Below, in pieces: positions 1 through 64,000 of a stretch of 64,000 bases of DNA. The stretch lies in NCBI RefSeq assembly GCF_016888165.1, contig NZ_JACSWC010000425.1:1-64000 (forward strand). The letters run 5' to 3'. Origin of the DNA: Halomicronema sp. CCY15110. Lineage in GTDB: Bacteria; Cyanobacteriota; Cyanobacteriia; Phormidesmidales; Phormidesmidaceae. A program made the translations under genes and the position numbers. The notes beneath the pieces are model-generated. The model worked only from the letters and a program-made list of their open reading frames with translations, had not been told where the DNA came from and ran no database searches. Numbering within the stretch: position 1 is the stretch's first letter; each line of letters begins with the position of its first letter.

Positions 1-698
1 GTGATGGGAAACCGTTTCGCTTCTAACCGCTGAGCAAAGGACTCGGCGATCGTGTCCGCTTCGAGCAGGCTGAGTTGCTGCGCTTCGGGCGGGTCGGCCT
101 CGCCTGCGGTGCATCTCAGGTAGTGCTCCAGAATGGCAAGCTGACGCACATCGCCACGGCCCCACCCACTGCCATCGACTGACGCCGCACCCTCACGCTC
201 ACAAATCCAGAGCTTGCGCCCATTCACCCGACCGACATGGACAGGCGTTCCGGTGGCAACGAACTCAGAGAGATGAGCAAATTTCCACTCGTCTGTGCCG
301 CCGAGGAAAATCACCGAGGCCGACTCCGGCACATCTTCCGGGCGATGGCCGTTCTGGACGGCAAAGGCCAGAGGGATGCCCAGGTCGATTAGCTCCGGTT
401 CCCAGCGTTGCCATAGCTTCAGCGTGGCTTTCGGGTCGAACGGCTGATCGGGGACGACCAACCATTTGGGCGGTTTAGGGAATGAGGTCGCTGCCGTTAC
501 ATGCTGGCGGAATGCCGTCTCATCCCAAAGGCGATTACCTGCGGTGGCGGCAAACTTGCCGTTATCGAGAGCATAGGCAAGATGCGGATAGACGGTGATG
601 GTGCTCCCTGGCGACCAGAGATGGCCCAGCCGTTCGGGGTAGCGGCCCGCCCAATAATGAATCAGCCATTTTTTCCAGTTGGCGGGTAGGACTTGCAT
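1..698 (-). CDS. DpdA-like tRNA-guanine-transglycosylase family protein, C-terminus beyond the left edge
   Basis: This frame stays open on the minus strand from an ATG at 698 to the window edge, so the gene is partial (about 232 residues visible). The N-terminal half has YALDNGKF, LVVPD and PLAFAVQNG; further on come IFLGGTDEWKF, VHVGRVNG and SVDGSGW. That order and spacing match DpdA-like enzymes, which are TGT relatives that exchange guanine in DNA for a 7-deazaguanine such as preQ0. The start at 698 is chosen because GGAGG lies just upstream; an in-frame ATG at 710 overlaps that ribosome binding site. It is the last visible gene of a minus-strand run. The substrate (DNA or RNA) is not shown by the sequence, and no queuosine-pathway partner is visible here. 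Confidence 0.65.
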   Translation of the reverse strand, partial: MQVLPANWKKWLIHYWAGRYPERLGHLWSPGSTITVYPHLAYALDNGKFAATAGNRLWDETAFRQHVTAATSFPKPPKWLVVPDQPFDPKATLKLWQRWEPELIDLGIPLAFAVQNGHRPEDVPESASVIFLGGTDEWKFAHLSEFVATGTPVHVGRVNGRKLWICEREGAASVDGSGWGRGDVRQLAILEHYLRCTAGEADPPEAQQLSLLEADTIAESFAQRLEAKRFPI

Positions 699-725
699 TG
701 TGCCCTCCATAAAAAGTTCTCAGCA

Positions 726-1109
726 TCAAAGCGAAAGCGAACAAGACTGGAGCTTCACCGAACAAACGCAACCGTTAAATTTCCTCGCCTCTCGATGCGC
801 CCACTCACGATCACCAATGAGCTTGGCGTCCTCCTTCACAGACCAAAGAGGCATCTCCTCGCCAAGCGGAAAATAAACACCTGACAAATACAGATTCGGG
901 TCGTTTAAGGACTGAACCAGGTACGTTTCAGTGGCTGGCGGCGGAATCTCGATACCGGGAAACTCTACAAATCCCTCCAGCCGCAAATCCCAGACCTTGT
1001 TTTCTTGCCGATCGCCGAGCACCTGTCCGGTTTGGCGTTGAGCGATCGCCAAGGCGCGGTTATCGGTCTCTTGGAATATTTGGTCTTTAAAGAACAGTAC
1101 GTATCGCAT
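726..1109 (-). CDS. Hypothetical protein, 127 aa
   Basis: Soluble-looking small protein beginning MRYVLFFKDQ, without a signal peptide, membrane segment or recognised motif. It lies 4 bp downstream of the lipoprotein gene and 27 bp upstream of the DpdA-like gene, all on the minus strand, so it is probably co-transcribed with them. AGGTG precedes the ATG as a possible ribosome binding site. The function is unknown. Confidence 0.6.
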   Translation of the reverse strand: MRYVLFFKDQIFQETDNRALAIAQRQTGQVLGDRQENKVWDLRLEGFVEFPGIEIPPPATETYLVQSLNDPNLYLSGVYFPLGEEMPLWSVKEDAKLIGDREWAHREARKFNGCVCSVKLQSCSLSL

Positions 1110-1113
1110 CGGT

Positions 1114-1422
1114 TCACCTACTTAAAAGCCGATCTTCTTGCTTGTCATCCGTCAGGTTTGAAGGCTTGGGTTCGAGGAGACCATCGGGAGCATTCTCGAT
1201 AGGCTGATATTCGCCATCACCAGGGCATAACCCATGAACCTGCGTCAGGCGAGGACTGCTGCCATCCGAACAAATCCCGTCGCTCAAGGGATCGGCCTGC
1301 TGCTGTTCATAGGCAGCTTTAACTTCAGGCGATAGCTGCCAATCAGGAATGGCGGCATTAGGGGCCGGAGTACACCCGTAAATCGTGGCGGTCGTGAGTA
1401 TGGCTAGAACTAGGCGTTGCAT
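1114..1422 (-). CDS. Small lipoprotein, 102 aa
   Basis: A longer frame runs back to 1536, but the likely start is the ATG at 1422. It has GGGAGA upstream and opens a lipoprotein signal peptide (MQRLVLAILTTATIYGC) whose lipobox ends at Cys17. The mature part is short, Pro- and Asp-rich, and lacks known domains. The protein should be anchored in a membrane facing the periplasm. It follows the M23-like gene by 14 bp. Small lipoproteins are common accessory subunits of transfer and secretion machines, but no specific homology was recognised. Confidence 0.7.
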   Translation of the reverse strand: MQRLVLAILTTATIYGCTPAPNAAIPDWQLSPEVKAAYEQQQADPLSDGICSDGSSPRLTQVHGLCPGDGEYQPIENAPDGLLEPKPSNLTDDKQEDRLLSR

Positions 1423-1436
1423 GAAATGTTGTCTCC

Positions 1437-2639
1437 CTACTTGTCGCGGCTCTCTTCTCGGAGTTGGTCTAGCTTGCTCTTGGCATGGTCGATCGCGCCT
1501 TGTCGTCGCTTTTGGTCGGTAACTGTGTTTGTCCACGTTCCGCCCAGCCCAGGCGCGTCAAGCTGGCCGCTTTGCGGATCAATGAACGATGCGGCCCTCG
1601 CGTCAATAATTTCCTGGGCAGTGGGGTCCGCGCTGGGGAGGCGGTCGATGTATCCCCCCTCGCCCAATGCCGCCAGTGGAGCTTGGTTGTAAAGGTCAAG
1701 GCCATTCATCAGCGCGGCTTGGGAGAGGGGGACGCCAAACTTCTCGACGGCCTTGCCCTGTAAAATCTGCTCGGCTTCGCGAATCTGGCCCAGCTGATAA
1801 GCGTTGGCGTCTTCCGGCGTCGCACCCTGGTCGCTACTGAAATAGCCCTTATTCGTGCCGCGACCAGGGCAGGTGCCGCGAATCACGCAAGGATCGGCGT
1901 GACCTTGATAATCGGCATCGGGCTCCAACGTATGCCAGTCCACGGTGCCCTCTGCGGCCCCAATCGCCTTTTTGATTTCCTCGTCACTGAGCAGTGGCCC
2001 GGCTGCTGCCGTCATGGGCGCAACCGGACTGACGCCTGCTTCCCAAAAGGCGATCGCCTGCTCCATGATGGGCTCAGTCTTGGCCCGGTTGGTGCGATCG
2101 CCATCGGGTGGGGTGATTTCGACGTGCAGATGCGGCCCGGTACTATTCCCAGTTGACCCCTGCACCATAAAGGCTTGGCCCTTGCGAAGGGTATCGCCCT
2201 GGCTCACCCACACTTCCGCCGCATGGGCCACAAAAAACTCGTGCGAATCTTCGCAGTAAAGATCAACAAAATGGCCGTAGCCCCTGGGGTCGTAGCCGAC
2301 ATCGATCACCGTGCCATTACAGGGCGCGGGGACACCCACGTAGTCCGAATCGGTTGCGGGATCGACCAGCGTGAGGTCGTAGCTGCCCGCTGGAGACTCG
2401 TCATAGTAGTAGGGTGCGTAGACCGTGAGTGGTTCAAACGGTGCCGCTTCGGTGGCGATCGCCTCGAAGGCAACCTGCTCATTGCCGTAATTGGGATGGA
2501 GCACACCATCAATGGCCTGGTTCACCTGGGGCACCAAGATCGTTGAGGCGATCGCCGCTCTGAGCACCCACTTTTTAGGGGGCAGTAGGCTACTCAGATC
2601 GAGTCGATGGGTGTGGTAGTGGTATGTGGTTTGCGACAT
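1437..2639 (-). CDS. Membrane-anchored M23 (LytM)-like protein with an extra C-terminal domain
   Basis: 400 residues. A hydrophobic segment at about 24-38 is followed by an M23-like fold at about 85-180. The late zinc/catalytic elements are visible: His139 in FFVAH, and the HLH pair at 170-172 within GNSTGPHLHVEI. The early HxxxD element of active M23 peptidases is not evident; the equivalent stretch reads DLTLVDPATDSDY. It may therefore be inactive or structural. A C-terminal region (about 220-395) has the signature GAAEGTVDW and YQGHADP and may be a second envelope-associated domain that I cannot name. M23 proteins remodel peptidoglycan or scaffold envelope-spanning complexes. Neighbours encode membrane proteins and an ATPase, so a role in a transfer apparatus is plausible but inferred. 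Confidence 0.75.
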   Translation of the reverse strand: MSQTTYHYHTHRLDLSSLLPPKKWVLRAAIASTILVPQVNQAIDGVLHPNYGNEQVAFEAIATEAAPFEPLTVYAPYYYDESPAGSYDLTLVDPATDSDYVGVPAPCNGTVIDVGYDPRGYGHFVDLYCEDSHEFFVAHAAEVWVSQGDTLRKGQAFMVQGSTGNSTGPHLHVEITPPDGDRTNRAKTEPIMEQAIAFWEAGVSPVAPMTAAAGPLLSDEEIKKAIGAAEGTVDWHTLEPDADYQGHADPCVIRGTCPGRGTNKGYFSSDQGATPEDANAYQLGQIREAEQILQGKAVEKFGVPLSQAALMNGLDLYNQAPLAALGEGGYIDRLPSADPTAQEIIDARAASFIDPQSGQLDAPGLGGTWTNTVTDQKRRQGAIDHAKSKLDQLREESRDK

Positions 2640-2805
2640 GGCTAAAATCGACCACCCAAAAGACCAAATGAAACGTCAGGAAGCCAGGGGCACAGGCATT
2701 GGAGATCGCCAACAGCGCTAATAGCTTGGTGCCCCTGGAAATCGAGTTCCACCGCCGCCGCCAGCGGTAACGCTTTACCAGTTGGCGTCTGCTGTTTTTC
2801 ACCAT
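2590..2805 (-). CDS. Small single-TM basic protein, 71 aa
   Basis: It starts with a strongly basic stretch (KRYRWRRRWNS), followed by one hydrophobic segment (LLALLAISNACAPGF...VFWVVDF). The ATG at 2805 overlaps the stop of the upstream EF-hand membrane protein gene by 7 bp, and its 3' end overlaps the M23-like gene by 50 bp. Both overlaps suggest translational coupling. The positive-inside pattern and operon position support a real gene. Function unknown; it may be a membrane subunit of the same complex. Confidence 0.55.
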   Translation of the reverse strand: MVKNSRRQLVKRYRWRRRWNSISRGTKLLALLAISNACAPGFLTFHLVFWVVDFSHVANHIPLPHPSTRSE

Positions 2806-3590
2806 TGCGATGCGATACTCTTTCCTTCCTGCAAGCCCTGGTCATAGCCGCCTTTTGCTAGAGCCGCCTCATATCCACGGGCTTTTTCCATCCGCCGCTT
2901 CAAGATGGCTTCCGCTTTTCGCAGTTCCGGAATACTCTTACGAGTGAGCGCGATTAAACGATCCGCCAGGATAGTGATGAGTTCATCACCCAGACAGAGA
3001 AACGTGGCACAGGCCAGCGGAAATAAGCTGCCCAATAGCGTAATGACTGGATTCAGAAAGCCTGCCAAAAACGGCAAATTTTGCTCCAGGGGAATCGTGA
3101 ACGCTTGAGCAATGGCGACCCCCATTTCCATGCCGCCATACATATTGGTGCCAAGCAGGTTTGTCCCGATATTCACGATGTAGAGACAGACGGCAGCAAA
3201 GACCAGCAGAAAGATACCGATGTATTCGTACCAATCCACTTTGCCATTGCGGTTGAAGTCAAGTTGAAACACTTTTTTGGCATTCCCGGTAAACACACAG
3301 GCATTCACCGCCATCTGAACCGCGCCAATCAACACGCTAATACCAAAAGCCAGGTTTTGGTTCTCCATGTAGGTATTGAAAGACTCGTAAGTGAAACGAG
3401 CATCCCAGATGATAATGAGCACCGACGCGACATAGAGAAACCGGAAAATAATCAGGCGACGCTTGGCCGCTTTGATGTCCCTCAGTGAAGCATCATGCTC
3501 TGCTGCTAGTTGGTTGAGGTAAGCCCTGGCTTCTTCATCATTAGACTGCCTAGAGCGGTTGGGAACAGGTCTAGAATAACTGTCAGACAT
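2799..3590 (-). CDS. Multi-pass membrane protein with a canonical EF-hand loop
   Basis: 263 residues from the ATG at 3590; an upstream in-frame extension is translated from a repeat-rich intergenic region and is rejected. Hydrophobic segments lie at about 46-63, 81-99, 123-142 and 173-200. Between the second and third, residues 111-122 read DFNRNGKVDWYE. This fits the calcium-binding EF-hand loop at every ligand position (D1, N3, N5, G6, V8, D9, E12). The C-terminus is a charged helix. No further homology was recognised. It lies in the run of envelope genes between the P-loop ATPase and the M23-like protein. A calcium-sensing or calcium-stabilised membrane subunit is an inference. Confidence 0.7.
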   Translation of the reverse strand: MSDSYSRPVPNRSRQSNDEEARAYLNQLAAEHDASLRDIKAAKRRLIIFRFLYVASVLIIIWDARFTYESFNTYMENQNLAFGISVLIGAVQMAVNACVFTGNAKKVFQLDFNRNGKVDWYEYIGIFLLVFAAVCLYIVNIGTNLLGTNMYGGMEMGVAIAQAFTIPLEQNLPFLAGFLNPVITLLGSLFPLACATFLCLGDELITILADRLIALTRKSIPELRKAEAILKRRMEKARGYEAALAKGGYDQGLQEGKSIASQW

Positions 3591-3646
3591 GGTGATAATT
3601 CCTGTTAGTAATTGAGCTGATTTGTGTGAGCGAAAATTAGAAGCAC

Positions 3647-3794
3647 CCAGCGGGGCGGCTGAGTGCGGGGTGGCCCACCCGAGCGGCATCACCCGACGCC
3701 ACCCGATGCCACCCGACGACCACCCAAGACCGTATATCAAGGCACCCGAGCCACCCGACGACCACCCGACAATCACCCAGCGGGGTGGAGCGGG
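3647..3794. repeat. Short CACCCGA-type repeats in a gene-free spacer
   Basis: Between the EF-hand membrane gene and the ATPase gene, the plus strand repeats CACCCGA/CCACCCGACGAC units about nine times. The block is bracketed by two near-identical copies of CACCCAGCGGGG(C/T)GG at about 3647 and 3775. The minus strand reads as TCGGGTGG repeats. It could be an operator or iteron array, or a structured 5' leader for the downstream genes. No terminator with a T-run is visible. Confidence 0.6.
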
Positions 3795-3811
3795 GTGGGC
3801 GCAGGGTGCTC

Positions 3812-5521
3812 TTACGGAAGTACGAAATACTTGTCATTAGCCTTGGGGATAATCAATCCCTTCATCACAGCAGCGTCACAATATTCGACAAATTGAGAAC
3901 GCGACCGACCCGTTTCTTTGAAACGATTAGCGGCATGAAAAGCCTCGTAGTTAATCACAGCACCCCGCTTCTCCTCTAGCCAATTCAAGAAAGCCGACAG
4001 GCCAGGGTACAACCCCTCCTCAACAAACGTTTCTTGGTGCGAAGCGGGCACCCCAACCGATACCCCTTCGACCACATTGGCTTGCTGAGCCTGGGGTAAA
4101 TCGGCTGATAATTCTGCGCCTCCCAGGGGTCGCCACTTGTCATCAATGAAGCAAATTCGATCCGCTGCAAAATTTCCTTGCGGCGGCGGAATCGTCACCC
4201 CTAAGTTGTTGTTTACCTGGTCAAAGCAAGGATAGGAAAACGTGATGGTTTGACCTTGCCAGTCAACTGCTTTAGCCGGATTTACCGCGACCAGAACCGG
4301 GCCTAAGTTTTTGACCGATTTACCCGCATCAGTCATCGAACCCGCGACGATCCCAGGGGCGATTGTCCAGATGGTCTTAAAGCGCTTTACGCCATTCGAG
4401 TCCAGCCCGGAAATGATGCCTGCTAGCTTCGTCATGACCGGCTCTAAGAGGGCAGCATACTGATTGGCTTTATTCGTCACGAACTTCCATTCATCGACCA
4501 CGATGATCGAATCCTTTTTGTCCTTGAGGTAGGCATCAATGAGTGCCAACGAATCTTCGACGGCCTGCTCAGCTTCATCCTCATCGGCAATCAGCAAGTC
4601 AGCCTTCACTGAACGCACCGCATGAGCCCAGTAGTGGGCATCTTCATCAACCTCACCGCCGAAATACGCTCCTAAGTTCAGGTGGTAGATGCTCCAACCT
4701 TGCTCCGCCAACTGGCGGGTCACGACCGCCACCAGGTTGGTCTTACCGCTGCGCTGACCGCCATAAATGGCGCGAGAAACGGAAGGCGAGCGCAGCAAGA
4801 TTTCCACGGCAGTCTGGGAGTCTGCCGCTTCCAGTCGGTCGTGGGACGGTACCACCGCTGGTTCATAGCGCTCCGCACTGGGTTCGTTATCCTCAAACGG
4901 CTCCCATTCCTGGGCCAGCTCCCGCACCCGGAGCATGAACTTGCTGATGAAGGGATGTCCGGCCCAGAGACCGCCAATGACAGTAACCAGCATCAGAAGG
5001 CCGACAAAGCCCCCATCACCAGTCGGGGCGCTGCTTGCTCCTGCGTTGAGTAACTGAGAGGCCCGCTCTCGATTGGCCTGAAACGGGTTATCCCCGGTTG
5101 GTGCGGTTGAAGCTGTCGCCACTGGCGCTCCTGGCATCGCTTCCGGGACGGCATTCGCCTCCACCAGCAGGCGGTCTCGCTCAACGGGCGAGATCAGCTC
5201 GACGATCGCGCCGTTTTTCACGCATAAGCCTGCTGCTTCTAGCCAGCCATAAGCTTCGCTATCCGGCAAAAAGTCTTCCAGGCCGTACCACTGCATGAAC
5301 TGACCTCGGCGATCTTTTAGCCCCCACGCCGTCCAGCCCGGTGCATCACTGGGCTGCTGATCCAGCTGGCGACAAGCTGGACGGTAGGCATAAAGATGCT
5401 CTAGGCCCGCAGGCGGTTGGCGCTGATCAGGGTGGTAGGTCGCCTCATCCGGCAATTCGACCGCCAGCGCTGGGGCCAGCGGCACGGTTAAGGCTAGGAG
5501 GGTGATGGTGTTTTTCCACAT
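3812..5521 (-). CDS. Membrane-anchored P-loop ATPase, coupling-protein-like topology
   Basis: 569 residues from the ATG at 5521, where a signal-anchor begins (MWKNTITLLALTVPLAPALA). A roughly 140-residue extracytoplasmic region follows, then a TM segment at about 171-189 (LLMLVTVIGGLW). The cytoplasmic ATPase has Walker A GGQRSGKT at about 254-261 and Walker B SIIVVDEW at about 338-345. TM, periplasmic loop, TM and ATPase is the layout of VirD4/T4CP- or FtsK-like DNA pumps. The sequence beyond the P-loop is not close to a family I can name. It lies 5 bp downstream of a small TM protein gene on the same strand. The likely role is powering DNA or protein transfer across the membrane (inference). 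Confidence 0.7.
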   Translation of the reverse strand: MWKNTITLLALTVPLAPALAVELPDEATYHPDQRQPPAGLEHLYAYRPACRQLDQQPSDAPGWTAWGLKDRRGQFMQWYGLEDFLPDSEAYGWLEAAGLCVKNGAIVELISPVERDRLLVEANAVPEAMPGAPVATASTAPTGDNPFQANRERASQLLNAGASSAPTGDGGFVGLLMLVTVIGGLWAGHPFISKFMLRVRELAQEWEPFEDNEPSAERYEPAVVPSHDRLEAADSQTAVEILLRSPSVSRAIYGGQRSGKTNLVAVVTRQLAEQGWSIYHLNLGAYFGGEVDEDAHYWAHAVRSVKADLLIADEDEAEQAVEDSLALIDAYLKDKKDSIIVVDEWKFVTNKANQYAALLEPVMTKLAGIISGLDSNGVKRFKTIWTIAPGIVAGSMTDAGKSVKNLGPVLVAVNPAKAVDWQGQTITFSYPCFDQVNNNLGVTIPPPQGNFAADRICFIDDKWRPLGGAELSADLPQAQQANVVEGVSVGVPASHQETFVEEGLYPGLSAFLNWLEEKRGAVINYEAFHAANRFKETGRSRSQFVEYCDAAVMKGLIIPKANDKYFVLP

Positions 5522-5526
5522 AGCCG

Positions 5527-5766
5527 TTACCCCCGAAACACAATCGTCAGGATGCAGCCCAACACCATGCCAATCAGCACGCTCATCGGGCTCAAGTTGA
5601 TTTCGATTTGGGTGTTGTTCCACCCCATCTGAGGCTGAATCTCCAGGAATCCCACCAGTTCAGCACTTTCACTTAACGCTGCGGTGCCGTTGGTGGTCTC
5701 CGGCAGGGGCGGCAGTTGAGCTTGAGCCCAGCTCGGATCAGCGGGTTCTAACGGTTTTTGTGACAT
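5527..5766 (-). CDS. Small C-terminally anchored membrane protein, 79 aa
   Basis: The N-terminal 58 residues are Pro/Glu-rich and soluble. A single hydrophobic segment (SVLIGMVLGCILTIVF) ends the protein, suggesting tail anchoring. The stop is 5 bp before the ATPase start, so the two are very likely translated from one mRNA. Function unknown. Confidence 0.6.
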   Translation of the reverse strand: MSQKPLEPADPSWAQAQLPPLPETTNGTAALSESAELVGFLEIQPQMGWNNTQIEINLSPMSVLIGMVLGCILTIVFRG

Positions 5767-5794
5767 GGTTGTGGATGCTCCTGAAATTAGGGGT

Positions 5795-6103
5795 CTAGAG
5801 ATTCCGGCGATTATTCAAGGCTTTGAGAGCCGCCAGCGCCAGCAGGGTGAGGCAGTAGGCCCAGGCGAGGGCGTGAATGATGGGCGCGAGCCAGTTCAGC
5901 ACCACCAGCCCCGCAGAGATGATCACCGCAGCGGCGAGGCCCTGTCCGGCAATCAGGGCCGGGGAAGCGTCGTAGAGATAGCGCACTAACCCACTCCAGC
6001 CGTCCCAGGCATCCAGGGCGCGATACTTGAGGGCCATCCACTTGCGCCAGAGCCAGTGTTTGATGTCAATGCGTTTAATGCGCCAGGAAAGGGGGAGTCG
6101 CAT
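5795..6103 (-). CDS. Small two-TM membrane protein, 102 aa
   Basis: A basic, Trp-rich N-terminus (SWRIKRIDIKHWLWRKW) precedes two hydrophobic stretches, GLAAAVIISAGLVVLNWLA and AWAYCLTLLALAALKAL. It ends 28 bp before the next minus-strand gene. No family recognised; it belongs to the run of small envelope proteins upstream of the ATPase. Confidence 0.6.
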   Translation of the reverse strand: MRLPLSWRIKRIDIKHWLWRKWMALKYRALDAWDGWSGLVRYLYDASPALIAGQGLAAAVIISAGLVVLNWLAPIIHALAWAYCLTLLALAALKALNNRRNL

Positions 6104-6124
6104 GGTGATTGCAGTTCCGGTGAT

Positions 6125-6340
6125 TCAGTTGCGAAAGGAGGATTCGTCCGCGATCGCTTTGATTAACTGCCGTCCGATGTCCAGCAAGGTTTTGCCCTGA
6201 TAGTCCAATCCGCGATAGCTGGCTTCGTAGATGGAGAGGGCATCATTGCGCTCGATGGCGATGCCAGCCTCGGCAAACAGGGCATTGAGGCCATCGAGCG
6301 TGAGCGATCGGTTGTTGTTTTGCTTAGCAGTGCTCGTCAT
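6125..6340 (-). CDS. Hypothetical small protein, 71 aa
   Basis: Soluble, mostly helical sequence starting MTSTAKQNNNRSLTLDG. No motif recognised. It lies 4 bp after the preceding minus-strand ORF and 21 bp before the two-TM gene, which supports operon membership. Confidence 0.5.
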   Translation of the reverse strand: MTSTAKQNNNRSLTLDGLNALFAEAGIAIERNDALSIYEASYRGLDYQGKTLLDIGRQLIKAIADESSFRN

Positions 6341-6344
6341 GCTC

Positions 6345-6551
6345 TCAGCTCTGTAAGTGGTCGTTCAGGCAGTCAATGGCGGTATAAAGGCTAGCGGCAG
6401 CAGTCTGCACGTTCGTATCTTGCAGACCCTCAGCAAGGCAATGCTCCAGATAGCCCAGTTCGATCACCAGGCGTTTGGTAATCGCCCGAAGGCGTCGTTG
6501 ATGGGCCGTTAGGCGAGGGGCTCTAGTGGTCGTCGTTTGCATCGGTTCCAA
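6345..6551 (-). CDS. Hypothetical small basic/helical protein, 68 aa
   Basis: The N-terminus is Thr/Arg-rich (TTTTRAPRLTAHQRRLRAITKR), followed by a predicted helix. The alternative start MQTTTT at 6542 is equally possible. It is tightly spaced with the neighbouring minus-strand genes. The basic N-terminus could bind nucleic acid, but nothing diagnostic is visible. Confidence 0.5.
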   Translation of the reverse strand: MEPMQTTTTRAPRLTAHQRRLRAITKRLVIELGYLEHCLAEGLQDTNVQTAAASLYTAIDCLNDHLQS

Positions 6552-6593
6552 CCTTTGGTAGATGGGGATAAACGGGTCAGGCCAATCAACGCT

Positions 6594-6812
6594 TTAGCGG
6601 CCCTGATTGGGGCTGAAAACAGAGTCAGTCAGGTCGTGCAGTGATTCGTCGGCTTGCTCGCCCAAGAAGCGGGGCGCTGATTCCTCGTGCTCTCGCCGGA
6701 ATTGGTATTCCGCGATCGCCGCTTCTAGCTCTGTACTGTCGAAAACTTGGGAGACTACGTTCTTGGCAACAATCCAAAAGCATTGGTATTCGCTCAATTC
6801 AGGTGTAGGCAT
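6594..6812 (-). CDS. Hypothetical small acidic protein, 72 aa
   Basis: Short acidic protein starting MPTPELSEYQCFWIVAKN. No known motif, TM or signal segment. It begins 3 bp after the stop of the upstream small membrane protein and is probably part of the same transcript. Confidence 0.5.
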   Translation of the reverse strand: MPTPELSEYQCFWIVAKNVVSQVFDSTELEAAIAEYQFRREHEESAPRFLGEQADESLHDLTDSVFSPNQGR

Positions 6813-6815
6813 AGA

Positions 6816-7043
6816 TCAGTTCTCCGGTTGGGACATAGATAGTGAGATCGCACTCGCAAGACCTAAGCCACAAATCCCTGTGCTCACTATCGTTCTCTCG
6901 CTAGCACGGTCTTTCTGGGCTTCACTGCCCGCAACCAGGCCAGCCACGCCAGAGCCGATAATGCCAACAGCGCCACCCGCGATCGCGATTCCGGACAGGG
7001 TGGATAGAGTGCGGCGAAGGTTGATTTTGCGAAGATGAATCAT
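6816..7043 (-). CDS. Small glycine-rich membrane protein, 75 aa
   Basis: The ATG at 7043 has GGAAG 8 nt upstream and is preferred over a TTG at 7076. A basic N-terminus (HLRKINLRRT) leads into a Gly/Ala-rich hydrophobic stretch (IAIAGGAVGIIGSGVAGLVAG), and a second weaker hydrophobic stretch lies near the C-terminus. It resembles pilin-like or coat-like small membrane proteins only in composition. Function unknown. Confidence 0.5.
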   Translation of the reverse strand: MIHLRKINLRRTLSTLSGIAIAGGAVGIIGSGVAGLVAGSEAQKDRASERTIVSTGICGLGLASAISLSMSQPEN

Positions 7044-7126
7044 GGGTTTTACTTCCGTGGATGGCAGATTGGACAAAGCTTCCGTCCGTTTTTCCGGCGT
7101 TTGAGTTGGCGCTCAAGCTGCCGCGC

Positions 7127-7408
7127 TTATGCTTCCGAGTCGGGCCAGAGCCGCACTACGGCAAACGGGATTTTTCGGGCTCTGGCAACCTCTAGCAGCT
7201 TGGGGCCGGGGTTGCTCTGGTGCGTTTTCAGGCGATCTAGCAGGTTGATTGCACTGCCGAGATAGTGCTGGCAGGTGTGTTTGGGGCTGATCAGTCGCTC
7301 GAAGTGGAGTAGGTAACAGCCTGCGAGGGATACAACATCGCGGCGATCACAGCTGTGCGTCCGTGTTGCTGGACTAGCGCGTTTCCCACGGCACCGAGGC
7401 CGTGTTGT
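7127..7408 (-). pseudogene. GIY-YIG nuclease-like ORF without a start codon
   Basis: A minus-strand frame opens after a TGA at 7409-7411 and ends with TAA at 7127-7129. From about 7324 it encodes CYLLHFERL, then HYLGSAINLLDRLKTH and PGPKLLEVARARKIPFAVVRLW. This is the order of a small GIY-YIG nuclease of the YLLHF/HYLG type. There is no ATG, GTG or TTG between the opening stop and the domain. The 5' part overlaps the 63-aa ORF at 7291-7482 in another frame. It could be a frameshifted fusion, a programmed frameshift product or a decayed gene; I favour decay or frameshift. Confidence 0.55.
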
Positions 7409-7482
7409 TCAACTAGGGCTTGCAGGGTGGTCTCAAGGTCGAGCGTTTCAGTGGATTGGAGTTCGGGGGTGGTTGTCGTCAT
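7291..7482 (-). CDS. Hypothetical small protein overlapping the GIY-YIG ORF, 63 aa
   Basis: It starts MTTTTPELQSTETLDLETT and contains a helical region with repeated QHG elements (VEQHGLGAVGNALVQQHG). Its last 14 codons overlap the GIY-YIG domain in another frame. It may be the N-terminal part of a formerly fused protein. Function unknown. Confidence 0.4.
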   Translation of the reverse strand: MTTTTPELQSTETLDLETTLQALVEQHGLGAVGNALVQQHGRTAVIAAMLYPSQAVTYSTSSD

Positions 7483-7554
7483 GGTTTTGAGGGGTAGACA
7501 GCAGGAAGGGGAGAGCGATCGCGAGGGCGATCGCGCCCAGCAGAAGCGGTAGAT

Positions 7555-8220
7555 TTACGAAGCGGTTGTGCTTTGGGCGACGGCTTGGGGCTTTCCCAGG
7601 TCTTGCAACAGCTCCATCGACTCTTTCAATTCGGTGGCTTGCTCGCTCTGTTGGTAGGCAATCTCACGAGACTTGCGACGATAATGCTGAGCTTGGGCCT
7701 TCAGGTCATCAACCTTTTCCGCAACTTTTTCGTGGGCCTTCTTTGACTGTCTGAGTTTCTGTTGGCGGCGGGCAATATCGGCATTCATGCCTTCAATCAA
7801 CCGATCTGCATGGTCGATGAATTGATCGACGACAGCCATAGGGTCATCAATATCAATGCAAGTCACCGAGTTGTCCCTGAAATTTTCTAGGGAGTAAGAC
7901 TGCTGACTGAGGTCAGGAAGAATGAGAGGCGTACTGTGGTTACCAACCTCGACGGAAACAGGCACCGAAACTGCTGCTTCAAAAAGATCAGGAACTTTCG
8001 CTTGTGAAGCCCTGTTACGAGGTTCACCTGCATACCGAAGAAGAATGTCGCGTTCCTCGTCATTGAAGTAACGGGTCTTGCCAATGATTTCGCCAACCTC
8101 TGCACCTTCGGCTTTTTTGGCCCGTCGCAGCCATTCTTGGACAGCTCTCTTGTTAACTCCATGAGCCGCAGCAATGGAGGCCAAAGTGTGCGGCTTGAGT
8201 ACGTTTTGCATATGTCTCAC
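7555..8220 (-). CDS. HTH DNA-binding protein with a C-terminal coiled coil
   Basis: 221 residues (ATG at 8220, alternative at 8211). Residues about 10-30 form a helix-turn-helix of the MerR/phage-excisionase style (TLASIAAAHGVNKRAVQEWLRRA). The middle is variable, and residues about 135-210 are a long charged coiled coil. This architecture (N-terminal HTH, long coil) is common in plasmid or phage regulators and KfrA-like proteins; the identity is inferred. The upstream region carries several copies of a TATGTTT-like motif that also covers this gene's start, suggesting autoregulation. It may control the minus-strand run that follows. Confidence 0.6.
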   Translation of the reverse strand: MRHMQNVLKPHTLASIAAAHGVNKRAVQEWLRRAKKAEGAEVGEIIGKTRYFNDEERDILLRYAGEPRNRASQAKVPDLFEAAVSVPVSVEVGNHSTPLILPDLSQQSYSLENFRDNSVTCIDIDDPMAVVDQFIDHADRLIEGMNADIARRQQKLRQSKKAHEKVAEKVDDLKAQAQHYRRKSREIAYQQSEQATELKESMELLQDLGKPQAVAQSTTAS

Positions 8221-8325
8221 CTATGAAAAGCATCAATGTGTTGCATACGTTTCACTTGGAGCTCGTATGAACTAGGAGAAATATAACATATGTTTGTATA
8301 GAATCTACAATGTGTTGTATATTTA
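8201..8325. promoter_or_regulatory. Divergent promoter region with four operator-like repeats
   Basis: Four related motifs lie between the divergent HTH gene and the 8372 gene: TTTTGCATATGTCTC near 8205, TGTTGCATACGTTTCAC near 8238, ATAACATATGTTTGTA near 8283 and GTGTTGTATATTTAG near 8313. The consensus is roughly TGTTGYATAYGTTT. Two further copies lie near 9410-9445. They look like binding sites of one regulator, plausibly the adjacent HTH protein. Confidence 0.5.
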
Positions 8326-8371
8326 GTTCAGTTGAGCTTGCGTTTTGCACAAGGGGGTGGATACAACTGCC

Positions 8372-8941
8372 ATGACATGCGAAAATTTGTCATTGCATTC
8401 CAGTGATGACGGGATGAGCAAAGACGTCAGAGTTGCCTATCTATATATGGATGAGGTGACTAGAGAGCGATTTAATTTGGCGAGCGATCGTATTGGATGG
8501 GCTAACAAGAACTTAGTCCAGCAGTGCGTTGCAGCTTTTTTCAAGAAGAACCGCGAGTACTACATCAACGCGGCAAAACTTGATTACGCTGCTCGCAACA
8601 TGGCAGAAACGGAATACTACACAGAGCTTAGAGACGGTTCAATAGAAGGGCTGTCTCCCTATCGAGGGGAACGTCCCGATTTTGGAACAGCTCCTTTAGA
8701 CAGCGTTCCAGATATCCCAACATTGAAGGAGAATAAGCAAACTTATGGTGTTGTAAGGTTTTCAGACTACAACAGCGTCTTATTCAAAGTGGCATTAATC
8801 GTAGACCGTGGGGCAATGATCCAAGTTCTGTCAAGGATTGTTAGGCAGCATTTTGACAGCTACTGGGACTTAAATTACGGAGTTCAAATAGCCTTAGACG
8901 ACGCTAGAAGATTTGAAATAGACGGACAGCCCGATGATTAG
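8372..8941 (+). CDS. Hypothetical protein, 189 aa
   Basis: Starts are possible at TTG 8345, ATG 8372 or ATG 8414; 8372 is chosen as the first ATG. The N-terminal part (VAYLYMDEVTRERFNLASDR) has the flavour of a ribbon-helix-helix or antirepressor segment. The rest is mixed alpha/beta without motif. It is transcribed away from the HTH gene, from the promoter region that carries the repeated operators. No family recognised. Confidence 0.55.
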   Translation: MTCENLSLHSSDDGMSKDVRVAYLYMDEVTRERFNLASDRIGWANKNLVQQCVAAFFKKNREYYINAAKLDYAARNMAETEYYTELRDGSIEGLSPYRGERPDFGTAPLDSVPDIPTLKENKQTYGVVRFSDYNSVLFKVALIVDRGAMIQVLSRIVRQHFDSYWDLNYGVQIALDDARRFEIDGQPDD

Positions 8942-9008
8942 GACGGGCTGGTCTCACAGGCTCGAATACAGCCAGCATGTACTCTGCTAGTTGATTAGGA
9001 GAAAAATC

Positions 9009-9344
9009 ATGAACGAATCTGCTGTTTACAAGGCGCTATCAGCCATTCTGAACACGCTGGGGACACCTGATACAACATTGCATCAAGAAGCACTCGCGGC
9101 TTACCAATCAGATGATGCCGACAAGCTGCGATTACTCGCCGCAACCAATCTGGGGGATCACTTCTGCCGCAGTTTGGGTTACGCCGTCTCTGCGAAAACC
9201 AAACCAGGACTACCGACTGTAGCCGTCGTTTTAGCTGAAGCAGCTAGGGCCGCCGCTGACTTTGCGCGAGAAAGAGAGATGCAGAAGTTGAGCAAAGCGA
9301 TCGCGGACGCTCTCGAATCTCACCCCGATATGGCAACCGCTTAA
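9009..9344 (+). CDS. Hypothetical helical protein, 111 aa
   Basis: The ATG at 9009 is preceded by AGGAG (TTAGGAGAAAAATC). The sequence is largely alpha-helical and alanine-rich, without a membrane segment or known motif. It follows the previous gene by 67 bp and is followed at once by an 11-bp tandem repeat. Function unknown. Confidence 0.55.
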   Translation: MNESAVYKALSAILNTLGTPDTTLHQEALAAYQSDDADKLRLLAATNLGDHFCRSLGYAVSAKTKPGLPTVAVVLAEAARAAADFAREREMQKLSKAIADALESHPDMATA

Positions 9345-9348
9345 TGTG

Positions 9349-9392
9349 GCAGATGTGGTGCAGATGTGGTGCAGATGTGGTGCAGATGTGAT
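9349..9392. repeat. Four tandem copies of an 11-bp unit
   Basis: GCAGATGTGGT is repeated three times exactly at 9349-9381, and once as GCAGATGTGAT at 9382-9392. The array starts 5 bp after a stop codon and is followed by GCATGC. An 11-bp period is about one helical turn, as in iteron or operator arrays, but no replication initiator gene is recognised nearby. Confidence 0.8.
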
Positions 9393-9404
9393 GCATGCTC
9401 ACCG

Positions 9405-9450
9405 CATAGTGTTCAACATATGCACAACACTCTGTAAAACGTATGGTGTT
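9405..9450. promoter_or_regulatory. Two more copies of the TATGTTT-type operator
   Basis: TTCAACATATGCACAACAC (about 9411) and AAAACGTATGGTGTTGTT (about 9436) read on the minus strand as GTGTTGTGCATATGTTGAA and AACAACACCATACGTTTT. They match the motifs at 8.2-8.3 kb. They lie upstream of a short coiled-coil ORF. Confidence 0.45.
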
Positions 9451-9523
9451 GTTACGAATGACAGACTTGTCCATATCGAATCTACCTGCGTAGGGGCAGC
9501 AGACAGAGCAACATCTTGACCGC

Positions 9524-9742
9524 ATGAGCGATCGCATGGAGCAGATGACCGCTGTTTTGCAAGAGGAACGGCTTCAGCAAACAAAAAACTTTAACGAGTT
9601 AAGAAACGCGATCGCAGCCATTAACCCAACTGGTAAAACGACAACTCGCTTGCCAATGCCCCCACAGACCGTAAAAAGATGCGGCATCTACAGGAAGCCA
9701 ATCAGCGCGACCTGATGAGTTTCGAGCCGCAGTCCGAATTGC
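9524..9742 (+). pseudogene. Small coiled-coil gene, apparently frameshifted
   Basis: An ATG at 9524 opens MSDRMEQMTAVLQEERLQQT, a helical coil. After about residue 42 the coil-like character moves to a second frame (TDRKKMRHLQEANQRDLM), which ends with TAG at about 9742. A single-base indel near 9640 would join the two. The coding sense is weak, and the protein may be a decayed relative of coiled-coil plasmid proteins. Confidence 0.35.
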
Positions 9743-9894
9743 GTTAGACCGAACGTCTTAAGGACGAACACGATAGCTGATAGGCATTTGACCGATCAGC
9801 AAGACGACAAGATTTTGAACCAACAACAATACCTCACCTAGTCATCACCCATACAGCGGGTGAGGCTCCTGTTGTAATGCCAATTTTCGATATC

Positions 9895-9916
9895 GAGCCC
9901 TCAAAGAAGTGGGCTC
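9895..9916 (+). other. Hairpin upstream of the 9954 gene
   Basis: GAGCCC and GGGCTC form a perfect 6-bp stem around a 10-nt loop, 38 bp before the next start codon. A further imperfect CTCACC/GGGTGAG pair lies at about 9833-9864. No T-run follows, so it is not a clear terminator. Confidence 0.35.
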
Positions 9917-9953
9917 ACTGCTTGATCACCTTACCCACAAGTGAGATTTAACC

Positions 9954-10430
9954 ATGAATATTACCCAGCTAATTTTTCTGCGTCCTAGAGAGACACCGCA
10001 GTCTTACAAAGACGAGGGCCATTCTCTCGAAATCGGCCTGATTCCCTTGCAGAATGGTGATACTCGCCGTTGGGACGACGAGGTGTGGCAGGTTGCTCAC
10101 GTTGAAACTTATTCCCCGTCCATCGCGACCAACAACTGCTTCCAGGTGGCGATGTTGACGCCTGATGGCACCATTACCCAGCCAAATCCGCTACGAGTCG
10201 GCGATCAGCGCTTGATGTATCTGTGCATCAGCAGTGAAGACTTTGCTTTGGCTTGGCCCGAGCCTGCCGAATGCTTGCCCGAAATTGGCAGTGAAGCACC
10301 TCCGTTTGAAGGTTGGCAGGTGGATCGGATGCAAGAGTTTGAAAGCGATCGCACCGAGGCGCTCTACGATCGCGTCCTCGTTTGTTGGTGTATTCCGATC
10401 AGTGCTGAGTCAGATGCAACAGCAGCCTGA
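9954..10430 (+). CDS. Hypothetical protein, 158 aa
   Basis: A soluble, Trp- and acid-rich protein starting MNITQLIFLRPRETPQ. AAGTGAGA lies upstream as a weak ribosome binding site. No motif recognised. It stands alone, with a hairpin-rich leader upstream and a gene-poor region downstream. Confidence 0.55.
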   Translation: MNITQLIFLRPRETPQSYKDEGHSLEIGLIPLQNGDTRRWDDEVWQVAHVETYSPSIATNNCFQVAMLTPDGTITQPNPLRVGDQRLMYLCISSEDFALAWPEPAECLPEIGSEAPPFEGWQVDRMQEFESDRTEALYDRVLVCWCIPISAESDATAA

Positions 10431-10682
10431 GTGCTGAGCTGAAATATCGCCGCGTTCCCTGGCTTCTTGATATGGGCTGATTCTCTTCACCTTCGATCTG
10501 CCCTGCTTCATGCGATTGAGTCAACATTTTCCAATGCAATAACCGGAGTCCAACCATGAAGGCGGCTAACGGCACCGCCCAATCATTCAATTTGGGACAC
10601 CTCCAGTGATAGCCTGTCTTCCATCTCCAGCACTCACAGCTGATCCCCTCGGTCAGCGCCTATGGCACCTTTTCGGTGGTAA

Positions 10683-11117
10683 TCCCTGGGATTTTTAGAA
10701 GCGCCAACGCCTGCACCAGGAGATAAACCCCAGTGGCGCACGGTCAAGAACTATCCGTTGCGAGTTCCCCCTCTTCCTCGAAAAGATCCTCTAGAGAAGG
10801 GGGTGTGGGAGGAGTTGCGACAATTTTCACAGGTTCCAGCCACACCTGCTGAACCTTTCCTTCCTTATCGAGAAGCTCATGCGGCGATTCAACATAAAGT
10901 TCAGGCTCCAAAGGTCATTGGAGCAGGTTCAGCAATTGTTAGCGAGCATTTTCAGGGGCGCGATTGCATCTGGGAACTCCAAGAACATGAGTTGACGACG
11001 TACCTGTACCACTTGCAGGTGGCGGCACTGGTTCCCAAACAAGTGTTAGGGAACAAAACAGCTAATTCTTGTCAAGAATATACCCTAACAGTTTTATTGA
11101 CTGGCTCCCAGGTCTGA
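10683..11117 (+). pseudogene. Possible gene remnant, no start codon near its 5' end
   Basis: The frame opens after a stop at 10680-10682 and reads TPAPGDKPQWRTVKNYPLRV, then a Gln/Pro-containing tail to a TGA at 11115. Only a TTG at 10758 could serve as start. The composition looks protein-like but I recognise no family. Part of the frame overlaps the first spaced inverted repeat, consistent with decayed coding DNA. Confidence 0.3.
11044..11090. repeat. Spaced inverted repeat, copy 1
   Basis: TGTTAGGG (11044-11051) and CCCTAACA (11083-11090) are perfect 8-bp inverted arms separated by 31 bp. Two further copies in the window share arms and spacing. Confidence 0.6.
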
Positions 11118-11544
11118 TTCCGCTTTATCCACCACACGCTGAATCCTTTGTCACGGCCAGATCAGCAGAGGCATCTTCACCGATCGCGATCGTCTTGCCA
11201 ACTCGTCAAATCATGGCATAGTTCCCGAAGTGTCGCTTGCGATTGAGGGGAGTCACCGCAACTGGTTGTAGAGTCTCCAGGATTTTTGGGGTAACCGGGG
11301 GTACGTTGCTCATCGTTCTAGATCTCACACAAGTCACTGAAGTAATTGGTTTGGTAGCTGGTAGCCTATCCTCGCTTTTGCTCGCTACGACCCCCAGCTA
11401 CCTGCTCTCTGGATCAATTGTGAACCCTGAGGCGGAAGTGAATCTTAGCGGATTGCACACCTGTTCACATTGTCAGCAGAGCTTTTCGCGGGCAGCTAAC
11501 CTTTGCGCACCATCTCGTTGAGGTCGCAGGCTGAGCCATCACAA

Positions 11545-11595
11545 AGCGTTAGGGAATAAACTTACTTTTGCTATATCCCTTTATTCCCTAACGCT
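11545..11595. repeat. Spaced inverted repeat, copy 2
   Basis: The arms AGCGTTAGGGAATAAA (11545-11560) and TTTATTCCCTAACGCT (11580-11595) are perfect over 16 bp. The inner GTTAGGG/CCCTAAC cores are separated by 31 bp, as in copy 1. The loop contains CTTTTGCTAT, also found in copy 3. Confidence 0.75.
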
Positions 11596-11891
11596 AACCA
11601 GCAAAATCCAAGTCGAGGTCATTCGAGCTATCCTAAACTAAAGAGAGCTGCGTACGCCAAAGGCACAGGTATGATATTACCGTTTCTGGGTAAGAACCCC
11701 GACTTTTTATCCGCAGTGGTGTTGGCATTGAGCGATAATATCTTCTGCTCTAGGAAGGCTAACGGACGTTTTTCGTCAGGAGTATTGCCCATCACAAACC
11801 TGACTTTGGACGGAATGACTTAGCCGGTGCGGCGTACCCGTCCCAAAGTTTTCATCATTGCGCGCTACCTGAATCGCGCTAAGGAATTTCT

Positions 11892-14800
11892 CTACTCTGC
11901 CAGCTTTTGCTCAACTGCTTTGAATAGTTCATCAAAGTCCGATTCTCTGTGCATTTCCGGCGTAAGGGTATTCATGTCTTTGAGAATGTCGATGAGTCCG
12001 GAGATCGTTCCTCGAATCTCGGTGTATAAATCAATGTCATCGCGGAAGCCTTGTAGATTGGCAGCATTTACTGTTCTCATGGCTTCATTCAGTTCATCAA
12101 TTTGATCTTCCCAATACTGGATATATTTGATGCGCTGAACGGGTTTGTAGATGTTGGCATCACCAAGGACTATCGGGAAAATGCGATCGTAAAATGTACC
12201 GTTTTTAGCAATCTGCACCAACTCATACATGCAGTTTTCAGATTTGAGATATTTCTCACTGATCACGGCCACCACACATTTTCCGCGACCAATGCGCTGC
12301 ATGAACTCTTTAATGCGTCCTTTGAACCCAAGATCTCGCTTGTCGCGTACTAGCGTGATGCCTTTATTCTGGAATGCCTGATCTAGCTGATTGACGATGG
12401 CTTCACTGTCGCCACCCCAGGCATAGGAAATGAACACTTCTTTGTTAGATTGAGAAGTCTCGTTTTGGTTATCAATAGGAATATTGGAGCTTTGTGTGGG
12501 ATTGTCTTCAGCAGATTGCGTCAGGTTCTCCAAGTCAAAACCAAGTCTTCTTGCGACTTCAGCTAGCTGTGGGTTATTTGAATTTTCAGCCAGTGCTCCC
12601 CTCATAAGTGATTCGAGTCGCCCTGTTCTTTCAGCCCACCGAATAAGATTAAACACTATCTCAGAGAAATCAGAACCACCTGCAATATTAGGAAGTGCTT
12701 CGTTCAACTCGAAACTTACCATTCGAGATAGAGAGCTTTGATCAAATGAGTTTAGTAAAACCTCATAAATCTCGCGTCTTTGACTCTTCGACAGTTGCAT
12801 AAAATCGTATTCTCCTGGGACTATTTCATTTTCATTTCTTGAAAGTACTTCGTTCAAAGCGTCTTGAATTGTGCCTAGTCCAGGTCCGGTCGTGCTTTCT
12901 GCCCAAGTTAGCAATGCATACACTCTGTCACCCTGTGATGCTGATGGTGAGGGAATCAATCCTGCTGGCGGGTTGAGCAGTATCAGCAGGTCGTTAAAGT
13001 CTTGGATTGTGAGACTAGTAATTTTACGACTCAGAGCTAAGCGTTCGCGGGGTGTTAAATTCACTTTACTTATTTCAGATAGTGCTTTGACCTGCTCAAT
13101 CGGTATGCCGTTAATCTCGGTCAACTCGTTACTTCGAAAAAGCGTCTCAATAGTTCGAAATCCACTCTCTCCTCCTTTGAAGGTCAAATAAGTACTGCCA
13201 TTTTTACAACTTCTATCAACTTCTTCTAAACTGCGATCCTTGGAAAGCTGTCTGATTTGGTCAACGATACTATCAACAAAGCGCCCATGATCGAATGTAT
13301 TTTCAAGAGTATAGTCAATAACAATTTGCCAATTAATACGCTTTGTACGTCTTCCAGGAAATTTAGGTTTGTTTAATTGGATACGTTCTTCAGAAGAATT
13401 TTCGTCTGGAAAGCTTGGTCGAGATCTCATTCGGTCTCTCGACCCGATAGCAGATAAGAGCTGCTTCTTAGCTTCTACTTCTGAACTATCGACTAAATCC
13501 ACATATATAAGGGTTCTCAGAAAACCCGTAGGTTTACAGTCTTCTACTCTGACGGGAATCAGTTTGCGCTCGTTAGCTTGTAAACTTCCCGAAAATGCTG
13601 CCAATATTTCAGGATTAGCGGAAGAGGCCCTAGAGTAAGCTTCAGAAAGGACAACCAAACTCCTCTCGCACTGGATACGTTGCACCTCTTGTAAAAAGTT
13701 GCTACCAGGACGAAAACCCTTGATATCAATAAAAACAGAATAACCTTCCTCCTCTAAACACCAAGCTATCCATTTTGCCCAAGGCCGATCGCTTGCAACG
13801 TAACTAATGAAAAAGTCTCTAGTAGGAGAGCTTGCAGAATCTGGTTGAGATTGAGCGCTATCACGATTTGAATTACGTACAATCTCTTCTTCGTATACAG
13901 CTAAGTCTTCTTGCGTCCAACTGCCAGTCTCATAAGTATTGATTCCCTGCCGTCGGTAGAGTTCTTCGAGCAGTTTTGCATTCTCAACTACTTCAGGATG
14001 ATTAGCGCCTAGCAATCTCTGACGTATATCCAAAGCTTCTCGATAAAGAGGCCCTGCCTCTTCATAGCGTCCCTGAGTAAAATAAAGAGTCGCTAAATTA
14101 CTCAGACTCTTGGCGGTATAGCGATTCTCTTCACCAAATAAGCTTCGCCGCATTGCGAGTGCTTCCAGGTATAGAGATTCTGCCTCTTCGTAGCGTCTTT
14201 GAGCAAGATAGAGAGTTGCTAAATTGCTAAGGCTTTTGGCAATGTATGGATGTTCATTTCCTAGAAGCCGTTGACGCATCGCTAGCGCTTCTTGGTAAAG
14301 CGGCTCCGCTTGGCTGTAACGCTCTTGATCACGGTAAAGAGTCGCTAAACGGTTGAGACTTTCAGCTACATCAGGGCTTTCATCTCCTAAAAGCCGTCGT
14401 CGCATTTCTAGCGCTTCTTGGTAAAGCGGCTCTGCATCGCTGTAGTGTTCTTGATTGTGATAAAGGATAGCCAAATCATTAAGGCTTTCAGCTACATCAG
14501 GACTCTCACCTTCATATAGTTGCTGCCTTATTAGCAGTGCCTGTTGATAAAGAGGTTCTGCCTCACTATAGCGTTCTTGATCACAATAGAGATTGGCTAA
14601 ATTGCTGAGACTTTCAGCTACATCAAGATGTTGTTCTCCCCACTGACGTTGACGTATGGCTAGTGCTTGTTGGTAAAGAGGTTCTGCCTCACCATAGCGT
14701 TCTTGATCACGATAGAGATTGGCTAAATTACTGAGACTTTCAGTTACGTAAAAATGCTGTTCTCCCCACTGACGTTGACATATGGTTAATGCTTGTTGGT

Positions 14801-15641
14801 AAAGAGGTTCTGCCTCGCTATAGCGTTCTTGTCTCTGATAAAGATTAGCTAGATTATTTAAAGTAATAACGATGTCGGGGTGGGCATCTTCTAGCAGTCT
14901 CTCTTGTAGTTTTAGAGCTTCTTTGTAATACACAATAGCTCCCGCAAGATTACCTTCCGAGACTTGAGATTCTGCTAGTTCATTATTGTGATCGATTTGA
15001 CGAAGCACTTCCTCATCATAAGCAAGATCAAAATCAGAGAATCTTTCTTCCTCGGGCGTTTTTGTCTCCAGAATCATGCGTTGCTGTTTCTCTATCCCTT
15101 GCCGCATAATCACATACCATTCCCGCTCCACCCCTTTCCCCTTTGCAGCCTCAGCTTCAGCATGTTCCAACCATTCCGAAGCCTGATTAGGTGCGAGAAA
15201 TGTCAGTGCCGTTAGCTGCTGAGCCCGTTCAAGGCCAACCCGGTTTTCCCAACCAGAATGGTGAACGGTATATTGCCAAAGCAAAGTCGCAATTTCATTG
15301 ACACGGTCAGTATTTTTGTAGGTCTTAACCAGGTCCTCTAACAAACAGTTGCGTACCGCAGGCTCTATTTCATACAGCCCTTCGTCAACCTTTTCACAGA
15401 GCGACGATACTAAAAAGTCAAACTCTATCCAGTACGGGAGTGGTTGCCAGTTACCATTGTTTTCTTCAGGCGGATCAAGGAAGAAGTTGATGCGGATGAG
15501 ATGCAACAGTTCAGGCGTCAGGGCTACAGGCAGTGCAGCATGTTGAGCCAACCGCATGGCATTATCGCCATAGTCACTAAACTGAAGGCGATATTCTGCC
15601 AGCTTTCTTGCGGCTCTTTCTCTTTGCTCAGTTTCAGTCAT
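11892..15641 (-). CDS. TPR-TIR-EAD-TIR effector of a MoxR/vWA conflict system
   Basis: 1,249 residues. Residues 1-210 form a helical region like those I recall in effectors encoded beside MoxR/vWA genes. Residues about 215-565 are kinesin-light-chain-type TPRs (repeated LSNLANLY...YSEAEPLYQQAL). TIR 1 is at about 607-735 (DFFISYVASDR; putative catalytic Glu678). A TRADD-N-like segment lies at about 770-855, an LLNPPAGL...TWAESTTGPGLG effector-associated domain at about 870-935, and an EAD1-type domain at about 948-1035. TIR 2 is at about 1066-1200 (EVFISYAWGGDS; Glu1140). TIR domains of this kind cleave NAD or make cyclic-ADPR signals. The start overlaps the vWA gene stop (ATGA), so it is the last gene of a four-gene operon. 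Its EAD1 resembles that of the first gene, suggesting homotypic docking. Confidence 0.85.
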   Translation of the reverse strand: MTETEQRERAARKLAEYRLQFSDYGDNAMRLAQHAALPVALTPELLHLIRINFFLDPPEENNGNWQPLPYWIEFDFLVSSLCEKVDEGLYEIEPAVRNCLLEDLVKTYKNTDRVNEIATLLWQYTVHHSGWENRVGLERAQQLTALTFLAPNQASEWLEHAEAEAAKGKGVEREWYVIMRQGIEKQQRMILETKTPEEERFSDFDLAYDEEVLRQIDHNNELAESQVSEGNLAGAIVYYKEALKLQERLLEDAHPDIVITLNNLANLYQRQERYSEAEPLYQQALTICQRQWGEQHFYVTESLSNLANLYRDQERYGEAEPLYQQALAIRQRQWGEQHLDVAESLSNLANLYCDQERYSEAEPLYQQALLIRQQLYEGESPDVAESLNDLAILYHNQEHYSDAEPLYQEALEMRRRLLGDESPDVAESLNRLATLYRDQERYSQAEPLYQEALAMRQRLLGNEHPYIAKSLSNLATLYLAQRRYEEAESLYLEALAMRRSLFGEENRYTAKSLSNLATLYFTQGRYEEAGPLYREALDIRQRLLGANHPEVVENAKLLEELYRRQGINTYETGSWTQEDLAVYEEEIVRNSNRDSAQSQPDSASSPTRDFFISYVASDRPWAKWIAWCLEEEGYSVFIDIKGFRPGSNFLQEVQRIQCERSLVVLSEAYSRASSANPEILAAFSGSLQANERKLIPVRVEDCKPTGFLRTLIYVDLVDSSEVEAKKQLLSAIGSRDRMRSRPSFPDENSSEERIQLNKPKFPGRRTKRINWQIVIDYTLENTFDHGRFVDSIVDQIRQLSKDRSLEEVDRSCKNGSTYLTFKGGESGFRTIETLFRSNELTEINGIPIEQVKALSEISKVNLTPRERLALSRKITSLTIQDFNDLLILLNPPAGLIPSPSASQGDRVYALLTWAESTTGPGLGTIQDALNEVLSRNENEIVPGEYDFMQLSKSQRREIYEVLLNSFDQSSLSRMVSFELNEALPNIAGGSDFSEIVFNLIRWAERTGRLESLMRGALAENSNNPQLAEVARRLGFDLENLTQSAEDNPTQSSNIPIDNQNETSQSNKEVFISYAWGGDSEAIVNQLDQAFQNKGITLVRDKRDLGFKGRIKEFMQRIGRGKCVVAVISEKYLKSENCMYELVQIAKNGTFYDRIFPIVLGDANIYKPVQRIKYIQYWEDQIDELNEAMRTVNAANLQGFRDDIDLYTEIRGTISGLIDILKDMNTLTPEMHRESDFDELFKAVEQKLAE

Positions 15642-16846
15642 AGTGGCTTCTCCACAGTGTATGGCTGTCCTCGCAAAACGTTTACCGCTTGGTGCAACCC
15701 TCTACGATTGAGTGAAAACATAGGGATATGGCGAGACAAGGCAGTCGCCGTACTCTTAGTCTTACTGCCATCCCAGTGATTTTTAGGTAAAGGGTTTAAC
15801 CAAACGTACCGTGTTGTATGAGCCCGAAGCGCCTTAAAGAAGGCAATTGTATTCAAGAGTCGCTCGGCGTTGAATTGTTTTCTAGCGGCCCCTGCATCGC
15901 TCAATATTACGACCGAAGCATCATTTGCATGGTTTTTGAGAACTGCTTCAAGTGAGATTAAGTTGTAAAGCTCAGGGTCGAGATAGAGATCTCCTTCGGT
16001 TACGGGTTTAATTTCCGGCAAAACGGGATCAAGCGGAGGGAAAAAAATATCTTCGAGTGCGTCAGATTCTAAAACAGAATCATCAGCCCCTTCGGCAGGC
16101 GAATTTTGAAAATAGAAAACAGGTAACTCCTCGAAACGTCCTGCCTCCTGCATGGCAGTGCAAACTTCGTCACAGAAACCATGAAACGGTGTCATAGAAC
16201 CTTTTCTATCAATGAGGAGGAGAACCTTCGCGATATTGCGTCGCCGTGGACGCATCACAAGTGACGAGGCGACACCAACCCTGCTGCATTTTTCAATGGT
16301 GCCTTCAATGTCTAGCTCAATAGGCGGTCCAGTACGGGTGGGTCTTCTCAGACGACGCCAAGCTTGTGCGACCTCTCGATAAGTCACTGGATACTGAGGC
16401 TCTAACACGAAAGGACGCTCAGCGACCTTTACGTCTTTGAGCGAAATTGGTGGCAGACCTCCTCTAGAGTGAGCCTGGGGCAGTTCTGACTCAGTTTTGT
16501 TATGGTCAGATTCATCATCTTCTTCAAGATCAAGAAGGCTTGTCGAATCAGGCTCATCTTTTGAACTAGATAAATTATTAGCTTTCACATCCCTCTCAAG
16601 CTCCCAAGCTTCCTCAACGGGAGCCAGTTGGTCGAATAGGACAAAGAGCGTTTCTTGTTCCCGATAGGATTTCGCCCACAACTTAGCACACAGTTCCTTC
16701 AGCGCTTGTTGAGACGACCATCCAAATCCTGCATTGAGTGCTAATAAAAGCGCTTCGTAATCTTGAGGGCCAACGACAAACCCTCTACGACGTAATCGCA
16801 GAAAAAGCTCCCACAGAAAACTAGGTAGAGGGGATGACTGGCTCAT
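15638..16846 (-). CDS. vWA domain protein with altered MIDAS (CoxE-like)
   Basis: 402 residues. A helical N-terminal region is followed by an acidic linker (about 86-125) and a C-terminal von Willebrand A domain from about 205. The metal-site motif reads DRKGSM at 213-218; the canonical DxSxS has Ser where this has Lys, so metal binding may be altered. The later strand VVILSDAGAAR is typical of the fold. vWA proteins paired with MoxR ATPases act as adaptors or switch subunits. It overlaps both neighbours by 4 bp. Confidence 0.8.
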   Translation of the reverse strand: MSQSSPLPSFLWELFLRLRRRGFVVGPQDYEALLLALNAGFGWSSQQALKELCAKLWAKSYREQETLFVLFDQLAPVEEAWELERDVKANNLSSSKDEPDSTSLLDLEEDDESDHNKTESELPQAHSRGGLPPISLKDVKVAERPFVLEPQYPVTYREVAQAWRRLRRPTRTGPPIELDIEGTIEKCSRVGVASSLVMRPRRRNIAKVLLLIDRKGSMTPFHGFCDEVCTAMQEAGRFEELPVFYFQNSPAEGADDSVLESDALEDIFFPPLDPVLPEIKPVTEGDLYLDPELYNLISLEAVLKNHANDASVVILSDAGAARKQFNAERLLNTIAFFKALRAHTTRYVWLNPLPKNHWDGSKTKSTATALSRHIPMFSLNRRGLHQAVNVLRGQPYTVEKPL

Positions 16847-17808
16847 GACTTGCTAAACGCCTCAACCACTCGCTTGCGATCGCTTTCATCTTTGATTAAT
16901 GCCCCTAGCTTAGGCAGTTCCTCTAATTTTTCCACTGGGGCATTAACGGCTTCTAGATAGCCAACCCAGTCCAAGAGTTCGCTAAGACCTGGGCGTTTTG
17001 TAAGATCTAAATCACGAATCTTGAGAATGATCTCAGTCGCCTTTTCACTCAATGGCTGATTACGAATATTCTGCGTGGCTAGTATCTTTTGTAAGAGAGC
17101 TTGTGACTGAGGAAACTCAATATAGTGGAAAATGCATCGGCGTAGAAAGGCTGCTGGTAGTGCTTTTTCCTCATTATGAGTAACAAACACAATGGGTCTT
17201 AGCTCTGGTTTATCACCAACAGCAAAATGCATTTCGGATGCTTCGGTGACGCGAAACTCAAGACGATCCAATTCCCAAAGTAAATCATTTGGGAAATCAA
17301 TATCGGCTTTGTCAATTTCATCAATTAAAACAACCGAGCGCCTGCCAAGCTGAGCCCGCTTGATTGCTCTTCCCAAAGGTCCTAAGTCTATATAATTTTT
17401 TATATCTCGCGTTCTCTGCCTCTCTTCAGGAGGAAGCTGTGCATCGTAAAGACGATTAACAGCATCATAGGTATACAGCAAGTCTTGAGCGCGACTAGTA
17501 GACTTGACGTAACTCTCTTCTAACGGGAGACCTAGCGTATACGCAACTGCATAAGCCAAACGGGTTTTACCGCATCCGGGTTCGCCTTGCAGCAGTAAAG
17601 GGCGGCCTAGAGCGATCGCCAAATCGACAGCTTCTTTTAGCCCCTCATCAGGCAAATAAAATTCTTTGAAAACTTTTTTCTGCTTAGGTTGTGATTCAGC
17701 ATCTAGCTCTGCTTCAGGATCTTCAATCCATTGAAATTCCGGCAACTTGTCATATTCCTCAACAAGCGTAGAAAAGTTAACAGAGGTATCAATATCACGT
17801 CTTGTCAT
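16843..17808 (-). CDS. MoxR-family AAA+ ATPase
   Basis: 321 residues. Walker A is GEPGCGKT (75-82), Walker B is VVLIDEIDKAD, and FVTHNEEKALPAAFLRRC is the sensor/arginine-finger region. This size and motif set match MoxR ATPases, hexameric remodellers that usually act with a vWA partner. The partner is the next gene (4-bp overlap). It also overlaps the upstream EAD1 gene by 4 bp. It is predicted to gate activation of the downstream TIR effector. Confidence 0.88.
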   Translation of the reverse strand: MTRRDIDTSVNFSTLVEEYDKLPEFQWIEDPEAELDAESQPKQKKVFKEFYLPDEGLKEAVDLAIALGRPLLLQGEPGCGKTRLAYAVAYTLGLPLEESYVKSTSRAQDLLYTYDAVNRLYDAQLPPEERQRTRDIKNYIDLGPLGRAIKRAQLGRRSVVLIDEIDKADIDFPNDLLWELDRLEFRVTEASEMHFAVGDKPELRPIVFVTHNEEKALPAAFLRRCIFHYIEFPQSQALLQKILATQNIRNQPLSEKATEIILKIRDLDLTKRPGLSELLDWVGYLEAVNAPVEKLEELPKLGALIKDESDRKRVVEAFSKS

Positions 17809-18842
17809 GCGCTTACCCTATATCTGAGTTCATCAATAAAATCATCTTTATCACTAGGACCTTGCCCCAATAATTGAATGGTTGTTTCCAAAAAACGATA
17901 TACAATATCGATTTTTAGATCCTCATCGCTTGGATGCATGCATTTCTCCTTCATACAATCCATCCAAACATCTTCCCAAAAGAATTCTCCCCAATTAGAA
18001 CTACTTTTTATAGGGGCAATCCAATTCCAAATATGATCTCTATTAAACTCAGGAGATGGAAATCTCAGTGAACTATCTGGAAAAATAGGTTTGTTCTCCC
18101 CATTCATGAAGATAACTAGACGGCTTTCAAAATTAAAGTCCTCAAATTCCCTATCCAAGGCCTGCCAAAACCTGTTGGCATATTCAGCATTTTCTAGGTT
18201 CGAACTAATTCGGATACAATAAATAACGTCTCTTTTCTTGGAAAGATGGCCTTTACACTCTCTTTGAATCACCTTTGCAATGTCATCCGCACTGAGTATT
18301 GGATCTAATTTCTTGGCATTAATCTTTTTGGATTTTCCTCGATCCTTATTCATGGAATCGAGTCTTTGCCTTAATCGTTCACAAAACGCAAGTCGAAATT
18401 CTTCACTATTGCAGGGTATAGCGATGCCAATGAGTCCAGTATTGAATTCACTTTTTAGTAATTTTTGTTTTACATCATCCATCAAGCCAATAAGATCAAA
18501 GTCTCCAACTTTCGGAAACTGATAAGTCCCTTCTCTGAAAGTAGAGGCTGATTCCTTCTCAAGCTCTTCGGATTGGAACTGGAGATGCAGTTCATAAAAA
18601 CTTTTAATTTTAGAGTTGTTCGAGTTTTTTTCATAGACGCTGCAGATAAGAGTTTCAAGAAGGCCATTCTTCTCACAATGAACGACTAAATCGAAAACTG
18701 TATCGGAAAAATTTTTTCCACCAGCTTTTTCTTCGAGAGAGAAGCCAAGCCCAAAATAAGCTATTTGTCTTAAATCTCCTTCTGAACAACCATCCAATAT
18801 TGCTTCATAAAGTTCTTTAAGTTGATCAAAGCGAAGTTTCAT
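17805..18842 (-). CDS. EAD1 adaptor with a STAND-like (possibly inactive) domain
   Basis: 345 residues. Residues 1-85 match the EAD1 of the TIR effector: FDQLKELYEAIL corresponds to SQRREIYEVLL, AGGKNFSDTVFDLV to AGGSDFSEIVFNLI, and EKNSNN to AENSNN. The remainder (about 110-335) has alternating strands and helices but no Walker A, in line with inactive STAND-like modules seen in such loci (inference). It is the first gene of the operon and likely the sensor or adaptor, bridging to the effector by EAD1-EAD1 contact. Confidence 0.7.
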   Translation of the reverse strand: MKLRFDQLKELYEAILDGCSEGDLRQIAYFGLGFSLEEKAGGKNFSDTVFDLVVHCEKNGLLETLICSVYEKNSNNSKIKSFYELHLQFQSEELEKESASTFREGTYQFPKVGDFDLIGLMDDVKQKLLKSEFNTGLIGIAIPCNSEEFRLAFCERLRQRLDSMNKDRGKSKKINAKKLDPILSADDIAKVIQRECKGHLSKKRDVIYCIRISSNLENAEYANRFWQALDREFEDFNFESRLVIFMNGENKPIFPDSSLRFPSPEFNRDHIWNWIAPIKSSSNWGEFFWEDVWMDCMKEKCMHPSDEDLKIDIVYRFLETTIQLLGQGPSDKDDFIDELRYRVSA

Positions 18843-18992
18843 TCCTTAACAACCAACATCACTGGGCTCGTATACTCGTATAAGAATCTACCCCTTGATA
18901 GCAGATTTTTCCGAACGAGGCTACTTGATGAGCAACTCCTTCCAAATCATGGCCTATCAGCAGCAATTCAGAAGGAGGACTGCTTAAGGTGC

Positions 18993-19225
18993 TTAACCTA
19001 ACTGTCGATCGCGCCTTAACAGACTAAATACCTCTCCTTGCTCGGGCGTAATCAAAATCCCTGACTCCGGTATCGTGATTACCTGACTCCACGTCGCCTG
19101 CTCCGCATACTGGAGCTTATGCAACGTATGAATCACCGATGCTCCTAAAGGGAGCGGCTTCGCCTACGCCCCCTCCGGTGAACCAATCACCAAATGTGAC
19201 AACCGCTCTTGCTCCGGCTGGGATA
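18993..19225 (-). pseudogene. Gene remnant interrupted by a small palindromic repeat
   Basis: The minus strand encodes PEQERLSHLVIGSPE and, after a disruption, ASVIHTLHKLQYAEQATWSQ, VITIPESGILITPEQGEVF and SLLRRDRQLG, ending at TAA (18993-18995). The disruption coincides with a palindromic element at 19150-19173. The fragment reads as the C-terminus of a degraded gene of unknown family. Confidence 0.4.
19150..19173. repeat. Small palindromic interspersed element
   Basis: GGGAGCG (19150-19156) and CGCCCCC (19167-19173) form an imperfect stem around GCTTCGCCTA. GC-rich elements of the GCGGCTTCGCC type are scattered in many cyanobacterial genomes. Here it sits inside a decayed reading frame. 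Confidence 0.45.
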
Positions 19226-19407
19226 TTCCGCTTAGTGGAAGCTTTCAGATGGGTTCTAGGCCCCGTGTACGCAACGGTTAATCGCTTGATCAATTAGGCA
19301 GACAAGTGAAAAAGATGCTTAAAAACGTTTCAGAGGGGCACACTTGTTGAGATCAAGTTTTTTAACGTCCTTGATAATCTTCACGCATGCTTGGCACCAC
19401 ATATCAC

Positions 19408-19818
19408 TTAAAACTCCCAGGTGTGGTCCAAGTCATCCAAAGCCGATTCAACCTTTGTCAGGTCAGCTAAATCCTTGAACGGGCTGCTTTTAGCCATCTC
19501 CACGATACTGGCCAACACTACTGCTAGCTGGTCATTATCCCCAGTGGCGATCGCTTGGTCCGCCAGGGTGAAAAATTCCCTGAAGATTTCAGCCCGTTCA
19601 TTGAACGCCAGATCGAGGAACTGCATCATGACATCCCGCCGCTGCTCGATAGTCGCCAGAGCAGCCTTCTCCCAGGCGTCAATCTCTCGCCGTTTGGTTC
19701 GCTCCTCCTGCGCTACCCGCTGATATTCCGTATAGGCATCCACTAACTGATTGAAGCAAACTGATGGGTTCAGCTGAGGGACAAACTTATTCGCGCTATG
19801 GATGAGACGATAGGTCAT
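19408..19818 (-). CDS. Hypothetical helical protein, 136 aa
   Basis: A largely helical protein with a Glu/Arg-rich coil (EYQRVAQEERTKRREIDAWEK). No known motif. Its ATG overlaps the stop of the 19815-20816 gene by 4 bp, so the two are translationally coupled and probably act together. Confidence 0.65.
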   Translation of the reverse strand: MTYRLIHSANKFVPQLNPSVCFNQLVDAYTEYQRVAQEERTKRREIDAWEKAALATIEQRRDVMMQFLDLAFNERAEIFREFFTLADQAIATGDNDQLAVVLASIVEMAKSSPFKDLADLTKVESALDDLDHTWEF

Positions 19819-20816
19819 TCCTTATCCTCGCTGGTCGTGTCATTGTGGTCTGCTTTCCCGCTCCAAGACCGATATTGCGCCTGAATATCGATGGAACCTG
19901 GATTTAACTGACCTTCCGCATCCAGAATCGGTGTCTGAGTGATATCAGCGATCGCTTTAACCAGCAGCGCTACCCGCTGAAACAACTGGGCATCCCGTTT
20001 CCGGTCAAATGGCTGTGATTCCAGCGTCTGCAATCCTTCTATGGCGTGACCATTGAGTGTGTCCAGAATTTCCCATAGCTCAGTAATGCGGCGTTCTACC
20101 TGGTTAGCAAACGCTTGCGCCGCTTCCATTTGGGCGATCGCAGCTTTAACCTTTGCCTTATACTTCCGGGCTTTAGTCAGGGCCTTTTCCCCTTCATTAC
20201 CCAGAACGAAGCCGCCAATTGCGATCGCGGGTCCTATCGTAATACCTCCCAGTACCATCGACCCCAGCGCCATACCGCCGCCACTCACCGCCAAGGAACC
20301 ACCTCCAAACCAGGCCAGGATGGCATTGGTGGCCGCCGCTCCGCTGAGGGACGAAATAGCCGTTCCCGTACTGGCGACTCCTACTGTAGTCGCCAGGGTC
20401 ATCGCCCCGCCATAGCCCGCCGCCGATGCCGCGATCGCCGACACTCCGCCCTTGAAATACTGCTCTGCCTTAATCGCCGCAGACTTGTATTGCTTGAGCT
20501 GCCGTGCCGAGACCTCTAAACCTTCAAGGAATTCCTTATCCGACATGGCCGCCTGCCGCCCGGTGGACTCAATGAAGTTTACAAAGCGGCCCACGGTGTC
20601 CTGCAAAATGCTGAGCTGAAATTCACCGTAGTCTTTCGCCCGTAAATTAACGTCATCCCAACGCTGTTCTAAGGCTCTAACGGCAGCTTCGTGGCGTTTT
20701 TTAGCGCGTTTAGCCTTGCCCTCCGCCTTCTTCATCTTTGACACGCCATCAACCCCGGCGGCTGCTCCATAAGCAGCCGAACCGAGTGCGATCGCGCCCA
20801 GCACCAGCGGAATCAT
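19815..20816 (-). CDS. Glycine-zipper membrane-active protein
   Basis: 333 residues from the ATG at 20816, which has GGAGAGGG upstream. A hydrophobic N-terminus (MIPLVLGAIALGSAAYG) leads into a charged helical region. A long Gly/Ala-rich hydrophobic core at about 125-205 (SGGGMALGSMVLGGITIGP) is followed by a second helical region. This pattern fits a conserved, uncharacterised bacterial family sometimes misannotated as chemotaxis protein. The glycine-zipper core suggests membrane insertion or pore formation. It pairs with the downstream 136-aa gene (4-bp overlap). Confidence 0.6.
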   Translation of the reverse strand: MIPLVLGAIALGSAAYGAAAGVDGVSKMKKAEGKAKRAKKRHEAAVRALEQRWDDVNLRAKDYGEFQLSILQDTVGRFVNFIESTGRQAAMSDKEFLEGLEVSARQLKQYKSAAIKAEQYFKGGVSAIAASAAGYGGAMTLATTVGVASTGTAISSLSGAAATNAILAWFGGGSLAVSGGGMALGSMVLGGITIGPAIAIGGFVLGNEGEKALTKARKYKAKVKAAIAQMEAAQAFANQVERRITELWEILDTLNGHAIEGLQTLESQPFDRKRDAQLFQRVALLVKAIADITQTPILDAEGQLNPGSIDIQAQYRSWSGKADHNDTTSEDKE

Positions 20817-21022
20817 AACAGTCCCTCTCCAGCAAAGAAAAACAAAACCAGCAGAATTACCTGATGGCCTGGCAGGTGTAGCTATTGCTCTGTGATAGCT
20901 CATGGAAGCAGCAGATTAGGAGCCGTTTTTTCAAATCTCGTTAAAGCTTTACCAGGATTGCTGTCCGCTTCATCAAAAGACGAGCATCCTTAAAGGGTGA
21001 TCTCTTGGCAAGTTGCTACGCC

Positions 21023-21499
21023 ATGGCCATCAATAACAACGAACTGGAAGCCAAGGTCAATGCCATCCTGCAGAGTCTAGACTCTACGAGCCAGTTCTAC
21101 GGCAAGCTGCTTAACTGGCAAGGGGCGGATAGCTTCTGGCATTACGGCATCGGTCTATCAGATACCCACATCTTCGACACGGGTCGGGGATGGCAACCCT
21201 TTGAGCGCCACTACGTAGACGCGAAATTTGTTCTCGGCATTGACGATATTACTTACCCGCCTGACAAAACCATCAAGCGTCTGATTCATGCCCTCAGATG
21301 CTTTAAGAACTGGGAATACGGTTTATTGGGATGGAACTGCGAACACCTGGGCCGTCTTGCGGCAACAAATCAGCCGATGTCCTACGAGGTCAAGCGGCAG
21401 CCCTGGCCCATTCCGCAGCTGAATCATGATGGTTGGCATCCCACAGCAGAACGTGACTTGAGGGATTATCTCCTACGACATGCACCTGAGTTGGTTTAG
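21023..21499 (+). CDS. LRAT-like (permuted papain-fold) domain protein
   Basis: 158 residues from the ATG at 21023; an in-frame start 18 bp upstream is possible. His40 in SFWHYGIGL and Cys106 in GWNCEHLGR are arranged as in LRAT/NlpC-P60-type circularly permuted papain folds, which hydrolyse or transfer acyl or amide groups. No signal peptide is visible, so it is probably cytosolic. It stands alone, divergent from the glycine-zipper gene. The substrate is unknown. Confidence 0.65.
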   Translation: MAINNNELEAKVNAILQSLDSTSQFYGKLLNWQGADSFWHYGIGLSDTHIFDTGRGWQPFERHYVDAKFVLGIDDITYPPDKTIKRLIHALRCFKNWEYGLLGWNCEHLGRLAATNQPMSYEVKRQPWPIPQLNHDGWHPTAERDLRDYLLRHAPELV

Positions 21500-21907
21500 A
21501 TGGATGGCTCGGGCAAATGAAGGAATAGGCATTATTCACCTGTCACACTGCTCTTCTGCGCCTTCCTACTCTGGGTGTTGATAGGTTTCTTGATTGCTTT
21601 CTTACAACAAAGTCAAACCAGGATATGGCTCGAACTACCAGGCAGATACTGATGCGTTCTAGGTGATCTGACAAGGATGTGGCCGTAGGAGGGCTGTAGC
21701 AGCGTAACGGAGGGTGGAAGGCAGGTTGGGTGTTGGTGTTGACGTGCGATCTCCGGTCGCGTTTTGTGGAGCGGATTGAAGGGACGTTGAAGAAGGCGAG
21801 AGAACCTAAAATTCAATTGGTTAAATTCTTAAAGACCTTCCGTATTTGTCAAAAATAGTGCGAATAAGTCAATGGGACATCAGTGAAAATGAGGGCAACT
21901 AAATAGA
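21500..21907. other. Intergenic region without a recognisable gene
   Basis: I see only short out-of-frame stretches. GTGTTGGTGTTGAC at 21730-21743 recurs at 25486-25499. Confidence 0.5.
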
Positions 21908-22321
21908 ATGCGTACTTTAGCAATCATAGGAATAGTTGCTACCCTCCTTCTCCTGGTACTTCAGGTAGGCTGGATAGGAATCTTGTATGGATTGTTCTTA
22001 GTTGGACTGACAGGATTAGCTGTTCAACCTTCACCTCGAACAGATACACCTCCCAGCGATACATTCCTCAAAAAGGTGGTAGCCATACTCGATCAGGTTC
22101 CAGGAATTACGGCTGCAAACACCCGAGACTTTCAAAAAGCGCTGCCTGTTATGACACTGAGAGATGGGACAACTGTGAAAACCTGGAAAAATCCAGCAGG
22201 TGTGGACCACATTTTTCTGGTGAATAGCGATAATCAGATAATTTATGGTGCCTATGTCGGCTGGATTCATAGCCAAGGTTTACAAAAGGCAATTGCGAAA
22301 ATCCGACGAGATTTTTCTTAA
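21908..22321 (+). CDS. Small membrane-anchored protein, 137 aa
   Basis: Two closely spaced hydrophobic segments at the N-terminus (AIIGIVATLLLLVLQVGWIG and ILYGLFLVGLTGLAV) precede a soluble alpha/beta domain of about 95 residues. No motif recognised. It precedes the UPF0174-like gene by 32 bp on the same strand. Confidence 0.6.
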   Translation: MRTLAIIGIVATLLLLVLQVGWIGILYGLFLVGLTGLAVQPSPRTDTPPSDTFLKKVVAILDQVPGITAANTRDFQKALPVMTLRDGTTVKTWKNPAGVDHIFLVNSDNQIIYGAYVGWIHSQGLQKAIAKIRRDFS

Positions 22322-22353
22322 AAAGCAAAAAATCAATCAGAATTCGTCAGAAT

Positions 22354-23130
22354 ATGAGCTTATTTAAAGTCATAAAAAGCCTGAGTGGGAAGCAGATTTA
22401 TTCAATTGCCGACACTTTAGACGTAGATTATACTGCCTTAAACACGCTCACAGACATTAGTAAAAAGATTAGAATCAAGCTGTCCGACTTTTATCGATCT
22501 TGTAAGGGCGAAGAAGCCGGAGGCTCATTTAGAATTGTTGCTCTTTGGAGAGATCAGACTTATCAAATCATTAAGAAAAAGAAAGTACCTGTCGAACTGA
22601 GGGAAAAAAAGCAGGCTATCTTAGATGAGCTCAGTAGGCTTATTTCAAAAGAAAGTTTAGATGATGACAATAGAATTGAAGACCTAGTTCGAGACATTTT
22701 ATTTTTACTATGGAAAAGCTCTAAGCCACAAGAACAAGAGAGATTTGTTAGAGCCATTCGTGAAGAATTGGAAATACACAGTATTAATTTAACTAGCGAG
22801 GAAATCAAGAATATTCTTGCTGGGTTACTACTCGGAAGTGTAGGAAGTGCTATCCCGTTCGCCATACCAATCATTTCGAGGGTTATGCTACAACGGCTCA
22901 CTCAGGGACTATTCGCTTGGGTTTTTGTTTCTTTATTGGGGCAACGTGCGATTCAGATGGCAGCTTTAAGTACTTTTGCTGGTCCCGTCGGATGGGCTAT
23001 CTCTGGGGGAATATTTGGCGTTGGAGTCATATCTTCTGGCATCAAATACACACAGCAAAGAAAAGAGGCAGAATTTATCCAGGCTATCTTCTTAATCTAT
23101 GCATATCGATATCAAAACAGATTTATCTAG
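22354..23130 (+). CDS. UPF0174 (YaaW)-like protein
   Basis: 258 residues. The N-terminal half is helical and charged. The C-terminal part is hydrophobic and glycine-rich (LAGLLLGSVGSAIPFAIPI, AGPVGWAISGGIFGVGVIS) and ends in a tail with FIQAIFLIYAYRYQN. The GPVGW element followed by a hydrophobic tail is shared with the 24607-25275 protein. Both resemble the UPF0174/YaaW group, whose function is unclear. It is transcribed with the 23146 gene, 15 bp downstream. Confidence 0.5.
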   Translation: MSLFKVIKSLSGKQIYSIADTLDVDYTALNTLTDISKKIRIKLSDFYRSCKGEEAGGSFRIVALWRDQTYQIIKKKKVPVELREKKQAILDELSRLISKESLDDDNRIEDLVRDILFLLWKSSKPQEQERFVRAIREELEIHSINLTSEEIKNILAGLLLGSVGSAIPFAIPIISRVMLQRLTQGLFAWVFVSLLGQRAIQMAALSTFAGPVGWAISGGIFGVGVISSGIKYTQQRKEAEFIQAIFLIYAYRYQNRFI

Positions 23131-23145
23131 AGAAGGAGAATTAAA

Positions 23146-24159
23146 ATGAGTAATCAATTTATTGTCGAGCTACCTAAACATTTAGAAACTGCCTATAAAG
23201 CAGGTGAAATCATCATAACTGGAGGAGTTGCAAGATGCGCAGATGGAGGACAAATTGCAGCACATCTAGAACAAGTTGCTCCTTTTGCTATGAATTTTGC
23301 AGGGAGCAGTCATCCTGCTTTTATGATAGCCAGCACTAGCTTCCAAGCAGCTGATCTAGTCAAAGGACTGAAGGATACCGCTAAGCTTAATCAAATTATC
23401 ACCCTAACTCAGCAAATCAAAAGGCTATCTACAGTCAATCTTGCGGTTTCTGGTGTCACTCTCGGTGTATCAATAATTGGCTTTGCTATCGTTGTCCACC
23501 AAATTAATCAAGCTAATCAAAAACTAGACCAGCTTAATTCTAGGATTCACTCTGTTGACTTAAAAATATCAGACCTTATTAAAAATGAAACAGGCAAATT
23601 AATCGCTGACGTCAAACTCCATACGAAGCATTGCATCACCTTGATCCATCAGCTTGAAGATATTGGCTGGAGCGATCATCTTGATATTGAAATAGCTAAA
23701 CAGCTAAATCATGCTGAAACTTTAATAGAGAGAATTATCAACACAAAGATTAACAAAAACTCAATTGGGATCAGCCTAGAGCTATGTCAGCACTTATACC
23801 ATAGTTATGCTGGTCTTCTGAAAGCTTATCTTACCAGCAGATATTTGCATCAAAGGAGTTTAGACTATCCGGCAATGAGACTAAAAACCCTATATAATTT
23901 TTCTTCTCAGCTAACATCGTCCGAAATACTAGACGAATTGTATGAAGAGTTCCTTTTGAATAATGAAAGAAGATTTTCCGGGACAGAACTTGACTATATA
24001 CTGAGTTTCTACAAATATGGTTGCCAAAATACGGCTAAGAATGTTGAAAATCAATGCGAAATCTTAAATACTGTTCCCTTAGACCGATTTCTTGAGTGGA
24101 GACAAAACATCGGACAAAGTGAATCCCCTTTGATTTGGCTAGAGCATTCAAGAAAATAG
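23146..24159 (+). CDS. Hypothetical protein with one central TM, 337 aa
   Basis: The start has GAGAAGGAG upstream. After about 100 residues a hydrophobic segment (LAVSGVTLGVSIIGFAIVV) is followed by a coil (HQINQANQKLDQLNSRI) and a long helical C-terminal half. No known motif. It directly follows the UPF0174-like gene and is likely its operon partner. Confidence 0.55.
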   Translation: MSNQFIVELPKHLETAYKAGEIIITGGVARCADGGQIAAHLEQVAPFAMNFAGSSHPAFMIASTSFQAADLVKGLKDTAKLNQIITLTQQIKRLSTVNLAVSGVTLGVSIIGFAIVVHQINQANQKLDQLNSRIHSVDLKISDLIKNETGKLIADVKLHTKHCITLIHQLEDIGWSDHLDIEIAKQLNHAETLIERIINTKINKNSIGISLELCQHLYHSYAGLLKAYLTSRYLHQRSLDYPAMRLKTLYNFSSQLTSSEILDELYEEFLLNNERRFSGTELDYILSFYKYGCQNTAKNVENQCEILNTVPLDRFLEWRQNIGQSESPLIWLEHSRK

Positions 24160-24163
24160 ACAT

Positions 24164-24541
24164 CTAATTTGTAGTATTTCCCTTGCCTCTTCTGGTTTTC
24201 ACATAGCTTGTGAAAGCAGATTTGACGACAGAAGACGTTAGCTTCAAAAGCTGACGTCGATCATCTTCAGCACCTACTGGCTTTGGCAATGGATCTTGTC
24301 TATTGCTCATCGAATTTGCGATCCATGCCCCAGTCAAAAGTACACCTATAGTGATTAAAACAATTCCAGCAACGTTACTCCATGTTGCTGCCAAGGTTAA
24401 TTCAAACACTAATACAATTAATCCTGCCCATCCTCTGCCGGTATAGTTGTCATTTAGGGTACTGAGTGACAAGGCATTTGGAAATGTTAGCTCCAAAGCG
24501 CCAAGCCCCATAAAAAGTATTATCAGAATAGGAAAACACAT
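24164..24541 (-). CDS. Small multi-TM membrane protein, 125 aa
   Basis: Three hydrophobic stretches (ILIILFMGLGAL, LIVLVFELTLAATW, VAGIVLITIGVLLTGAWI) are followed by a basic cytosolic tail. It converges on the 23146 gene with 4 bp between stops. No family recognised. Confidence 0.55.
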   Translation of the reverse strand: MCFPILIILFMGLGALELTFPNALSLSTLNDNYTGRGWAGLIVLVFELTLAATWSNVAGIVLITIGVLLTGAWIANSMSNRQDPLPKPVGAEDDRRQLLKLTSSVVKSAFTSYVKTRRGKGNTTN

Positions 24542-24606
24542 AAGTTAACTTGCCATTTTAAATCGTTGTTTTTTTGAAAGTAGCTGTCTTTCCAAAGCTC
24601 AAGTCC

Positions 24607-25275
24607 TTATCCTTCAGCTGGAGCATGCCGAATTATGGAAACATAAACCACTGCTAGCGTGAGACGTTGCCAGTTAGGCTGATTAGCCATAAAAGCCACC
24701 CCGCCAAAGAGCGCCAGCCAGCCAACTGGGCCGATGGCCAAAGCAATCACCTGGCTCATCCCCATATAAGCTGCGAAGGGCAAGGTAATACCAAGCGTGC
24801 TGGTCAGTCCTCCCAGCACTGTGCTCGCCATGAGATATACTCCAAATCCGCTGGCCTTAGCGGCGGCCATTGCTCCACCCGTGAGTAGCAATCCTTCTAA
24901 ACTAGGATCATCATTGTTGCGCTCCATTTCCAAAACAAGCCATTCTTGCTGCTCTGGAGAGAGCTGGTCGAACATGTCCTGAAACACCTTCGCGACCACA
25001 GCTGTTTCAATTTCGTCGGTGCTTAGATGCTTCCAACGTCGCCCATTGAGAAGCGCAAGCCAGTCGATACCGATATGATCAGCAACATCAGTAACAACCT
25101 GCTTCCAGGATTCATCCCAAAACAGCTGCCCAATGCTACCGGCTCTGAGATAGCGAATATGGTTGCAAAGAGTGTCAGGATCACTGCCAAAGCCTGAGTC
25201 AGTGAGTTCACCCAGGTTATGGCGCTGCTCACGGGTAGCACTTTTGACAATTTTTCTAAATTCACGCAGTGCCAT
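24607..25275 (-). CDS. UPF0174 (YaaW)-like protein
   Basis: 222 residues. The N-terminal half fits the UPF0174 layout: a helical region, LGELTDSGF near residue 21, GSIGQLFW, then DEIETAVVAKVFQDMFDQLSP. A hydrophobic C-terminal half follows (GAMAAAKASGFGVYLMASTV, IGPVGWLALFGGVAF). The family is conserved in bacteria with no established biochemical role. The gene is on the opposite strand to the related 22354 gene, so the two look like an inverted pair within one island. Confidence 0.6.
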   Translation of the reverse strand: MALREFRKIVKSATREQRHNLGELTDSGFGSDPDTLCNHIRYLRAGSIGQLFWDESWKQVVTDVADHIGIDWLALLNGRRWKHLSTDEIETAVVAKVFQDMFDQLSPEQQEWLVLEMERNNDDPSLEGLLLTGGAMAAAKASGFGVYLMASTVLGGLTSTLGITLPFAAYMGMSQVIALAIGPVGWLALFGGVAFMANQPNWQRLTLAVVYVSIIRHAPAEG

Positions 25276-25498
25276 AACAGAAAGGAACAGGAATACAGCT
25301 CTGTTCTGGCATGCCCAATCTTCGTGTGCTGTGACTTTGCAGGGAAATTATTTGAATCTTTATATGGGAGCTTTAACACCACTCACGACAAGAGCAGACT
25401 TCAGTTAGGCTGCCTGCCAAACCAACATCGATCTGTTACAGAAGAAGCGCGGTTGCTTGGTATGACGATGGCAAAGGCGATTGTAGTGTTGGTGTTGA

Positions 25499-25696
25499 CA
25501 TGAGATCGAGAAGCTGGCCCATAAAGCCTTGAAACGTAAAAATTCCCGACTTCGATGGCTCACAAAATACGCCAACGACCTTACCGATGAGCAGGTGCAA
25601 GATGCCTTGGGCTGTGTAAAAGGTTTCACCACGCGCCTGAATTTGCTGCCCAACGGAAGGAGCATTGCAATGGAAACTAACCGTTTCTCGCGCTGA
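25499..25696 (+). pseudogene. Small gene fragment without start codon
   Basis: The frame opens after a TGA at 25496 and reads EIEKLAHKALKRKNSRLRWL, then TDEQVQDALGCVKGFTTRLN, ending at TGA (25694-25696). It looks like the C-terminal helix-rich part of a lost protein. The surrounding 25276-25864 region holds no other gene I can support. Confidence 0.35.
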
Positions 25697-25864
25697 GCGG
25701 CATCACGTTTTACGAGGTAGTAGACCTGGTGGGCGAGGATTTTTGTCGGACTTCTAGAGCGACCGCCCTCAACCCACCACATTGTTGCTATTGAAGAAAT
25801 ATGAGTAGGTTCAGTATGAAGGTTAGGCTTCCTGGCATTGATCCAATTAGGGCAAGGGGCAATC

Positions 25865-26311
25865 TTAATGAAACACGCTCAAGTCAAGCACTTTGTCTCT
25901 CCACTCAGGATGCTCTTTTGTGATGACATCTAAATTTTTTGGCGTCCAAACCGAGCGCTTTTTAAGCGTATTACATTTTTGGCAAGCAATTACAAGGTTA
26001 AAATCCCTTGCAACACCGCCAATTGCTGCGGGTATTACATGTTCTACGATGTACTCATAAGCATTTGTATCACTACAATATTGACATTCTTTGCCATCCC
26101 TCTCAAAAATCCGCTTACGCATTGCTGCTGATTGGAAAGGTGTTTCCTTTGTTTTCGGCCTTCGAATAGCAACGATATCGGCGTATATTGCACTAATACT
26201 GCAACCATATTGCTCTGCAAGCTCTTTCTTGAGTTTCGGCGTCATTGTGACATCTTGCTCGATCAATCGTCTGACATGAGCTTGGGGTTCATTAATGTTG
26301 GGATGTGCCAC
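25865..26311 (-). CDS. HNH endonuclease
   Basis: 148 residues. An N-terminal region with a possible HTH (AEQYGCSISAIYADI) precedes a classical HNH nuclease: CQYC at about 90, EHVIPAAIGG with the catalytic His, then ACQKCNTLKK. The paired CxxC motifs bind structural zinc. HNH enzymes nick or cut DNA in restriction, homing or phage packaging contexts. It lies 104 bp downstream of the PD-(D/E)XK gene on the same strand. Confidence 0.85.
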   Translation of the reverse strand: MAHPNINEPQAHVRRLIEQDVTMTPKLKKELAEQYGCSISAIYADIVAIRRPKTKETPFQSAAMRKRIFERDGKECQYCSDTNAYEYIVEHVIPAAIGGVARDFNLVIACQKCNTLKKRSVWTPKNLDVITKEHPEWRDKVLDLSVFH

Positions 26312-26415
26312 TTAATTATTCCCAATCATCAACCGCAGATAGTCTCTGCATCGTACCCAAACAGCTCATGATGGTCAACCGTTAAAGCTATACTACATAC
26401 ACTTTGAGGAGGGCT

Positions 26416-27957
26416 CTAAAGGATAGAAACGTCACTAAGATGTCTGTAGTTATGTCCTCTGTTATCGGGCTGTATGGAAGGGAAACCGCTTTGCTTCGAG
26501 AAAATCAACTCTGACCAATTTTCAAGGCTTCTATTGGAAATCCAATGTTCAAATTCATGTAGAGAATAAACAACTGGCGGCATGTTCAACCTCATACGAG
26601 AGCAATAATCAGTTTGCTTCACCATTTCTTCGAATACAGTAGATGCAGCAATACTGTCATAAAATGTGAGAATAAGAGGAATTACTGGCTTATCGTCAAG
26701 ACTGAGAGCTTCCACTGTTATTCCAATTTGCTCAAATGCAGAATGAATGCGGCACCAGACATCTGCGAGCTTATCAGCTTGAAAATACGCACTCGTGTCA
26801 GCAGACATGAGACTACTTTTGCACTCTATTAGAATGTATGCATTCTCAGTTCTGATGAGAAAATCAGCTCGTTTATCTTTGCTGGAGCTAGGATTTTTAA
26901 CTTCAGGAATTTTCTCAAAAGAGTTAAGGCAAGTAAGAGGAAACAATACCGTTTCAAGATAATCTTCAAAAGCATGGCTTAATAGCTGCCCTAGTTTTTT
27001 CCCGTTACCATATTTAATAGCAAGACTCCTTACTCCATTCCAAGATGATTCAGTCAAAGAAAAAGGATCTGGCAAACAAAACTCTCCATCTCTTAATTCC
27101 ACAAAAGGAATTTCCAAAAAGTGATTATAGAAAAGAGGGCGATAGTATTCAGGGATGCTATTTAGATCATCGTTGATTCTTCCACGAAATGATGGAGTGA
27201 CCTGTGATGAGAAAACCGCACTATTTTGGCTAATGAAAATTTTCAAGTTCTCTTGAGTAATCCCTGATTCCTGAAGTTGATCATCCATACTAGGCAGACT
27301 AGAAAACTCACAGAACCCTTTTCTTCTAGAAAACCATCCAAACAAGGCTAAGCATGCTAAAAATTGTTTAAAGTATTCTGGTGGGTTCAATCCCACACTA
27401 TTCGAGAAGTTCTTTGAAAAATCATTTTCAGAACGTCTATCCATTAATTCGACAAGCTTAATTGTTCGACGTATACGAGAGGCAGGATGTCCAAATCCTG
27501 CATTTTGAAAAGCACCCATACGCTGCACGAACAAGCCAGCTGTATGGGCAGTAATTACTTTCGAATCCAATATAGAACTTAACTTTAAAGACCAGTTTCG
27601 AACAATATGGCTATGATCTGATTCCCAGTTCTGGATGGAGTTCAATAGAAGCTCAATTTCCCTTTTAAGGATCTGCTTGTCTGCGATAGTATGTCCGTCC
27701 CAGTTATGATAAGCGTTTATCAATTCATCAAAAATTTGAACACTAATATTCTTCTGCCTATGAGGATTACCAGCGCTTGCTAGTAGCATAAGCCGCACAG
27801 CATAGTTACGCTCAGCATTGCCAAGCACCCAGTCTCGAGAATTTGAATATTTAGTTGTCCACTTTTGCCAACATATATTGGTCCCAATTTCTAGGACGGA
27901 TGTTGAGTTATAGCGGCGAATAAACTCACGAAGCTCGGAGAAACTTTTAAAGTCCAT
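26416..27957 (-). CDS. PD-(D/E)XK nuclease-like protein
   Basis: 513 residues. The first 300 are mainly helical and unrecognised. The C-terminal part has a nuclease core: Glu331 in FEDYLETVL, Asp365 in KRADFLI, and Glu378-x-Lys380 in ILIECKSS. This is the usual E...D...ExK pattern of restriction-endonuclease-like folds. Low-GC, long coding sequence in a defence-rich region suggests an acquired anti-element nuclease; the exact family was not recognised. It is followed by the HNH gene. Confidence 0.65.
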   Translation of the reverse strand: MDFKSFSELREFIRRYNSTSVLEIGTNICWQKWTTKYSNSRDWVLGNAERNYAVRLMLLASAGNPHRQKNISVQIFDELINAYHNWDGHTIADKQILKREIELLLNSIQNWESDHSHIVRNWSLKLSSILDSKVITAHTAGLFVQRMGAFQNAGFGHPASRIRRTIKLVELMDRRSENDFSKNFSNSVGLNPPEYFKQFLACLALFGWFSRRKGFCEFSSLPSMDDQLQESGITQENLKIFISQNSAVFSSQVTPSFRGRINDDLNSIPEYYRPLFYNHFLEIPFVELRDGEFCLPDPFSLTESSWNGVRSLAIKYGNGKKLGQLLSHAFEDYLETVLFPLTCLNSFEKIPEVKNPSSSKDKRADFLIRTENAYILIECKSSLMSADTSAYFQADKLADVWCRIHSAFEQIGITVEALSLDDKPVIPLILTFYDSIAASTVFEEMVKQTDYCSRMRLNMPPVVYSLHEFEHWISNRSLENWSELIFSKQSGFPSIQPDNRGHNYRHLSDVSIL

Positions 27958-28426
27958 CTGTATCGTTTTAGTTTATTAGACTTTTACACAAAATTTCAGC
28001 AGAAAATTAGTAGAGAGCACTGGTTTCTTCGGTTACATTTCTTTCAATTTATAAATTTTGAATTAGAAACCAGGGTTCTGAGCAAGCACGATAGATCGCG
28101 GTCTTCCATCAATTTTCAGCCAAGACTTCATCGCATTTTATCTGAGGGAGAGATCGCTCCTGCATCAACAAATTAACAAATACAATTGTACTGAGCGATC
28201 TCTTTCCGCCCTGCGACACAGCAGTGTAAACACACCTGACGAAAAAGGCAAAATCCTGGTGGAACGCTTTTATGGCAAGGATTCCAGCTATTTTTCCCTA
28301 TTCAGAAGTTTGTAAAAACTGAATGATCGATACCTAAACCGGAATCTTGGTGCAGTATTTAGAAACTAGGGCGGGGAAAAATGAAGCAAGCACAAACGCT
28401 GAGATAAGGGACAACCAGGCTGGATT
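27958..28426. other. Intergenic region left of the IS, with a possible remnant
   Basis: A short plus-strand stretch at about 28190-28315 reads TERSLSALRHSSVNTPDEKG then ILVERFYGKDSSYFSLFRSL before a stop. It has no start and may be a gene fragment. Nothing else is supported. Confidence 0.35.
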
Positions 28427-28442
28427 GGGAGCAGGTCACTTT

Positions 28443-29318
28443 CTACGTAGAAAAATACCGTTCAGGAGTGAGGTCATCATTCAGGTAGGCACAGCGATGC
28501 GCCAACACTTGTGGCACCCGCTCAGGCTTCCAGGAAGCCCCGGCCAGTTTCGTGCGCTGGCTAATCTGCTTGACCAAGGACTCGACATCTCCCGAACCAA
28601 TGGTCCAGCCTTCTTCCTGGTAATAACGATAGTTCGGCAGGCGCTCTCGATGCCGTTGCAAGTCATTACAGAACCGTCTGGCGCTCTCCGAGCCCTCTGC
28701 TTCTAACAACGCCATGGCCGCTTCCACCTGACCTTGCCACCAATGACTGCGGACCGTTGCTAAGATCTCACTCGTCGCTGAAACGCCATGTAAATTCTCC
28801 ATCAAGTGATACCAATCTAAGATCTCGTGCCGCTGATGCTCAGTGCCAATCTGAGCATAGAGCCCCCAAACCCCCTCATGACCATCACCTAGACAATCAA
28901 CGGTGGCGGCTAACGGCAATCCGTTGGCCCACGCCAAGAGGCTTTCGTTGTCTTTGAACCACGCCGTGCCTTGCGCTTCTAGGCCCAGATTCAAGGCTTT
29001 GTATTCGCGCCACTCAGAGGCTTCTCCCTCCGGTGTCCGGAGACGAATCATGCCCCCATCTAGACTCATCTGCTCGATGGGCGCTTCCGGGACGGGCACC
29101 GGGAACGACTGTCGATGCACTAATCGTTGTGGTGTCTTCGCACTCACCCGCCGACCGGTCTGCATTTCGACTTCTACTTGGGCCTTTTGGTAAGACACCA
29201 CGGCGCTTTGGCGCAAACAGCACAGTTCCAGGTAAGGGCTGAGGCGGCTGTGAGCACTCACTTCTAACCGCTCAGCTTGGACACTCGTTAACCGCAACGT
29301 CCCGAGAATACTCTTCAA
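28443..29318 (-). CDS. ISKra4 transposase, catalytic part
   Basis: 291 residues from the ATG at 29318. ISKra4 signatures are clear: SLDGGMIRLRTP (first Asp), WREYKALNLG, CLGDGHEGVWGLYAQIG (second Asp), ILDWYHLMENLHGV, and IGSGDVESLVKQI (Glu), ending with VPQVLAHRCAYLND. The stop codon lies inside the left inverted repeat. The frame extends upstream of its ATG as TVTATDEGYPRQLK, which continues the upstream ORF after a -1 shift, so the active enzyme is probably a frameshift fusion. Confidence 0.88.
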   Translation of the reverse strand: MKSILGTLRLTSVQAERLEVSAHSRLSPYLELCCLRQSAVVSYQKAQVEVEMQTGRRVSAKTPQRLVHRQSFPVPVPEAPIEQMSLDGGMIRLRTPEGEASEWREYKALNLGLEAQGTAWFKDNESLLAWANGLPLAATVDCLGDGHEGVWGLYAQIGTEHQRHEILDWYHLMENLHGVSATSEILATVRSHWWQGQVEAAMALLEAEGSESARRFCNDLQRHRERLPNYRYYQEEGWTIGSGDVESLVKQISQRTKLAGASWKPERVPQVLAHRCAYLNDDLTPERYFST

Positions 29319-29530
29319 CTGGCGAGGGTATCCCTCGTCTGTAGCCGTGACGGTTTGGCAAAAAACTCCCCAATCACAGGCGTGACATGTGCTTGCACTT
29401 GTGCTCGTACCGTCGATTCAATCGCCCCTAAAGTCGAGACCGGATGCTCCTGCTCACAAGCGTCCTGATACAGTAACTCCGCGATCCGCTGGCTGCACTG
29501 GAGAAGTTCTTGTTGTTCGGCTGGTGTCAT
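29315..29530 (-). CDS. ISKra4 transposase, N-terminal part
   Basis: 71 residues from the ATG at 29530 (MTPAEQQELLQCSQRIAELL). It contains a run of six T (GAG TTT TTT GCC on the coding strand) about 45 nt before its stop. A -1 slip there would join it to the catalytic frame. Without slippage it ends in an unrelated tail (PSRLQTRDTLAS). Confidence 0.75.
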   Translation of the reverse strand: MTPAEQQELLQCSQRIAELLYQDACEQEHPVSTLGAIESTVRAQVQAHVTPVIGEFFAKPSRLQTRDTLAS

Positions 29531-29600
29531 CGTGTGCCCTCTTGAGTTCGATTCCCTTACTCTAATTTTTCTCTCCAGAAAGTGACCTGCTCCCGCTGGA

Positions 29601-30813
29601 TTGGCTAAAGCGGTTATTTCAAGGAACGCGCAATCCGTCTTGTCTCGCAAGTCTCAGAACCCCCGCCAATCTAAAGCTAAAGCGCCACAGCCAGAGACGT
29701 TTCCAGCTCGTGAAAAGATTCTGACTAGACAAAGCCCCCTCAAGCCCTCAAAATCGCCTTCCAGTAATTCTTCGATCAGCGCCAAACGTCCTATCGATGC
29801 GTCTCAGCAGATCGATCGCATTCGCTCACCTCTCCCATCCACAACACCTACAAACCCTCTCCGATCGCCTGCGCCCGTCACCCCAAAATCTAAAACTCGG
29901 GTTCCACCCCCGCTCCCTACGCCAACCGCTGTCTGGGTTCCTCCAGGCAAAAGTGTCAAAGTTAAAGACTATGTGATTCCCGGCGAGATGGTTTATGTCG
30001 GTTCTCGCTTACCAACAGAAGGGGCACATTCACGAGTCGATCCCTGTCTGATTAATCCTCAACTTCGGATTGCCGCCTCTAGTCCGGATTATGAGGGCAG
30101 GGGCAGGGGCTACTGCCGTCTTATAGCGATATTCCCCCCGACTGCCGAGCCGCTTATCTGGAATGGTTAGCCGGTGATCGCCGCGATTCCAACGCTTGCA
30201 TCGGCTACGGGTTTCTCTTCTTTTACGGCCTGGAACGGCGGGTGCTCAGGGACTTTCAGGCGCTCAAAATCGATGTCTCCGAGGAAATGGCCCAAATTAC
30301 AGCTGAAGTCGAGCGGCTGTTAGCAATTTATGGGAGCAACTTCTCCTTTAGCAGCTACGGCTCAAAGTTTTTGGAGATCTGCCAGTTGCTGCAAAATTCC
30401 GGGATTGGGCAGGTGTGGAGCCACCTCTAAATCGAGCCTGTTGGGAAATGCCCCTCAGCTTGAAGGTGACGCTGGGGCGCATGATTGCCGAGGGCCAACC
30501 GATTCCCGCCGATTGGATGTGGTCCTGTTATCTCCATTCTGAACAGACCCGGCTAAGAACACCTGCTACTCGGTGTGCTGAAGATTTTTGCAAACTGCTG
30601 CGATCGCGGTATCAAAAGCACTATGGCGCAGGGATGGTGATCAAGCCCAACAAACGCAAACTGAAACTTGAGCGTCGTCCTGCCAAATCTAAATTCTTAA
30701 GCGTAACCCTCACTCATTTGCAGGGGAACATCGCTAAACTCAGAAGATGGATTGAGTTTGCAAATGGCTTGTGGAGGAGTTTGGCAGCAGCTACCACGTC
30801 TCCCGAAATTTGA
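29601..30813 (+). pseudogene. TerB-N/TerB-C type protein, broken by frameshifts
   Basis: The N-terminal part is Pro/Ser-rich, then WVPPGKSVKVKDYVIPGEMV and YVGSRLPTEG lead into a TerB-N-like domain. The frame is lost near 30110, where TACTGCCG probably lacks one G. The next frame carries PSYSDIPPDCRAAYLEWLAG and FLFFYGLERRVLRDF to a stop near 30428. A third frame continues as CWEMPLSLKVTLGRMIAEGQ, WMWSCYLHSEQTRLRTP and YGAGMVIKPNKRKL. TerB proteins link to stress and nucleic-acid-processing complexes. The IS inserted directly at its 5' end. At least two frameshifts make it non-functional. Confidence 0.65.
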
Positions 30814-30861
30814 GAATGCGTGAGATAGCTAAACCCGTAGGCATTTAGGAGGACGGTCTAA

Positions 30862-31464
30862 ATGATTCAGGGACTCGAAAAACCAAAGGCTTCAGAAGAC
30901 ACGGTATTCCTCTACTACGATCGCACCTGGGAGCAATTCAAACACATTGAGAAGGGCTTAGAAGGCTCTCCTGGGGTGCGGCTATTCTTTTACGAGGGAG
31001 TGGTTGAAGTACTCATGCCAGGGCAACCCCATGAGATTTTCAAGAGGGTCATTAGCTCTCTGTTAGATTATTTCTTCTTGCACTTCAATATCGCCGTGAC
31101 GCCAACCGGATCGGTCACTCAAGAGCAGGAAGGGGTCGCTTCTGCACAGGCAGATGATTCATTTTGCTTTGGAGACATTAAGCCGATACCAGACTTATCC
31201 ATTGAGGTAGTTTTTACAAGCGGCTCCATCGCTAAATTGAAGCGGTACCAGGCATTAGGAGTACCTGAAGTGTGGTTTTGGGAAGATGGACTTTTAACCC
31301 TGCATCGCTTAGGCGAGAACGGATACACCAGAATCTACAGGAGTCAAATTCCTGAACTGGAGAGGCTGGACATTGAGCTGTTGTCTCGCTGTGTCTTAAT
31401 GGGCGAAACAGACTGGCTAGGAGCCGTTCGAACGTTCAGAGAAGAGATTACGAAAGCTCAATAA
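30862..31464 (+). CDS. Uma2-family (DUF820) PD-(D/E)XK protein
   Basis: 200 residues, the usual Uma2 length. Family features: FFYEGVVEVLMPGQPHE early on, the PD...E core PDLSIEVVFTSGS, then KLKRYQALGVPEVWFWEDGL. Uma2 proteins are very numerous in cyanobacteria and fold like restriction endonucleases; the biological role is undefined. AGGAGG lies upstream of the ATG. It stands between the TerB pseudogene and the CRISPR-Cas locus. Confidence 0.88.
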   Translation: MIQGLEKPKASEDTVFLYYDRTWEQFKHIEKGLEGSPGVRLFFYEGVVEVLMPGQPHEIFKRVISSLLDYFFLHFNIAVTPTGSVTQEQEGVASAQADDSFCFGDIKPIPDLSIEVVFTSGSIAKLKRYQALGVPEVWFWEDGLLTLHRLGENGYTRIYRSQIPELERLDIELLSRCVLMGETDWLGAVRTFREEITKAQ

Positions 31465-31613
31465 CCCACGGAACGGATTAATATTATTTTGCTGAGTAGT
31501 GTCGGTGCAACCATTTTGCTAGGGTCTACTTATGCTGGCGAGCGCGACTTGAACCGCAGTCAGCAGCCTGTAATGGCACAGAGAAGCGAAGTGGGTAAGG
31601 CACAACAGAGCTG

Positions 31614-31619
31614 GATAAT
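31614..31619 (+). promoter_or_regulatory. Possible -10 box for the CreR-like RNA
   Basis: GATAAT lies 8-13 nt upstream of the first degenerate repeat hairpin. Transcription from it would start near 31625-31627. No strong -35 is visible. Confidence 0.3.
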
Positions 31620-31624
31620 AGTAA

Positions 31625-31720
31625 ACTCCCGACACGGGACTGAATTGAAAAATAATCAAAAGCCTTAACACGCAAGTGTTTTAATTGGCTCATCCCAATT
31701 CGCTTGGGACTAAATTACCG
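31625..31720 (+). ncRNA. CreR/CreA-like guide: degenerate repeat, 36-nt spacer, degenerate repeat
   Basis: Repeat 1 (about 31625-31651) keeps the 3' half of the array repeat exactly, GGGACTGAATTGAAA (31636-31650), and forms TCCC-GACAC-GGGA. Repeat 2 (about 31688-31720) reads GCTCATCCC...TTGGGACTAAATT, with stem TCCCAA/TTGGGA around TTCGC. The segment between them (31652-31687) is 36 nt, like the array spacers. Its first 22 positions match 31777-31798 at 17 positions. This is the architecture of Cas-regulating guide RNAs described for other CRISPR types, which steer Cascade to its own promoter. Transcription and function are inferred. Confidence 0.6.
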
Positions 31721-31721
31721 A

Positions 31722-31749
31722 TTCCCCTGGACGTTTTAGTTCAGGGGAA
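31722..31749 (+). terminator. Hairpin after the CreR-like element
   Basis: TTCCCCTG (31722-31729) and CAGGGGAA (31742-31749) form a perfect 8-bp stem with a 12-nt loop. No T-run follows, so it may be a weak terminator or 3' stabiliser of the small RNA, or an operator in the cas promoter. TATATT at 31751-31756 just after it could be the -10 of the cas operon. Confidence 0.4.
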
Positions 31750-31776
31750 CTATATTAGTCATAACTTGTCGGGGTC

Positions 31777-31798
31777 ATTATTAAAAGACTTAACATAC
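31777..31798 (+). promoter_or_regulatory. Protospacer-like target in the cas leader
   Basis: This segment aligns without gaps to the spacer start of the CreR-like element. Matches include AAAAG (positions 7-11) and CTTAACA (positions 13-19); mismatches are at 3, 6, 12, 20 and 21. GTC precedes it on the same strand as a candidate PAM. It ends 11 nt before the GTG start of cas3 and just before the GAAGG ribosome binding site. Confidence 0.55.
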
Positions 31799-31809
31799 GT
31801 GAAGGCTCT

Positions 31810-34089
31810 GTGAAGCGCATGGGCTATCAAGACTTCTTCAATCAAGTCACGGGATTTGCTCCGTATCCCTGGCAAGAAAACCTTTCTAATTGGAATGGCG
31901 AGACGATCGCGGTCGTAGCCGCGCCCACTGGTGCTGGGAAAGAATCAGGAGCGGTAACTCCCTGGCTTTATGCTCACAGCCAAGGTAAGCCAGTACCAAC
32001 GCGATTAGTTTATGCTCTGCCAACGCGATCGCTCGTTGATCAGGTCTATGCCAATATTCAAAAGGTCGTTGAGAAGTCCGGGCTAGAGGATATCAAGGTT
32101 TACTGCCTCAAAGGCGGGCAAGTTGAGCATGGCTTTGAGCAAGATCTGACCCAACCCGCGATTCTAGTTGGCACCCAAGATCAGCTGCTGTCACGGGCAC
32201 TGAATCGAGGTTTCGGTGTTTCCTGGGGGCAACGACCAATACACTGTGCCGCCCTGACAAACGACTGCCGCTGGATTCTTGATGAGATTCAGTTAACCGG
32301 GGTGGCCTATTCCACCCTGGCGCAGCTCTACAAGCACTGGCGCACGCTGGGCACCTACGGGCCGATGCAGCTGTGCTTGATGTCAGCCACGTTTGACGAT
32401 GCGCCACTGAGAAAAGAGAACTTAGCCTTCGATCGCTTTGAGCTGAGCGATGCCGACTTCGACAACAAAACGCTGAGCGCCAAGATAAAACGGCCAAAGC
32501 CTGTCTTTCAAACCAGTGTCGAGACCATCGAGGATGTAGCGGATCTGTCCAAGGCTAAGCACGTCCCAGGAACGCTGTCGCTGGTAGTAGTCAATACGGT
32601 GGCGCGAGCGCGGGAAATCGGCGAGCTGTTGAAAGACCTTGATCCCCTGGTAATTCACAGCCGGTTTCTAGGGATTGACCGCGAGGAGCGACAGAAGCGG
32701 CTCTACGGCTACCAGGGCTTGATTATCTCTACCCAGGTGGTTGAAGCAGGCGTAGATCTCGACGCCGAACTGCTGATTACCGAGCTGTGCCCCTGGTCGT
32801 CGTTTGTGCAACGCTGCGGGCGCTGTGGCCGGAAGCGGACGGACAATCCCGTAGAAATTCACTGGCTGGACTACCGGGAGGGCTGGAAGCCTGTCCCCTA
32901 CAGCAAGGAGGAATGCCAGGACACCCGCGATCGCTTGCTCAAGCTAGCCGACGCCAACCTCGATGCGCTATCTCACATTCCCCTGCCGGACCTCAAGCTT
33001 GATGGTCCTCCACTTCTCCAAAGCGATGTCGAGACATTCTTTTGCACCCACTACAAGAAACGCGACGCCCGCCTATCTGCGACGGCTCCGAAATATGTGC
33101 GAGACGTGAAATCCTTCACGGTTTCGGTTCTTTGGTCAACCGAGCCGCCCAAGCGGCTGCCTCACCAAAGGTACGTCTGCCCAGTTCCCACAGAGGAACT
33201 TAAGAAGTTTTGCCAATCTCATAACGTCAATTATCGGGTCTGGGGCGAAGACGATTGGGAGCCCAAGCTGATCGAGAACGGTGATGTCGTTTGGCTGCCG
33301 TTGGCGGCTGGCGGTTACTCGCACCAAGTTGGCTGGACAGGTAATCCAGATGACAAGCCGAAGGATTCCCCCATCCAAATCGAGCCAAAGTACAACGATC
33401 CTCACTACAAAATCAATCTAGCGCTTGGAACCCACCTTAAAGATACTGAGGATGCATTCAGAGGACTGATTCCCCATTTCAAGGGATTCATTCCCCATCT
33501 TCAAAAGCTAGGACTACCCGAAAGTCTCATTGCGGAGCTATGTCGCTGTGCTCGCTGGCATGACTGGGGTAAGGCCCATCCCACCTGGCAGGCTTATGCC
33601 AATGCAGAGCACTTCCAAGAGAAGTATCTAGCCAAATCGACTGACTATCAGCACTGGAGCGCCTTAAAGGGTTTCCGGCATGAACTTGCCAGTGCCTTTG
33701 CCGCTGCCGACCAGGGCGCTCCTTTCCTGGCCCAGTATCTGATTGCTGCACACCACGGCAAGGTGCGCGACAGCCTGCTGCCCCCGCACCCTAGTGAGCG
33801 CCTGAACCCTCAGGTCTTGCGAGGTGTCGAGCTAGGTACGTCCTTACCGCTGGTAGAGATTGCCGATGAGGGCATGGTCATTGAAACGCTCCCTGAAGTG
33901 ACGCTGGCATTTCCAGATAAGCCCGACCGCTGGAGCCGACGGGTCAAAGAGCTGCTGCGAGAATACGGACCCTATCGACTCATCTACCTCGAAGCCCTGA
34001 TTCGCAACGCCGACATTCAAGCATCCAAGTTTCGAGACGAGAACTACTTAAACGAGGAAGGAGCTAATGATAACAACTGCAACGGCTAG
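31810..34089 (+). CDS. cas3: CRISPR-associated Cas3 helicase-nuclease (type I-G order)
   Basis: 759 residues. The start is GTG at 31810 or ATG at 31819. Helicase motifs come first: APTGAGKES (Walker A), LDEIQL (motif II), LMSATF (III), ISTQVVEAGVDL (V) and FVQRCGRCGRK (VI). The HD nuclease is C-terminal: RWHDWGKAHPTW, FRHELASAF and AAHHGKVR. A helicase-then-HD order is typical of type I-G (formerly I-U) Cas3. It unwinds and degrades target DNA after Cascade binding. It is the first gene of the operon and overlaps csx17 by 23 bp. Confidence 0.93.
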   Translation: MKRMGYQDFFNQVTGFAPYPWQENLSNWNGETIAVVAAPTGAGKESGAVTPWLYAHSQGKPVPTRLVYALPTRSLVDQVYANIQKVVEKSGLEDIKVYCLKGGQVEHGFEQDLTQPAILVGTQDQLLSRALNRGFGVSWGQRPIHCAALTNDCRWILDEIQLTGVAYSTLAQLYKHWRTLGTYGPMQLCLMSATFDDAPLRKENLAFDRFELSDADFDNKTLSAKIKRPKPVFQTSVETIEDVADLSKAKHVPGTLSLVVVNTVARAREIGELLKDLDPLVIHSRFLGIDREERQKRLYGYQGLIISTQVVEAGVDLDAELLITELCPWSSFVQRCGRCGRKRTDNPVEIHWLDYREGWKPVPYSKEECQDTRDRLLKLADANLDALSHIPLPDLKLDGPPLLQSDVETFFCTHYKKRDARLSATAPKYVRDVKSFTVSVLWSTEPPKRLPHQRYVCPVPTEELKKFCQSHNVNYRVWGEDDWEPKLIENGDVVWLPLAAGGYSHQVGWTGNPDDKPKDSPIQIEPKYNDPHYKINLALGTHLKDTEDAFRGLIPHFKGFIPHLQKLGLPESLIAELCRCARWHDWGKAHPTWQAYANAEHFQEKYLAKSTDYQHWSALKGFRHELASAFAAADQGAPFLAQYLIAAHHGKVRDSLLPPHPSERLNPQVLRGVELGTSLPLVEIADEGMVIETLPEVTLAFPDKPDRWSRRVKELLREYGPYRLIYLEALIRNADIQASKFRDENYLNEEGANDNNCNG

Positions 34090-36109
34090 GGCCGTCGCTT
34101 TCCCTCACCTGTTACCCACTACCGCGATCGGCTGGCTCAAGGCCATTGGCCTACTGCGGCTTTCGGGCGCTACAGGCTATTGGGAAAACGACTGCTTTTA
34201 CCTGGAAATCGATTCTGCTGAGGAACTGGTCGAGAACATGCTCACCAGTTACCAGCCCAAGCCTTTTGTCAGTCCCTGGAACAGCTACAGCCTGTTCAAT
34301 AAGGAGGATGGCCTCGAAACCGTTTTGGCGTCCCAGTCCGAGCGCTATGAACTGATGCGAGAGGGCTACCAAGCGCTACAAACGGCTCTGGAGTCCTTGG
34401 ACACACAGGGGCAAAGCTCGGCTCAGAAAAAGCTGACGATGATGGATACCTTATCGCGTCAGGTCCACAATCCCTACTGGCAGGAGTGGAGAAAGGCGGT
34501 CGGGATGCTGACGGACACAAAAAAGGGACCCCGGTTTCTCTGTAATGACCTGCTAGGGACGGGGGGCAATGTTGGCACGACAGACTTTTGTACAGTCTAC
34601 TTCCAGGTATGCAGTCAGCTCTGGAATTTAGAAACCGGGGAGCCTGCACCAGAGACCGAAGCCTACATCCGAGCATCGGTACTAGGCGAGCCGTTATCCA
34701 ACACCCTGATGCTTCAGGGCCTGCTGGGGCATACCTACCCAGCTGCCGACTACTTCGATGATTTGGCTCCCTCTGCGACTTCTCAGGCAGACTATCTCGA
34801 CAACGGCGGGCGATCGTCGCAGCTGGCGAACCCCATTGATCTGGTCCTGTATCTGGAGGGAGCCACGACCTTTGCAGGCAATCCTACTGCCCTCAGCGAA
34901 GTCCAGCAGGAGGGCGATCAGGAGCGGACGATCGCATGCTATCCGCTACTGCTGGAGGTCAACTCAGGTAGCGCCGACACTAGCGATCGCACCGGACGCG
35001 CCTATGAGGTCTGGCTGCCTCTTTGGGATGAGCCCCTGGACTGGCAAGAATTTCAGGAGTTGGCAACTGAGGACTTGTCGTTTCGCCTGAAGCATCAGGT
35101 TGTCGATACCCTCGACATGCTGGATGCAATTACCCAAGTAGACGAAGGGCGCGGACTATCTCGATATTCCCGGTTCGGCCTCTGGACCCGCAAAGGGCAG
35201 GGAAAATACCTGATTCATGTGGGTCTGGCCGCTCCTGGGGCAACGGATATTGGCGCAGAGCTGAGGCATTGGCAGCTGAAAGCACGTCCCAGTGACAACC
35301 AATCGCAGGCTCAATACAACCTGCTCACGGCAATTCATAAGGCGCTCTATCGCCTTCAACAGGGTAATGCTGAAGCCACGACTGTGATTCGCCTGCTAGG
35401 GCAACTAGAACTACTCCACAGCCGGATTCAACCTAGCGTTCCGCCCGTGCCGCAACTCAAAGCGACTTGGATTGAGGCAGTTTATGGGGAGCTTCCCATC
35501 TACGAGGTAGAGCTGGCGACTGCTCTGGCTAGTACCTCGCTAACCCATGAAGATTCTGGCCACTCTCAAGACCTACGACGATCGCTCTCCTCAGCTCGCT
35601 ATTCCCCTAATAAGAAAACCTGGTTTTGGAGCAATGACCACACCCACAAACTCAAAACCTCTTCCTTAGAAGCATTTTGTATCTCCCTGCTCAAGTTGTG
35701 GCAGGAGACACCAGAGCGACATCCAGCTCATGGCTGGCAGTTTTGGGCGAGCCCAGACGCGATCGCGACATTCATTGCCGGACAAACCAACGATCAGCTG
35801 ATTCTGGAGCTGGCGATCGGGTTTGCCCTGTGCCGAATCCCCAAAAAACTTGGGGACTACTCCGCCAAGCTACCACTACCAGAGCCCTACAAGTATGCAG
35901 CCTCGCTTCAATGGACCCCTGACACCAATCTGACGATGCAGACGATTAACGCGCTGATGGCGGGAGCTACTACGCCATTGCAGCGACAGCTATCGGTTGT
36001 TCAGAAACCTACAGTCTTGCCCCCCAGAATTGCCAGTGGCGATCGCAGCGCTCTGGCCCTTGTGTTCCCTTGTAAACCCTTCTATACCTTTGGAGAATCC
36101 CATGATTAA
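34067..36109 (+). CDS. csx17: Csx17, type I-G large-subunit-like protein
   Basis: 680 residues. The N-terminus (FPHLLPTTAIGWLKAIGLLR) matches the Csx17 opening. Length and position between cas3 and csb1 also fit. Csx17 is the presumed large subunit of type I-G Cascade, contacting PAM and target DNA. The ATG is preceded by AAGGAG inside the end of cas3. It overlaps csb1 by 8 bp. Confidence 0.85.
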   Translation: MITTATARAVAFPHLLPTTAIGWLKAIGLLRLSGATGYWENDCFYLEIDSAEELVENMLTSYQPKPFVSPWNSYSLFNKEDGLETVLASQSERYELMREGYQALQTALESLDTQGQSSAQKKLTMMDTLSRQVHNPYWQEWRKAVGMLTDTKKGPRFLCNDLLGTGGNVGTTDFCTVYFQVCSQLWNLETGEPAPETEAYIRASVLGEPLSNTLMLQGLLGHTYPAADYFDDLAPSATSQADYLDNGGRSSQLANPIDLVLYLEGATTFAGNPTALSEVQQEGDQERTIACYPLLLEVNSGSADTSDRTGRAYEVWLPLWDEPLDWQEFQELATEDLSFRLKHQVVDTLDMLDAITQVDEGRGLSRYSRFGLWTRKGQGKYLIHVGLAAPGATDIGAELRHWQLKARPSDNQSQAQYNLLTAIHKALYRLQQGNAEATTVIRLLGQLELLHSRIQPSVPPVPQLKATWIEAVYGELPIYEVELATALASTSLTHEDSGHSQDLRRSLSSARYSPNKKTWFWSNDHTHKLKTSSLEAFCISLLKLWQETPERHPAHGWQFWASPDAIATFIAGQTNDQLILELAIGFALCRIPKKLGDYSAKLPLPEPYKYAASLQWTPDTNLTMQTINALMAGATTPLQRQLSVVQKPTVLPPRIASGDRSALALVFPCKPFYTFGESHD

Positions 36110-37103
36110 TGTCATCACCGTTGAGTTTGAATCCGCTCTGCCCACTGTTAAGCCGCCCACGTTTCTAGATGTGGGCGTCTCCCAGGCTTACTTGCCCTGG
36201 GAGCAGCGCTACGACGTGCTGCTACATACCCCCCAGGCCACCGCGAACCTGATTGAAGCCAGCGTTTGGGACGCAGTAAATCATGCTCTAGTGCCGGAGC
36301 TGGAAGGCATGCCCTTCGTTGAGATTTACACAAAGTCGGGGCAGTACGTAGCCAGCACCCTCGATTTACCCCACCGTCTCGGCACAGGCTACCTGCTCAA
36401 AAACAAAGAAGCCAAGTTAGATGGAGAGCGATTTCGAGAAGGGCTACGAGAGCGCATTAGAAAACAAGGCGTGTACTCAGCCGTGTTTGCGCTGTGCCCC
36501 ATGAGTATTGTCCTGGGCAGCTTCTACACCCATATTGCCGGGGTCTATCGGATTCCCCGCGTACTCTCTGGTGAGTTTGTAGCTGAAAATGCCGTGTCGA
36601 TGCCTACGGGTGGCGCTGTTCATGATCCGGTTTCGGCTCGGGGGATGGGAGTGAACATCAAACAAATGTTTGCTATCAGCCGAGATAAGAAGGGCGAAAA
36701 AGATAAAGCCATCAGCAAGCCCAGTGAAGCTGGACTTGGGAACATCGTTTATGTGCGAGAAAGTTTCAAGGCAGAGCGCTATGTAGGCCGCTTCGTGATT
36801 GATACCCGTCTGGCAGAGAAGTCGAATCTAGCCCCTGAAGCCAAGCACCTGATTCGAGTCCTCAGTGAGTACCTGGTCTCGCGTCTACTGTCGGAGACGG
36901 TAACCCTGCGAACAGAGTGCTATCTGACTCCGGTGGAGATTACCTGCTCGAACAAGCAGGAACTGCCGACTTTGGACAAGGCAGCAGCCGATGTCAAGCA
37001 GGCAATCCAAGACTGTGCGGAGCTATTCGAGAAAGTACGTGTCGAGGTTCCTGATGACCAAGTGGACTTTGACGATGCCTCTGAAGATGACGCGGCAGCT
37101 TAG
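36102..37103 (+). CDS. csb1: Csb1 (Cas7-type backbone subunit, GSU0053 family)
   Basis: 333 residues from the ATG at 36102, which has GGAGA upstream; an upstream in-frame ATG lies inside csx17 and is unlikely. VYSAVFALCPMSIVLGSFY, RVLSGEFVAENAVS and GGAVHDPVSARGMG are family-like. Csb1 is the Cas7 of type I-G, forming the crRNA-bound filament. The C-terminal tail is very acidic (DDASEDDAAA). Confidence 0.88.
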   Translation: MINVITVEFESALPTVKPPTFLDVGVSQAYLPWEQRYDVLLHTPQATANLIEASVWDAVNHALVPELEGMPFVEIYTKSGQYVASTLDLPHRLGTGYLLKNKEAKLDGERFREGLRERIRKQGVYSAVFALCPMSIVLGSFYTHIAGVYRIPRVLSGEFVAENAVSMPTGGAVHDPVSARGMGVNIKQMFAISRDKKGEKDKAISKPSEAGLGNIVYVRESFKAERYVGRFVIDTRLAEKSNLAPEAKHLIRVLSEYLVSRLLSETVTLRTECYLTPVEITCSNKQELPTLDKAAADVKQAIQDCAELFEKVRVEVPDDQVDFDDASEDDAAA

Positions 37104-37165
37104 CCATTCAACCGACTCACTGACCATCCCTCAGCTTAGAGGTACTAGCTATTCAGGACAGACTC

Positions 37166-38680
37166 ATGATCCATATTCAGGTTGATTTTCACACCAACCA
37201 GTACCAGGCCTGCGCCTGGGGCAATCACCATTCCGAAGGCGTTATCGACTGGCCCCCCGCTCCCTGGCGGCTCTTGCGGGCGATCGCGGCAGGCAGCTAC
37301 AACGTTCACCTAGCAGAAAAGCACCTGCCAACACTCAAACAGTTGCTCCACAAGCTGGCAGCAGTTCTCCCGAGCTACACTTTGCCGCCGACGACTTATA
37401 TTCAGCATCGCAGTCCTCGTCCTCAAGTGAATTCCAAAACGGCCAAGGTCGTGCCGGGGAAAACCCTTTATTCAGCAGGGCTGCTGATGTCGAGTGAGCA
37501 CAGCCAGCTGTTTATCCACTGGCCAGTTGAGTTATCAGATAGCGAGGAGCTGGTACTACAGCTGTGTCTATCAGGTCTTACTTATCTAGGACGGCGAGAG
37601 GCAGCGGCAACACTGAGCTTAGTGGAAGCAGCACCAGAACCCAACGCGGAGGCGGATCCGGGTGGTACGCGCATCGTGGCGATCGCTGCTGCTGATCAAG
37701 ATCAAGAGGCGCTTTGGGAGGCGCTGAACCTTTCTGCTCATGAAAATTATGGGGAAAATCGTTCAGCAGTGTTTCCGGGTATCCAGCAGGCGACCTATCG
37801 GGTCGAGGTTACTGATCCTAAACGGAATGCTACCTCTTGGCCAAAACAGCATGTGGTAACTCTGGCTGTCAATCCAGTAAGCTCTCCTCGATTGCCGATG
37901 AAGCTTGCTTTAAAGCTGACGAATCGACTGCACCAAAGCCTGGTGAGCCGCTGCCCCCACCAGGTGTTCACCGGACAAGAGATGGGGCAGCTTAGCTATG
38001 ACCACAATCACACCATCATTCAGTGTGTTGCTGATTCAACGGGTCGGTACGTTGAGTCGCTGAAGCTTTACAGTCATGATGGTTATGACGCTTCACATTT
38101 GGCTGTAATTTCCACCTGCAATTATTTGCAAGGAGTTGCAAGAGGGTACGACATCTCACTATCACTGGTGGACTTGGGTAGTTTCGAAGAGACTGTTCAG
38201 GATTGGGGATCTTCTACGCCATTCTTTTTATCCCGGTTTCCAGCAGTGCGACGGGGTAAACCTCGCATGTTAACCGAGCAATATCAAAAGGATGGACCTG
38301 AGCATCAGGTGCTGCGCTATCTTCAGTTTCTTCCTTGGGTAGGATTAAAAGGAGAAGCTCATTATAGGGAGCATGATCAAGGGCTAGCGCTTTATTTAAA
38401 CAATGCTCTAGCAGCAGTGGTTTCCTGTGAACCGTTTCCACAATTTTGGGAATGGGCTGCGGACAGAAATCCAGATAAAACGGAGCAACCAAAGGGTAAA
38501 AAGGTTGGACGGATCGGGTATCGCGTTTACCTGAGTTTTACTGAGCCTGTGAAGGGTCCGATCTTGTTGGGGTATGCAGCTCATTATGGATTGGGAGCGA
38601 TGCAGCCTATGCGCGAGCGGGTAGGTGTTCAGGGGCCAATTGAGCAGAACGTAACTTGTACAGTGGTTTTGGCTGATTAG
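37166..38680 (+). CDS. csb2: Csb2 (Cas5-Cas6 fusion, GSU0054 family)
   Basis: 504 residues. The N-terminus, QYQACAWGNHHSEGVIDWPP then PWRLLRAIAAGSY, is the Csb2/Cas5-like opening. The C-terminus ends with LLGYAAHYGLGAMQPM, a Cas6-style glycine-rich loop. In type I-G, Csb2 both caps the crRNA 5' end and processes the repeat. AGGA lies upstream of the ATG, 62 bp after csb1. It is the last cas gene; no cas1, cas2 or cas4 follows. Confidence 0.88.
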   Translation: MIHIQVDFHTNQYQACAWGNHHSEGVIDWPPAPWRLLRAIAAGSYNVHLAEKHLPTLKQLLHKLAAVLPSYTLPPTTYIQHRSPRPQVNSKTAKVVPGKTLYSAGLLMSSEHSQLFIHWPVELSDSEELVLQLCLSGLTYLGRREAAATLSLVEAAPEPNAEADPGGTRIVAIAAADQDQEALWEALNLSAHENYGENRSAVFPGIQQATYRVEVTDPKRNATSWPKQHVVTLAVNPVSSPRLPMKLALKLTNRLHQSLVSRCPHQVFTGQEMGQLSYDHNHTIIQCVADSTGRYVESLKLYSHDGYDASHLAVISTCNYLQGVARGYDISLSLVDLGSFEETVQDWGSSTPFFLSRFPAVRRGKPRMLTEQYQKDGPEHQVLRYLQFLPWVGLKGEAHYREHDQGLALYLNNALAAVVSCEPFPQFWEWAADRNPDKTEQPKGKKVGRIGYRVYLSFTEPVKGPILLGYAAHYGLGAMQPMRERVGVQGPIEQNVTCTVVLAD

Positions 38681-38845
38681 CGCTGTAATGATCCGCGCAA
38701 TCTCTAAAACCCCTATAGGAAAAGCGATGTAGTGACGCAAGTGACTTTTATTTTTGTAGCGCTTTGAGATGATTGACTTAGTTTTTAGGGATTCGCGCAC
38801 TTGTACCTTGAAAACCAAATACATTAAGGCTTCTGGATGCCAGCC
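38681..38845 (+). promoter_or_regulatory. CRISPR leader
   Basis: A 165-bp AT-rich stretch between csb2 and the first repeat. It precedes the conserved end of the array (the terminal repeat at the far end is the mutated one), so this is the leader side. No clear promoter could be assigned. Confidence 0.6.
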
Positions 38846-40709
38846 GCTGAAATCCCTCTGCTACGAGGGACTGAATTGAAACTGGGGCGAGAACATTTAG
38901 CAAAGGAGAACCAAGAGCTGAAATCCCTCTGCTACGAGGGACTGAATTGAAACCTTTGGCCGTGACTCTAAGGTGGCGGGCAAGCTCAGCTGAAATCCCT
39001 CTGCTACGAGGGACTGAATTGAAACGACTGGGAAAAGTTTAAGCGATTGATCGAAATTGGGCTGAAATCCCTCTGCTACGAGGGACTGAATTGAAACCCA
39101 TTCCTCAGCAGCCGGTGGGCTGTTCTCGCCAGGGTTGCGAGCTGAAATCCCTCTGCTACGAGGGACTGAATTGAAACATGCCAGAAACCGAAGTTGTCGA
39201 AGTGGTGGACGACGCTGAAATCCCTCTGCTACGAGGGACTGAATTGAAACAGCAGATCATCGGATGGTACGGCTGATATCTGATCGGCTGAAATCCCTCT
39301 GCTACGAGGGACTGAATTGAAACCAGGCTCAGCAATTCAGAACTCTGAACGCTTCCTAGCTGAAATCCCTCTGCTACGAGGGACTGAATTGAAACAATAT
39401 TGGCGATCGCTATGTGGTGGTGATCTATGGCCCGCTGAAATCCCTCTGCTACGAGGGACTGAATTGAAACGTTTTCCCTGGATTTACATCAGCCTCAATG
39501 AGTGAAGCTGAAATCCCTCTGCTACGAGGGACTGAATTGAAACCTTCAGTCGTGGGCGGCATCCTACGGCGCTTTTTGGCTGAAATCCCTCTGCTACGAG
39601 GGACTGAATTGAAACAGCTACATCGTAACCGAGTGACGCGATAAAGCGAGCTGAAATCCCTCTGCTACGAGGGACTGAATTGAAACGATTGGGCAATCAA
39701 TTTCTCGCGCCAACTGTTTGGCTGAAATCCCTCTGCTACGAGGGACTGAATTGAAACCTTCAGTATGGGCTCACCATCTTTGCGGCCCGCTCGCGCTGAA
39801 ATCCCTCTGCTACGAGGGACTGAATTGAAACTAGTGTGGCCGGTAGTGCCGGGGCCTACGAGTTTGCTGAAATCCCTCTGCTACGAGGGACTGAATTGAA
39901 ACGGATGGCTCAACTATGAGCCGCACTGGGAAGCGTTTAGCTGAAATCCCTCTGCTACGAGGGACTGAATTGAAACGTCGCATAAATCCTAATCGTATGT
40001 TTTCCCCCAGGCTGAAATCCCTCTGCTACGAGGGACTGAATTGAAACGCGTAATGGCCCACGAATTCCACGAAGGCAACGCCCGCGACGCTGAAATCCCT
40101 CTGCTACGAGGGACTGAATTGAAACAACAGTTCAAGGCTTAGGCAGTGGGCGGATCGATTTGGAGCTGAAATCCCTCTGCTACGAGGGACTGAATTGAAA
40201 CCCCCAAATCGCCGCCCGTGGCGGCGAGCGGGACGGGCTGAAATCCCTCTGCTACGAGGGACTGAATTGAAACGAGCAGCGACGGCAGCTTGAGATCAGA
40301 GAACGTATGCTGAAATCCCTCTGCTACGAGGGACTGAATTGAAACCACACTTGGTCTAGGTCAATTCTCTACAAAAAAAAGCTGAAATCCCTCTGCTACG
40401 AGGGACTGAATTGAAACGTTTTGTTGGCAATGGTCGCAAGGGCACCCTTACGCGCTGAAATCCCTCTGCTACGAGGGACTGAATTGAAACCTATTCTGCT
40501 AGGACTCTTCCTTCCAATACTCCCGGGCTGAAATCCCTCTGCTACGAGGGACTGAATTGAAACGAACCCGAACAGGGCTTTGGTGGCTTCGTTGAGCAAG
40601 CTGAAATCCCTCTGCTACGAGGGACTGAATTGAAACTCGCTCGCTTGCGGAATGCAGTTGCCGTAGGGAGTCGCTGAAATCCCTCTGCTACGAGGGACTG
40701 GATTGAAAC
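38846..40709 (+). CRISPR. CRISPR array: 26 repeats of 37 bp, 25 spacers
   Basis: The repeat begins GCTGAAATCCCTCTGCTACG and ends AGGGACTGAATTGAAAC (37 bp). TCCCTC...GAGGGA forms the hairpin. Repeats start at 38846, 38917, 38989, 39061, 39141, 39214, 39287, 39359, 39434, 39507, 39579, 39650, 39721, 39795, 39866, 39940, 40011, 40089, 40165, 40237, 40309, 40381, 40454, 40527, 40600 and 40673. All match except the last, which has GGATTGAAAC. Spacers are 34-43 bp, mostly 34-37. It follows csb2 in the same direction, and csb2 likely encodes the processing enzyme. Confidence 0.98.
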
Positions 40710-40914
40710 AAAGGTGAGGGAGCTTGAGATATTTTTCAAAAGCCTATACCTAGACTGCACTTCTGTATTGATGCTGCCAAGGCATAACACTAGGCTGAAA
40801 TTTTGTAGTGTAAGTCTTTGTGTAATATTCAACCCCCTCCTAACCTGAGTCGGAGTGATCGGTGCCCAGCGATATTCATGTCAAGGACACTTACACTATA
40901 CTTACACTAAATTT
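40710..40914. other. Array 3' flank with short inverted repeats
   Basis: GCTGAAAT, the first 8 bp of the repeat, recurs at about 40794 as a possible decayed terminal repeat. TAGTGTAAGT (about 40807) is repeated in inverted form twice at about 40888-40908 (ACTTACACTA), which could be an operator or a factor-independent stop for the minus-strand gene. Confidence 0.35.
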
Positions 40915-41235
40915 TTACCTACCTTGCTGCGCCTTCCCCAGATACTTAGACCGCAGCTTGCCTCCCTGCCAGTAGCGCAGATAAAGGTACGGCCCATGCC
41001 TCTTATTGCCACGGGGAATGTACTTCGCTTCAATGTGGCCTCTCGATCCTTGCGGCGATCGCTGTTTGGGTTCATCTCTGCTGCCGTCGCCCTCCGATTC
41101 AGGTTCAGAGGGTTCTTGGGGCGTTTCCAGGGCTTCGATCAGTCCTCCCAGTGCAGCCTGAAGTTCCCGCAGGTCGGCCAGTTTCCAGGCAGCGAGGGAG
41201 GGGAGAAGCTTGTCGGTCAGGGATTTTGAGGGCAT
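40915..41235 (-). CDS. Small plasmid-type protein, 106 aa
   Basis: The likely start is the ATG at 41235 (MPSKSLTDKLLPSL). A helical N-terminus and a Glu/Ser-rich linker are followed by AKYIPRGNKRHGPYLYLRYW and GGKLRSKYLGKA. This C-terminal element recurs in small proteins of cyanobacterial plasmids; its role is unknown. The third spaced GTTAGGG/CCCTAAC inverted repeat lies just upstream of its start and could be its operator. Confidence 0.6.
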   Translation of the reverse strand: MPSKSLTDKLLPSLAAWKLADLRELQAALGGLIEALETPQEPSEPESEGDGSRDEPKQRSPQGSRGHIEAKYIPRGNKRHGPYLYLRYWQGGKLRSKYLGKAQQGR

Positions 41236-41240
41236 CGTTT

Positions 41241-41288
41241 TGTTAGGGAATGCTTTTGCTATTCCACCCCTTATTTTATTCCCTAACA
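41241..41288. repeat. Spaced inverted repeat, copy 3
   Basis: TGTTAGGG (41241-41248) and CCCTAACA (41281-41288) are separated by 32 bp. The inner part contains CTTTTGCTAT and TTATTCC, as in copy 2. It lies 5 bp upstream of the 40915-41235 gene. Confidence 0.7.
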
Positions 41289-41359
41289 CTTTTTGGTGAG
41301 ATCGCCATTATGCGCCTGTCTGCCGTCAGTCCTGGTAGCATCGGCTATCTATCCCCTGC

Positions 41360-42298
41360 TCAATCTTCGAGGAGTGCTTCTATTTGCTGGAGTAATTTCT
41401 CGATACGCTTTTGCTTCCCAGGGCTACTAATTTGCTTACGCTTGTACTTGCGTGAAAGATCTGACAATCGAATACTGATTGATGGAGTTTCAACGTCGGT
41501 AGTGCCTTGCCTACTTGCTTTCACCTCTTTTTTGATTTCAGAAATCGGCAGTGATTCCAAAATCGCTCGCTCTAATAACTCCTGCTGCAGCTTGTCGTCT
41601 TTCAGCTTTGCGATTTCTCTAGCCTTCGTGTACTCTAGTGCGCCTTGTCTAAGCGCCTCAAGGATTCTGTCCGGCAGCGTTAGTAGAGGTAGTCGGGACG
41701 TTCTGAAGCTTTCAGGGGTAATGGCGATCGTTGACGACAACACTGCTTCAATGACTTCCATCTGTCGGGAAACGTTTTCCGACAGGACTGTATTTTTTTT
41801 GCTTGCTGTTGCTGCCTGGGTCAAAATTTCATGGATTTCAGAAACACTGCAACACAATTCTTCAGTCAGTAAAGTTAAAACACCCTCTGTTTCCTCCAGC
41901 GGGTTCAAGTTCTCTCGCTTGAGGTTTTCAATAAGAGCAATCTTAAAAGCTTGCTTTTCCGACAATCTTTTGATGACAACTGGTACAAATTCATGATTAA
42001 GTGCTTCAGCGGCTCGTAAGCGGCGATCTCCTGCTACCAATTCATAAAGGCCATCTTCGCTGTCATCATCAAGTGGACGAACCAAAATTGGTTCTAGAAT
42101 GCCTCCATCATCTTTGATTGATTGAATCAACTCTTCGAGTTTGTTCGGGTCAAAGTATTTGCGAGGTTGTTTTTTGGGCCGACGGATTTTTTGGATTGGA
42201 AGTGAACATCCTGATTCCGAAGTGTGTGGTTGCTGTGCAGTGCTCAAGAAGGCCGAGACGCCTCGCATTTGTGGAACTGTGGAGCGTTTTCTAGTCAT
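41360..42298 (-). CDS. parB: ParB-family partition protein
   Basis: 312 residues. KKQPRKYFDPNKLEELIQSI, GILEPILVRPL and YELVAGDRRLRAAEAL form the ParB/Spo0J N-terminal (CTPase) domain. LIENLKRENLNPLEETEGV and a central HTH region follow. ParB binds parS and loads onto DNA to segregate a replicon. It overlaps parA by 8 bp. A parS-like palindrome lies within this gene. Confidence 0.92.
   Translation of the reverse strand: MTRKRSTVPQMRGVSAFLSTAQQPHTSESGCSLPIQKIRRPKKQPRKYFDPNKLEELIQSIKDDGGILEPILVRPLDDDSEDGLYELVAGDRRLRAAEALNHEFVPVVIKRLSEKQAFKIALIENLKRENLNPLEETEGVLTLLTEELCCSVSEIHEILTQAATASKKNTVLSENVSRQMEVIEAVLSSTIAITPESFRTSRLPLLTLPDRILEALRQGALEYTKAREIAKLKDDKLQQELLERAILESLPISEIKKEVKASRQGTTDVETPSISIRLSDLSRKYKRKQISSPGKQKRIEKLLQQIEALLED
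41762..41785. promoter_or_regulatory. Candidate parS palindrome inside parB
   Basis: A 24-bp near-perfect palindrome from CTGTCGG to CCGACAG with centre GGGAAACGTTTTCC. It shares the GGGAAACGTTT core with the palindrome upstream of parA. Confidence 0.5.
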
Positions 42299-43052
42299 CT
42301 AAATCCTCTACCAAGCTTTTGGCGATATCGTCTAAAACTTTAGTTGCTGCATGTTTACGACTAAAAAGCGCTAACGGCAAATGCTCCATAGACGCATCCG
42401 CAAATGCCGTAGCTCTTGGAACAGGCGGATGAATCATTCCAACCTGTGATAACTGCGATTGAATAGCCGACAAAATATCTTTATCTTGAGCATTGTTTGC
42501 AGCATAAATTGTAGGGACAATGCCTGCAATCCTCAGGTCCGGACGAACGTTACTTTTCACCTGCTGAATTGTGTCTAGAAGCAATTCAGTTCCTTTATAG
42601 CTCTTATACTGAGTTTGAACAGGAATAAGAACGTGGGTGGCAGCAACTAGACTAAGTACGCTCAAAACCCCCAAGCTAGGGGGGGCATCTATCAAAATGA
42701 AATCGTATTCGGCCTTAACAGACTCTAAGGCTTTACTGAGCCTCCACTCACGAGACATCATTGATGACAACTGAATTTCAGCAGCACTAAGCATGATGTT
42801 AGATGGAGCCAAATCCATTCCATGAATGTCTCTGTGTATTGGAATTGGCTCATCTTTAAGGATAGCGTTAGCTATAGTCTGTTCCAGATCAGCCGGTTCT
42901 AGCCCCATGAAGGCAGTGAGGCTAGCCTGCGGATCGAGGTCAACCAATAGCACAGACTGTTTGCGCTGCTTTAAGTGGTATCCAATATTCATTGTCAAGG
43001 AGGTCTTCATGACGCCTCCTGACTGATTGAAGACAGCAATAATTTTGGTCAC
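42291..43052 (-). CDS. parA: ParA-family partition ATPase
   Basis: 253 residues from a GTG at 43052, which has GGAG 8 nt upstream and begins MTKIIAVFN; a TTG at 43100 would add 16 residues. The deviant Walker A is NQSGGVMKTS, with Gln-Ser where most ParA have Lys-Gly; a variant of this type occurs in cyanobacterial plasmid ParAs. Walker A' is VLLVDLDPQASLT and Walker B is FILIDAPPSLG. ParA forms ATP-dependent gradients that position plasmids with ParB. It overlaps parB. Confidence 0.92.
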   Translation of the reverse strand: MTKIIAVFNQSGGVMKTSLTMNIGYHLKQRKQSVLLVDLDPQASLTAFMGLEPADLEQTIANAILKDEPIPIHRDIHGMDLAPSNIMLSAAEIQLSSMMSREWRLSKALESVKAEYDFILIDAPPSLGVLSVLSLVAATHVLIPVQTQYKSYKGTELLLDTIQQVKSNVRPDLRIAGIVPTIYAANNAQDKDILSAIQSQLSQVGMIHPPVPRATAFADASMEHLPLALFSRKHAATKVLDDIAKSLVEDLDD

Positions 43053-43183
43053 ACCTGAAGCTCCGTTAGGGTGGTTTGTGGTTCGTAGTCGATCAGGCAA
43101 GTAGGCACTATTTTGCTTTAAATGATCAAGTTTTTCAATTGCTCCTAGCCAGAGACGAGTCGCATTCAGCCTGCCGTCTTATC

Positions 43184-43205
43184 TATCGGGAAACGTTTCC
43201 CGATA
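43184..43205. promoter_or_regulatory. Candidate parS palindrome upstream of parA
   Basis: A perfect 22-bp palindrome with centre GGGAAACGTTTCCC and TATC/GATA ends. It lies between divergent parA and the PP-loop gene, so it may serve as centromere or operator. The core matches the palindrome inside parB. Confidence 0.6.
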
Positions 43206-43335
43206 AGACAAAACTAGGATGCGCGTGAATTTATGGTTGTCTACAAAATTCGGCAAGTCCGTTAGCCTGGGCTTCCCCTGCTCTCTTATTTTGCTATCGC
43301 ATCGCATCTCTAGAATTATCTGGAGATGCATTTTT

Positions 43336-44916
43336 ATGTCCATTCACATTGCTCCGCCTGCCCTCAATCTGGAAGCTGTGCGAGAGATTGAGGTGGATGT
43401 CGCACTTGCCGCAGGCAACGATCGCCAAGAGCCATTGTATCTGTGGGACGACAATTTACAAAAGCTCAAACAAATCACAGATGTCGATCTGAGGTTGCTC
43501 TGCTTCCCTGGCTGGCAACCTGACAAAGCTTCCCTAGTCAAAAGCGGTCAACCCGTCATCCTCAGCTACGGCCTGGGCGCGGACTCAACCGCACTGCTGC
43601 TCAAATACCTGAGCGAAACGGACGAAGAAAGGGGCTTTCCGCTCGAAAACCTGATCGTCATCACGTCTTTGGTCGGTCGGGAGTGGGATGAAACTATTGA
43701 TAAAGTGCAGCGGTTTATCCTGCCCCTACTACGGCAGCACAACATCCTGACCATTCAATGTGGTCGCATGTCTGACTATTCAGCCGAGGGTTGGATTATC
43801 TATGAATGCAGCCGTCAGCCTCAGCGCATCTATCAGGGTGTGGCTCAACGCCTCGGCTGGACATTGGATCGCCACCTGCTGCGAAACGGCATTGTGCCGC
43901 AACGCCGCAAGGGTGCCCGCACCTGCACGTTGCGCTTTAAGGGCGAGGTGATTGACGCGATCGTGCGCCATCTGTTTGCCGTCTCCCCAATGGCAACCTA
44001 CAAGCGCGAGATTGGCTACAACGCCGATGAAGTGGGACGGGCGAACCGGAGTGAAGGCTATGGCTCTGATGGCATCGAACCCACTTATCACGTTGGCTAC
44101 AACGCCGATGAGACCCACCGGGCCAAGAGCGATCGCTCAATGGGTAATCAGGGCTATGCCTACGAGATTGGCTACAACGCCGATGAGGAGAGCCGCATCA
44201 GTGCGGAGGTTTCCACCTGGCGCAAGCAGGTCTTTAGCTTCCCGCTGATTACCAAGTACGGCATGGATCGGGCGGCAGTCGATGAGTTCAACATCGTCAC
44301 CATCGTGGCGCTTTATGGCGTGAGCCGGGATGAGGCGCGGATTCGCAAAAGCAGTTGTACGGATTGCCCATTCAGTTGCTCCAGTGGCGGTCGCTCACTG
44401 CTGCTGAAATCCTATTGGAGCCAGCCAGAGGAGGGGGCCAATGCTGCTTTCATCGAGCAGAATGCCTTGGCGCTCAATCCTACCCAGTTCCTCTACTCCA
44501 GCAAATTCACGGTCTTAGAGCTGCTGGAGCAGGACGGCAATACGGCGGCGTTGCAGGCGTACCAAGACCTGATGACAAGCATTGAAGACTGGGCCGTTTA
44601 TGCGGTGCGCCGCATCTGGAAGCCAAAAGGATTGATCCGCCAAACCGATCGCGTCTTTGAAGGTACTCGCCAAGAATGCCAACGCCTGCTGGAACGCATT
44701 GGTGAAGCAACTGGGATTGCTCCTGTCTTGCTGTCTCTGTCCTGGCGCGTGGTCACGATTGAGCGCACGAAGGAAATCCGCCCCAGCGTGGAAGAAACGT
44801 TCATTGTGACGCCCAACTATCCCGTAGAAAAGCAGGGCCGCATCACGAAGGAAGCCTTTGCTCTGAAGTGGAAAGGTTTAACCGGAAAGCGACCCACTAC
44901 CCCTATCACTAACTAA
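43336..44916 (+). CDS. PP-loop (PAPS-reductase/DndC-like) protein with triplicated motif
   Basis: 526 residues from the ATG at 43336 (GGAGA upstream). ILSYGLGADSTALLL at about 75-88 is a PP-loop for ATP adenylation. GARTCTLRFK follows. GYNADE occurs three times, at about 227, 254 and 279, where relatives usually have one such motif. Cys341, Cys344 and Cys348 (SSCTDCPFSCSS) could bind a metal or FeS cluster. The fold fits PAPS reductase/DndC-type enzymes that activate or transfer sulfur. The DndB-like gene follows 11 bp downstream, which supports a nucleic-acid sulfur-modification role; no DndA, DndD or DndE is visible. Confidence 0.75.
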   Translation: MSIHIAPPALNLEAVREIEVDVALAAGNDRQEPLYLWDDNLQKLKQITDVDLRLLCFPGWQPDKASLVKSGQPVILSYGLGADSTALLLKYLSETDEERGFPLENLIVITSLVGREWDETIDKVQRFILPLLRQHNILTIQCGRMSDYSAEGWIIYECSRQPQRIYQGVAQRLGWTLDRHLLRNGIVPQRRKGARTCTLRFKGEVIDAIVRHLFAVSPMATYKREIGYNADEVGRANRSEGYGSDGIEPTYHVGYNADETHRAKSDRSMGNQGYAYEIGYNADEESRISAEVSTWRKQVFSFPLITKYGMDRAAVDEFNIVTIVALYGVSRDEARIRKSSCTDCPFSCSSGGRSLLLKSYWSQPEEGANAAFIEQNALALNPTQFLYSSKFTVLELLEQDGNTAALQAYQDLMTSIEDWAVYAVRRIWKPKGLIRQTDRVFEGTRQECQRLLERIGEATGIAPVLLSLSWRVVTIERTKEIRPSVEETFIVTPNYPVEKQGRITKEAFALKWKGLTGKRPTTPITN

Positions 44917-44927
44917 AGGAGAACCCC

Positions 44928-46010
44928 ATGACTCAGACTACTGCCGATAAATACCCTGATCATCTATTCCCCATCATCGACCCGGACGCTGAATATCAGT
45001 TCTCCGTGGTCGAGGGGCAGCAAAGCGGTCGCCCTTATTGGATGCTCAATCTGACCGTTCAGGACATTAAGCGCATGTTTGCCGAGTTCCTCGACCGGGC
45101 CGAGCATGACCCCAGATCGCTGGCCCAACGCTCACTCAATCCGAGTCGAGCACGAAAGCTCAAGAAATACATCTTGGGTGAGGTGCTGCCGGATGAGGGC
45201 TTTTACATCCTGCCGCCGCTAGTGCTCTCGGTGGACTGCGAGGAATATGACTTTGATGAAGTCTGCCAGGGCGCAGGGCGTTTAACCCTGCCTTCTGACT
45301 CTCGGTTTTGGCTGGGAGACGGGCAGCACCGCGCCGCCGGATTCCTGCAAGCCTACCTCGAAGCTCCGGCGATGCTTAACGATGAAACCGTGGGCGTGAT
45401 GCTGTTGCCCGATACAGGCAACCAGATTCGCCATAAGGTGTTCCTCGACATCAACGCCAATGCTTCTAAGCCGAGCAAATCAATCGCGACTCTATTTGAC
45501 GAGCGCGATCGCTTGGCTGATGTAACGCGAAACCTGCTGGTCCTGCCGTGGGTGGAGCGGTACACCAACTTGGAACGCACCACGCTCCCCAAGCGCAGCG
45601 GTGATCTATTCACCCTGAATGGCTGGCGGGATGCGAACCGGGAGCTGCTGGCGAACGTGCCAGAGGACGATTGGGATAGCGTTGCGGCTGGCTACTGGAA
45701 GGCGATCGCTGAGACCATCCCTCAGTGGCGCGACCTGCTGGCGGCGGTGGAGCAAGAGCAATCTGTAAATGCTCCCCCCCTCCGGCAGGACTACATCTGT
45801 TTCCACTCGATTACGCTATCAGCTCTGGGCCTACTGGGTCAGCAGCTCATCGGCGAGTCCGGTCAGGCTCCCGACCTATCGGGGCTGGCAGCCGTGGACT
45901 GGAGCCGCAGCAATCCCGATTGGGAAGGGCTGTTCTTATTCGAGGGCAAGATTATCAAAAACAAGCGGTCAGCGACTCACTTTGCTGACTACTTGCAGAC
46001 GTTTGTATAG
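44928..46010 (+). CDS. DGQHR-domain protein, DndB-like
   Basis: 360 residues. LAQRSLNPSRARKLKKYIL, then FWLGDGQHRAAGFLQAYLE (DGQHR at 131-135), VFLDINANASKPSKS and LFDERDRLADVTRNLL match the DndB/DGQHR family, which regulates DNA phosphorothioation operons and resembles ParB nuclease folds. AAAGGAGAACCCC precedes the ATG, nearly identical to the vWA gene leader at 49770. The adjacent PP-loop gene points to one module. Confidence 0.85.
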   Translation: MTQTTADKYPDHLFPIIDPDAEYQFSVVEGQQSGRPYWMLNLTVQDIKRMFAEFLDRAEHDPRSLAQRSLNPSRARKLKKYILGEVLPDEGFYILPPLVLSVDCEEYDFDEVCQGAGRLTLPSDSRFWLGDGQHRAAGFLQAYLEAPAMLNDETVGVMLLPDTGNQIRHKVFLDINANASKPSKSIATLFDERDRLADVTRNLLVLPWVERYTNLERTTLPKRSGDLFTLNGWRDANRELLANVPEDDWDSVAAGYWKAIAETIPQWRDLLAAVEQEQSVNAPPLRQDYICFHSITLSALGLLGQQLIGESGQAPDLSGLAAVDWSRSNPDWEGLFLFEGKIIKNKRSATHFADYLQTFV

Positions 46011-46022
46011 CCCGCTATTGCG

Positions 46023-46053
46023 TAGCCGTTTTGAAGTTTATTCAGAACGGCTA
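46023..46053 (+). terminator. Stem-loop after the DndB-like gene
   Basis: TAGCCGTT and AACGGCTA pair over 8 bp around a 15-nt loop, 13 bp after the stop. The following sequence is only moderately T-rich, so termination may be partial. Confidence 0.4.
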
Positions 46054-46097
46054 TGTATTTATATCAATCCCCTCCCAAACAATCATCCGAGCGCATC

Positions 46098-46304
46098 ATG
46101 CCCGGACGAGACGAGCTGCGATCGCTGCACGAGCAACTGGAAGCGATCGCCACTGTAATAGAGTTGTCCCCGACCGCTCAGCAAATGTTGAGCGACCCGC
46201 AGACCGATTTTCAATGTCGAATGCGGCGCGACCTGATGCGCCTGAGAACGGCACGGCTCGAACTTGCTCATGCTAACGAGATCGTCAAAAGCCTGTTGCG
46301 CTAA
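46098..46304 (+). CDS. Hypothetical small helical protein, 68 aa
   Basis: The ATG at 46098 opens MPGRDELRSLHEQLEAIATV. The sequence is helical and charged, without motif. An in-frame upstream start (46053) would lie in the preceding hairpin. It fits between the DndB-like gene and the zinc-ribbon gene on the same strand. Confidence 0.45.
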   Translation: MPGRDELRSLHEQLEAIATVIELSPTAQQMLSDPQTDFQCRMRRDLMRLRTARLELAHANEIVKSLLR

Positions 46305-46577
46305 CGCTCTGAGGCAATAGACCGAAGGGCCAGGGATGACCACTGCCACTGCTCAGTTCTCCCCATCAGGTCAAAGTGCCTCGTGCCGCCTGAAGCGTTG
46401 ACGGTCGCCCATCCGGGCGCAGTGCTACCACTGCCAATCACGTCGAAGCGACTACCTGCCATCAAAACCAAAGCTGCCTCTCTGCATCTTCAGGGATGCA
46501 GACTTTTTTCGGATCCGAGACGAGGCACCGATTCGGCTATCGCCATGCCGCCAGTGAAGTTTTTAGGAATCATGGCG

Positions 46578-47678
46578 ATGACGAACGCAATTATGCAACT
46601 TCCCGATCGCGGGATACAGCAGGTCAATGGAGCCATTGACCACTACAACACACTGGTGCTCTTTATGCAGCACTCGTTAAGAGATGGCCTCGACTACGGC
46701 AAAATCCAGGGCTGCGGCGATAAACCGATTCTCTTTAAGCCGGGGGCCGAGAAGATTGCCACCCTGTTCGGCCTGCGGGAGTCGTTGGAGCGACTGGAAG
46801 CTATTAAGGACTGGACGGGCAACGATTTCGGTGAACCCTTTTTCAATTTTGAGTACAAATGCACGTTGAAAAACCGCGAAGGCCATATCGTTGCCGAATG
46901 TGTGGGTTCCTGCAACTCCTGGGAGGAAAAATATCGTTACCGCACCGCTCAGCGGGTTTGTCCTCAGTGTGGCGCGGCGGCGATCAAGCGCAGCCAGTAT
47001 GAGGACCGACAAACGGGCGACAAAGGGTGGTACTGCCACAGCAAGAGCGGTGGTTGCAATGCCAAGTTCCGCAGCGATGATCCTCAAATCACCTCACAGC
47101 AACAGGGTAAAGTGCCCAATGAGCGCATCTTCGATCAGGTGAATACCATCGACAAGATGAGCCAGAAACGGGCATTCGTCGGATCGGTGATTCTAGCGGC
47201 AAATGCTTCTAATTTCTTCGCTGTCGAACACTCTGAAATCCAGACGATCGATGCTGACTGGGAACCCCAGGAAGACATCGGTAATGCAGCTCATCTGGAG
47301 CGAGTGCCTGGCGGCGGCGAAGCGGCCCGTGACCAGGGCCAGCTCAATCGCGATCGCATTCAACTAATCATCGGACGCACTGAGCATACCCTGGCGCAGG
47401 TGAAGCAGATGGCAGACGGCAAGACCGCTGACCAGCTCAACGATGAGGAGATGCAGAGCTTGATCGATCAACTGCTGATTGATTGGGGCCGTAAGCGTCA
47501 CCACGTCTCCGTTCAGATTGCTCGAAACCTGCTTGACGAGATCAGGAGTGAGCAACCGCGCATCACGGACAACAACCTGATCCTTCGCTTCGCCCAGCGG
47601 TGCAGTGAAGCCCTATCAGAGCAAGTCCCGACCCAGCGCAAAGCCGCCACGACTGTTGGCGGGGTCAGTATCGACTAG
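46578..47678 (+). CDS. Phage-recombination-like protein with zinc ribbon
   Basis: 366 residues from the ATG at 46578 (TAGGA 9 nt upstream; ATG 46572 also possible). GLDYGKIQGCGDKPILFKPG then AEKIATLFGL resembles phage or plasmid proteins of the DYG.IPG..KP.L.KPGAEK type, often beside recombinases. A zinc ribbon follows (CPQCGAAAIKRS...WYCHSKSGGC). The C-terminal half is helical. A DNA- or RNA-binding role is likely; the exact biochemistry is unknown. It precedes the acidic protein gene by 106 bp. Confidence 0.6.
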   Translation: MTNAIMQLPDRGIQQVNGAIDHYNTLVLFMQHSLRDGLDYGKIQGCGDKPILFKPGAEKIATLFGLRESLERLEAIKDWTGNDFGEPFFNFEYKCTLKNREGHIVAECVGSCNSWEEKYRYRTAQRVCPQCGAAAIKRSQYEDRQTGDKGWYCHSKSGGCNAKFRSDDPQITSQQQGKVPNERIFDQVNTIDKMSQKRAFVGSVILAANASNFFAVEHSEIQTIDADWEPQEDIGNAAHLERVPGGGEAARDQGQLNRDRIQLIIGRTEHTLAQVKQMADGKTADQLNDEEMQSLIDQLLIDWGRKRHHVSVQIARNLLDEIRSEQPRITDNNLILRFAQRCSEALSEQVPTQRKAATTVGGVSID

Positions 47679-47784
47679 CGACCTCAAACGGCAAAAGCGA
47701 AACGGCATCTCTGGACTGTCAGGGGTGTCGTTTTCCTATGCGCTTGGGCGCAGGAACCATGAAATTTATTTTGCATTTAAGACT

Positions 47785-48480
47785 ATGAACCCTAACGCAA
47801 CCACTCAGACTCCCCTCGCTGATCTCATCCAAGTTGGCGAAATCCTGTACGCCAGCGGATTATTCAGTGACCTCGAAAACAAGGAACAGGCGATCGCGCG
47901 AATCTTGCGCGGCCAGGAGCTAGGCATCCCGCCCGTAGCTGCACTCACTGATGAGAGCACAGTCCTGCCGCCAAAGCCCTCCAATGCTCAGCAAATCTCC
48001 AACCTGCTCAATGAGCTGGGAGTGACGAGCATCAAGGATCGGCGGGCCGTCGCTGTGAACCATTTGGGCGGACGCAAAGCCGCAGACCTCTCTACAGACG
48101 AGCTAGACGACGTTCTAGCCGCGATTCGTGAGACCTACGATGATCCACAAGTGGTCGATGATGTTCACGAAGAAGCCGATGAGGTTGAGGCAGTCGAAAC
48201 CGTTGAAATCGCTGTCGTTGAAGACGATGACGATGACGACGATGGAGATGATGAGCCTATCGAGCCTGGAACCACTGTCGATGACGCTAACGACGATGAT
48301 GAACCGACCGATGCGAGAGCGGCTATCTCAGCAGCACTTGATGGGGCAGGCATCACCGACGTTGATGAGCGTCAGCGCCTCGTTAAGAAACAACTTATGG
48401 CGATTCGACGCCGGAAAGTGGAAACACTCACGCCAGATGAATTGACGACCGTGCTCGAAGGCATCGCCGCAGCGGCATGA
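47785..48480 (+). CDS. Acidic protein with a RecT-like N-terminal motif and a duplicated helical domain
   Basis: 231 residues from the ATG at 47785. The N-terminus, LIQVGEILYASGLFSDLENK then QAIARILRGQELGIPPVAAL, resembles the start of phage recombination proteins that then continue into a RecT-like fold, which is absent here. Two similar helical modules follow, LLNELGVTSIKDRRAVAV and LDGAGITDVDERQRLVKK, each ending in LSTDELDDVL or LTPDELTTVL. An extremely acidic linker (DDDDDDDGDDEP) separates them. It may be a DNA-mimic or an adaptor. Confidence 0.55.
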   Translation: MNPNATTQTPLADLIQVGEILYASGLFSDLENKEQAIARILRGQELGIPPVAALTDESTVLPPKPSNAQQISNLLNELGVTSIKDRRAVAVNHLGGRKAADLSTDELDDVLAAIRETYDDPQVVDDVHEEADEVEAVETVEIAVVEDDDDDDDGDDEPIEPGTTVDDANDDDEPTDARAAISAALDGAGITDVDERQRLVKKQLMAIRRRKVETLTPDELTTVLEGIAAAA

Positions 48481-48508
48481 CCTCATGCTAAATAGCTCTG
48501 AAACGACG

Positions 48509-48541
48509 CAGCTATCCGTGATCGGGTGGCTGTTTCTTTTT
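48509..48541 (+). terminator. Rho-independent terminator
   Basis: CAGCTATCC and GGGTGGCTG form a 9-bp stem (two G-U pairs) with a 6-nt loop, followed by TTTCTTTTT. It lies 29 bp after the acidic protein gene and could reduce transcription into the MoxR gene. Confidence 0.65.
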
Positions 48542-48584
48542 CAGGCTATCGCCGCGCAGGGCTGACCTATATGGGCAAACGACT

Positions 48585-49778
48585 ATGCCTAGAACCAAGT
48601 CTAAAAGCAAAACAGCCTGCACCCCTCGCGACAAGCTGTTGCGGCTGGAGCAGGAATTAAACCAAATGTTTCTTGAGAGGGCAGACCTGATCCGCATCAT
48701 TCTGCTCTCACTGCTAACCCGCCAACACACGCTGATCTTTGGCAAACCGGGCGCGGCTAAAAGCAGTCTGGTGCGGGCCATTGCATCCGCTATCTCTGGC
48801 GGGTGCTTCCAGGTACAGCTCGGCAAAGACACCACCACGGATCAGCTCTTTGGGCCGATTAAGGTGTCGGAGCTACCCCATGACCGCTTATGTCGGGCCT
48901 TCGAGAACTTCATGCCGGGTAAGCCGTTGGCCTTCCTGGATGAAATCGACAAGGCCAACAGCGTGATCCTCAACGCCCTCTACACGGCGATGGAGGAACG
49001 GCTATTCCTCAACGATGGCGAGATGTGCGAAATGCCGCTGATCAGTCTATTTGGTGCGGCTAACAGTATCTCGCAGCTTCAGACCGAAGCCCTGGCACCG
49101 CTGCTAGACCGCTTCCTGTTCCGCATCGAAGTGGACTGGATGCAGTCAGACTCCAATTTTCTGGAGTTTGTCCGGCGTCGGGCAACAGGCGAGAGTCCGT
49201 TTATCACCACGGTTCTGAGCATCACTGAGCTTCAGCAGATGCAGGCAGCGGTGCGAACCATCGAGTTCTCGGTCGAAGCCCAGGAGGCGATCGCTCGCCT
49301 GCGCAAGGAGCTAGCTGCTGAGGATGTTCATGCCTCGGATCGGCGGTGGGGCAACTGCATCGACCTGCTGCAAGCCACTGCCTACCTCAACGGCAACAGC
49401 GAAGTCACTGGCGCTGATTTCGCCGTCCTCAAGCATGTGCTGTGGACGGACACCCAACAAATTTCGGTGATTGACCGGAAGCTGAGAGCGTTGCAGAAGC
49501 TCAAACCATCGAAAGGGAAAGGGCGATCTCAACTCAGCAAGAACCTTGATCCGGTACTAGATAACGCCATCGCAGCGATGCGAGACTTCGACGCTGATAC
49601 AGCGGTCGGCAAGGTCGCGATCGCCCTGACTAACCTACAAGGACTCAAGCAGGGTCTAGGTCAGATGCCGCAGACCCAGGAAATCAAGGATGCGCTGACG
49701 GTGATTGACCAAAAGATCACCCAGCTCGAAACGCATCGCCAACAAATCACTGATCGCAACTTCCAAGCCGTTATCTAA
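48585..49778 (+). CDS. MoxR/RavA-like AAA+ ATPase
   Basis: 397 residues. FGKPGAAKSSLVRAIA is the Walker A (from about residue 53). LAFLDEIDKANSVILNAL is the Walker B, and LISLFGAANSIS then LAPLLDRFLFRIE the sensor/arginine region. The long C-terminal region resembles RavA. Such ATPases work with vWA proteins to remodel or load complexes. The partner vWA gene starts 10 bp downstream. No VMAP or EAD protein accompanies it, unlike the MoxR at 17 kb. Confidence 0.88.
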   Translation: MPRTKSKSKTACTPRDKLLRLEQELNQMFLERADLIRIILLSLLTRQHTLIFGKPGAAKSSLVRAIASAISGGCFQVQLGKDTTTDQLFGPIKVSELPHDRLCRAFENFMPGKPLAFLDEIDKANSVILNALYTAMEERLFLNDGEMCEMPLISLFGAANSISQLQTEALAPLLDRFLFRIEVDWMQSDSNFLEFVRRRATGESPFITTVLSITELQQMQAAVRTIEFSVEAQEAIARLRKELAAEDVHASDRRWGNCIDLLQATAYLNGNSEVTGADFAVLKHVLWTDTQQISVIDRKLRALQKLKPSKGKGRSQLSKNLDPVLDNAIAAMRDFDADTAVGKVAIALTNLQGLKQGLGQMPQTQEIKDALTVIDQKITQLETHRQQITDRNFQAVI

Positions 49779-49788
49779 AGGAGAACCC

Positions 49789-51372
49789 ATGACGTTTGCA
49801 ATCCAACAAATCAATCCCAACTGGTCATCGCAAGTGACCACGCTTTGCTATACCGTGTCCCAGTGGGATCGGGATACTTGGCAGGACTACTTACGCTCCT
49901 TTCCCGATGTTGCCGCCACAATCCAGGCTGGCGAGCAACGGATGAAGGGCTGGGGGCTGTTCGCTGAGGAGGTCTTTCACCGCCTCTACACGGCCCCTCA
50001 ACCGATTCCCCATGACCAGCTCCGACCCGAAGTGCTGTGGGCGCATGTGCTCCACCAGCTCATCGATGAGTCGGTGGACATTGGTGAACTGCAAATTGCC
50101 TGCCGGAACAACAAACTGGCAGCGGGGGAAGCGACTCATCGACTCTGTGAGTGGGCCATTGGGGAATTACCCCACCCCCCCCGCAGCTTCAACCCACAAA
50201 AGGCTGAAGACCTGGAGGCCGAATTCGTGCGCCTCCAAGCCGAACTCACGGCGCGGGAGGAAGCTCACAAGAAGCTGAGTCTGGAGCGACAGGCCGAGAC
50301 CGACCCGCAACGGTTGGCAACTTTACAGCAGCAGGTGGACCAACTGGGCACTGACATTGCTGGGCTGAAGAAAGACCTTCAGAAGCTCAAGGTCAAAATG
50401 GGCCGAGTCGATCAAGCGGCCCAAGCCTACGCCGAGAAGATTGGCGCAGCAATGGCCGAGGACATCGCCAATGCGGTGTATCAAGCCCTCAACGGGGTAT
50501 ATGAGCAGCGCATGGCCCTGATTGGCTTCGGCTGGGGGGATGGCTTGGGCACCCTCAAGTGCCCCGGCACTGCTCAGCAGAAGGAGCGCGTCGCCCAACG
50601 TCTGATCAGTGATCAGCGGTTCCGGCAAATCGCTGAAGCTGCCGGTCGCTTCCAGGCGATCGCCGCTCTCCGGCAAGGGGCAAAGCGCTCTAAGCAAATA
50701 CCCGACCAGATTGCCGATACCAGCATGGGCAACAATCTCGCCAAACTAGCTCCCTCGGAGTTGGTGCGAGTCGCCCTCGACGCGGTGCGGACGCAGTTCT
50801 TCAAAGACTTCGCTGAGGAGTCTTTGATTCAGCAGGAGTTCGATGGCAGCAGCGATGAGGGGCAACAAGGCCCCGTCGTGATCTGCCTCGATAAGTCGGG
50901 TTCGATGGATGGGCCAAACGAGGTGGAATCGACAGGTCTGATGCTGGCCCTAGTCGGCATTGCTCAGAGCCAGAACCGCAAGGCACGGGTGATTCTGTAT
51001 GACTCGCGGGTGCGCTATGTCAAGGACATTGACCCGTTGACGGCATCCCCAGCCGAGCGCCTTGATCTGGCTGATCGGCAATACGGCGGCGGTACCAACT
51101 TTATGGAACCGCTTTCTGAAGCCCTCGATGCCTTGGAGAAGCACGCTGACCTCAAAGAAGCCGACGTGGTGTTTATCACGGACGGCGAGGCCGATGTGAC
51201 CGAAGGCTTCTCGAAGAGATGGCGGGAAGCACAGCAACGACTGAACTTCAAGGTTTACACGCTACTGGTCGGCAGCTACGTGAATACGAGTGTCCTGGAA
51301 CGCTTCAGCGACCTGACCATTCACGTTCGCGACCTGAGCGACCCCCAAGTTCACCAGGTGTTTGACATCTGA
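49789..51372 (+). CDS. vWA domain protein, ViaA-like
   Basis: 527 residues from the ATG at 49789 (AAAGGAGAACCC upstream). Helical N-terminal half with a coiled coil (about 145-215). The vWA domain begins around residue 360, with an intact MIDAS DKSGSM at 368-373, and VVFITDGEADVTEGF later. Layout and neighbour match RavA-ViaA pairs. A clear terminator follows. Confidence 0.88.
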   Translation: MTFAIQQINPNWSSQVTTLCYTVSQWDRDTWQDYLRSFPDVAATIQAGEQRMKGWGLFAEEVFHRLYTAPQPIPHDQLRPEVLWAHVLHQLIDESVDIGELQIACRNNKLAAGEATHRLCEWAIGELPHPPRSFNPQKAEDLEAEFVRLQAELTAREEAHKKLSLERQAETDPQRLATLQQQVDQLGTDIAGLKKDLQKLKVKMGRVDQAAQAYAEKIGAAMAEDIANAVYQALNGVYEQRMALIGFGWGDGLGTLKCPGTAQQKERVAQRLISDQRFRQIAEAAGRFQAIAALRQGAKRSKQIPDQIADTSMGNNLAKLAPSELVRVALDAVRTQFFKDFAEESLIQQEFDGSSDEGQQGPVVICLDKSGSMDGPNEVESTGLMLALVGIAQSQNRKARVILYDSRVRYVKDIDPLTASPAERLDLADRQYGGGTNFMEPLSEALDALEKHADLKEADVVFITDGEADVTEGFSKRWREAQQRLNFKVYTLLVGSYVNTSVLERFSDLTIHVRDLSDPQVHQVFDI

Positions 51373-51382
51373 ATCTGACCCG

Positions 51383-51418
51383 ATTGGGAGTGTGGCCCTG
51401 CTGCACTCCCAATTTTTC
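51383..51418 (+). terminator. Rho-independent terminator
   Basis: ATTGGGAGTG (51383-51392) and CACTCCCAAT (51404-51413) form a perfect 10-bp stem, followed by TTTTTC. It ends the MoxR-vWA transcript. Confidence 0.85.
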
Positions 51419-51435
51419 GCATGAGGAAATTCACC

Positions 51436-52233
51436 ATGACCGATTTATTGATATTAATGAGCAACATTCTTGATGCCTCATCCAGCATTGGAGACATCTT
51501 GAACGACTACAAGAAGAACGGCTTTGAAATTGCCGTGCTGGAGCATCAGGGCTATTTTGATGCCGAGGTGATGCTGTCCCGCTGCATTCGGACAATGGCG
51601 ATCGCACCAGTAAGTCATTTTGCAGTCTGCGCCAATGGCGTCGGATGCTACGGCTACTTGCTGAGCGAATCGGCAGCGGGGGGATTCCCAACACTCCGCA
51701 AGCTGCAATCAACGCAGTTAACCGAGAGCGTGCCTCCCGATAGCGGCTACTGGGAGGAGGTAGATGTGCAAGGCTTTTACAAACCCAGTGCGGGTCTGAC
51801 CGAGGTATTGATGCAGACCATTACACCAACGCGCATCCTGGCCGTTTGTGATAGCGAATTTGACCAGAAGACGATCAATAACATCAGCTTCAATAACCGC
51901 AGCCAGATTTATATTCAGGCCAGCAGTGATTGGCTGAAAGGCAATATGATGCAGCCCTGGCAATCTTCAGGCTTCACGCAGGCCAATCCTCCCTTGTCTG
52001 TACGCAGTCCCTCGTCTATGCGCCGTTTCGAGTACATTGATCCAGCCCAAAACTCATTTAAGTATTGGCAAATCGCCATGCATCCCGATGGTTTAGGATT
52101 CCAAACACGATATGGGCGGATGGGCACGACTGGAGCGGTAAAAGACAAGGCCTTCCTTACGACAACAGCGGCCCAGACCGCATATCAAGATCTCATTCGG
52201 CAGAAGCTTCGCAAGGGCTACATCGAAACCTAG
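51436..52233 (+). CDS. WGR-domain protein
   Basis: 265 residues from the ATG at 51436 (GAGGA 8 nt upstream; ATG 51421 less likely). The N-terminal 180 residues are unrecognised. The C-terminal region RRFEYIDPAQNSFKYWQIAM, then FQTRYGRMGTTGAVKDKAF and YQDLIRQKLRKGYIE, is a WGR domain, known from PARPs and MolR-type proteins as a nucleic-acid-end binder. It follows the vWA terminator, and a second terminator follows it. Confidence 0.82.
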   Translation: MTDLLILMSNILDASSSIGDILNDYKKNGFEIAVLEHQGYFDAEVMLSRCIRTMAIAPVSHFAVCANGVGCYGYLLSESAAGGFPTLRKLQSTQLTESVPPDSGYWEEVDVQGFYKPSAGLTEVLMQTITPTRILAVCDSEFDQKTINNISFNNRSQIYIQASSDWLKGNMMQPWQSSGFTQANPPLSVRSPSSMRRFEYIDPAQNSFKYWQIAMHPDGLGFQTRYGRMGTTGAVKDKAFLTTTAAQTAYQDLIRQKLRKGYIET

Positions 52234-52265
52234 CTTTGCTACGTCGATGTAACCTCCTAGCCAAC

Positions 52266-52290
52266 GCTTCCCATTGTGGAAGCTTTTTTT
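52266..52290 (+). terminator. Rho-independent terminator
   Basis: GCTTCC (52266-52271) and GGAAGC (52278-52283) enclose CATTGT and are followed by seven T. It isolates the WGR gene from the STAND gene downstream. Confidence 0.8.
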
Positions 52291-52424
52291 CACGGGTATG
52301 CGGGTCTGAGTGACTCTCTCTTGCAAGATTTTAATATGAAGAGTATCTTGCCCTTAAATTGGCAGATGGTGAGTCTTTCAAAACCACTCTTCGCTTTTTT
52401 CACGAGTAGGAGTGCCGTTAATCC

Positions 52425-55400
52425 GTGGCTAGACCTAATTACGGCCCGCGGGCACATCAAAGAACCAGAGCATTGTTGCAAGCAATTTTGAGCTATGCCA
52501 ACGATGAGATTGAAGGGTGCGATCGCCTCGGCTCCCAAATCGAAAGTCACTGGCAAAGCGAGAAGCGGCTGATCGTCAGGACCAAGGTGCGATATCTGGA
52601 AGAGTTGAACCGATTATCCCCGACGCTACCACCTCTGCAAAGTAACCATATTAAGGAAGGGCTGAAGCGCTTTGCTGATCACGTTGGCATCTTAGAAGAT
52701 CTACGAACGGCTACGCAGGGATCAGAAGTTTGGCACTTTGCGCTTAATCTTTGGTCGCCCCGGTTTGATATTGACGGTAACCTGCGGCAGTTTGATGCGG
52801 TTTGGGAAGCCAACCGTCCTGCGAAGTCGAAAGATGTAGCCGGAAGTGTGGTGTCCCCGTCGCCTCAGGCAGAGCCTCCACCAAAGCCTTCTCCGAAACT
52901 GCCGGTTCCATCCAAACATGTCATCGATAGCTGGGGAGAAGCACCTGATGTCTCAGCCTTTTATGGCCGCCAAGCAGAATTGGCAACGCTACAAACCTGG
53001 ATAATCTCCGATCAGTGTCGCTTGATTACGCTGCTGGGGATGGGCGGCATCGGCAAAACCGCTTTGTCGGTCAAACTGGCGCAGCAACTGGCCCCTCAGT
53101 TTGAGGGGGTGATCTGGCGATCGCTGCGCAATGCGCCTCCCATTCAGCACCTTTTAGACGATTTGCTGCTGACCCTATCGCAACAACAACGCTCAGAGGT
53201 GCCCGTCACCATTGATGGCAGCATCACAGCCCTACTGCAAGACTTACAAACGCGGCGAGTTCTCTTAGTGCTGGACAATGTGGAGTCCATCTTGGAAGCA
53301 GAGCAGACCCAGGGAGCTTACCGGTCTGGCTATGAGGACTACGGCCATTTAATCAGGAGCCTGAGCGAAAGTCCTCATCACAGCTGCGTCATTTTGACCA
53401 GCCGTGAAAAGCCGATTGGCCTCAGTGCTAAAGAGGGTCCTGCTTTACCGATTCGGTCCTACCAGCTCAAAGGAGTAGAGCCGCTAACGGCTCGTCAGAT
53501 TTTACAAGATCAAGGCATCATGGCTTCTGTCGGTGAACCCCTGATCGATCGCTACCAGGGTAATCCCCTGGCCATCAAGATTGCGATCGCCACCATTCGC
53601 GATCTTTTTGCGGGGGATGTGGCTGCTTTTCTCGCGGAAGATACCGTTGTCTTTGGCGATATTGCTGATCTCCTGGCGCAGCAGGTAAATCGGCTCTCGT
53701 CGCTCGAATGGCAGTTGATGCAGTGGTTAGCCATCTGCCGTGAGCCGGTATCCTTAGCTGACTTGCAGAAAAAGTTGGTGCCAACGATTGCGACTCGCGA
53801 GCTGCTCACAGCTCTGACTGCCCTACAGCGGCGATCGCTGATTGAGCAGGAGAACTCGACCCATACCTTTACCCAGCAGCCCGTCGTGATGGAATACGTC
53901 ACCGAGCAAATCATTGCTCGCTGTGTTGAAGCTTTCGGGACCGATCTTTCTGCGATGGCTGAGTTTTTGAATACCCTGGCACTGATGGAAGCCAACGCGA
54001 AAGACTACATTCGCCAAACCCAGCGGCGCGTCATTATCAATCCCATCGCTCAGCAGGTAAAGTCTCGATTAGGAACAGCAGCGGCCATTCGGGAGCAGTG
54101 CGATCGCCTGCTCGCTCACCTGCATGCGAACCCCCAGCCGGGATACGCTGCTGGCAATCTGATCAACCTCATGCACGCTTGGCAGTTAGACCTGACTGGC
54201 TACGATTTTTCCCAGCTATCCGTCTGGCAGGTTTACTTGCAAGACCTTGCCCTGCCAGCTACCAACTTTAGCGGAGCCGACCTCAGCCGCTCGGTCTTTG
54301 CCCAAACCCTGGGGGGCTTTTTGGCAGTAGCCTTTCATTCCAATGGACAGCAGCTGGTGACAGCAATTAGCAACGAGTTGGTGGTTTGGGACGTTTGGCA
54401 GGGCAAGCAACTGTTTTCTGGACAGGGGCACACCGCCTGGGTTCTGTGCTTAGCCTACAACTATGACCAGACAATCATTGCCAGCGGCAGCCGAGACGAA
54501 ACGATTCGCCTGTGGGATGCCGAAACCGGACAATGTCTCAAGACACTTGCTTGTCCGGGGAGCTGGATTCAGACGCTGGCCTTCAGCCCGGACGGTGAGT
54601 ATCTAGTGAGTGGCGGCAGCGATGGGGAGATTCGCGTATGGCAGGTGGCCACAGCCCATTGCCAGCGGGTTTTGAGTGGACATGGCGATCGGATTCTCTC
54701 CCTCAAATTCACGGCGGATGGACGCACTTTAGTCAGCGGTAGCCAAGACGGAACCGTTGCGGTATGGGATTTTGAGAGCGGCGATCGCCACCATAGCTGG
54801 AACATTCCCCTCAACTGGTCTTTGGCGATGGATCTCAGTCCCGATGGTCAAACCCTGGTGACGGGCAGCGATGGCAAAACTGTGAAGTTTTGGAATTTGG
54901 TGACAGGAGAGTGCGTGAGAACCCTGCCTGACTATTCGAGTCGAGTCTGGTCAGTGGCCTTCAGCCCGGACGGACAACAACTGCTCACCGCCAGCGAAGA
55001 TAAGAGCATTAAGCTCTGGGATGTGGCTACGGGCGAGTGTTTGAGAACGCTGCTGGGGCATACCCACAGCGTTTGGCTAGCAGTGTTTAGTGCGGATGGG
55101 CGATCGCTGGTCAGCGCCAGCAATGACCAAACGGTGAAGGCCTGGGAGGTGGAGACGGGGCGCTGTTGCCAAACGTTTACCGCCTACAGCAACTGGATAC
55201 AGTCGATTGCCTTCAGCCCCGATGGTAAGACCCTCGCCAGTTGTGGGGAGGAGCAGCAGATTCGGTTATGGCAGCTTACCTCCGGTACCTGTCAGCGGCA
55301 GTTGGCTGGACACACCAACCAGATTTCCTGCGTTGTTTTCAGCCCAGCAGGCGATCGGTTAGCTAGCGGCAGCGACGATGCCACTATTCACCTGTGGAAT

Positions 55401-56171
55401 GCTGCAACCGGGGACTGCTTGCGGGTCTTGCGAGGACACACGGGCTGGGTACAGTCGGTCGCGTTCAGTTCCCGAGAGCCCATTCTGGTCAGCGGCAGCC
55501 ATGACCATACTGTACGGCTCTGGGATGTCACCTCGGGCGAATGCTTGCAAACCCTGGAAGGACACCTGCACCGGGTCAAAACCGTTGCCTTCAGTCCCGA
55601 TGGCAGGTTGGTTGCCAGCGGTAGCGATGACCATTCGATGAAGATTTGGGAAATTGAGTCAGGAGTCTGTGTGCAAACCCTGGAAGGGCATATGGACTGG
55701 GTGTTGTCGGTAGCATTTCATCCAGATCAGTCGTGGGTGGCAAGCGGCAGCGGCGATCGCACCCTCAAACTCTGGGATCTAGCAACAGGCGACTGTCTCC
55801 ACACCCTGACCCAGCATACCCAGCGGATTCGCTCAGTCACCTTTAGCCCCGACGGTCAGCTACTCGCGAGTGGCGGCGATGACGGTACCGTGCGCTTGTG
55901 GCACCTAACTTCGAGGAAATGCCTACAAGTTTTGGACGAGCATACCCGCCCCGTCTGGACCGTCGCCTTTAGCCCCGATGGTGAAACCCTGGCGAGTTGC
56001 AGCGAAGATGAAACCATCCGTTTCTGGAATGTCGCCACAGGAACTTGTATCAACACGTTGAGACCCCAGCGCCCCTACGAAGGCATGAACATTACCGATG
56101 TGATTGGGCTGACTTCGGCTCAGCGTCAAACATTGTTGGCTTTGGGTGCTGTGGATCAAAATAAAACTTAG
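52425..56171 (+). CDS. NB-ARC (STAND) NTPase with 14 WD40 repeats
   Basis: 1,248 residues. It starts GTG at 52425 ([20 protein letters not shown]), the usual beginning of a cyanobacterial STAND group. Walker A is GMGGIGKT at 205-212 and Walker [13 protein letters not shown] near 280. Pentapeptide-like sequence ([16 protein letters not shown]) precedes 14 WD repeats of the [12 protein letters not shown]...LASGS.D..I.LWD type from about residue 630, two seven-bladed propellers. STAND proteins sense invasion or stress via their repeats and oligomerise. No obvious effector domain is present, so the N-terminal domain may recruit one. Confidence 0.93.
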
Positions 56172-56191
56172 ACGGCACGGAGGGCTGCATC

Positions 56192-56377
56192 ATGAGCACG
56201 CCGAAACATTCCCCAGAGTCAGGTAAAAAGAAAGGCAACCCCAACTGGACCGAGAAAGATCCTACTCCCAAACACGATGATACGCCGCAGGAAGAGAGAA
56301 CTGAGCAGGGGGAGTATGGCGATCGCAATCCTAACTGGACCGAGAAGGATGTGCCCTTTCGTCGCAGTGGCTCTTGA
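56192..56377 (+). CDS. Small protein with duplicated NPNWTEKD motif, 61 aa
   Basis: A short, hydrophilic and probably disordered protein with KKGNPNWTEKDPTP and again DRNPNWTEKDVPF. It starts 20 bp after the STAND gene, so it is likely co-transcribed. Its exact role is unknown; a peptide-recognition or inhibitor role is speculation. Confidence 0.55.
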   Translation: MSTPKHSPESGKKKGNPNWTEKDPTPKHDDTPQEERTEQGEYGDRNPNWTEKDVPFRRSGS

Positions 56378-56395
56378 CCTGATATCGAACATTGG

Positions 56396-57319
56396 TCAAT
56401 CCATTGCCTCTAAGGTGGCAATCACCCAACGGCACCAGTCCATATCTTGCACCAGGGTACGTCCACAGGAGTTTTCCTCGGGCGCAGTTCCCATACGGTA
56501 GGCGAGATAGCTAAAGGCGCATACTGCGTTGTAGAGATATATGCGTCTCCGCGAAAGCCTTCGGTTCAAGGCTGGTTCATACACCGTAAGGGCTGCTCCT
56601 AGCATGGCTGAAACGTCTTTGGCAAATGGCAGATAGCGAAAGTCATGATGGCGATCGCCCCAGGCTACACCGTCGTAATCAAAGATGCCGAGAACCTCAA
56701 AGGTCTGGGGATTGAAGGCAAGGTTGTGGAATCCAATGTCAGTATGGATAAGCACCCTATCATTGCTGGGGACTAGAAGAGCATCATACTGGTTCAGTAG
56801 CCTTTCGATTTGGTGAATCAAAGCTGAATCATCGACAACTTGAGGCACTTGCTGCCGAATCTGAACCGAACTGAGTGGCCATTCGAGCGTTTCTGGCAAC
56901 CAACCAGCTACGTCCTGAGCTGTAATCTTCGCATGTTGTTCGACCAGGATTTGTGCGATCGCTGCTCCTGTCTGAGCCACTAGCTTTAAATCCTGGCGCA
57001 ATCGATTGAAGATTGCCTGGGGATGCACCAGGCCAGGAACTTTGGTACGCACATCAAACAGACCACTGTGGCTTTCATACACAACTCGGGGGGCTGCAAA
57101 GGAACACTTTGCCTCCAATAGCCTAAGAACTTTGCGCTCGGTGCATAAACGGCGGTGGCCTTCCTCGGTCATGGCAAACCAGCTCATCCGGTTTTCTGGC
57201 AGATGCACCGCCCAGCGGCATTCACGCGCTTCCAACTGCAGCTCATCCGGTTCTATGACAAGGTCTGCCTGCCGGAGATAATCACACACAATTTCAGGGG
57301 TGAGAGCGTCTATCCACAT
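56396..57319 (-). CDS. APH-type phosphotransferase
   Basis: 307 residues from the ATG at 57319; an upstream in-frame ATG overlaps the GNAT gene and is unlikely. RVLIHTDIGFHNLAFNP contains the catalytic Asp loop, and VLGIFDYDGVAWGDRHHDF the metal-binding DxD element of aminoglycoside/choline kinase-like enzymes. The substrate cannot be named. It starts 1 bp after the tandem GNAT stop (TGAGATG), so they form an operon. Confidence 0.82.
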   Translation of the reverse strand: MWIDALTPEIVCDYLRQADLVIEPDELQLEARECRWAVHLPENRMSWFAMTEEGHRRLCTERKVLRLLEAKCSFAAPRVVYESHSGLFDVRTKVPGLVHPQAIFNRLRQDLKLVAQTGAAIAQILVEQHAKITAQDVAGWLPETLEWPLSSVQIRQQVPQVVDDSALIHQIERLLNQYDALLVPSNDRVLIHTDIGFHNLAFNPQTFEVLGIFDYDGVAWGDRHHDFRYLPFAKDVSAMLGAALTVYEPALNRRLSRRRIYLYNAVCAFSYLAYRMGTAPEENSCGRTLVQDMDWCRWVIATLEAMD

Positions 57320-57320
57320 C

Positions 57321-58364
57321 TCATTTATCCTCGCGAATCGTCGAGGCGTTGAGAAGTTTACGCATTTTGACGCAGTCCATGAACAGACCAGACCGGAGTT
57401 GATGCTGGCCGTACTCCACCACTTCGAATCCGTTTCGTTGATAAAAAGCCTGGGCATTCAGCGAGGAATCTAAATGGAGTTGGGCAATGCCAGCCGCGAT
57501 CGCCCACTCTTCCAATGCCGCTAACAAACGACCGCCAATTCCCTGCCGCCCAAAAATAGGATGCACATACACTCCCTGAACTTCACCACGGGTGTCAATT
57601 TGGCCAAACCCGACAATCCGATCACCCACCTTGGCAACCACAAAGTACATCTCAGGGTTTTCTATCCAGCCTTTTTTAATCCCTTGAATCCGTTTGTCAT
57701 CATCGGGACGACGTGACCAGGCTTCGACGACCTCTTGGGGATAAGCCGAGATCGCCCCTAACCTGACGGCTGCATAGTGAATGCCCAGAACAGCTCTAGC
57801 ATCCTCTAGAGCAGGAGAACTGAGCGGGATAATTTGGGCGATGGGTTGCTCAGCAGTGCCAGCACGACTGGGAAACCACGCCATAGAAATATCATCTACA
57901 AAAGTGCCGTCTAGCAGACAAACCCGTTTATGAAAACGTCCCTCCTCGACAAAGCCATGTTTTTGATAGAGATGGATGGCCGGTTGGTTAGTTGCTCTGA
58001 CGAGCAGCTCAATCTTTTGAATCCGCGAGTCTTCCGCCGCCGATTGCAATAAATCTGCCATGAGAGCATTGCCAATTCCCTGTCGGGTAAATTTTGGGTG
58101 TACGACGACAGTGAGCCGAAAGACATGAGCGATCGCCCGCAGCTCCATCGGTGCCAAGCAAGCGTGGCCAACAACCTGGTCTTGAGTTTCGGCGACAATG
58201 TATCGCCCCGCGGTCTCCAAAGCTTTAATCTTACGTTCAAAATCGGGCAGACAGAGTTCTTCCGGCGCGGACACGAGACACCCCGGTTCTAGAGCCGTTG
58301 CTTGCTCTGCGGCATGAATGGCAGGAGCATCTTCAAGAGTAGCTGGGCGGATAGTCAGTTTCAT
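57321..58364 (-). CDS. Tandem GNAT acetyltransferase
   Basis: 347 residues with two GNAT modules. The first has VVHPKFTRQGIGNALMADLL and LYQKHGFVEEGRF. The second has VYVHPIFGRQGIGGRLLAAL and FYQRNGFEVVEYG. Both show the R/Q-x-x-G-x-G/A acetyl-CoA loop. It heads an operon with the APH-type gene. Confidence 0.88.
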   Translation of the reverse strand: MKLTIRPATLEDAPAIHAAEQATALEPGCLVSAPEELCLPDFERKIKALETAGRYIVAETQDQVVGHACLAPMELRAIAHVFRLTVVVHPKFTRQGIGNALMADLLQSAAEDSRIQKIELLVRATNQPAIHLYQKHGFVEEGRFHKRVCLLDGTFVDDISMAWFPSRAGTAEQPIAQIIPLSSPALEDARAVLGIHYAAVRLGAISAYPQEVVEAWSRRPDDDKRIQGIKKGWIENPEMYFVVAKVGDRIVGFGQIDTRGEVQGVYVHPIFGRQGIGGRLLAALEEWAIAAGIAQLHLDSSLNAQAFYQRNGFEVVEYGQHQLRSGLFMDCVKMRKLLNASTIREDK

Positions 58365-58525
58365 GGCTCAGCAGGTTAGGGCTTAAAATTCAAGGGCGAT
58401 CGCTATAAATGATTCCAAAATAGATGCAAGCAAGAATTAAAGCGATCGCGGCAAAACTATGCTTAAAGAATAACGACTAAACCAACTGTATTTTTCTCAA
58501 ACCTTGCTTCAGAATTTAACCCACA

Positions 58526-59029
58526 ATGGAATTGCAGATTAAGCCCCTAGAGATCAATCACGGGAGAGAAATCCTAAATTGGCGATATTCCTATCCCTAT
58601 GACATTTACAACTTTCAGGGCGATATCGAGCATGGTCTGGCGAATTTACTTGCCCCCGATAATGCTTTCTTTGCCATTTTGAATTTGCAAGGAGTTTTGG
58701 AGGGCTATTGCTCTTTTGGCGCAGATGGTCAGGTGCCTGGAGGCGATTATCGTGCAGCAGGCTTGGATATTGGCATGGGAATTCGTCCAGATCTGACCGG
58801 GAAAGGTAACGGCAAGTTTTACGCACAAGCCGTAGTTGACTATGAGATAGAACACTTCCAGTCCGAGCAATTAAGAGTAACCATTGCAGACTTTAATCAG
58901 CGGGCTCAACGAGTGTGGCGCAAAGTGGGTTTTGAGCCAGCAAAAGCGTTTTACAAAACAGGTACGGAGAACAAATTTGTGATCCTGTGCCGAATACTCG
59001 AAAGGCAATCCAGCTCCTATTCAAAATAG
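58526..59029 (+). CDS. GNAT acetyltransferase
   Basis: 167 residues. GIRPDLTGKGNGKFYAQAVV is the acetyl-CoA loop, and FNQRAQRVWRKVGFEPAKAF the C-terminal GNAT signature. It reads divergently from the tandem GNAT gene, and its 3' end overlaps the convergent 59017-59916 gene by 13 bp. Confidence 0.85.
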   Translation: MELQIKPLEINHGREILNWRYSYPYDIYNFQGDIEHGLANLLAPDNAFFAILNLQGVLEGYCSFGADGQVPGGDYRAAGLDIGMGIRPDLTGKGNGKFYAQAVVDYEIEHFQSEQLRVTIADFNQRAQRVWRKVGFEPAKAFYKTGTENKFVILCRILERQSSSYSK

Positions 59030-59916
59030 GCAGTGTAGCACCGCCCAATGGTTTCAAAACCCAGGGATTTATACAAGGTAATTGCAGCCGCATTATCGTC
59101 ATCCACAAATAAATGAACTGCCGGTCTTTCCCGCAACATTTCACTCACGAAAAACGCCAAGAGTTGGCGGGCATATCCCTGGCGGCGATATCCGGCAAAG
59201 GTGAATGGGGCTAAGACTCGTGCATACTGAGGCGTTTGCTGTCCTCGCTTGACGACTGAAACGATGCGATCGCCCACTTCTAAAACAGCAACTCTTTTCT
59301 GCTCGATTAAAGACATCGAGTCGGCAGCCGGATTACTACTCCTTCGCTCTGCACAATAGGCTTTGCCATAGGCATCCAAGGTGGCGCAATCGTCCTGAGT
59401 GGCCCATCTACCCCGACCGTTTTGGGGTGGCTCTTGGCAAATCATCACCAGTTGATCATGTTCCCGAACCAGCGTGAATCTTTCTATCAGCAGGGGCTTT
59501 AACCAGGGTTTGACTTTCCCGGATGTAAACACTCGCCTTGGGCATCCTTGCCAGCTGATGGCTTCGAACAGTGCCTTTGTTGCCGCCTCGTCGTTGGCTT
59601 CGAGGAGCAACTCTTGGTGATTCGGTTTGAGCAGAACAATGCCTTGGAGGTGAGATTGGTGGAGGGTGATCGCCACTTGTCCTCCCTGAACTTCTGGCAC
59701 AATTTGGTGCCCGATGAGATATCGCAGCACTTTTTGCAAGTCAAGGGTTTCGTAGCAGGCCTCTGCGAACCAATCAGCCGCCTGTTGGAGTTCTGCCAAG
59801 TTCAGATGGATTTTGATTTCCAGTGTTAGGCCCAAAACCTTAGTCCAACGTGGATAATGGCATTTGCTCTGCCCAAGAAGAGGCTGGCTGAACTTGTGGC
59901 GAACCCCATTTAGCAA
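59017..59916 (-). CDS. GNAT acetyltransferase with extended N-terminus
   Basis: 299 residues if the ATG at 59916 is used; the conserved part may begin near LTLEIKIHLN. The C-terminal GNAT module has VLAPFTFAGYRRQGYARQLL and AAITLYKSLGFETIGRC. The N-terminal half is unrecognised. It starts 12 bp after the stop of the caspase/STAND gene and may be co-transcribed with it. Confidence 0.75.
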   Translation of the reverse strand: MLNGVRHKFSQPLLGQSKCHYPRWTKVLGLTLEIKIHLNLAELQQAADWFAEACYETLDLQKVLRYLIGHQIVPEVQGGQVAITLHQSHLQGIVLLKPNHQELLLEANDEAATKALFEAISWQGCPRRVFTSGKVKPWLKPLLIERFTLVREHDQLVMICQEPPQNGRGRWATQDDCATLDAYGKAYCAERRSSNPAADSMSLIEQKRVAVLEVGDRIVSVVKRGQQTPQYARVLAPFTFAGYRRQGYARQLLAFFVSEMLRERPAVHLFVDDDNAAAITLYKSLGFETIGRCYTAYFE

Positions 59917-59928
59917 AGCGTTGGAACA

Positions 59929-62900
59929 CTATCGGGAGAAGGCTCTTGTAACACCCATAAAAACGGACGCAATGGGGTTTTGCCAACCCAGAGTAGTGGG
60001 CTGCGAGGAAGCGGCTAGCTCGGGCAGGTTGTTTTGGCAGAGGGCTTTATGCTCAGGTGGGGTAGCGGGGTTGGATAGGTAATTTTGCAACCAATCGCAA
60101 CCTTTGTCGGTCAGGTCGTCAAGATTAAAATTCCAGAGGACAATTGGAACATCGGAGCCGCTACTAGCAAGCGTCTGGCCATCAGGCGAAAAACTGACGC
60201 TGTGGACGACGCTATGGATAAAGTCAGCATTGCTTTGCAAGGTTTGCAGCTCCCGACCTTCCTTATTCCACAGCTTCACCGTGCCATCAGAGCTGGCGCT
60301 AGCAAGGATTTGGCCACTGGGCGAAAAACTCAAATCATTGACAGCCCCCGAATGGCCTTGTAGTGCCTTTAGCTCACGACCCTCCATATCCCAGAGTTTC
60401 ACGGTGCCATCGCCACTGGCAGAAGCCAGGATCTGACCATCGGGCGAAAACTTTACGCGGTAGACTGCATCAGCATGGCCCTGCAGGGTTTGCAGTGCCC
60501 GGCCTTCTCGAGTCCACAACTTTATAATGCCATCGCCACTGGCAGTGGCCAGATTCTGTCCATCGGGTGAAAAATTCGCGCTATGGACTACATCAGAATG
60601 CTGCAGGGTCTGCAGTTCCCGTCCCTGTAGATCCCATAGCTTTACAGTGCCATCGCTGCTGGCAGAGACAATGGTTTGACTGTCGGGCGAAAAACCGACG
60701 CTGTAGACATAACGGGAATGCAGAAAGTTTTTTAGTTCCTGACCGTCTTTGTCCCACAACTTTATGGTGCCATTGCTGTTGGAACCGGCAATAATCTGAC
60801 CATCAGGCGAAAAACTGACACTTAACAAGGCTGCACCTGATTTCCATAGGACTCTTTGCTGACGGCTGTTTACATCCCACAGCTTCAAGATTCCCTGTCT
60901 ATTGGCGGAGGCAAGAAGTTGGCCATTTGGGGAGAAACTTATGCTGAAAACGCTGCCACCATAAGGGCTGAGGGTTTTCAGTTTGCGATGGTCTTGATTC
61001 CAGAGTTTTACAGTGCCATCGCTACTGGCACTGGCAATAGTTTGGCCATCCGGTGAAAACCTGACATCTAATAAGGTTGCATCAGAATGCCAGAGGGTCT
61101 GACTTTTATGGCCACTTTTATCCCAAAGCGTAAGAGTACCATCACTACTTGCTGTGGCAATGGTCGAGCCATCGGGTGAAAAATTTACGCTATGGATAAA
61201 ATATGGCCTAGGATGCTGGAGGGTTGGCAGTTCGCTCCCGTTTACATCCCATAGCTCCACCGTACTATTGCTGCTGGTAATAGCAATGGTTTGCCCATCA
61301 GGTGAAAAGCTCACACCGTGCACATCATAAAAATTAGCAGAATTTGCTGGTGAACCGCTACTGGCTTGAAAGGTTCTCAATTTGCGTCCGTCTGCATTCC
61401 ACAGTGTCACGTCTCCACTGCTAAGACTGGCAATGGTTTTTCCATCGGGTGAAAACGCTACAGCGTAGACATAATTGGAATGCTGGAGAGTGCGCAGTTC
61501 TTGGCCATCTCTATCCCACAGCTTCACAGTGCCATCTCCGCTGGCAGAGGCTAGGGTCTTTCCATCGGGCGAAAAGCTGACCTCATAAACCGTACTGGCG
61601 TGATGGAGGGTGTGTAGCTCGTGCCCGTTTCTGTCCCAAAGCTTTACGGTGCTATCTTTGCTGGCGGAAGCGAGGGTCTGACCGTCAGGCGAAAAGCTGA
61701 CCTCATAAACCGCGTCAGCGTGATGAAGAGTACGTAGTTCACGTCCGTTTCTATCCCATAACTTCACGGTGCCATCTTTGCTGGCGGAAGCGAGGGTCTG
61801 GCCGTCGGGCGAAAAACTGATGCTGTAGATCCAATCAGAGTGGTCCTGGTAACGGTTTTTTTCTTGAATTGAATATACGGCGTTCTGTAATATGGCTGCA
61901 GTTTGCATTACCTTATCGTCTTCAATTAGCCCTCCTTTGGCTTGGACGCTACGGGCAGTTTCGAGTCCTATCAGTAGTCCCTCTATCTGCAGGCCAGATT
62001 TAAACTGGCTCTCTGCAATTAAGCTCTGAGCCAGTACCTCACTGTTTGCCGATTTCCGCTCAGATCCTGCCTTTTCCTGCTCAGCTATCCGGGTTTGCTG
62101 TTGAGCCAATAATGTTTGTTGTTCCGCCCGTCGGGTTTGCTGCTGGGCAACTCGCGTCTGTTTTTGAGCAATCTCTGACTGTTTCTGAGCTTCGGCTTCT
62201 CCTGCCTCTGCCCGCTGCTGCTGTTCCTCTGCTTGCTGTCGCTGTTGTTCAGCTTCATCAGCGTTTCGCTTAGCTCTTGCTGCATTAGCTTCTGCTTGCT
62301 GTCGCTGTTGTTCAGCTTCATCAGCGCTTTGCTGGGCAATTCCACTTTGGCGCTGGGCTTCTGCTCGCTGAAAAAAGGCAATCCCGGTTGCACCGCTCAG
62401 AGCTAAGAACACCGTTAATAGGAAACCTGCTAAACGCATGCTGTTATTGCGTCTACGGTTTTGGCTTTGATTCACAAACTGACGTTCTAGCTGATTGAGC
62501 CAACTCTGACTTGATTTCAGGTCAGCTAAAAGCAGATCAAGTCGGGGATTGTTGTTCCATAAAAAACCCGTCGATTTCTTGCCCTCCCGGTTATCCGCCC
62601 ACTCTCTAGCCGCCGGGGTGAGCAGGCGTTGCAAGCTTAAGTTTTCTTGCTCCTCATTCTTCCAGCGCTGGAGCTGATTCCATCCCTGCACCAGCGCATC
62701 ATGGGCGGGCTCTACATAGGCCTCACCGCCGGGGTCTTGGCCTTTGACGATCAGACGGGCAGTGATGAGCCGTTGAATGACCACCTCCACACGGGTATTT
62801 TCTGCGTCATCGGGATACACCAACTCCGATCGCAGTACCCGCCGTCTTGCTAATTCCCCACCCTCGATCGCCACCATCCGCAGCATCACCCGTTTCATCG

Positions 62901-64000
62901 TGTGCTCGTAGGCCGGGTCTTGTTGCTTCAGGACTTCGTATTCTTGAGTCGCTCGCTGAGTCAGGGATCCAGCGACACCTCCCAGGGCTTCGTAGTCGGT
63001 TTGGGTGAGGGCGCGATCGCCATCCTGACGCTGCAGATATTTCAGGTACAGCTCGCTCAGGGTAAAGGACAGCAATGGCAATGCACCCGGCATTTGCACC
63101 ACTTCATTAATGAGTTTATCCACCAAGCTGTAGGGTTCAAACACCATCACCCGTTCCGCTGCTGGCGCTTCGATCGCCTGCCGCAATTCATCCTGAGTCA
63201 TGGGTTTGACCAGAAAGCGGCTCTGCATCCAGATATCCGTCAGCCAGGACTGAAACTGGGGCTCAAAGTCAGAGCGCAGCGTCAGTACAATACGTCCCCT
63301 ATTTTTGCCCAGACGTAATGCCTTTTGGAGTAGCTGCAAAAACTGTTGCCGTTCCCGCTCACTGCGACACTGGGTCATTAGTTCCTCAAACTGATCGACC
63401 ACCAGCAGCAAACGCTTGTGGGGGAAGCGATCGCCCCAAGCCATCACCCGTCGCGTCAGTTCTCGGGAATCTTGGGCCAAGTTTTCTGCCAAGTCGTCAA
63501 CATTTGCTGTTTGCGCTTCCTTATCCAAACTCAGGGAGAGAATGGCCTGCGCGAGGGCTTTGAGTGGCGCATCCCCCGGACGAATGGGCGGCAAGATTTG
63601 CCAATCCGCATCGTCAGATTGACGCAACGCCGGTATCAATCCTGCTTTTACCAGACTGGACTTGCCTGTGCCCGATGGCCCTAATACCACCGTGAGGGGA
63701 TGCTCCAGCACAAAGGTTTGAAGTTCTTCTATTAACTGGCCACGACCAAAGTAGAGATGGGCTTGGGCTTCGTCAAAAGATTCCAGGCCTCGATAGGGAT
63801 TATTAGCGGTGCTCAGCTCTGGTGCAGGAGGTAAATTTAGCTCATGCCCCGGCACTAAAAAGATATATTCCCCTTTGTCATGCTTTCGCAGTGGCCAGAG
63901 GCCGGGGGTCTGGTATTGGTCGATCGCTTCCGTAGCTAGTTCCACCCGATCTCGTAGATAAAGATAAAGTTCGGTCGCGGTGATCACCCCATCGCCGCTC
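59929..64000 (-). CDS. Caspase-like/nSTAND/TM/WD40 protein, 5' part beyond the right edge
   Basis: The frame is open to the window edge; SGDGVITATELYLYLRDRVE and GLWPLRKHDKGEYIFLVPG are the end of a caspase-like (peptidase C14) domain whose catalytic His-Cys lies outside. An nSTAND1 ATPase follows: NPYRGLESFDE, VVLGPSGTGKSSL (Walker A) and LLLVVDQFEEL (Walker B). Then come a TM segment (LAGFLLTVFLALSGATGIAFF), a Gln/Glu/Ala coiled coil, and 14 WD repeats. Such proteins are proposed sensors that trigger a protease. About 1,356 residues are visible. Confidence 0.92.
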   Translation of the reverse strand, partial: SGDGVITATELYLYLRDRVELATEAIDQYQTPGLWPLRKHDKGEYIFLVPGHELNLPPAPELSTANNPYRGLESFDEAQAHLYFGRGQLIEELQTFVLEHPLTVVLGPSGTGKSSLVKAGLIPALRQSDDADWQILPPIRPGDAPLKALAQAILSLSLDKEAQTANVDDLAENLAQDSRELTRRVMAWGDRFPHKRLLLVVDQFEELMTQCRSERERQQFLQLLQKALRLGKNRGRIVLTLRSDFEPQFQSWLTDIWMQSRFLVKPMTQDELRQAIEAPAAERVMVFEPYSLVDKLINEVVQMPGALPLLSFTLSELYLKYLQRQDGDRALTQTDYEALGGVAGSLTQRATQEYEVLKQQDPAYEHTMKRVMLRMVAIEGGELARRRVLRSELVYPDDAENTRVEVVIQRLITARLIVKGQDPGGEAYVEPAHDALVQGWNQLQRWKNEEQENLSLQRLLTPAAREWADNREGKKSTGFLWNNNPRLDLLLADLKSSQSWLNQLERQFVNQSQNRRRNNSMRLAGFLLTVFLALSGATGIAFFQRAEAQRQSGIAQQSADEAEQQRQQAEANAARAKRNADEAEQQRQQAEEQQQRAEAGEAEAQKQSEIAQKQTRVAQQQTRRAEQQTLLAQQQTRIAEQEKAGSERKSANSEVLAQSLIAESQFKSGLQIEGLLIGLETARSVQAKGGLIEDDKVMQTAAILQNAVYSIQEKNRYQDHSDWIYSISFSPDGQTLASASKDGTVKLWDRNGRELRTLHHADAVYEVSFSPDGQTLASASKDSTVKLWDRNGHELHTLHHASTVYEVSFSPDGKTLASASGDGTVKLWDRDGQELRTLQHSNYVYAVAFSPDGKTIASLSSGDVTLWNADGRKLRTFQASSGSPANSANFYDVHGVSFSPDGQTIAITSSNSTVELWDVNGSELPTLQHPRPYFIHSVNFSPDGSTIATASSDGTLTLWDKSGHKSQTLWHSDATLLDVRFSPDGQTIASASSDGTVKLWNQDHRKLKTLSPYGGSVFSISFSPNGQLLASANRQGILKLWDVNSRQQRVLWKSGAALLSVSFSPDGQIIAGSNSNGTIKLWDKDGQELKNFLHSRYVYSVGFSPDSQTIVSASSDGTVKLWDLQGRELQTLQHSDVVHSANFSPDGQNLATASGDGIIKLWTREGRALQTLQGHADAVYRVKFSPDGQILASASGDGTVKLWDMEGRELKALQGHSGAVNDLSFSPSGQILASASSDGTVKLWNKEGRELQTLQSNADFIHSVVHSVSFSPDGQTLASSGSDVPIVLWNFNLDDLTDKGCDWLQNYLSNPATPPEHKALCQNNLPELAASSQPTTLGWQNPIASVFMGVTRAFSR

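Follow-up and report, generated by a model that had tools for sequence, protein, structure and literature searches.

The question raised by this locus is whether a mini-CRISPR located upstream of a type I-G cas operon supplies a guide against the leader of that same operon. Within the 64,000-nt stretch of Halomicronema sp. CCY15110 DNA that was analysed (referred to here as the window), positions 31615-31720 hold one 36-nt spacer bracketed by two degenerate repeats of the I-G array type. The relevant features are as follows.

30862-31464: Uma2-family gene, upstream of the mini-CRISPR
31615-31651, plus strand: psiR1, the first degenerate repeat of I-G array type; its 3' part GGGACTGAATTGAAA equals the array repeat at 15/15 positions
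31652-31687, plus strand: psiS, a 36-nt spacer-like guide, with positions 1-17 as the functional match
31688-31720, plus strand: psiR2, the second degenerate repeat, with the hairpin (31692-31709) and GGGACT retained and the 5' handle gone (ATTACCG)
31728-31756, plus strand: putative cas promoter, sigma-70-like by consensus scan (-35 TGGACG at 31728, N17, -10 TATATT at 31751)
31774-31776, plus strand: PAM-like GTC (across the cyanobacterial pairs described below, GTC in 11/13 and GTT in 2/13)
31777-31793, plus strand: matched part of the target (protospacer-like operator), of which the full 36-nt footprint would extend to 31812
31810-34089, plus strand: cas3g (TIGR02621, 507 bits; PADLOC Cas3g, 4e-233), with helicase and HD motifs and a probable start at ATG 31819
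34067-36109, plus strand: cas8g/csx17 (TIGR04113)
36099-37103, plus strand: cas7g/csb1 (TIGR02570)
37166-38680, plus strand: csb2, a Cas5-Cas6 fusion for crRNA processing (TIGR02165; Cas56g, 1e-233)
38846-40709, plus strand: canonical I-G CRISPR array with 26 copies of a 37-nt repeat

The type I-G effector set (cas3g, cas8g/csx17, cas7g/csb1 and csb2) was found to be complete and accompanied by its cognate array, and the interval between operon and array contains no ORF for cas4-cas1 or cas2. In type I-G, cas4-cas1 and cas2 are commonly located beside the effector genes, without being required. The array is adjoined by ParA and ParB genes (42291-43100 and 41360-42298), suggestive of a plasmid, and a DndB homologue (44928-46010) follows an ORF that by eye resembles a PAPS reductase gene (43219-44916).

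The first-pass annotation, which was made from the DNA letters alone, had described two array-type repeats with hairpins around a 36-nt segment of typical spacer length. Both hairpins were indeed found to fold, that of psiR1 being of the TCCC/GGGA type (-6.2 kcal/mol) and that of psiR2 being ATCCCAA-TTCGC-TTGGGA (-6.4 kcal/mol), while the spacers of the window array range from 34 to 43 nt, with a median of 36 nt. The last 8 nt of psiR1, ATTGAAAA (31644-31651), represent the crRNA 5' handle and correspond to the array handle ATTGAAAC. The element shares its repeat family, 36-nt spacer, handle and hairpin, and effector with an ordinary I-G array, but differs from it in having a single spacer, in the degeneracy of both repeats and the loss of the second handle, and in a guide that pairs at just ~15 positions, with its own cas leader. 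A strong promoter upstream of psiR1 was not found in the window by the consensus promoter scan.

The guide (31652-31673) had been reported to match 31777-31798 at 17/22 positions, directly behind a GTC, and both statements withstood recalculation: the ungapped alignment has mismatches at positions 3, 6, 12, 20 and 21 only, and GTC occupies 31774-31776. Among ~128,000 window positions on both strands, this is the best match of the guide (runner-up, 15/22), and in 3000 rounds of dinucleotide shuffling the leader never attained 17/22 (mean maximum 11, highest 16). Furthermore, the combination of PAM and seed, GTCATNATNAAAAGNCTTAA, was present at a single site in the 6.15-Mb genome when up to two mismatches were allowed, this site being the cas leader target.

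The leader is ordered as promoter, GTC, target ATTATTAAAAGACTTAACATAC and cas3 start. As the target is located downstream of the sigma-70-like promoter, it represents a site in the leader or early transcribed region, rather than the -35 or -10 element itself. The target had previously been placed 11 nt before cas3; it does lie close upstream, but the distance depends on the start codon. Because cas3 relatives start at an equivalent MxYxxFF, ATG 31819 is, on this comparison, more likely to be the real start than GTG 31810, in which case the target would end ~20 nt before the start codon. The guide has the same sense as the mRNA, which precludes antisense RNA action and leaves DNA binding as the sole base-pairing route.

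CreR (Cas-regulating RNA) was described by Liu et al. in 2023 (Cell Host Microbe 31:1481, as cited in PMC12948488 and PMC12737573). CreR has reportedly been shown for types I-B, I-E and V-A. The present element resembles CreR in being a mini-CRISPR beside cas genes whose crRNA-like guide is complementary to the cas promoter region only to a limited extent, in lacking a toxin and in its predicted autorepressive role. As expected of CreR, the window spacer is partially complementary to the cas promoter or leader, beside a PAM that was inferred from guide-target pairs. Unlike known CreR, the element is found in I-G, whose Cascade, without a separate Cas5, binds Cas3 before the target, and it is associated with a GTC/GTT PAM and, in two loci, with tandem targets. 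In other types, CreR senses crRNA abundance and anti-CRISPRs via competition (reviewed in PMC12737573 and PMC12948488).

The same element was identified in four orthologous loci from other cyanobacterial genera (L009, with a Cas3 64% identical to that of the window, L061, L062 and L115), and the orthologous clade is supported in the Cas3 tree. All four preserve the layout psiR1-guide-psiR2-promoter-GTC-target-cas3, with promoter hexamers and spacing similar to those of the window, and have different upstream sequence. In an alignment of the five orthologues, the invariant elements comprise, within the mini-CRISPR, handle and guide together with the 3' arm of the psiR2 hairpin and, within the leader, parts of the promoter as well as GTC and the target. 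The psiR2 hairpin is built from different base pairs in the four loci, yet is preserved, and the psiR1 hairpin was weak or absent in some orthologues upon folding.

Whether the spacer tracks the leader in related loci had been put forward as a check, and shared base changes were observed in all four orthologues. With letters given in the order window, L009, L061, L062 and L115, and as guide/target, position 1 reads AGAAA/AGAAA (A to G in L009 on both sides), position 7 reads AGAAG/AGAAG (A to G in L009 and L115) and position 3 reads AAGGG/TAAGG (A or G on both sides), with zero matches at position 6 (CATCT/TTAAA) and position 12 (CCTCC/AAAAA). When targets were reassigned among the five orthologues, the observed total or higher was reached in 4/120 permutations, because their guides and targets are so alike. 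The joint change of guide and target in related genomes makes a chance match unlikely and, as judged from these alignments, the guide-target relation has been maintained by evolution. In three close relatives of L061 and L062, namely L063, L064 and L066, guide and target are both missing; L063 and L064 fall inside the CreR-bearing clade of the Cas3 tree and L066 retains flanking remnants only, and the absence in these three is read as a putative secondary loss.

Independent guide-target pairs were sought in up to 49 I-G loci, by scanning for a handle followed by a guide that matches the region upstream of cas at positions 1-5, 7-11 and 13-17, with positions 6 and 12 left unscored. When a PAM ending in TC and at least 14/15 matches were required, 5/1,357 handle-like positions were retrieved, as compared with 4/27,140 random guide positions. 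Scanning of more genomes with GTC as a requirement added L115, L116 and L071, and inspection of ectopic repeats added L069, L038, L119 and L020. Unrelated guides that match, in the same phase from the handle, the leader of their own cas operon were found in the cyanobacterial loci L036, L072, L034, L116, L071, L069, L119 and L038, and also in the non-cyanobacterial I-G locus L020. Two repeat-like sequences and one spacer-like sequence beside cas genes are present in 13 of the 30 cyanobacterial I-G loci having upstream sequence, plus L020; a recognisable element is missing from about half of the cyanobacterial I-G loci examined, including L063 and L064. Non-orthologous CreR-like loci are scattered over the second branch of the Cas3 tree.

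The handle is kept in 14/14 CreR-like loci, with at most one change each, and the psiR2 hairpin was present in all 12 loci that were folded and was recognised by eye in L038 and L020, whereas the psiR2 handle is absent at every locus except L034. Guides match their own targets at 11-15/15 positions, versus typically 1-7 for the targets of other clades. The pairs of L119, L071 and L038 are weaker (11-12/15), and their detection was partly guided by PAM or position. In the sister species represented by L116 and L119, psiR1 is identical and the upstream flanks are similar, and guide and target have both been replaced, the L119 match being weaker than that of L116. In 14/14 pairs, the protospacer is located on the coding strand of the regulated operon, and this is still the case in L034 and L020, where the mini-CRISPR has the opposite orientation.

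A small unrelated ORF (~50-120 aa) lies between the CreR target and cas3 in L072, L034, L071, L116, L119 and L038, and L116 contains an additional 280-aa ORF there. In L020 (4750-5625), the guide is on the minus strand at the cas3-proximal end of the array, and the target is upstream of a 168-aa ORF that precedes cas3 and by eye resembles an ECF-type sigma factor gene. Several further matches were rejected: one in L069 (-1045 against +26 relative to cas3, ~20 nt identical) is probably a duplicated cas3 5' fragment, and those in L031, L073, L018, L027 and L118 are dispersed repeats. Ectopic mini-CRISPRs are located upstream of I-G cas3 in L039 (-814 to cas3) and L117 (-120), for which a convincing cas-leader target was not found. 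Viral contigs scanned with Cas8g and Cas3 yielded zero relatives, a plasmid collection yielded one distant Cas3 relative and nothing else, and the window organism's own order yielded no further I-G Cas3 at the cut-off used.

Across the 14 pairs, the numbers of matches at positions 1 to 17 were 14, 14, 12, 14, 14, 0, 14, 13, 10, 12, 14, 1, 13, 12, 11, 13 and 11, followed at positions 18 to 21 by 5, 7, 2 and 6, which is about chance; matching therefore stops at 17, i.e. after three Cas7 segments. With the orthologous clade counted as one row, 19 of the 35 mismatches within positions 1-17 fall at 6 or 12, an outcome obtained in 0/100,000 permutations. I-G Cascade is known to flip out bases at positions 6 and 12 (PMC9638904), and the earlier suggestion that the window mismatches at 6 and 12 are such flipped-out positions can be extended to 27/28 cases. 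This periodicity is the fingerprint of a type I effector, and it points neither to a protein operator nor to a newly captured spacer. The flipped positions match less often than expected by chance (1/20, one row per clade, P ~0.016), as if matching at positions 6 and 12 were avoided, and across the 14 pairs the target is mostly A and the guide mostly C or T at these positions.

GTT replaces GTC as the PAM in L069 and L038, and TTA would be the PAM in L020, consistent with the known I-G TTN. Published I-G PAMs comprise TTN, TAN, TAC, AAN, TTC and TAT, and do not include cyanobacterial ones (PMC8482600, PMC12915315). Against 50,697 phage records, zero matches were returned for the spacers in the arrays of the window, L061 and L062, so GTC is unconfirmed as an interference PAM; the assignment of GTC/GTT, derived solely from the guide-target pairs, remains a candidate. 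The target is present twice, in tandem, in L071 and L034.

These observations bear on two explanations that do not invoke an active guide RNA. It is conceivable that the AAAAGnCTTAA words are two operators of a protein repressor, one of which lies by accident between repeat relics, since the orthologous clade has a similar word at both places and the tandem sites of L071 and L034 look operator-like. This is considered highly improbable, however, as the words of other lineages are unrelated, occur in the same phase from the handle and are mismatched at 6 and 12, as GTC/GTT always precedes the cyanobacterial targets and not the guides, and as the psiR2 hairpins are preserved through different pairs. 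It is also very unlikely that the element is what is left of a decaying array, carrying a self-targeting spacer that was derived by accident from the cas leader and is now without function. Although both repeat copies are degenerate and the origin of self-targeting spacers is a known event, a captured spacer should match at positions 6 and 12 and past 17, which the observed guides do not; moreover, the element persists in several genera, in which guide and target have changed in a matching way, and the handle and hairpin of the element are preserved, whereas the remainder is variable.

More closely related in anatomy is the CreA antitoxin of CreTA modules. The Acinetobacter I-F CreA likewise has two degenerate repeats and ~17 paired positions (17/20 pairs), is unpaired at positions 6, 11 (compare 11/12) and 18, and targets a site downstream of the toxin promoter (PMC10097628), but its target is a toxin RNA gene, whereas here it is the cas operon, in a different subtype. 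In the Puniceicoccaceae locus L013 (4917-5844, minus strand), a two-repeat mini-CRISPR adjoins an I-G cas3, and its guide shares 16 identical nt (PAM TTC) with the site that spans the start codon of a gene for a DUF3368 (PIN-type) toxin. On the opposite side of the mini-CRISPR from this gene, a UPF0175-like antitoxin ORF was recognised by eye. This locus is a candidate for a CRISPR-repressed toxin in type I-G, as a one-off toxin-targeting case. For the window, little credence can be given to an arrangement in which a toxin lies between mini-CRISPR and cas3 and cas repression is secondary. The window and orthologue targets directly precede cas3 with the leader alone intervening, no toxin gene is present between the window target and cas3, and no conserved toxin was found among the upstream neighbours of the window element and its orthologues. 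The CreTA criterion of a guide directed to the promoter of a linked toxin gene is not met in the window, which, in the absence of a toxin, is CreR-like rather than CreTA-like.

It is thus considered very probable that a CreR-type crRNA directs I-G Cascade to the leader and thereby represses the cas operon, with transcription, processing and repression being inferred. A one-spacer mini-CRISPR of the creR type would be transcribed on the plus strand into a crRNA-like RNA, of which the 5' handle would be generated by Csb2, or by a transcription start near psiR1, and the 3' end would be formed by the psiR2 hairpin; the RNA is predicted to start with AUUGAAAA-AUAAUC. Once loaded into I-G Cascade (Csb2, Cas7, Cas8g and probably Cas3), a step that is likewise inferred, it would allow the complex to read GTC and to form base pairs with the leader's template strand, at positions 1-5, 7-11 and 13-17, just past the cas promoter at ~+10 from the predicted transcript start. 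Such a geometry has been shown for I-F CreA (PMC10097628). The R-loop would halt at ~17 bases, suggesting repression by roadblock or occlusion instead of cutting, although the absence of cutting is itself an inference. The cas3-cas8g-cas7-csb2 operon would in this way be kept low by its own product, and ordinary array crRNAs may compete for Cascade and relieve the repression, a presumed titration modelled on CreR in other types. The autorepression proposed in the first-pass annotation is supported in that the guide tracks the leader; there are no RNA or expression data.

A literature search found no report of CreR in I-G or I-U, but did not cover the primary 2023 CreR survey, which might list I-G. 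CreR is already known, and its probable occurrence in I-G is what is new here, subject to that limit of the search. It can be advanced only tentatively that RNA-guided autorepression is general in I-G, with the element present in ~40% of the cyanobacterial loci that were surveyed and in at least one lineage besides, guide and operator being re-invented together and operators sometimes occurring in tandem. In I-G, Cas3 is pre-bound to Cascade, which requires it to form stable R-loops (PMC9638904); because of this requirement, the loop may sense the level of Cas3, whose gene comes first in the repressed operon. If the loop is general, the Cas3-loaded complex must be kept from cutting a 15-pair target, which raises the question of how a Cas3-carrying complex can bind the leader of its own operon and leave it intact. 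Natural compensatory experiments are provided by the sister species in which guide and operator have been swapped. If CreR-type autorepression is confirmed, the natural pairs would provide a pairing rule (1-5, 7-11, 13-17) for cyanobacterial I-G effectors, with GTC/GTT as a candidate PAM of use for programmable repression, and CRISPR self-regulation by a dedicated guide would extend to the least understood type I subtype.

Follow-up and report, generated by a model that had tools for sequence, protein, structure and literature searches.

The window analysed here is a 64,000-nucleotide stretch of Halomicronema sp. CCY15110, on a cyanobacterial plasmid-like contig. Eight collinear ORFs occupy positions 43336-52233 of its + strand with intergenic gaps of 10-273 nt, as the original prediction had called them. 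Together with the neighbouring partition genes, the locus comprises the following features, in which A and B denote two evolutionary units:

41360..42298, - strand: ParB partition protein, a neighbour diverging from the block (PF02195, 89.6 bits; HTH_ParB, 35.3 bits)
42291..43100, - strand: ParA partition ATPase, also a neighbour (PF13614, 165.8 bits)
43184..43205, no strand: 22-nt perfect palindrome, candidate parS or operator, in the gap that separates parA from the PP-loop gene
43336..44916, + strand: PP-loop ATP-pyrophosphatase-like protein, unit A (predicted fold, motif, three conserved cysteines at 197, 341 and 344, extra C-terminal region)
44928..46010, + strand: DndB-like/DGQHR protein, unit A (PF14072, 228.6 bits)
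46053..46304, + strand: small protein of 83 aa (74% identity in the congener; dN/dS 0.18)
46578..47678, + strand: probable Rad52-fold single-strand annealing protein with a zinc-ribbon insert (phrog_10048), unit B (likely ATG 46578; predicted model)
47785..48480, + strand: acidic protein with two similar repeats, unit B (ATG 47785)
48585..49778, + strand: MoxR-type AAA+ ATPase, unit B (bpMoxR/AAA_5 with AAA lid; Walker A and B)
49789..51372, + strand: vWA partner with MIDAS motifs, unit B (ATG 49789; VWA_2)
51436..52233, + strand: WGR-domain protein directly 3' of the vWA gene, counted with unit B (ATG 51436; PF05406, 51.6 bits)

All eight genes recur in unchanged order in a congener (G388), near divergent ParA/ParB genes. 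The proteins share, in gene order, 37, 36, 74, 80, 51, 85, 85 and 45% identity with their G388 counterparts; dN/dS is 0.09-0.27 with dS at 0.9 or higher, and the aligned frames are stop-free with dN below dS (the start of the congener WGR gene being provisional). The kept order, the stop-free frames and dN below dS mark the block as going beyond chance, and the gene set that had been proposed as a unit is thus borne out as an inherited block. The PP-loop and DndB-like genes have diverged between the congeneric plasmids far more than the core, which fits exchange: judged by sequence, unit A looks as if it had been swapped between such plasmids. In the congener, the WGR gene is directly followed by homologues of genes that lie farther along the window's contig. 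Exact matching found no end overlap that would point to a circular contig. An anti-restriction-type gene (phrog_7245) is also present on the contig, and further defence-like genes were noticed there.

The 22-nt palindrome is the sole perfect palindrome of at least 18 nt in the window. Palindromes centred on AAACGTTT also occur beside par genes on another contig of the same genome (C196) and in the interval between parA and the PP-loop gene of a second congener (G389); none of 16 nt or more was found in 19.5 kb at the G388 locus. ParA/ParB genes lie near the unit of PP-loop and DndB-like genes in 6 of 10 cyanobacterial loci; the other four (L231, L002, L184, L020) were called free of ParA/ParB from BLAST searches with just three Par pairs. 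The genes had also been described as having similar leaders. This held for two of them, with AAAGGAGAACCC standing exactly before the DndB-like (44915) and vWA (49777) genes; allowing up to one mismatch it gave three matches against 0.23 expected, a count reached in 1 of 100 shuffles. However, the other six genes lack it, and at the same genes the congener has AGGAG-type sites only. From this comparison, the leader is an ordinary Shine-Dalgarno (ribosome-binding) site, and its absence from the congener rules it out as a regulatory signature. A promoter and terminator scan stayed at chance level, and Rfam and tRNA scans of the window returned no matches.

Against Pfam and NCBIfam, the PP-loop protein had no match at E 0.01, and its sole family match was phrog_424, 'PAPS reductase' (E 2.9e-5). 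The PP-loop motif SYGLGADST is present, and VIA placed the predicted model closest to PAPS reductase (Z 9.6), TilS (9.2) and NcsA (9.1), with LarE and TtuA also matched. By their titles we take 48 of the 50 rows shown to be PP-loop-type families; the titles of the other two (9kpv, 5ztb) give no family. Foldseek gave no clear match, and the grouping comes from the second look with VIA only. The protein encoded at 43336-44916 therefore has the motif and, in its predicted model, the fold of a PP-loop protein. Cys341 and Cys344 are conserved in all rows and Cys197 in 9/9 rows of A1 and 7/8 of A8; three such conserved cysteines are also found in [4Fe-4S] sulfurtransferases. Relatives occur in 107 plasmid records. 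Searching the PDB by sequence yielded no credible match for either protein of unit A.

The DndB-like protein, a member of the ParB superfamily, belongs to PF14072 and exceeds the cut-off of TIGR03187 (166.9 bits against 58.85), but falls below that of the DndB equivalog TIGR03233 (201.2 against 328). The genome has no match to DndC (TIGR03183; 5 of 14 controls matched, none over the cut-off) or, in agreement with the absence noted originally, to DndD (TIGR03185; 9 of 14 controls matched, none over the cut-off). DndE (TIGR03184) was without a match here and equally silent in the control genomes. Thus, while a PP-loop protein of predicted PAPS-reductase-like fold adjoins a DndB-family protein as in DndABCDE, the silence of the DndC and DndD models and the missed equivalog cut-off rule out a Dnd variant. 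Of the label 'DndC-like PP-loop', the fold is supported by the model and the DndC assignment is not. Adjacent PP-loop and DndB-like genes were found in four cyanobacterial loci (the window, G388, L. boryana and Oculatella), and BLAST found no DndB-like gene at six actinobacterial PP-loop loci (L003, L021-L025). By description, unit A also resembles IbrA/IbrB and type IV-B CasCysH in pairing a CysH-like protein with phages or plasmids: a passage of PMC4490671 reports CysH-like IbrA with IbrB/ParB on phages or plasmids, and one of PMC8175902 a CysH-like gene in type IV-B, whose CasCysH lacks the catalytic cysteine. At the actinobacterial loci examined, the annotated features, many of them 'hypothetical', included no csf gene.

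These properties of unit A allow a reading in which the PP-loop enzyme and its DndB-like switch modify plasmid DNA, with phosphorothioate or another adenylation-dependent mark, and so let it escape restriction by the host, unit B being ordinary plasmid recombination. The predicted fold, with PAPS reductase, NcsA, LarE and TtuA among its matches, the three conserved cysteines, the anti-restriction-type gene and the exchange-like divergence of unit A all speak for such self-marking. We nevertheless consider it unlikely, given that DndC and DndD models match nothing in the genome and that the actinobacterial relatives were found without a DndB-like gene.

The probable annealing protein, originally described as a zinc-ribbon protein, does carry a four-Cys zinc ribbon (in 41 of 43 sequences), but as an insert in a predicted core that resembles Rad52. 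Its model (43 sequences, pLDDT 80.6) had Rad52 in VIA rows 1-9 (Z 9.1-8.0, with alignments of up to 129 residues) and, close behind in row 10, a dsRNA-binding domain (Z 7.9); Z 7-8 is usual for models without a clear match. Yeast Rad52, Mgm101 and the Sak protein of phage 80alpha stood in lower rows. The top ten Foldseek hits were all Rad52 (best probability 0.99, E 7.2e-3), none reaching E 0.001. The match is weak to middling, and the 46578-47678 protein probably has a Rad52 core fold and is a phage-type annealing protein, which points to recombination or replication. Unlike Rad52, Sak and Mgm101, it has the zinc-ribbon insert and no sequence match to solved chains at E 1. At least 494 phrog_10048 relatives were found in viral contigs, among 600 candidate stretches listed. 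Relatives adjoin an SSB or Gam-like gene in three opened loci, two of them plasmids with SSB neighbours. Only 1 of 76 MoxR-vWA loci (L131) contains one, so no general tie between the annealing protein and MoxR-vWA is established. The acidic protein has a relative in G388 only, and comparison gave no support for a domain shared with the annealing protein. As diverged forms of DUF6744, the acidic, zinc-ribbon, small and WGR proteins were rejected at hhalign probabilities of 0.1-0.5%.

By sequence, the next two genes encode an adjacent pair of a MoxR AAA+ ATPase, with Walker A and B, and a MIDAS-type vWA protein. MoxR scores 130.2 bits against a bpMoxR cut-off of 27, and RavA is its nearest solved sequence. 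The arrangement is that of RavA-ViaA and other MoxR-vWA chaperone pairs, but the scores stay below both equivalog cut-offs, at 156.7 against 681 bits for RavA and 74.3 against 500 for ViaA. Jumbo phages and an Acidianus virus likewise carry MoxR-vWA, according to a passage of PMC7824862 in which the jumbo-phage vWA is fused to a metallopeptidase; in contrast, no HExxH motif was found in the block's vWA, which rules out such a fusion, or in 78 viral vWA ORFs. MoxR accompanies vWA in 72 of the 78 viral loci, with no unit A nearby; of the six in which no MoxR was detected, several are close to the end of a contig. The block's bpMoxR domain also recalls the predicted ternary conflict systems, of which MoxR-vWA is described as the core in part of PMC7159879, whereas Pfam found no beta-propeller, VMAP or other third component among the eight proteins. 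A WD40 gene adjoining the block was rejected as that component, as in the congener it is not beside the WGR gene. The vWA-WGR adjacency recurs in G388 and, with MoxR, in a genome of another family (G197). In three Pseudanabaena plasmids, genes for an AAA ATPase and SSB come after the MoxR-vWA pair; the one such ATPase tested matched phrog_1366 (function not known) and, weakly, Sak4-like annealing phrog_124 (E 8.8e-8). A single-linkage neighbour cluster is common to 42 of the 76 MoxR-vWA loci.

In the stretches retrieved around the 76 MoxR-vWA loci from viruses, plasmids or phages, often 20 kb, sometimes less and at most about 21 kb, BLAST at E 1e-3 found no PP-loop or DndB-like gene, and the L. 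boryana and Oculatella loci have both genes of unit A without MoxR-vWA. On one Streptomyces plasmid, MoxR-vWA and a PP-family gene lie 9.4 kb apart, and in Nocardia at least three plasmids have PP-family and vWA genes about 47-70 kb apart; nine records from Nocardia and Streptomyces were listed as matching vWA, and at least four of them also match the PP family. Given their presence on the same plasmids, the units are better called 'not tightly linked' than 'separable'; the weighing of the readings stayed unchanged because co-presence also fits plasmid backbone genes. The phylum samples yielded PP-loop matches in 1 of 386 genomes and vWA in 3 of 367, and only this genome had both. The original prediction had staked itself on these genes co-occurring: in the phylum samples they rarely do, whereas within the genus G388 keeps them all. 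Overall, the original interpretation is partly supported. The sequence comparisons point to a block of two units on a plasmid-like backbone, not tightly linked; the single machine for modifying, sensing and acting that had been proposed is not supported, with the units apart in most loci.

The neighbours might have no joint function at all and be held together by shared descent in one plasmid lineage of one genus. The complete block is known from two genomes only, and G389 has the annealing protein and a PP-loop match broken by three stops, with no DndB-like, MoxR or vWA gene in the 19.5 kb around the annealing protein and no vWA gene genome-wide. We regard this as improbable, since the order of eight genes survives despite the high dS, MoxR-vWA-WGR is adjacent in another family and unit A in four cyanobacterial loci. 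Most doubtful is the single defence cassette of the original prediction, with unit A marking or sensing modified nucleic acid and MoxR-vWA as effector or loader: joint inheritance in two congeners, the Streptomyces plasmid, the conflict-system core (part of PMC7159879) and defence-like genes on the contig favour it, but the units are mostly apart, family searches of the eight proteins returned neither a nuclease nor a protease domain, the DndC and DndD models are silent, and the annealing protein and the phage and plasmid spread of MoxR-vWA suggest functions serving the element. That the block fits no named defence type was confirmed by PADLOC, which returned DndB plus three weak matches only.

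We therefore lean, with slightly better than even confidence, towards an operon of the plasmid backbone that combines two evolutionary units and serves the metabolism of plasmid DNA; most likely, the block works in the handling, repair and transmission of the plasmid's own DNA and is not a new antivirus defence. Gene content, kept order, coding constraint, MoxR-vWA pairing and plasmid/phage context argue for this operon, as do the predicted PP-loop and Rad52-like folds and the at least four actinobacterial plasmids that have both PP-family and MoxR-vWA genes. Counting against it are the weakness of the Rad52 match, the single MoxR-vWA locus with a relative of the annealing protein, the contig without end overlap and the presence of the full block in two genomes only; moreover, phage MoxR-vWA pairs could instead serve virion assembly, as suggested in a passage of PMC7824862. 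In such a plasmid operon, the Rad52-fold protein would bind ssDNA of the plasmid and anneal it while the plasmid replicates, is repaired or becomes established. A MoxR hexamer with its vWA adaptor would remodel or recycle the annealing nucleoprotein complex or its partners; the MIDAS site would grip an acidic ligand, for which the neighbouring acidic protein is the natural candidate, and the WGR protein would bind nucleic acid. The PP-loop enzyme would adenylate, and perhaps thiolate, a nucleic acid or a nucleotide, with the NTP-binding DndB-like protein as its switch and the pair placed near ParAB. We infer the target of remodelling, the chemistry of unit A, for which marking is possible, and any cooperation between the units.

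The family phrog_10048 is widespread in phages and listed as function unknown, and the model proposes a likely fold and job for it. MoxR-vWA pairs turn up repeatedly on viral contigs and plasmids, and the block names candidate clients for them, the annealing and acidic proteins. The PP-loop/DndB-like pair is tied to plasmid partition loci, and PP-loop and DndB genes without detectable DndC or DndD should not be read as phosphorothioation. A bolder combination, to which we give little credence, is that plasmid and large-phage MoxR-vWA pairs are dedicated AAA+ remodellers of single-strand annealing or replication complexes, Midasin-like machines that serve recombination, and that plasmid DNA state is coupled to partition by an adenylation-dependent mark or signal set by the par-linked pair. 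If true, this would be a plasmid self-maintenance machine of an undescribed kind.

The block lies on contig C363 (80,011 bases, of which the window covers 1-64000) of a cyanobacterial assembly of 6.15 Mb in 443 contigs. Its eight genes have intergenic gaps of 10-273 nt, and ParA and ParB are encoded immediately upstream on the opposite strand. The contig is taken as a plasmid backbone, though end closure was not achieved; it encodes an anti-restriction-type protein (phrog_7245, E 5e-68) and a large protein of which one part resembles a methyltransferase (phrog_15406, E 4.1e-7) and another, by eye, a helicase.

43336-52233, + strand: genes for PP-loop, DndB-like, 83-aa, zinc-ribbon, acidic, MoxR, vWA and WGR proteins, in this order
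~52.4-70.8 kb of the contig (window 52425-64000 plus locus L018), ~18.5 kb: WD40/STAND, GNAT and phosphotransferase genes and, by eye, a caspase-like gene

Two other loci share the window. On the minus strand, an EAD1-domain protein, an AAA ATPase, a vWA-CoxE protein and a large TPR/TIR/EAD1 protein are encoded consecutively (11892-18842), forming a second AAA-vWA system, defence-like and distinct from the block. On the plus strand, a CRISPR-Cas-type locus (31810-38680) encodes a Cas3-like helicase with an HD domain, a 680-aa protein, a GSU0053-family Cas protein and a 504-aa protein; the 680-aa and 504-aa products have no Pfam match.

The original prediction of collinear genes was borne out: all eight are present in the window and recur in identical order in the congener G388 (locus L229), near divergent ParA/ParB with one intervening ORF. 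On wider co-occurrence the neighbourhood check gave a divided answer, since joint occurrence is rare in the cyanobacterial phylum samples. There, PP turned up in one genome out of 386 and the vWA profile matched three out of 367, with the organism's own genome alone in both. Among 59 relatives, PP occurred in five, the zinc-ribbon protein in five and vWA in three, one of which (G394) has a partial match with two stops. A further congener, G389, retains the zinc-ribbon gene and has a broken PP gene, its match carrying three stops; BLAST found no other block gene in the 19.5 kb around them. In G388, WGR is followed directly by homologues of the C363 genes located at 70796-71575 and 72316-76659. 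The ~18.5 kb stretch, absent from G388, is thus either an insertion in C363 or a loss in the congener.

Identity between G388 and the window (tblastn) was 85% for MoxR and vWA (86% for vWA from its ATG), 80% for zinc-ribbon, 74% for the small protein, 51% for acidic, 45% for WGR, 37% for PP and 36% for DndB-like. The aligned frames contained zero stops, with dN/dS of 0.09-0.27. dS was ~0.9 for small, MoxR and vWA, 1.3 for acidic and 1.6 for zinc-ribbon; PP, DndB-like and WGR approached saturation at 2.6-2.7. On these sequences, the simplest reading would be that PP and DndB were exchanged together, as a unit, either in the window's plasmid or in that of G388. The acidic protein has a net charge of -35 in the window versus -15 in G388, where its long acidic run is missing. 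Similar leaders had also been claimed for the block. This held for DndB-like and vWA, which are preceded by exact copies of AAAGGAGAACCC, rare by chance, but not for the other block genes, which lack it; in G388 its positions hold AGGAG-type sites alone. Judged from sequence, AAAGGAGAACCC is a good ribosome-binding site, and nothing beyond this can be claimed.

At E 0.01, neither Pfam nor NCBIfam matched the PP protein, and its AlphaFold model (8 sequences, pLDDT 74.5) gave no clear Foldseek match. Structure comparison with VIA, run after Foldseek, listed PAPS reductase (Z 9.6), YcfA, TilS (9.2), NcsA (9.1), GMP and NAD synthetases, LarE, TtuA and similar proteins; among the 50 rows shown, 48 titles name families of PP-loop type and two (9kpv, 5ztb) name no family. 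NcsA is a [4Fe-4S] tRNA thiolase, and in related sulfurtransferases three cysteines hold the iron-sulfur cluster. Cys341 and Cys344 are conserved in every row of both family alignments (A1, A8), and Cys197 in 9/9 and 7/8 rows, respectively; because of this likeness, thiolation chemistry is possible for the PP protein. Its DndB-like partner is a PF14072/DGQHR member far under the DndB equivalog cut-off, and a 2025 survey reports that a DndB-like protein binds ATP and GTP (PMC12704722). The DndC and DndD models had no match in the own genome and did match in control genomes, none over the cut-off; the DndE model was silent in both. That PP and DndB serve protective marking is, on balance, a doubtful alternative.

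DndB-like lies directly downstream of PP in 4 of 10 cyanobacterial PP loci (window, G388, L. boryana, Oculatella). BLAST found no DndB-like gene in the PP loci L020, G393 and G395, nor in six actinobacterial loci (L003, L021-L025). In Pegethrix and C196, another contig of the own genome, a transposase-type gene disrupts PP close to the contig end (labels by eye). In Oculatella (L184), a different PAPS-reductase-like gene (8384-9646) lies directly upstream of the pair and a methyltransferase-like gene downstream, both by eye. ParA/ParB lie within ~4 kb of PP in six cyanobacterial loci (window, C196, Pegethrix, G388, G389, G393), and BLAST with three Par pairs found neither in the remaining four; annotated ParB does so in 2 of 7 actinobacterial loci inspected. 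C196 (L016, 67-3449) is a second plasmid-like locus, in which ParA-ParB precede a PP gene of 78-90% identity that is truncated at the start of the transposase-type gene. The sole perfect palindrome of at least 18 nt in the window (43184-43205) falls between parA and PP. A palindrome sharing its AAACGTTT centre also lies between parA and PP in G389, and C196 has two, one upstream of parA and one inside parB; none of this kind was found in the G388, G393 and G395 loci. AAACGTTT-centred palindromes can be read as candidate parS or operator sites.

The zinc-ribbon protein matches phrog_10048, a family of unknown function, with relatives confirmed in at least 494 viral-contig stretches among 600 candidates. 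An SSB or Gam-like gene adjoins the relative in three inspected loci, and a Sipho_Gp157 protein (cluster representative tested) is among the frequent viral neighbours. For its model (43 sequences, pLDDT 80.6), Foldseek ranked Rad52 first, albeit at E 7.2e-3, and VIA gave Rad52 in rows 1-9 (Z 9.1-8.0), then a dsRNA-binding domain (7.9) and, lower, yeast Rad52, Mgm101 and Sak of phage 80alpha. All four ribbon cysteines occur in 41 of the 43 sequences. On this model, the protein probably has a Rad52 fold with a zinc-ribbon insert and would act in single-strand annealing.

The nearest solved sequence to MoxR is RavA (E about 8e-80), although the window protein falls far below the RavA cut-off. MoxR shares the locus in 72 of 78 viral vWA loci; the vWA ORFs of these 78 keep DxSxS in 74 cases and HExxH in none. 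Adding three plasmid loci and one from a Moorella phage to the 72 gives 76 MoxR-vWA loci, in none of which BLAST found PP or DndB. An annealing-protein relative occurs in one (L131), the window WGR matches L107, and the WGR of G197, a genome of another family, matches L107, L150 and L156. In G197, WGR begins 22 nt after MoxR-vWA, which brings to three the genomes known to have vWA next to WGR. There (L210, 1827-15165), a DNA polymerase III beta-subunit-like gene and a ThiF-like gene with PRTRC-like neighbours (labels by eye) adjoin the set. In 18 of the 76 loci, a cluster represented by a reverse transcriptase (RVT_1, E 8.3e-23; e.g. L136 11783-12694) lies nearby, possibly reflecting diversity-generating retroelements. 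DUF6744 accompanies MoxR-vWA in five annotated plasmid loci and is replaced by another family in two Chroococcidiopsis and two Acaryochloris plasmids. On three Pseudanabaena plasmids, the pair precedes an AAA ATPase and SSB, with an IS element intervening in one; the single ATPase tested matches phrog_1366 and has weak matches to Sak4-like annealing proteins.

MoxR-vWA machines act by remodelling protein complexes; as in Midasin and relatives, their vWA MIDAS site holds an acidic residue of the client. Annealing and acidic proteins adjoin MoxR-vWA here, and the pair would remodel or recycle a plasmid annealing/replication complex. That the block is an operon for this task is the best-supported mechanism, and we favour it by a modest degree. 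MoxR-vWA couplings are described in PMC7159879, and PMC7824862 proposes a virion-assembly role for a jumbo-phage pair, a role that phage copies may have. That the eight genes are mere neighbours, for which their rare joint occurrence might speak, is improbable beside the order kept in G388. The single defence cassette of the original prediction, which would modify nucleic acid or sense modified nucleic acid, with MoxR-vWA as effector or loader, is the least probable. Full-text searches, covering few subscription journals, yielded no paper in which we recognised this gene set, which is weak evidence of novelty.

Plasmid records with the PP family number 107 when searched with the window protein and 125 with an actinobacterial one, most of them from Streptomyces, Rhodococcus and their relatives; no phage-collection record matched. 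At least four plasmids carry both PP-family and vWA genes. In Streptomyces sp. NBC_01244, MoxR-vWA-DUF6744 follows 9.4 kb after the PP-family gene (18429-19655), which has ParB 4 kb away on its other side; this locus (L240, 807-21074) thereby holds ParB, PP-family, MoxR, vWA and DUF6744 within ~20 kb. In three Nocardia plasmids, PP and vWA are ~47, 54 and 69 kb apart. Sharing of at least four plasmids suggests genes of a common plasmid toolbox, which fits better than a tight cassette or no relation.
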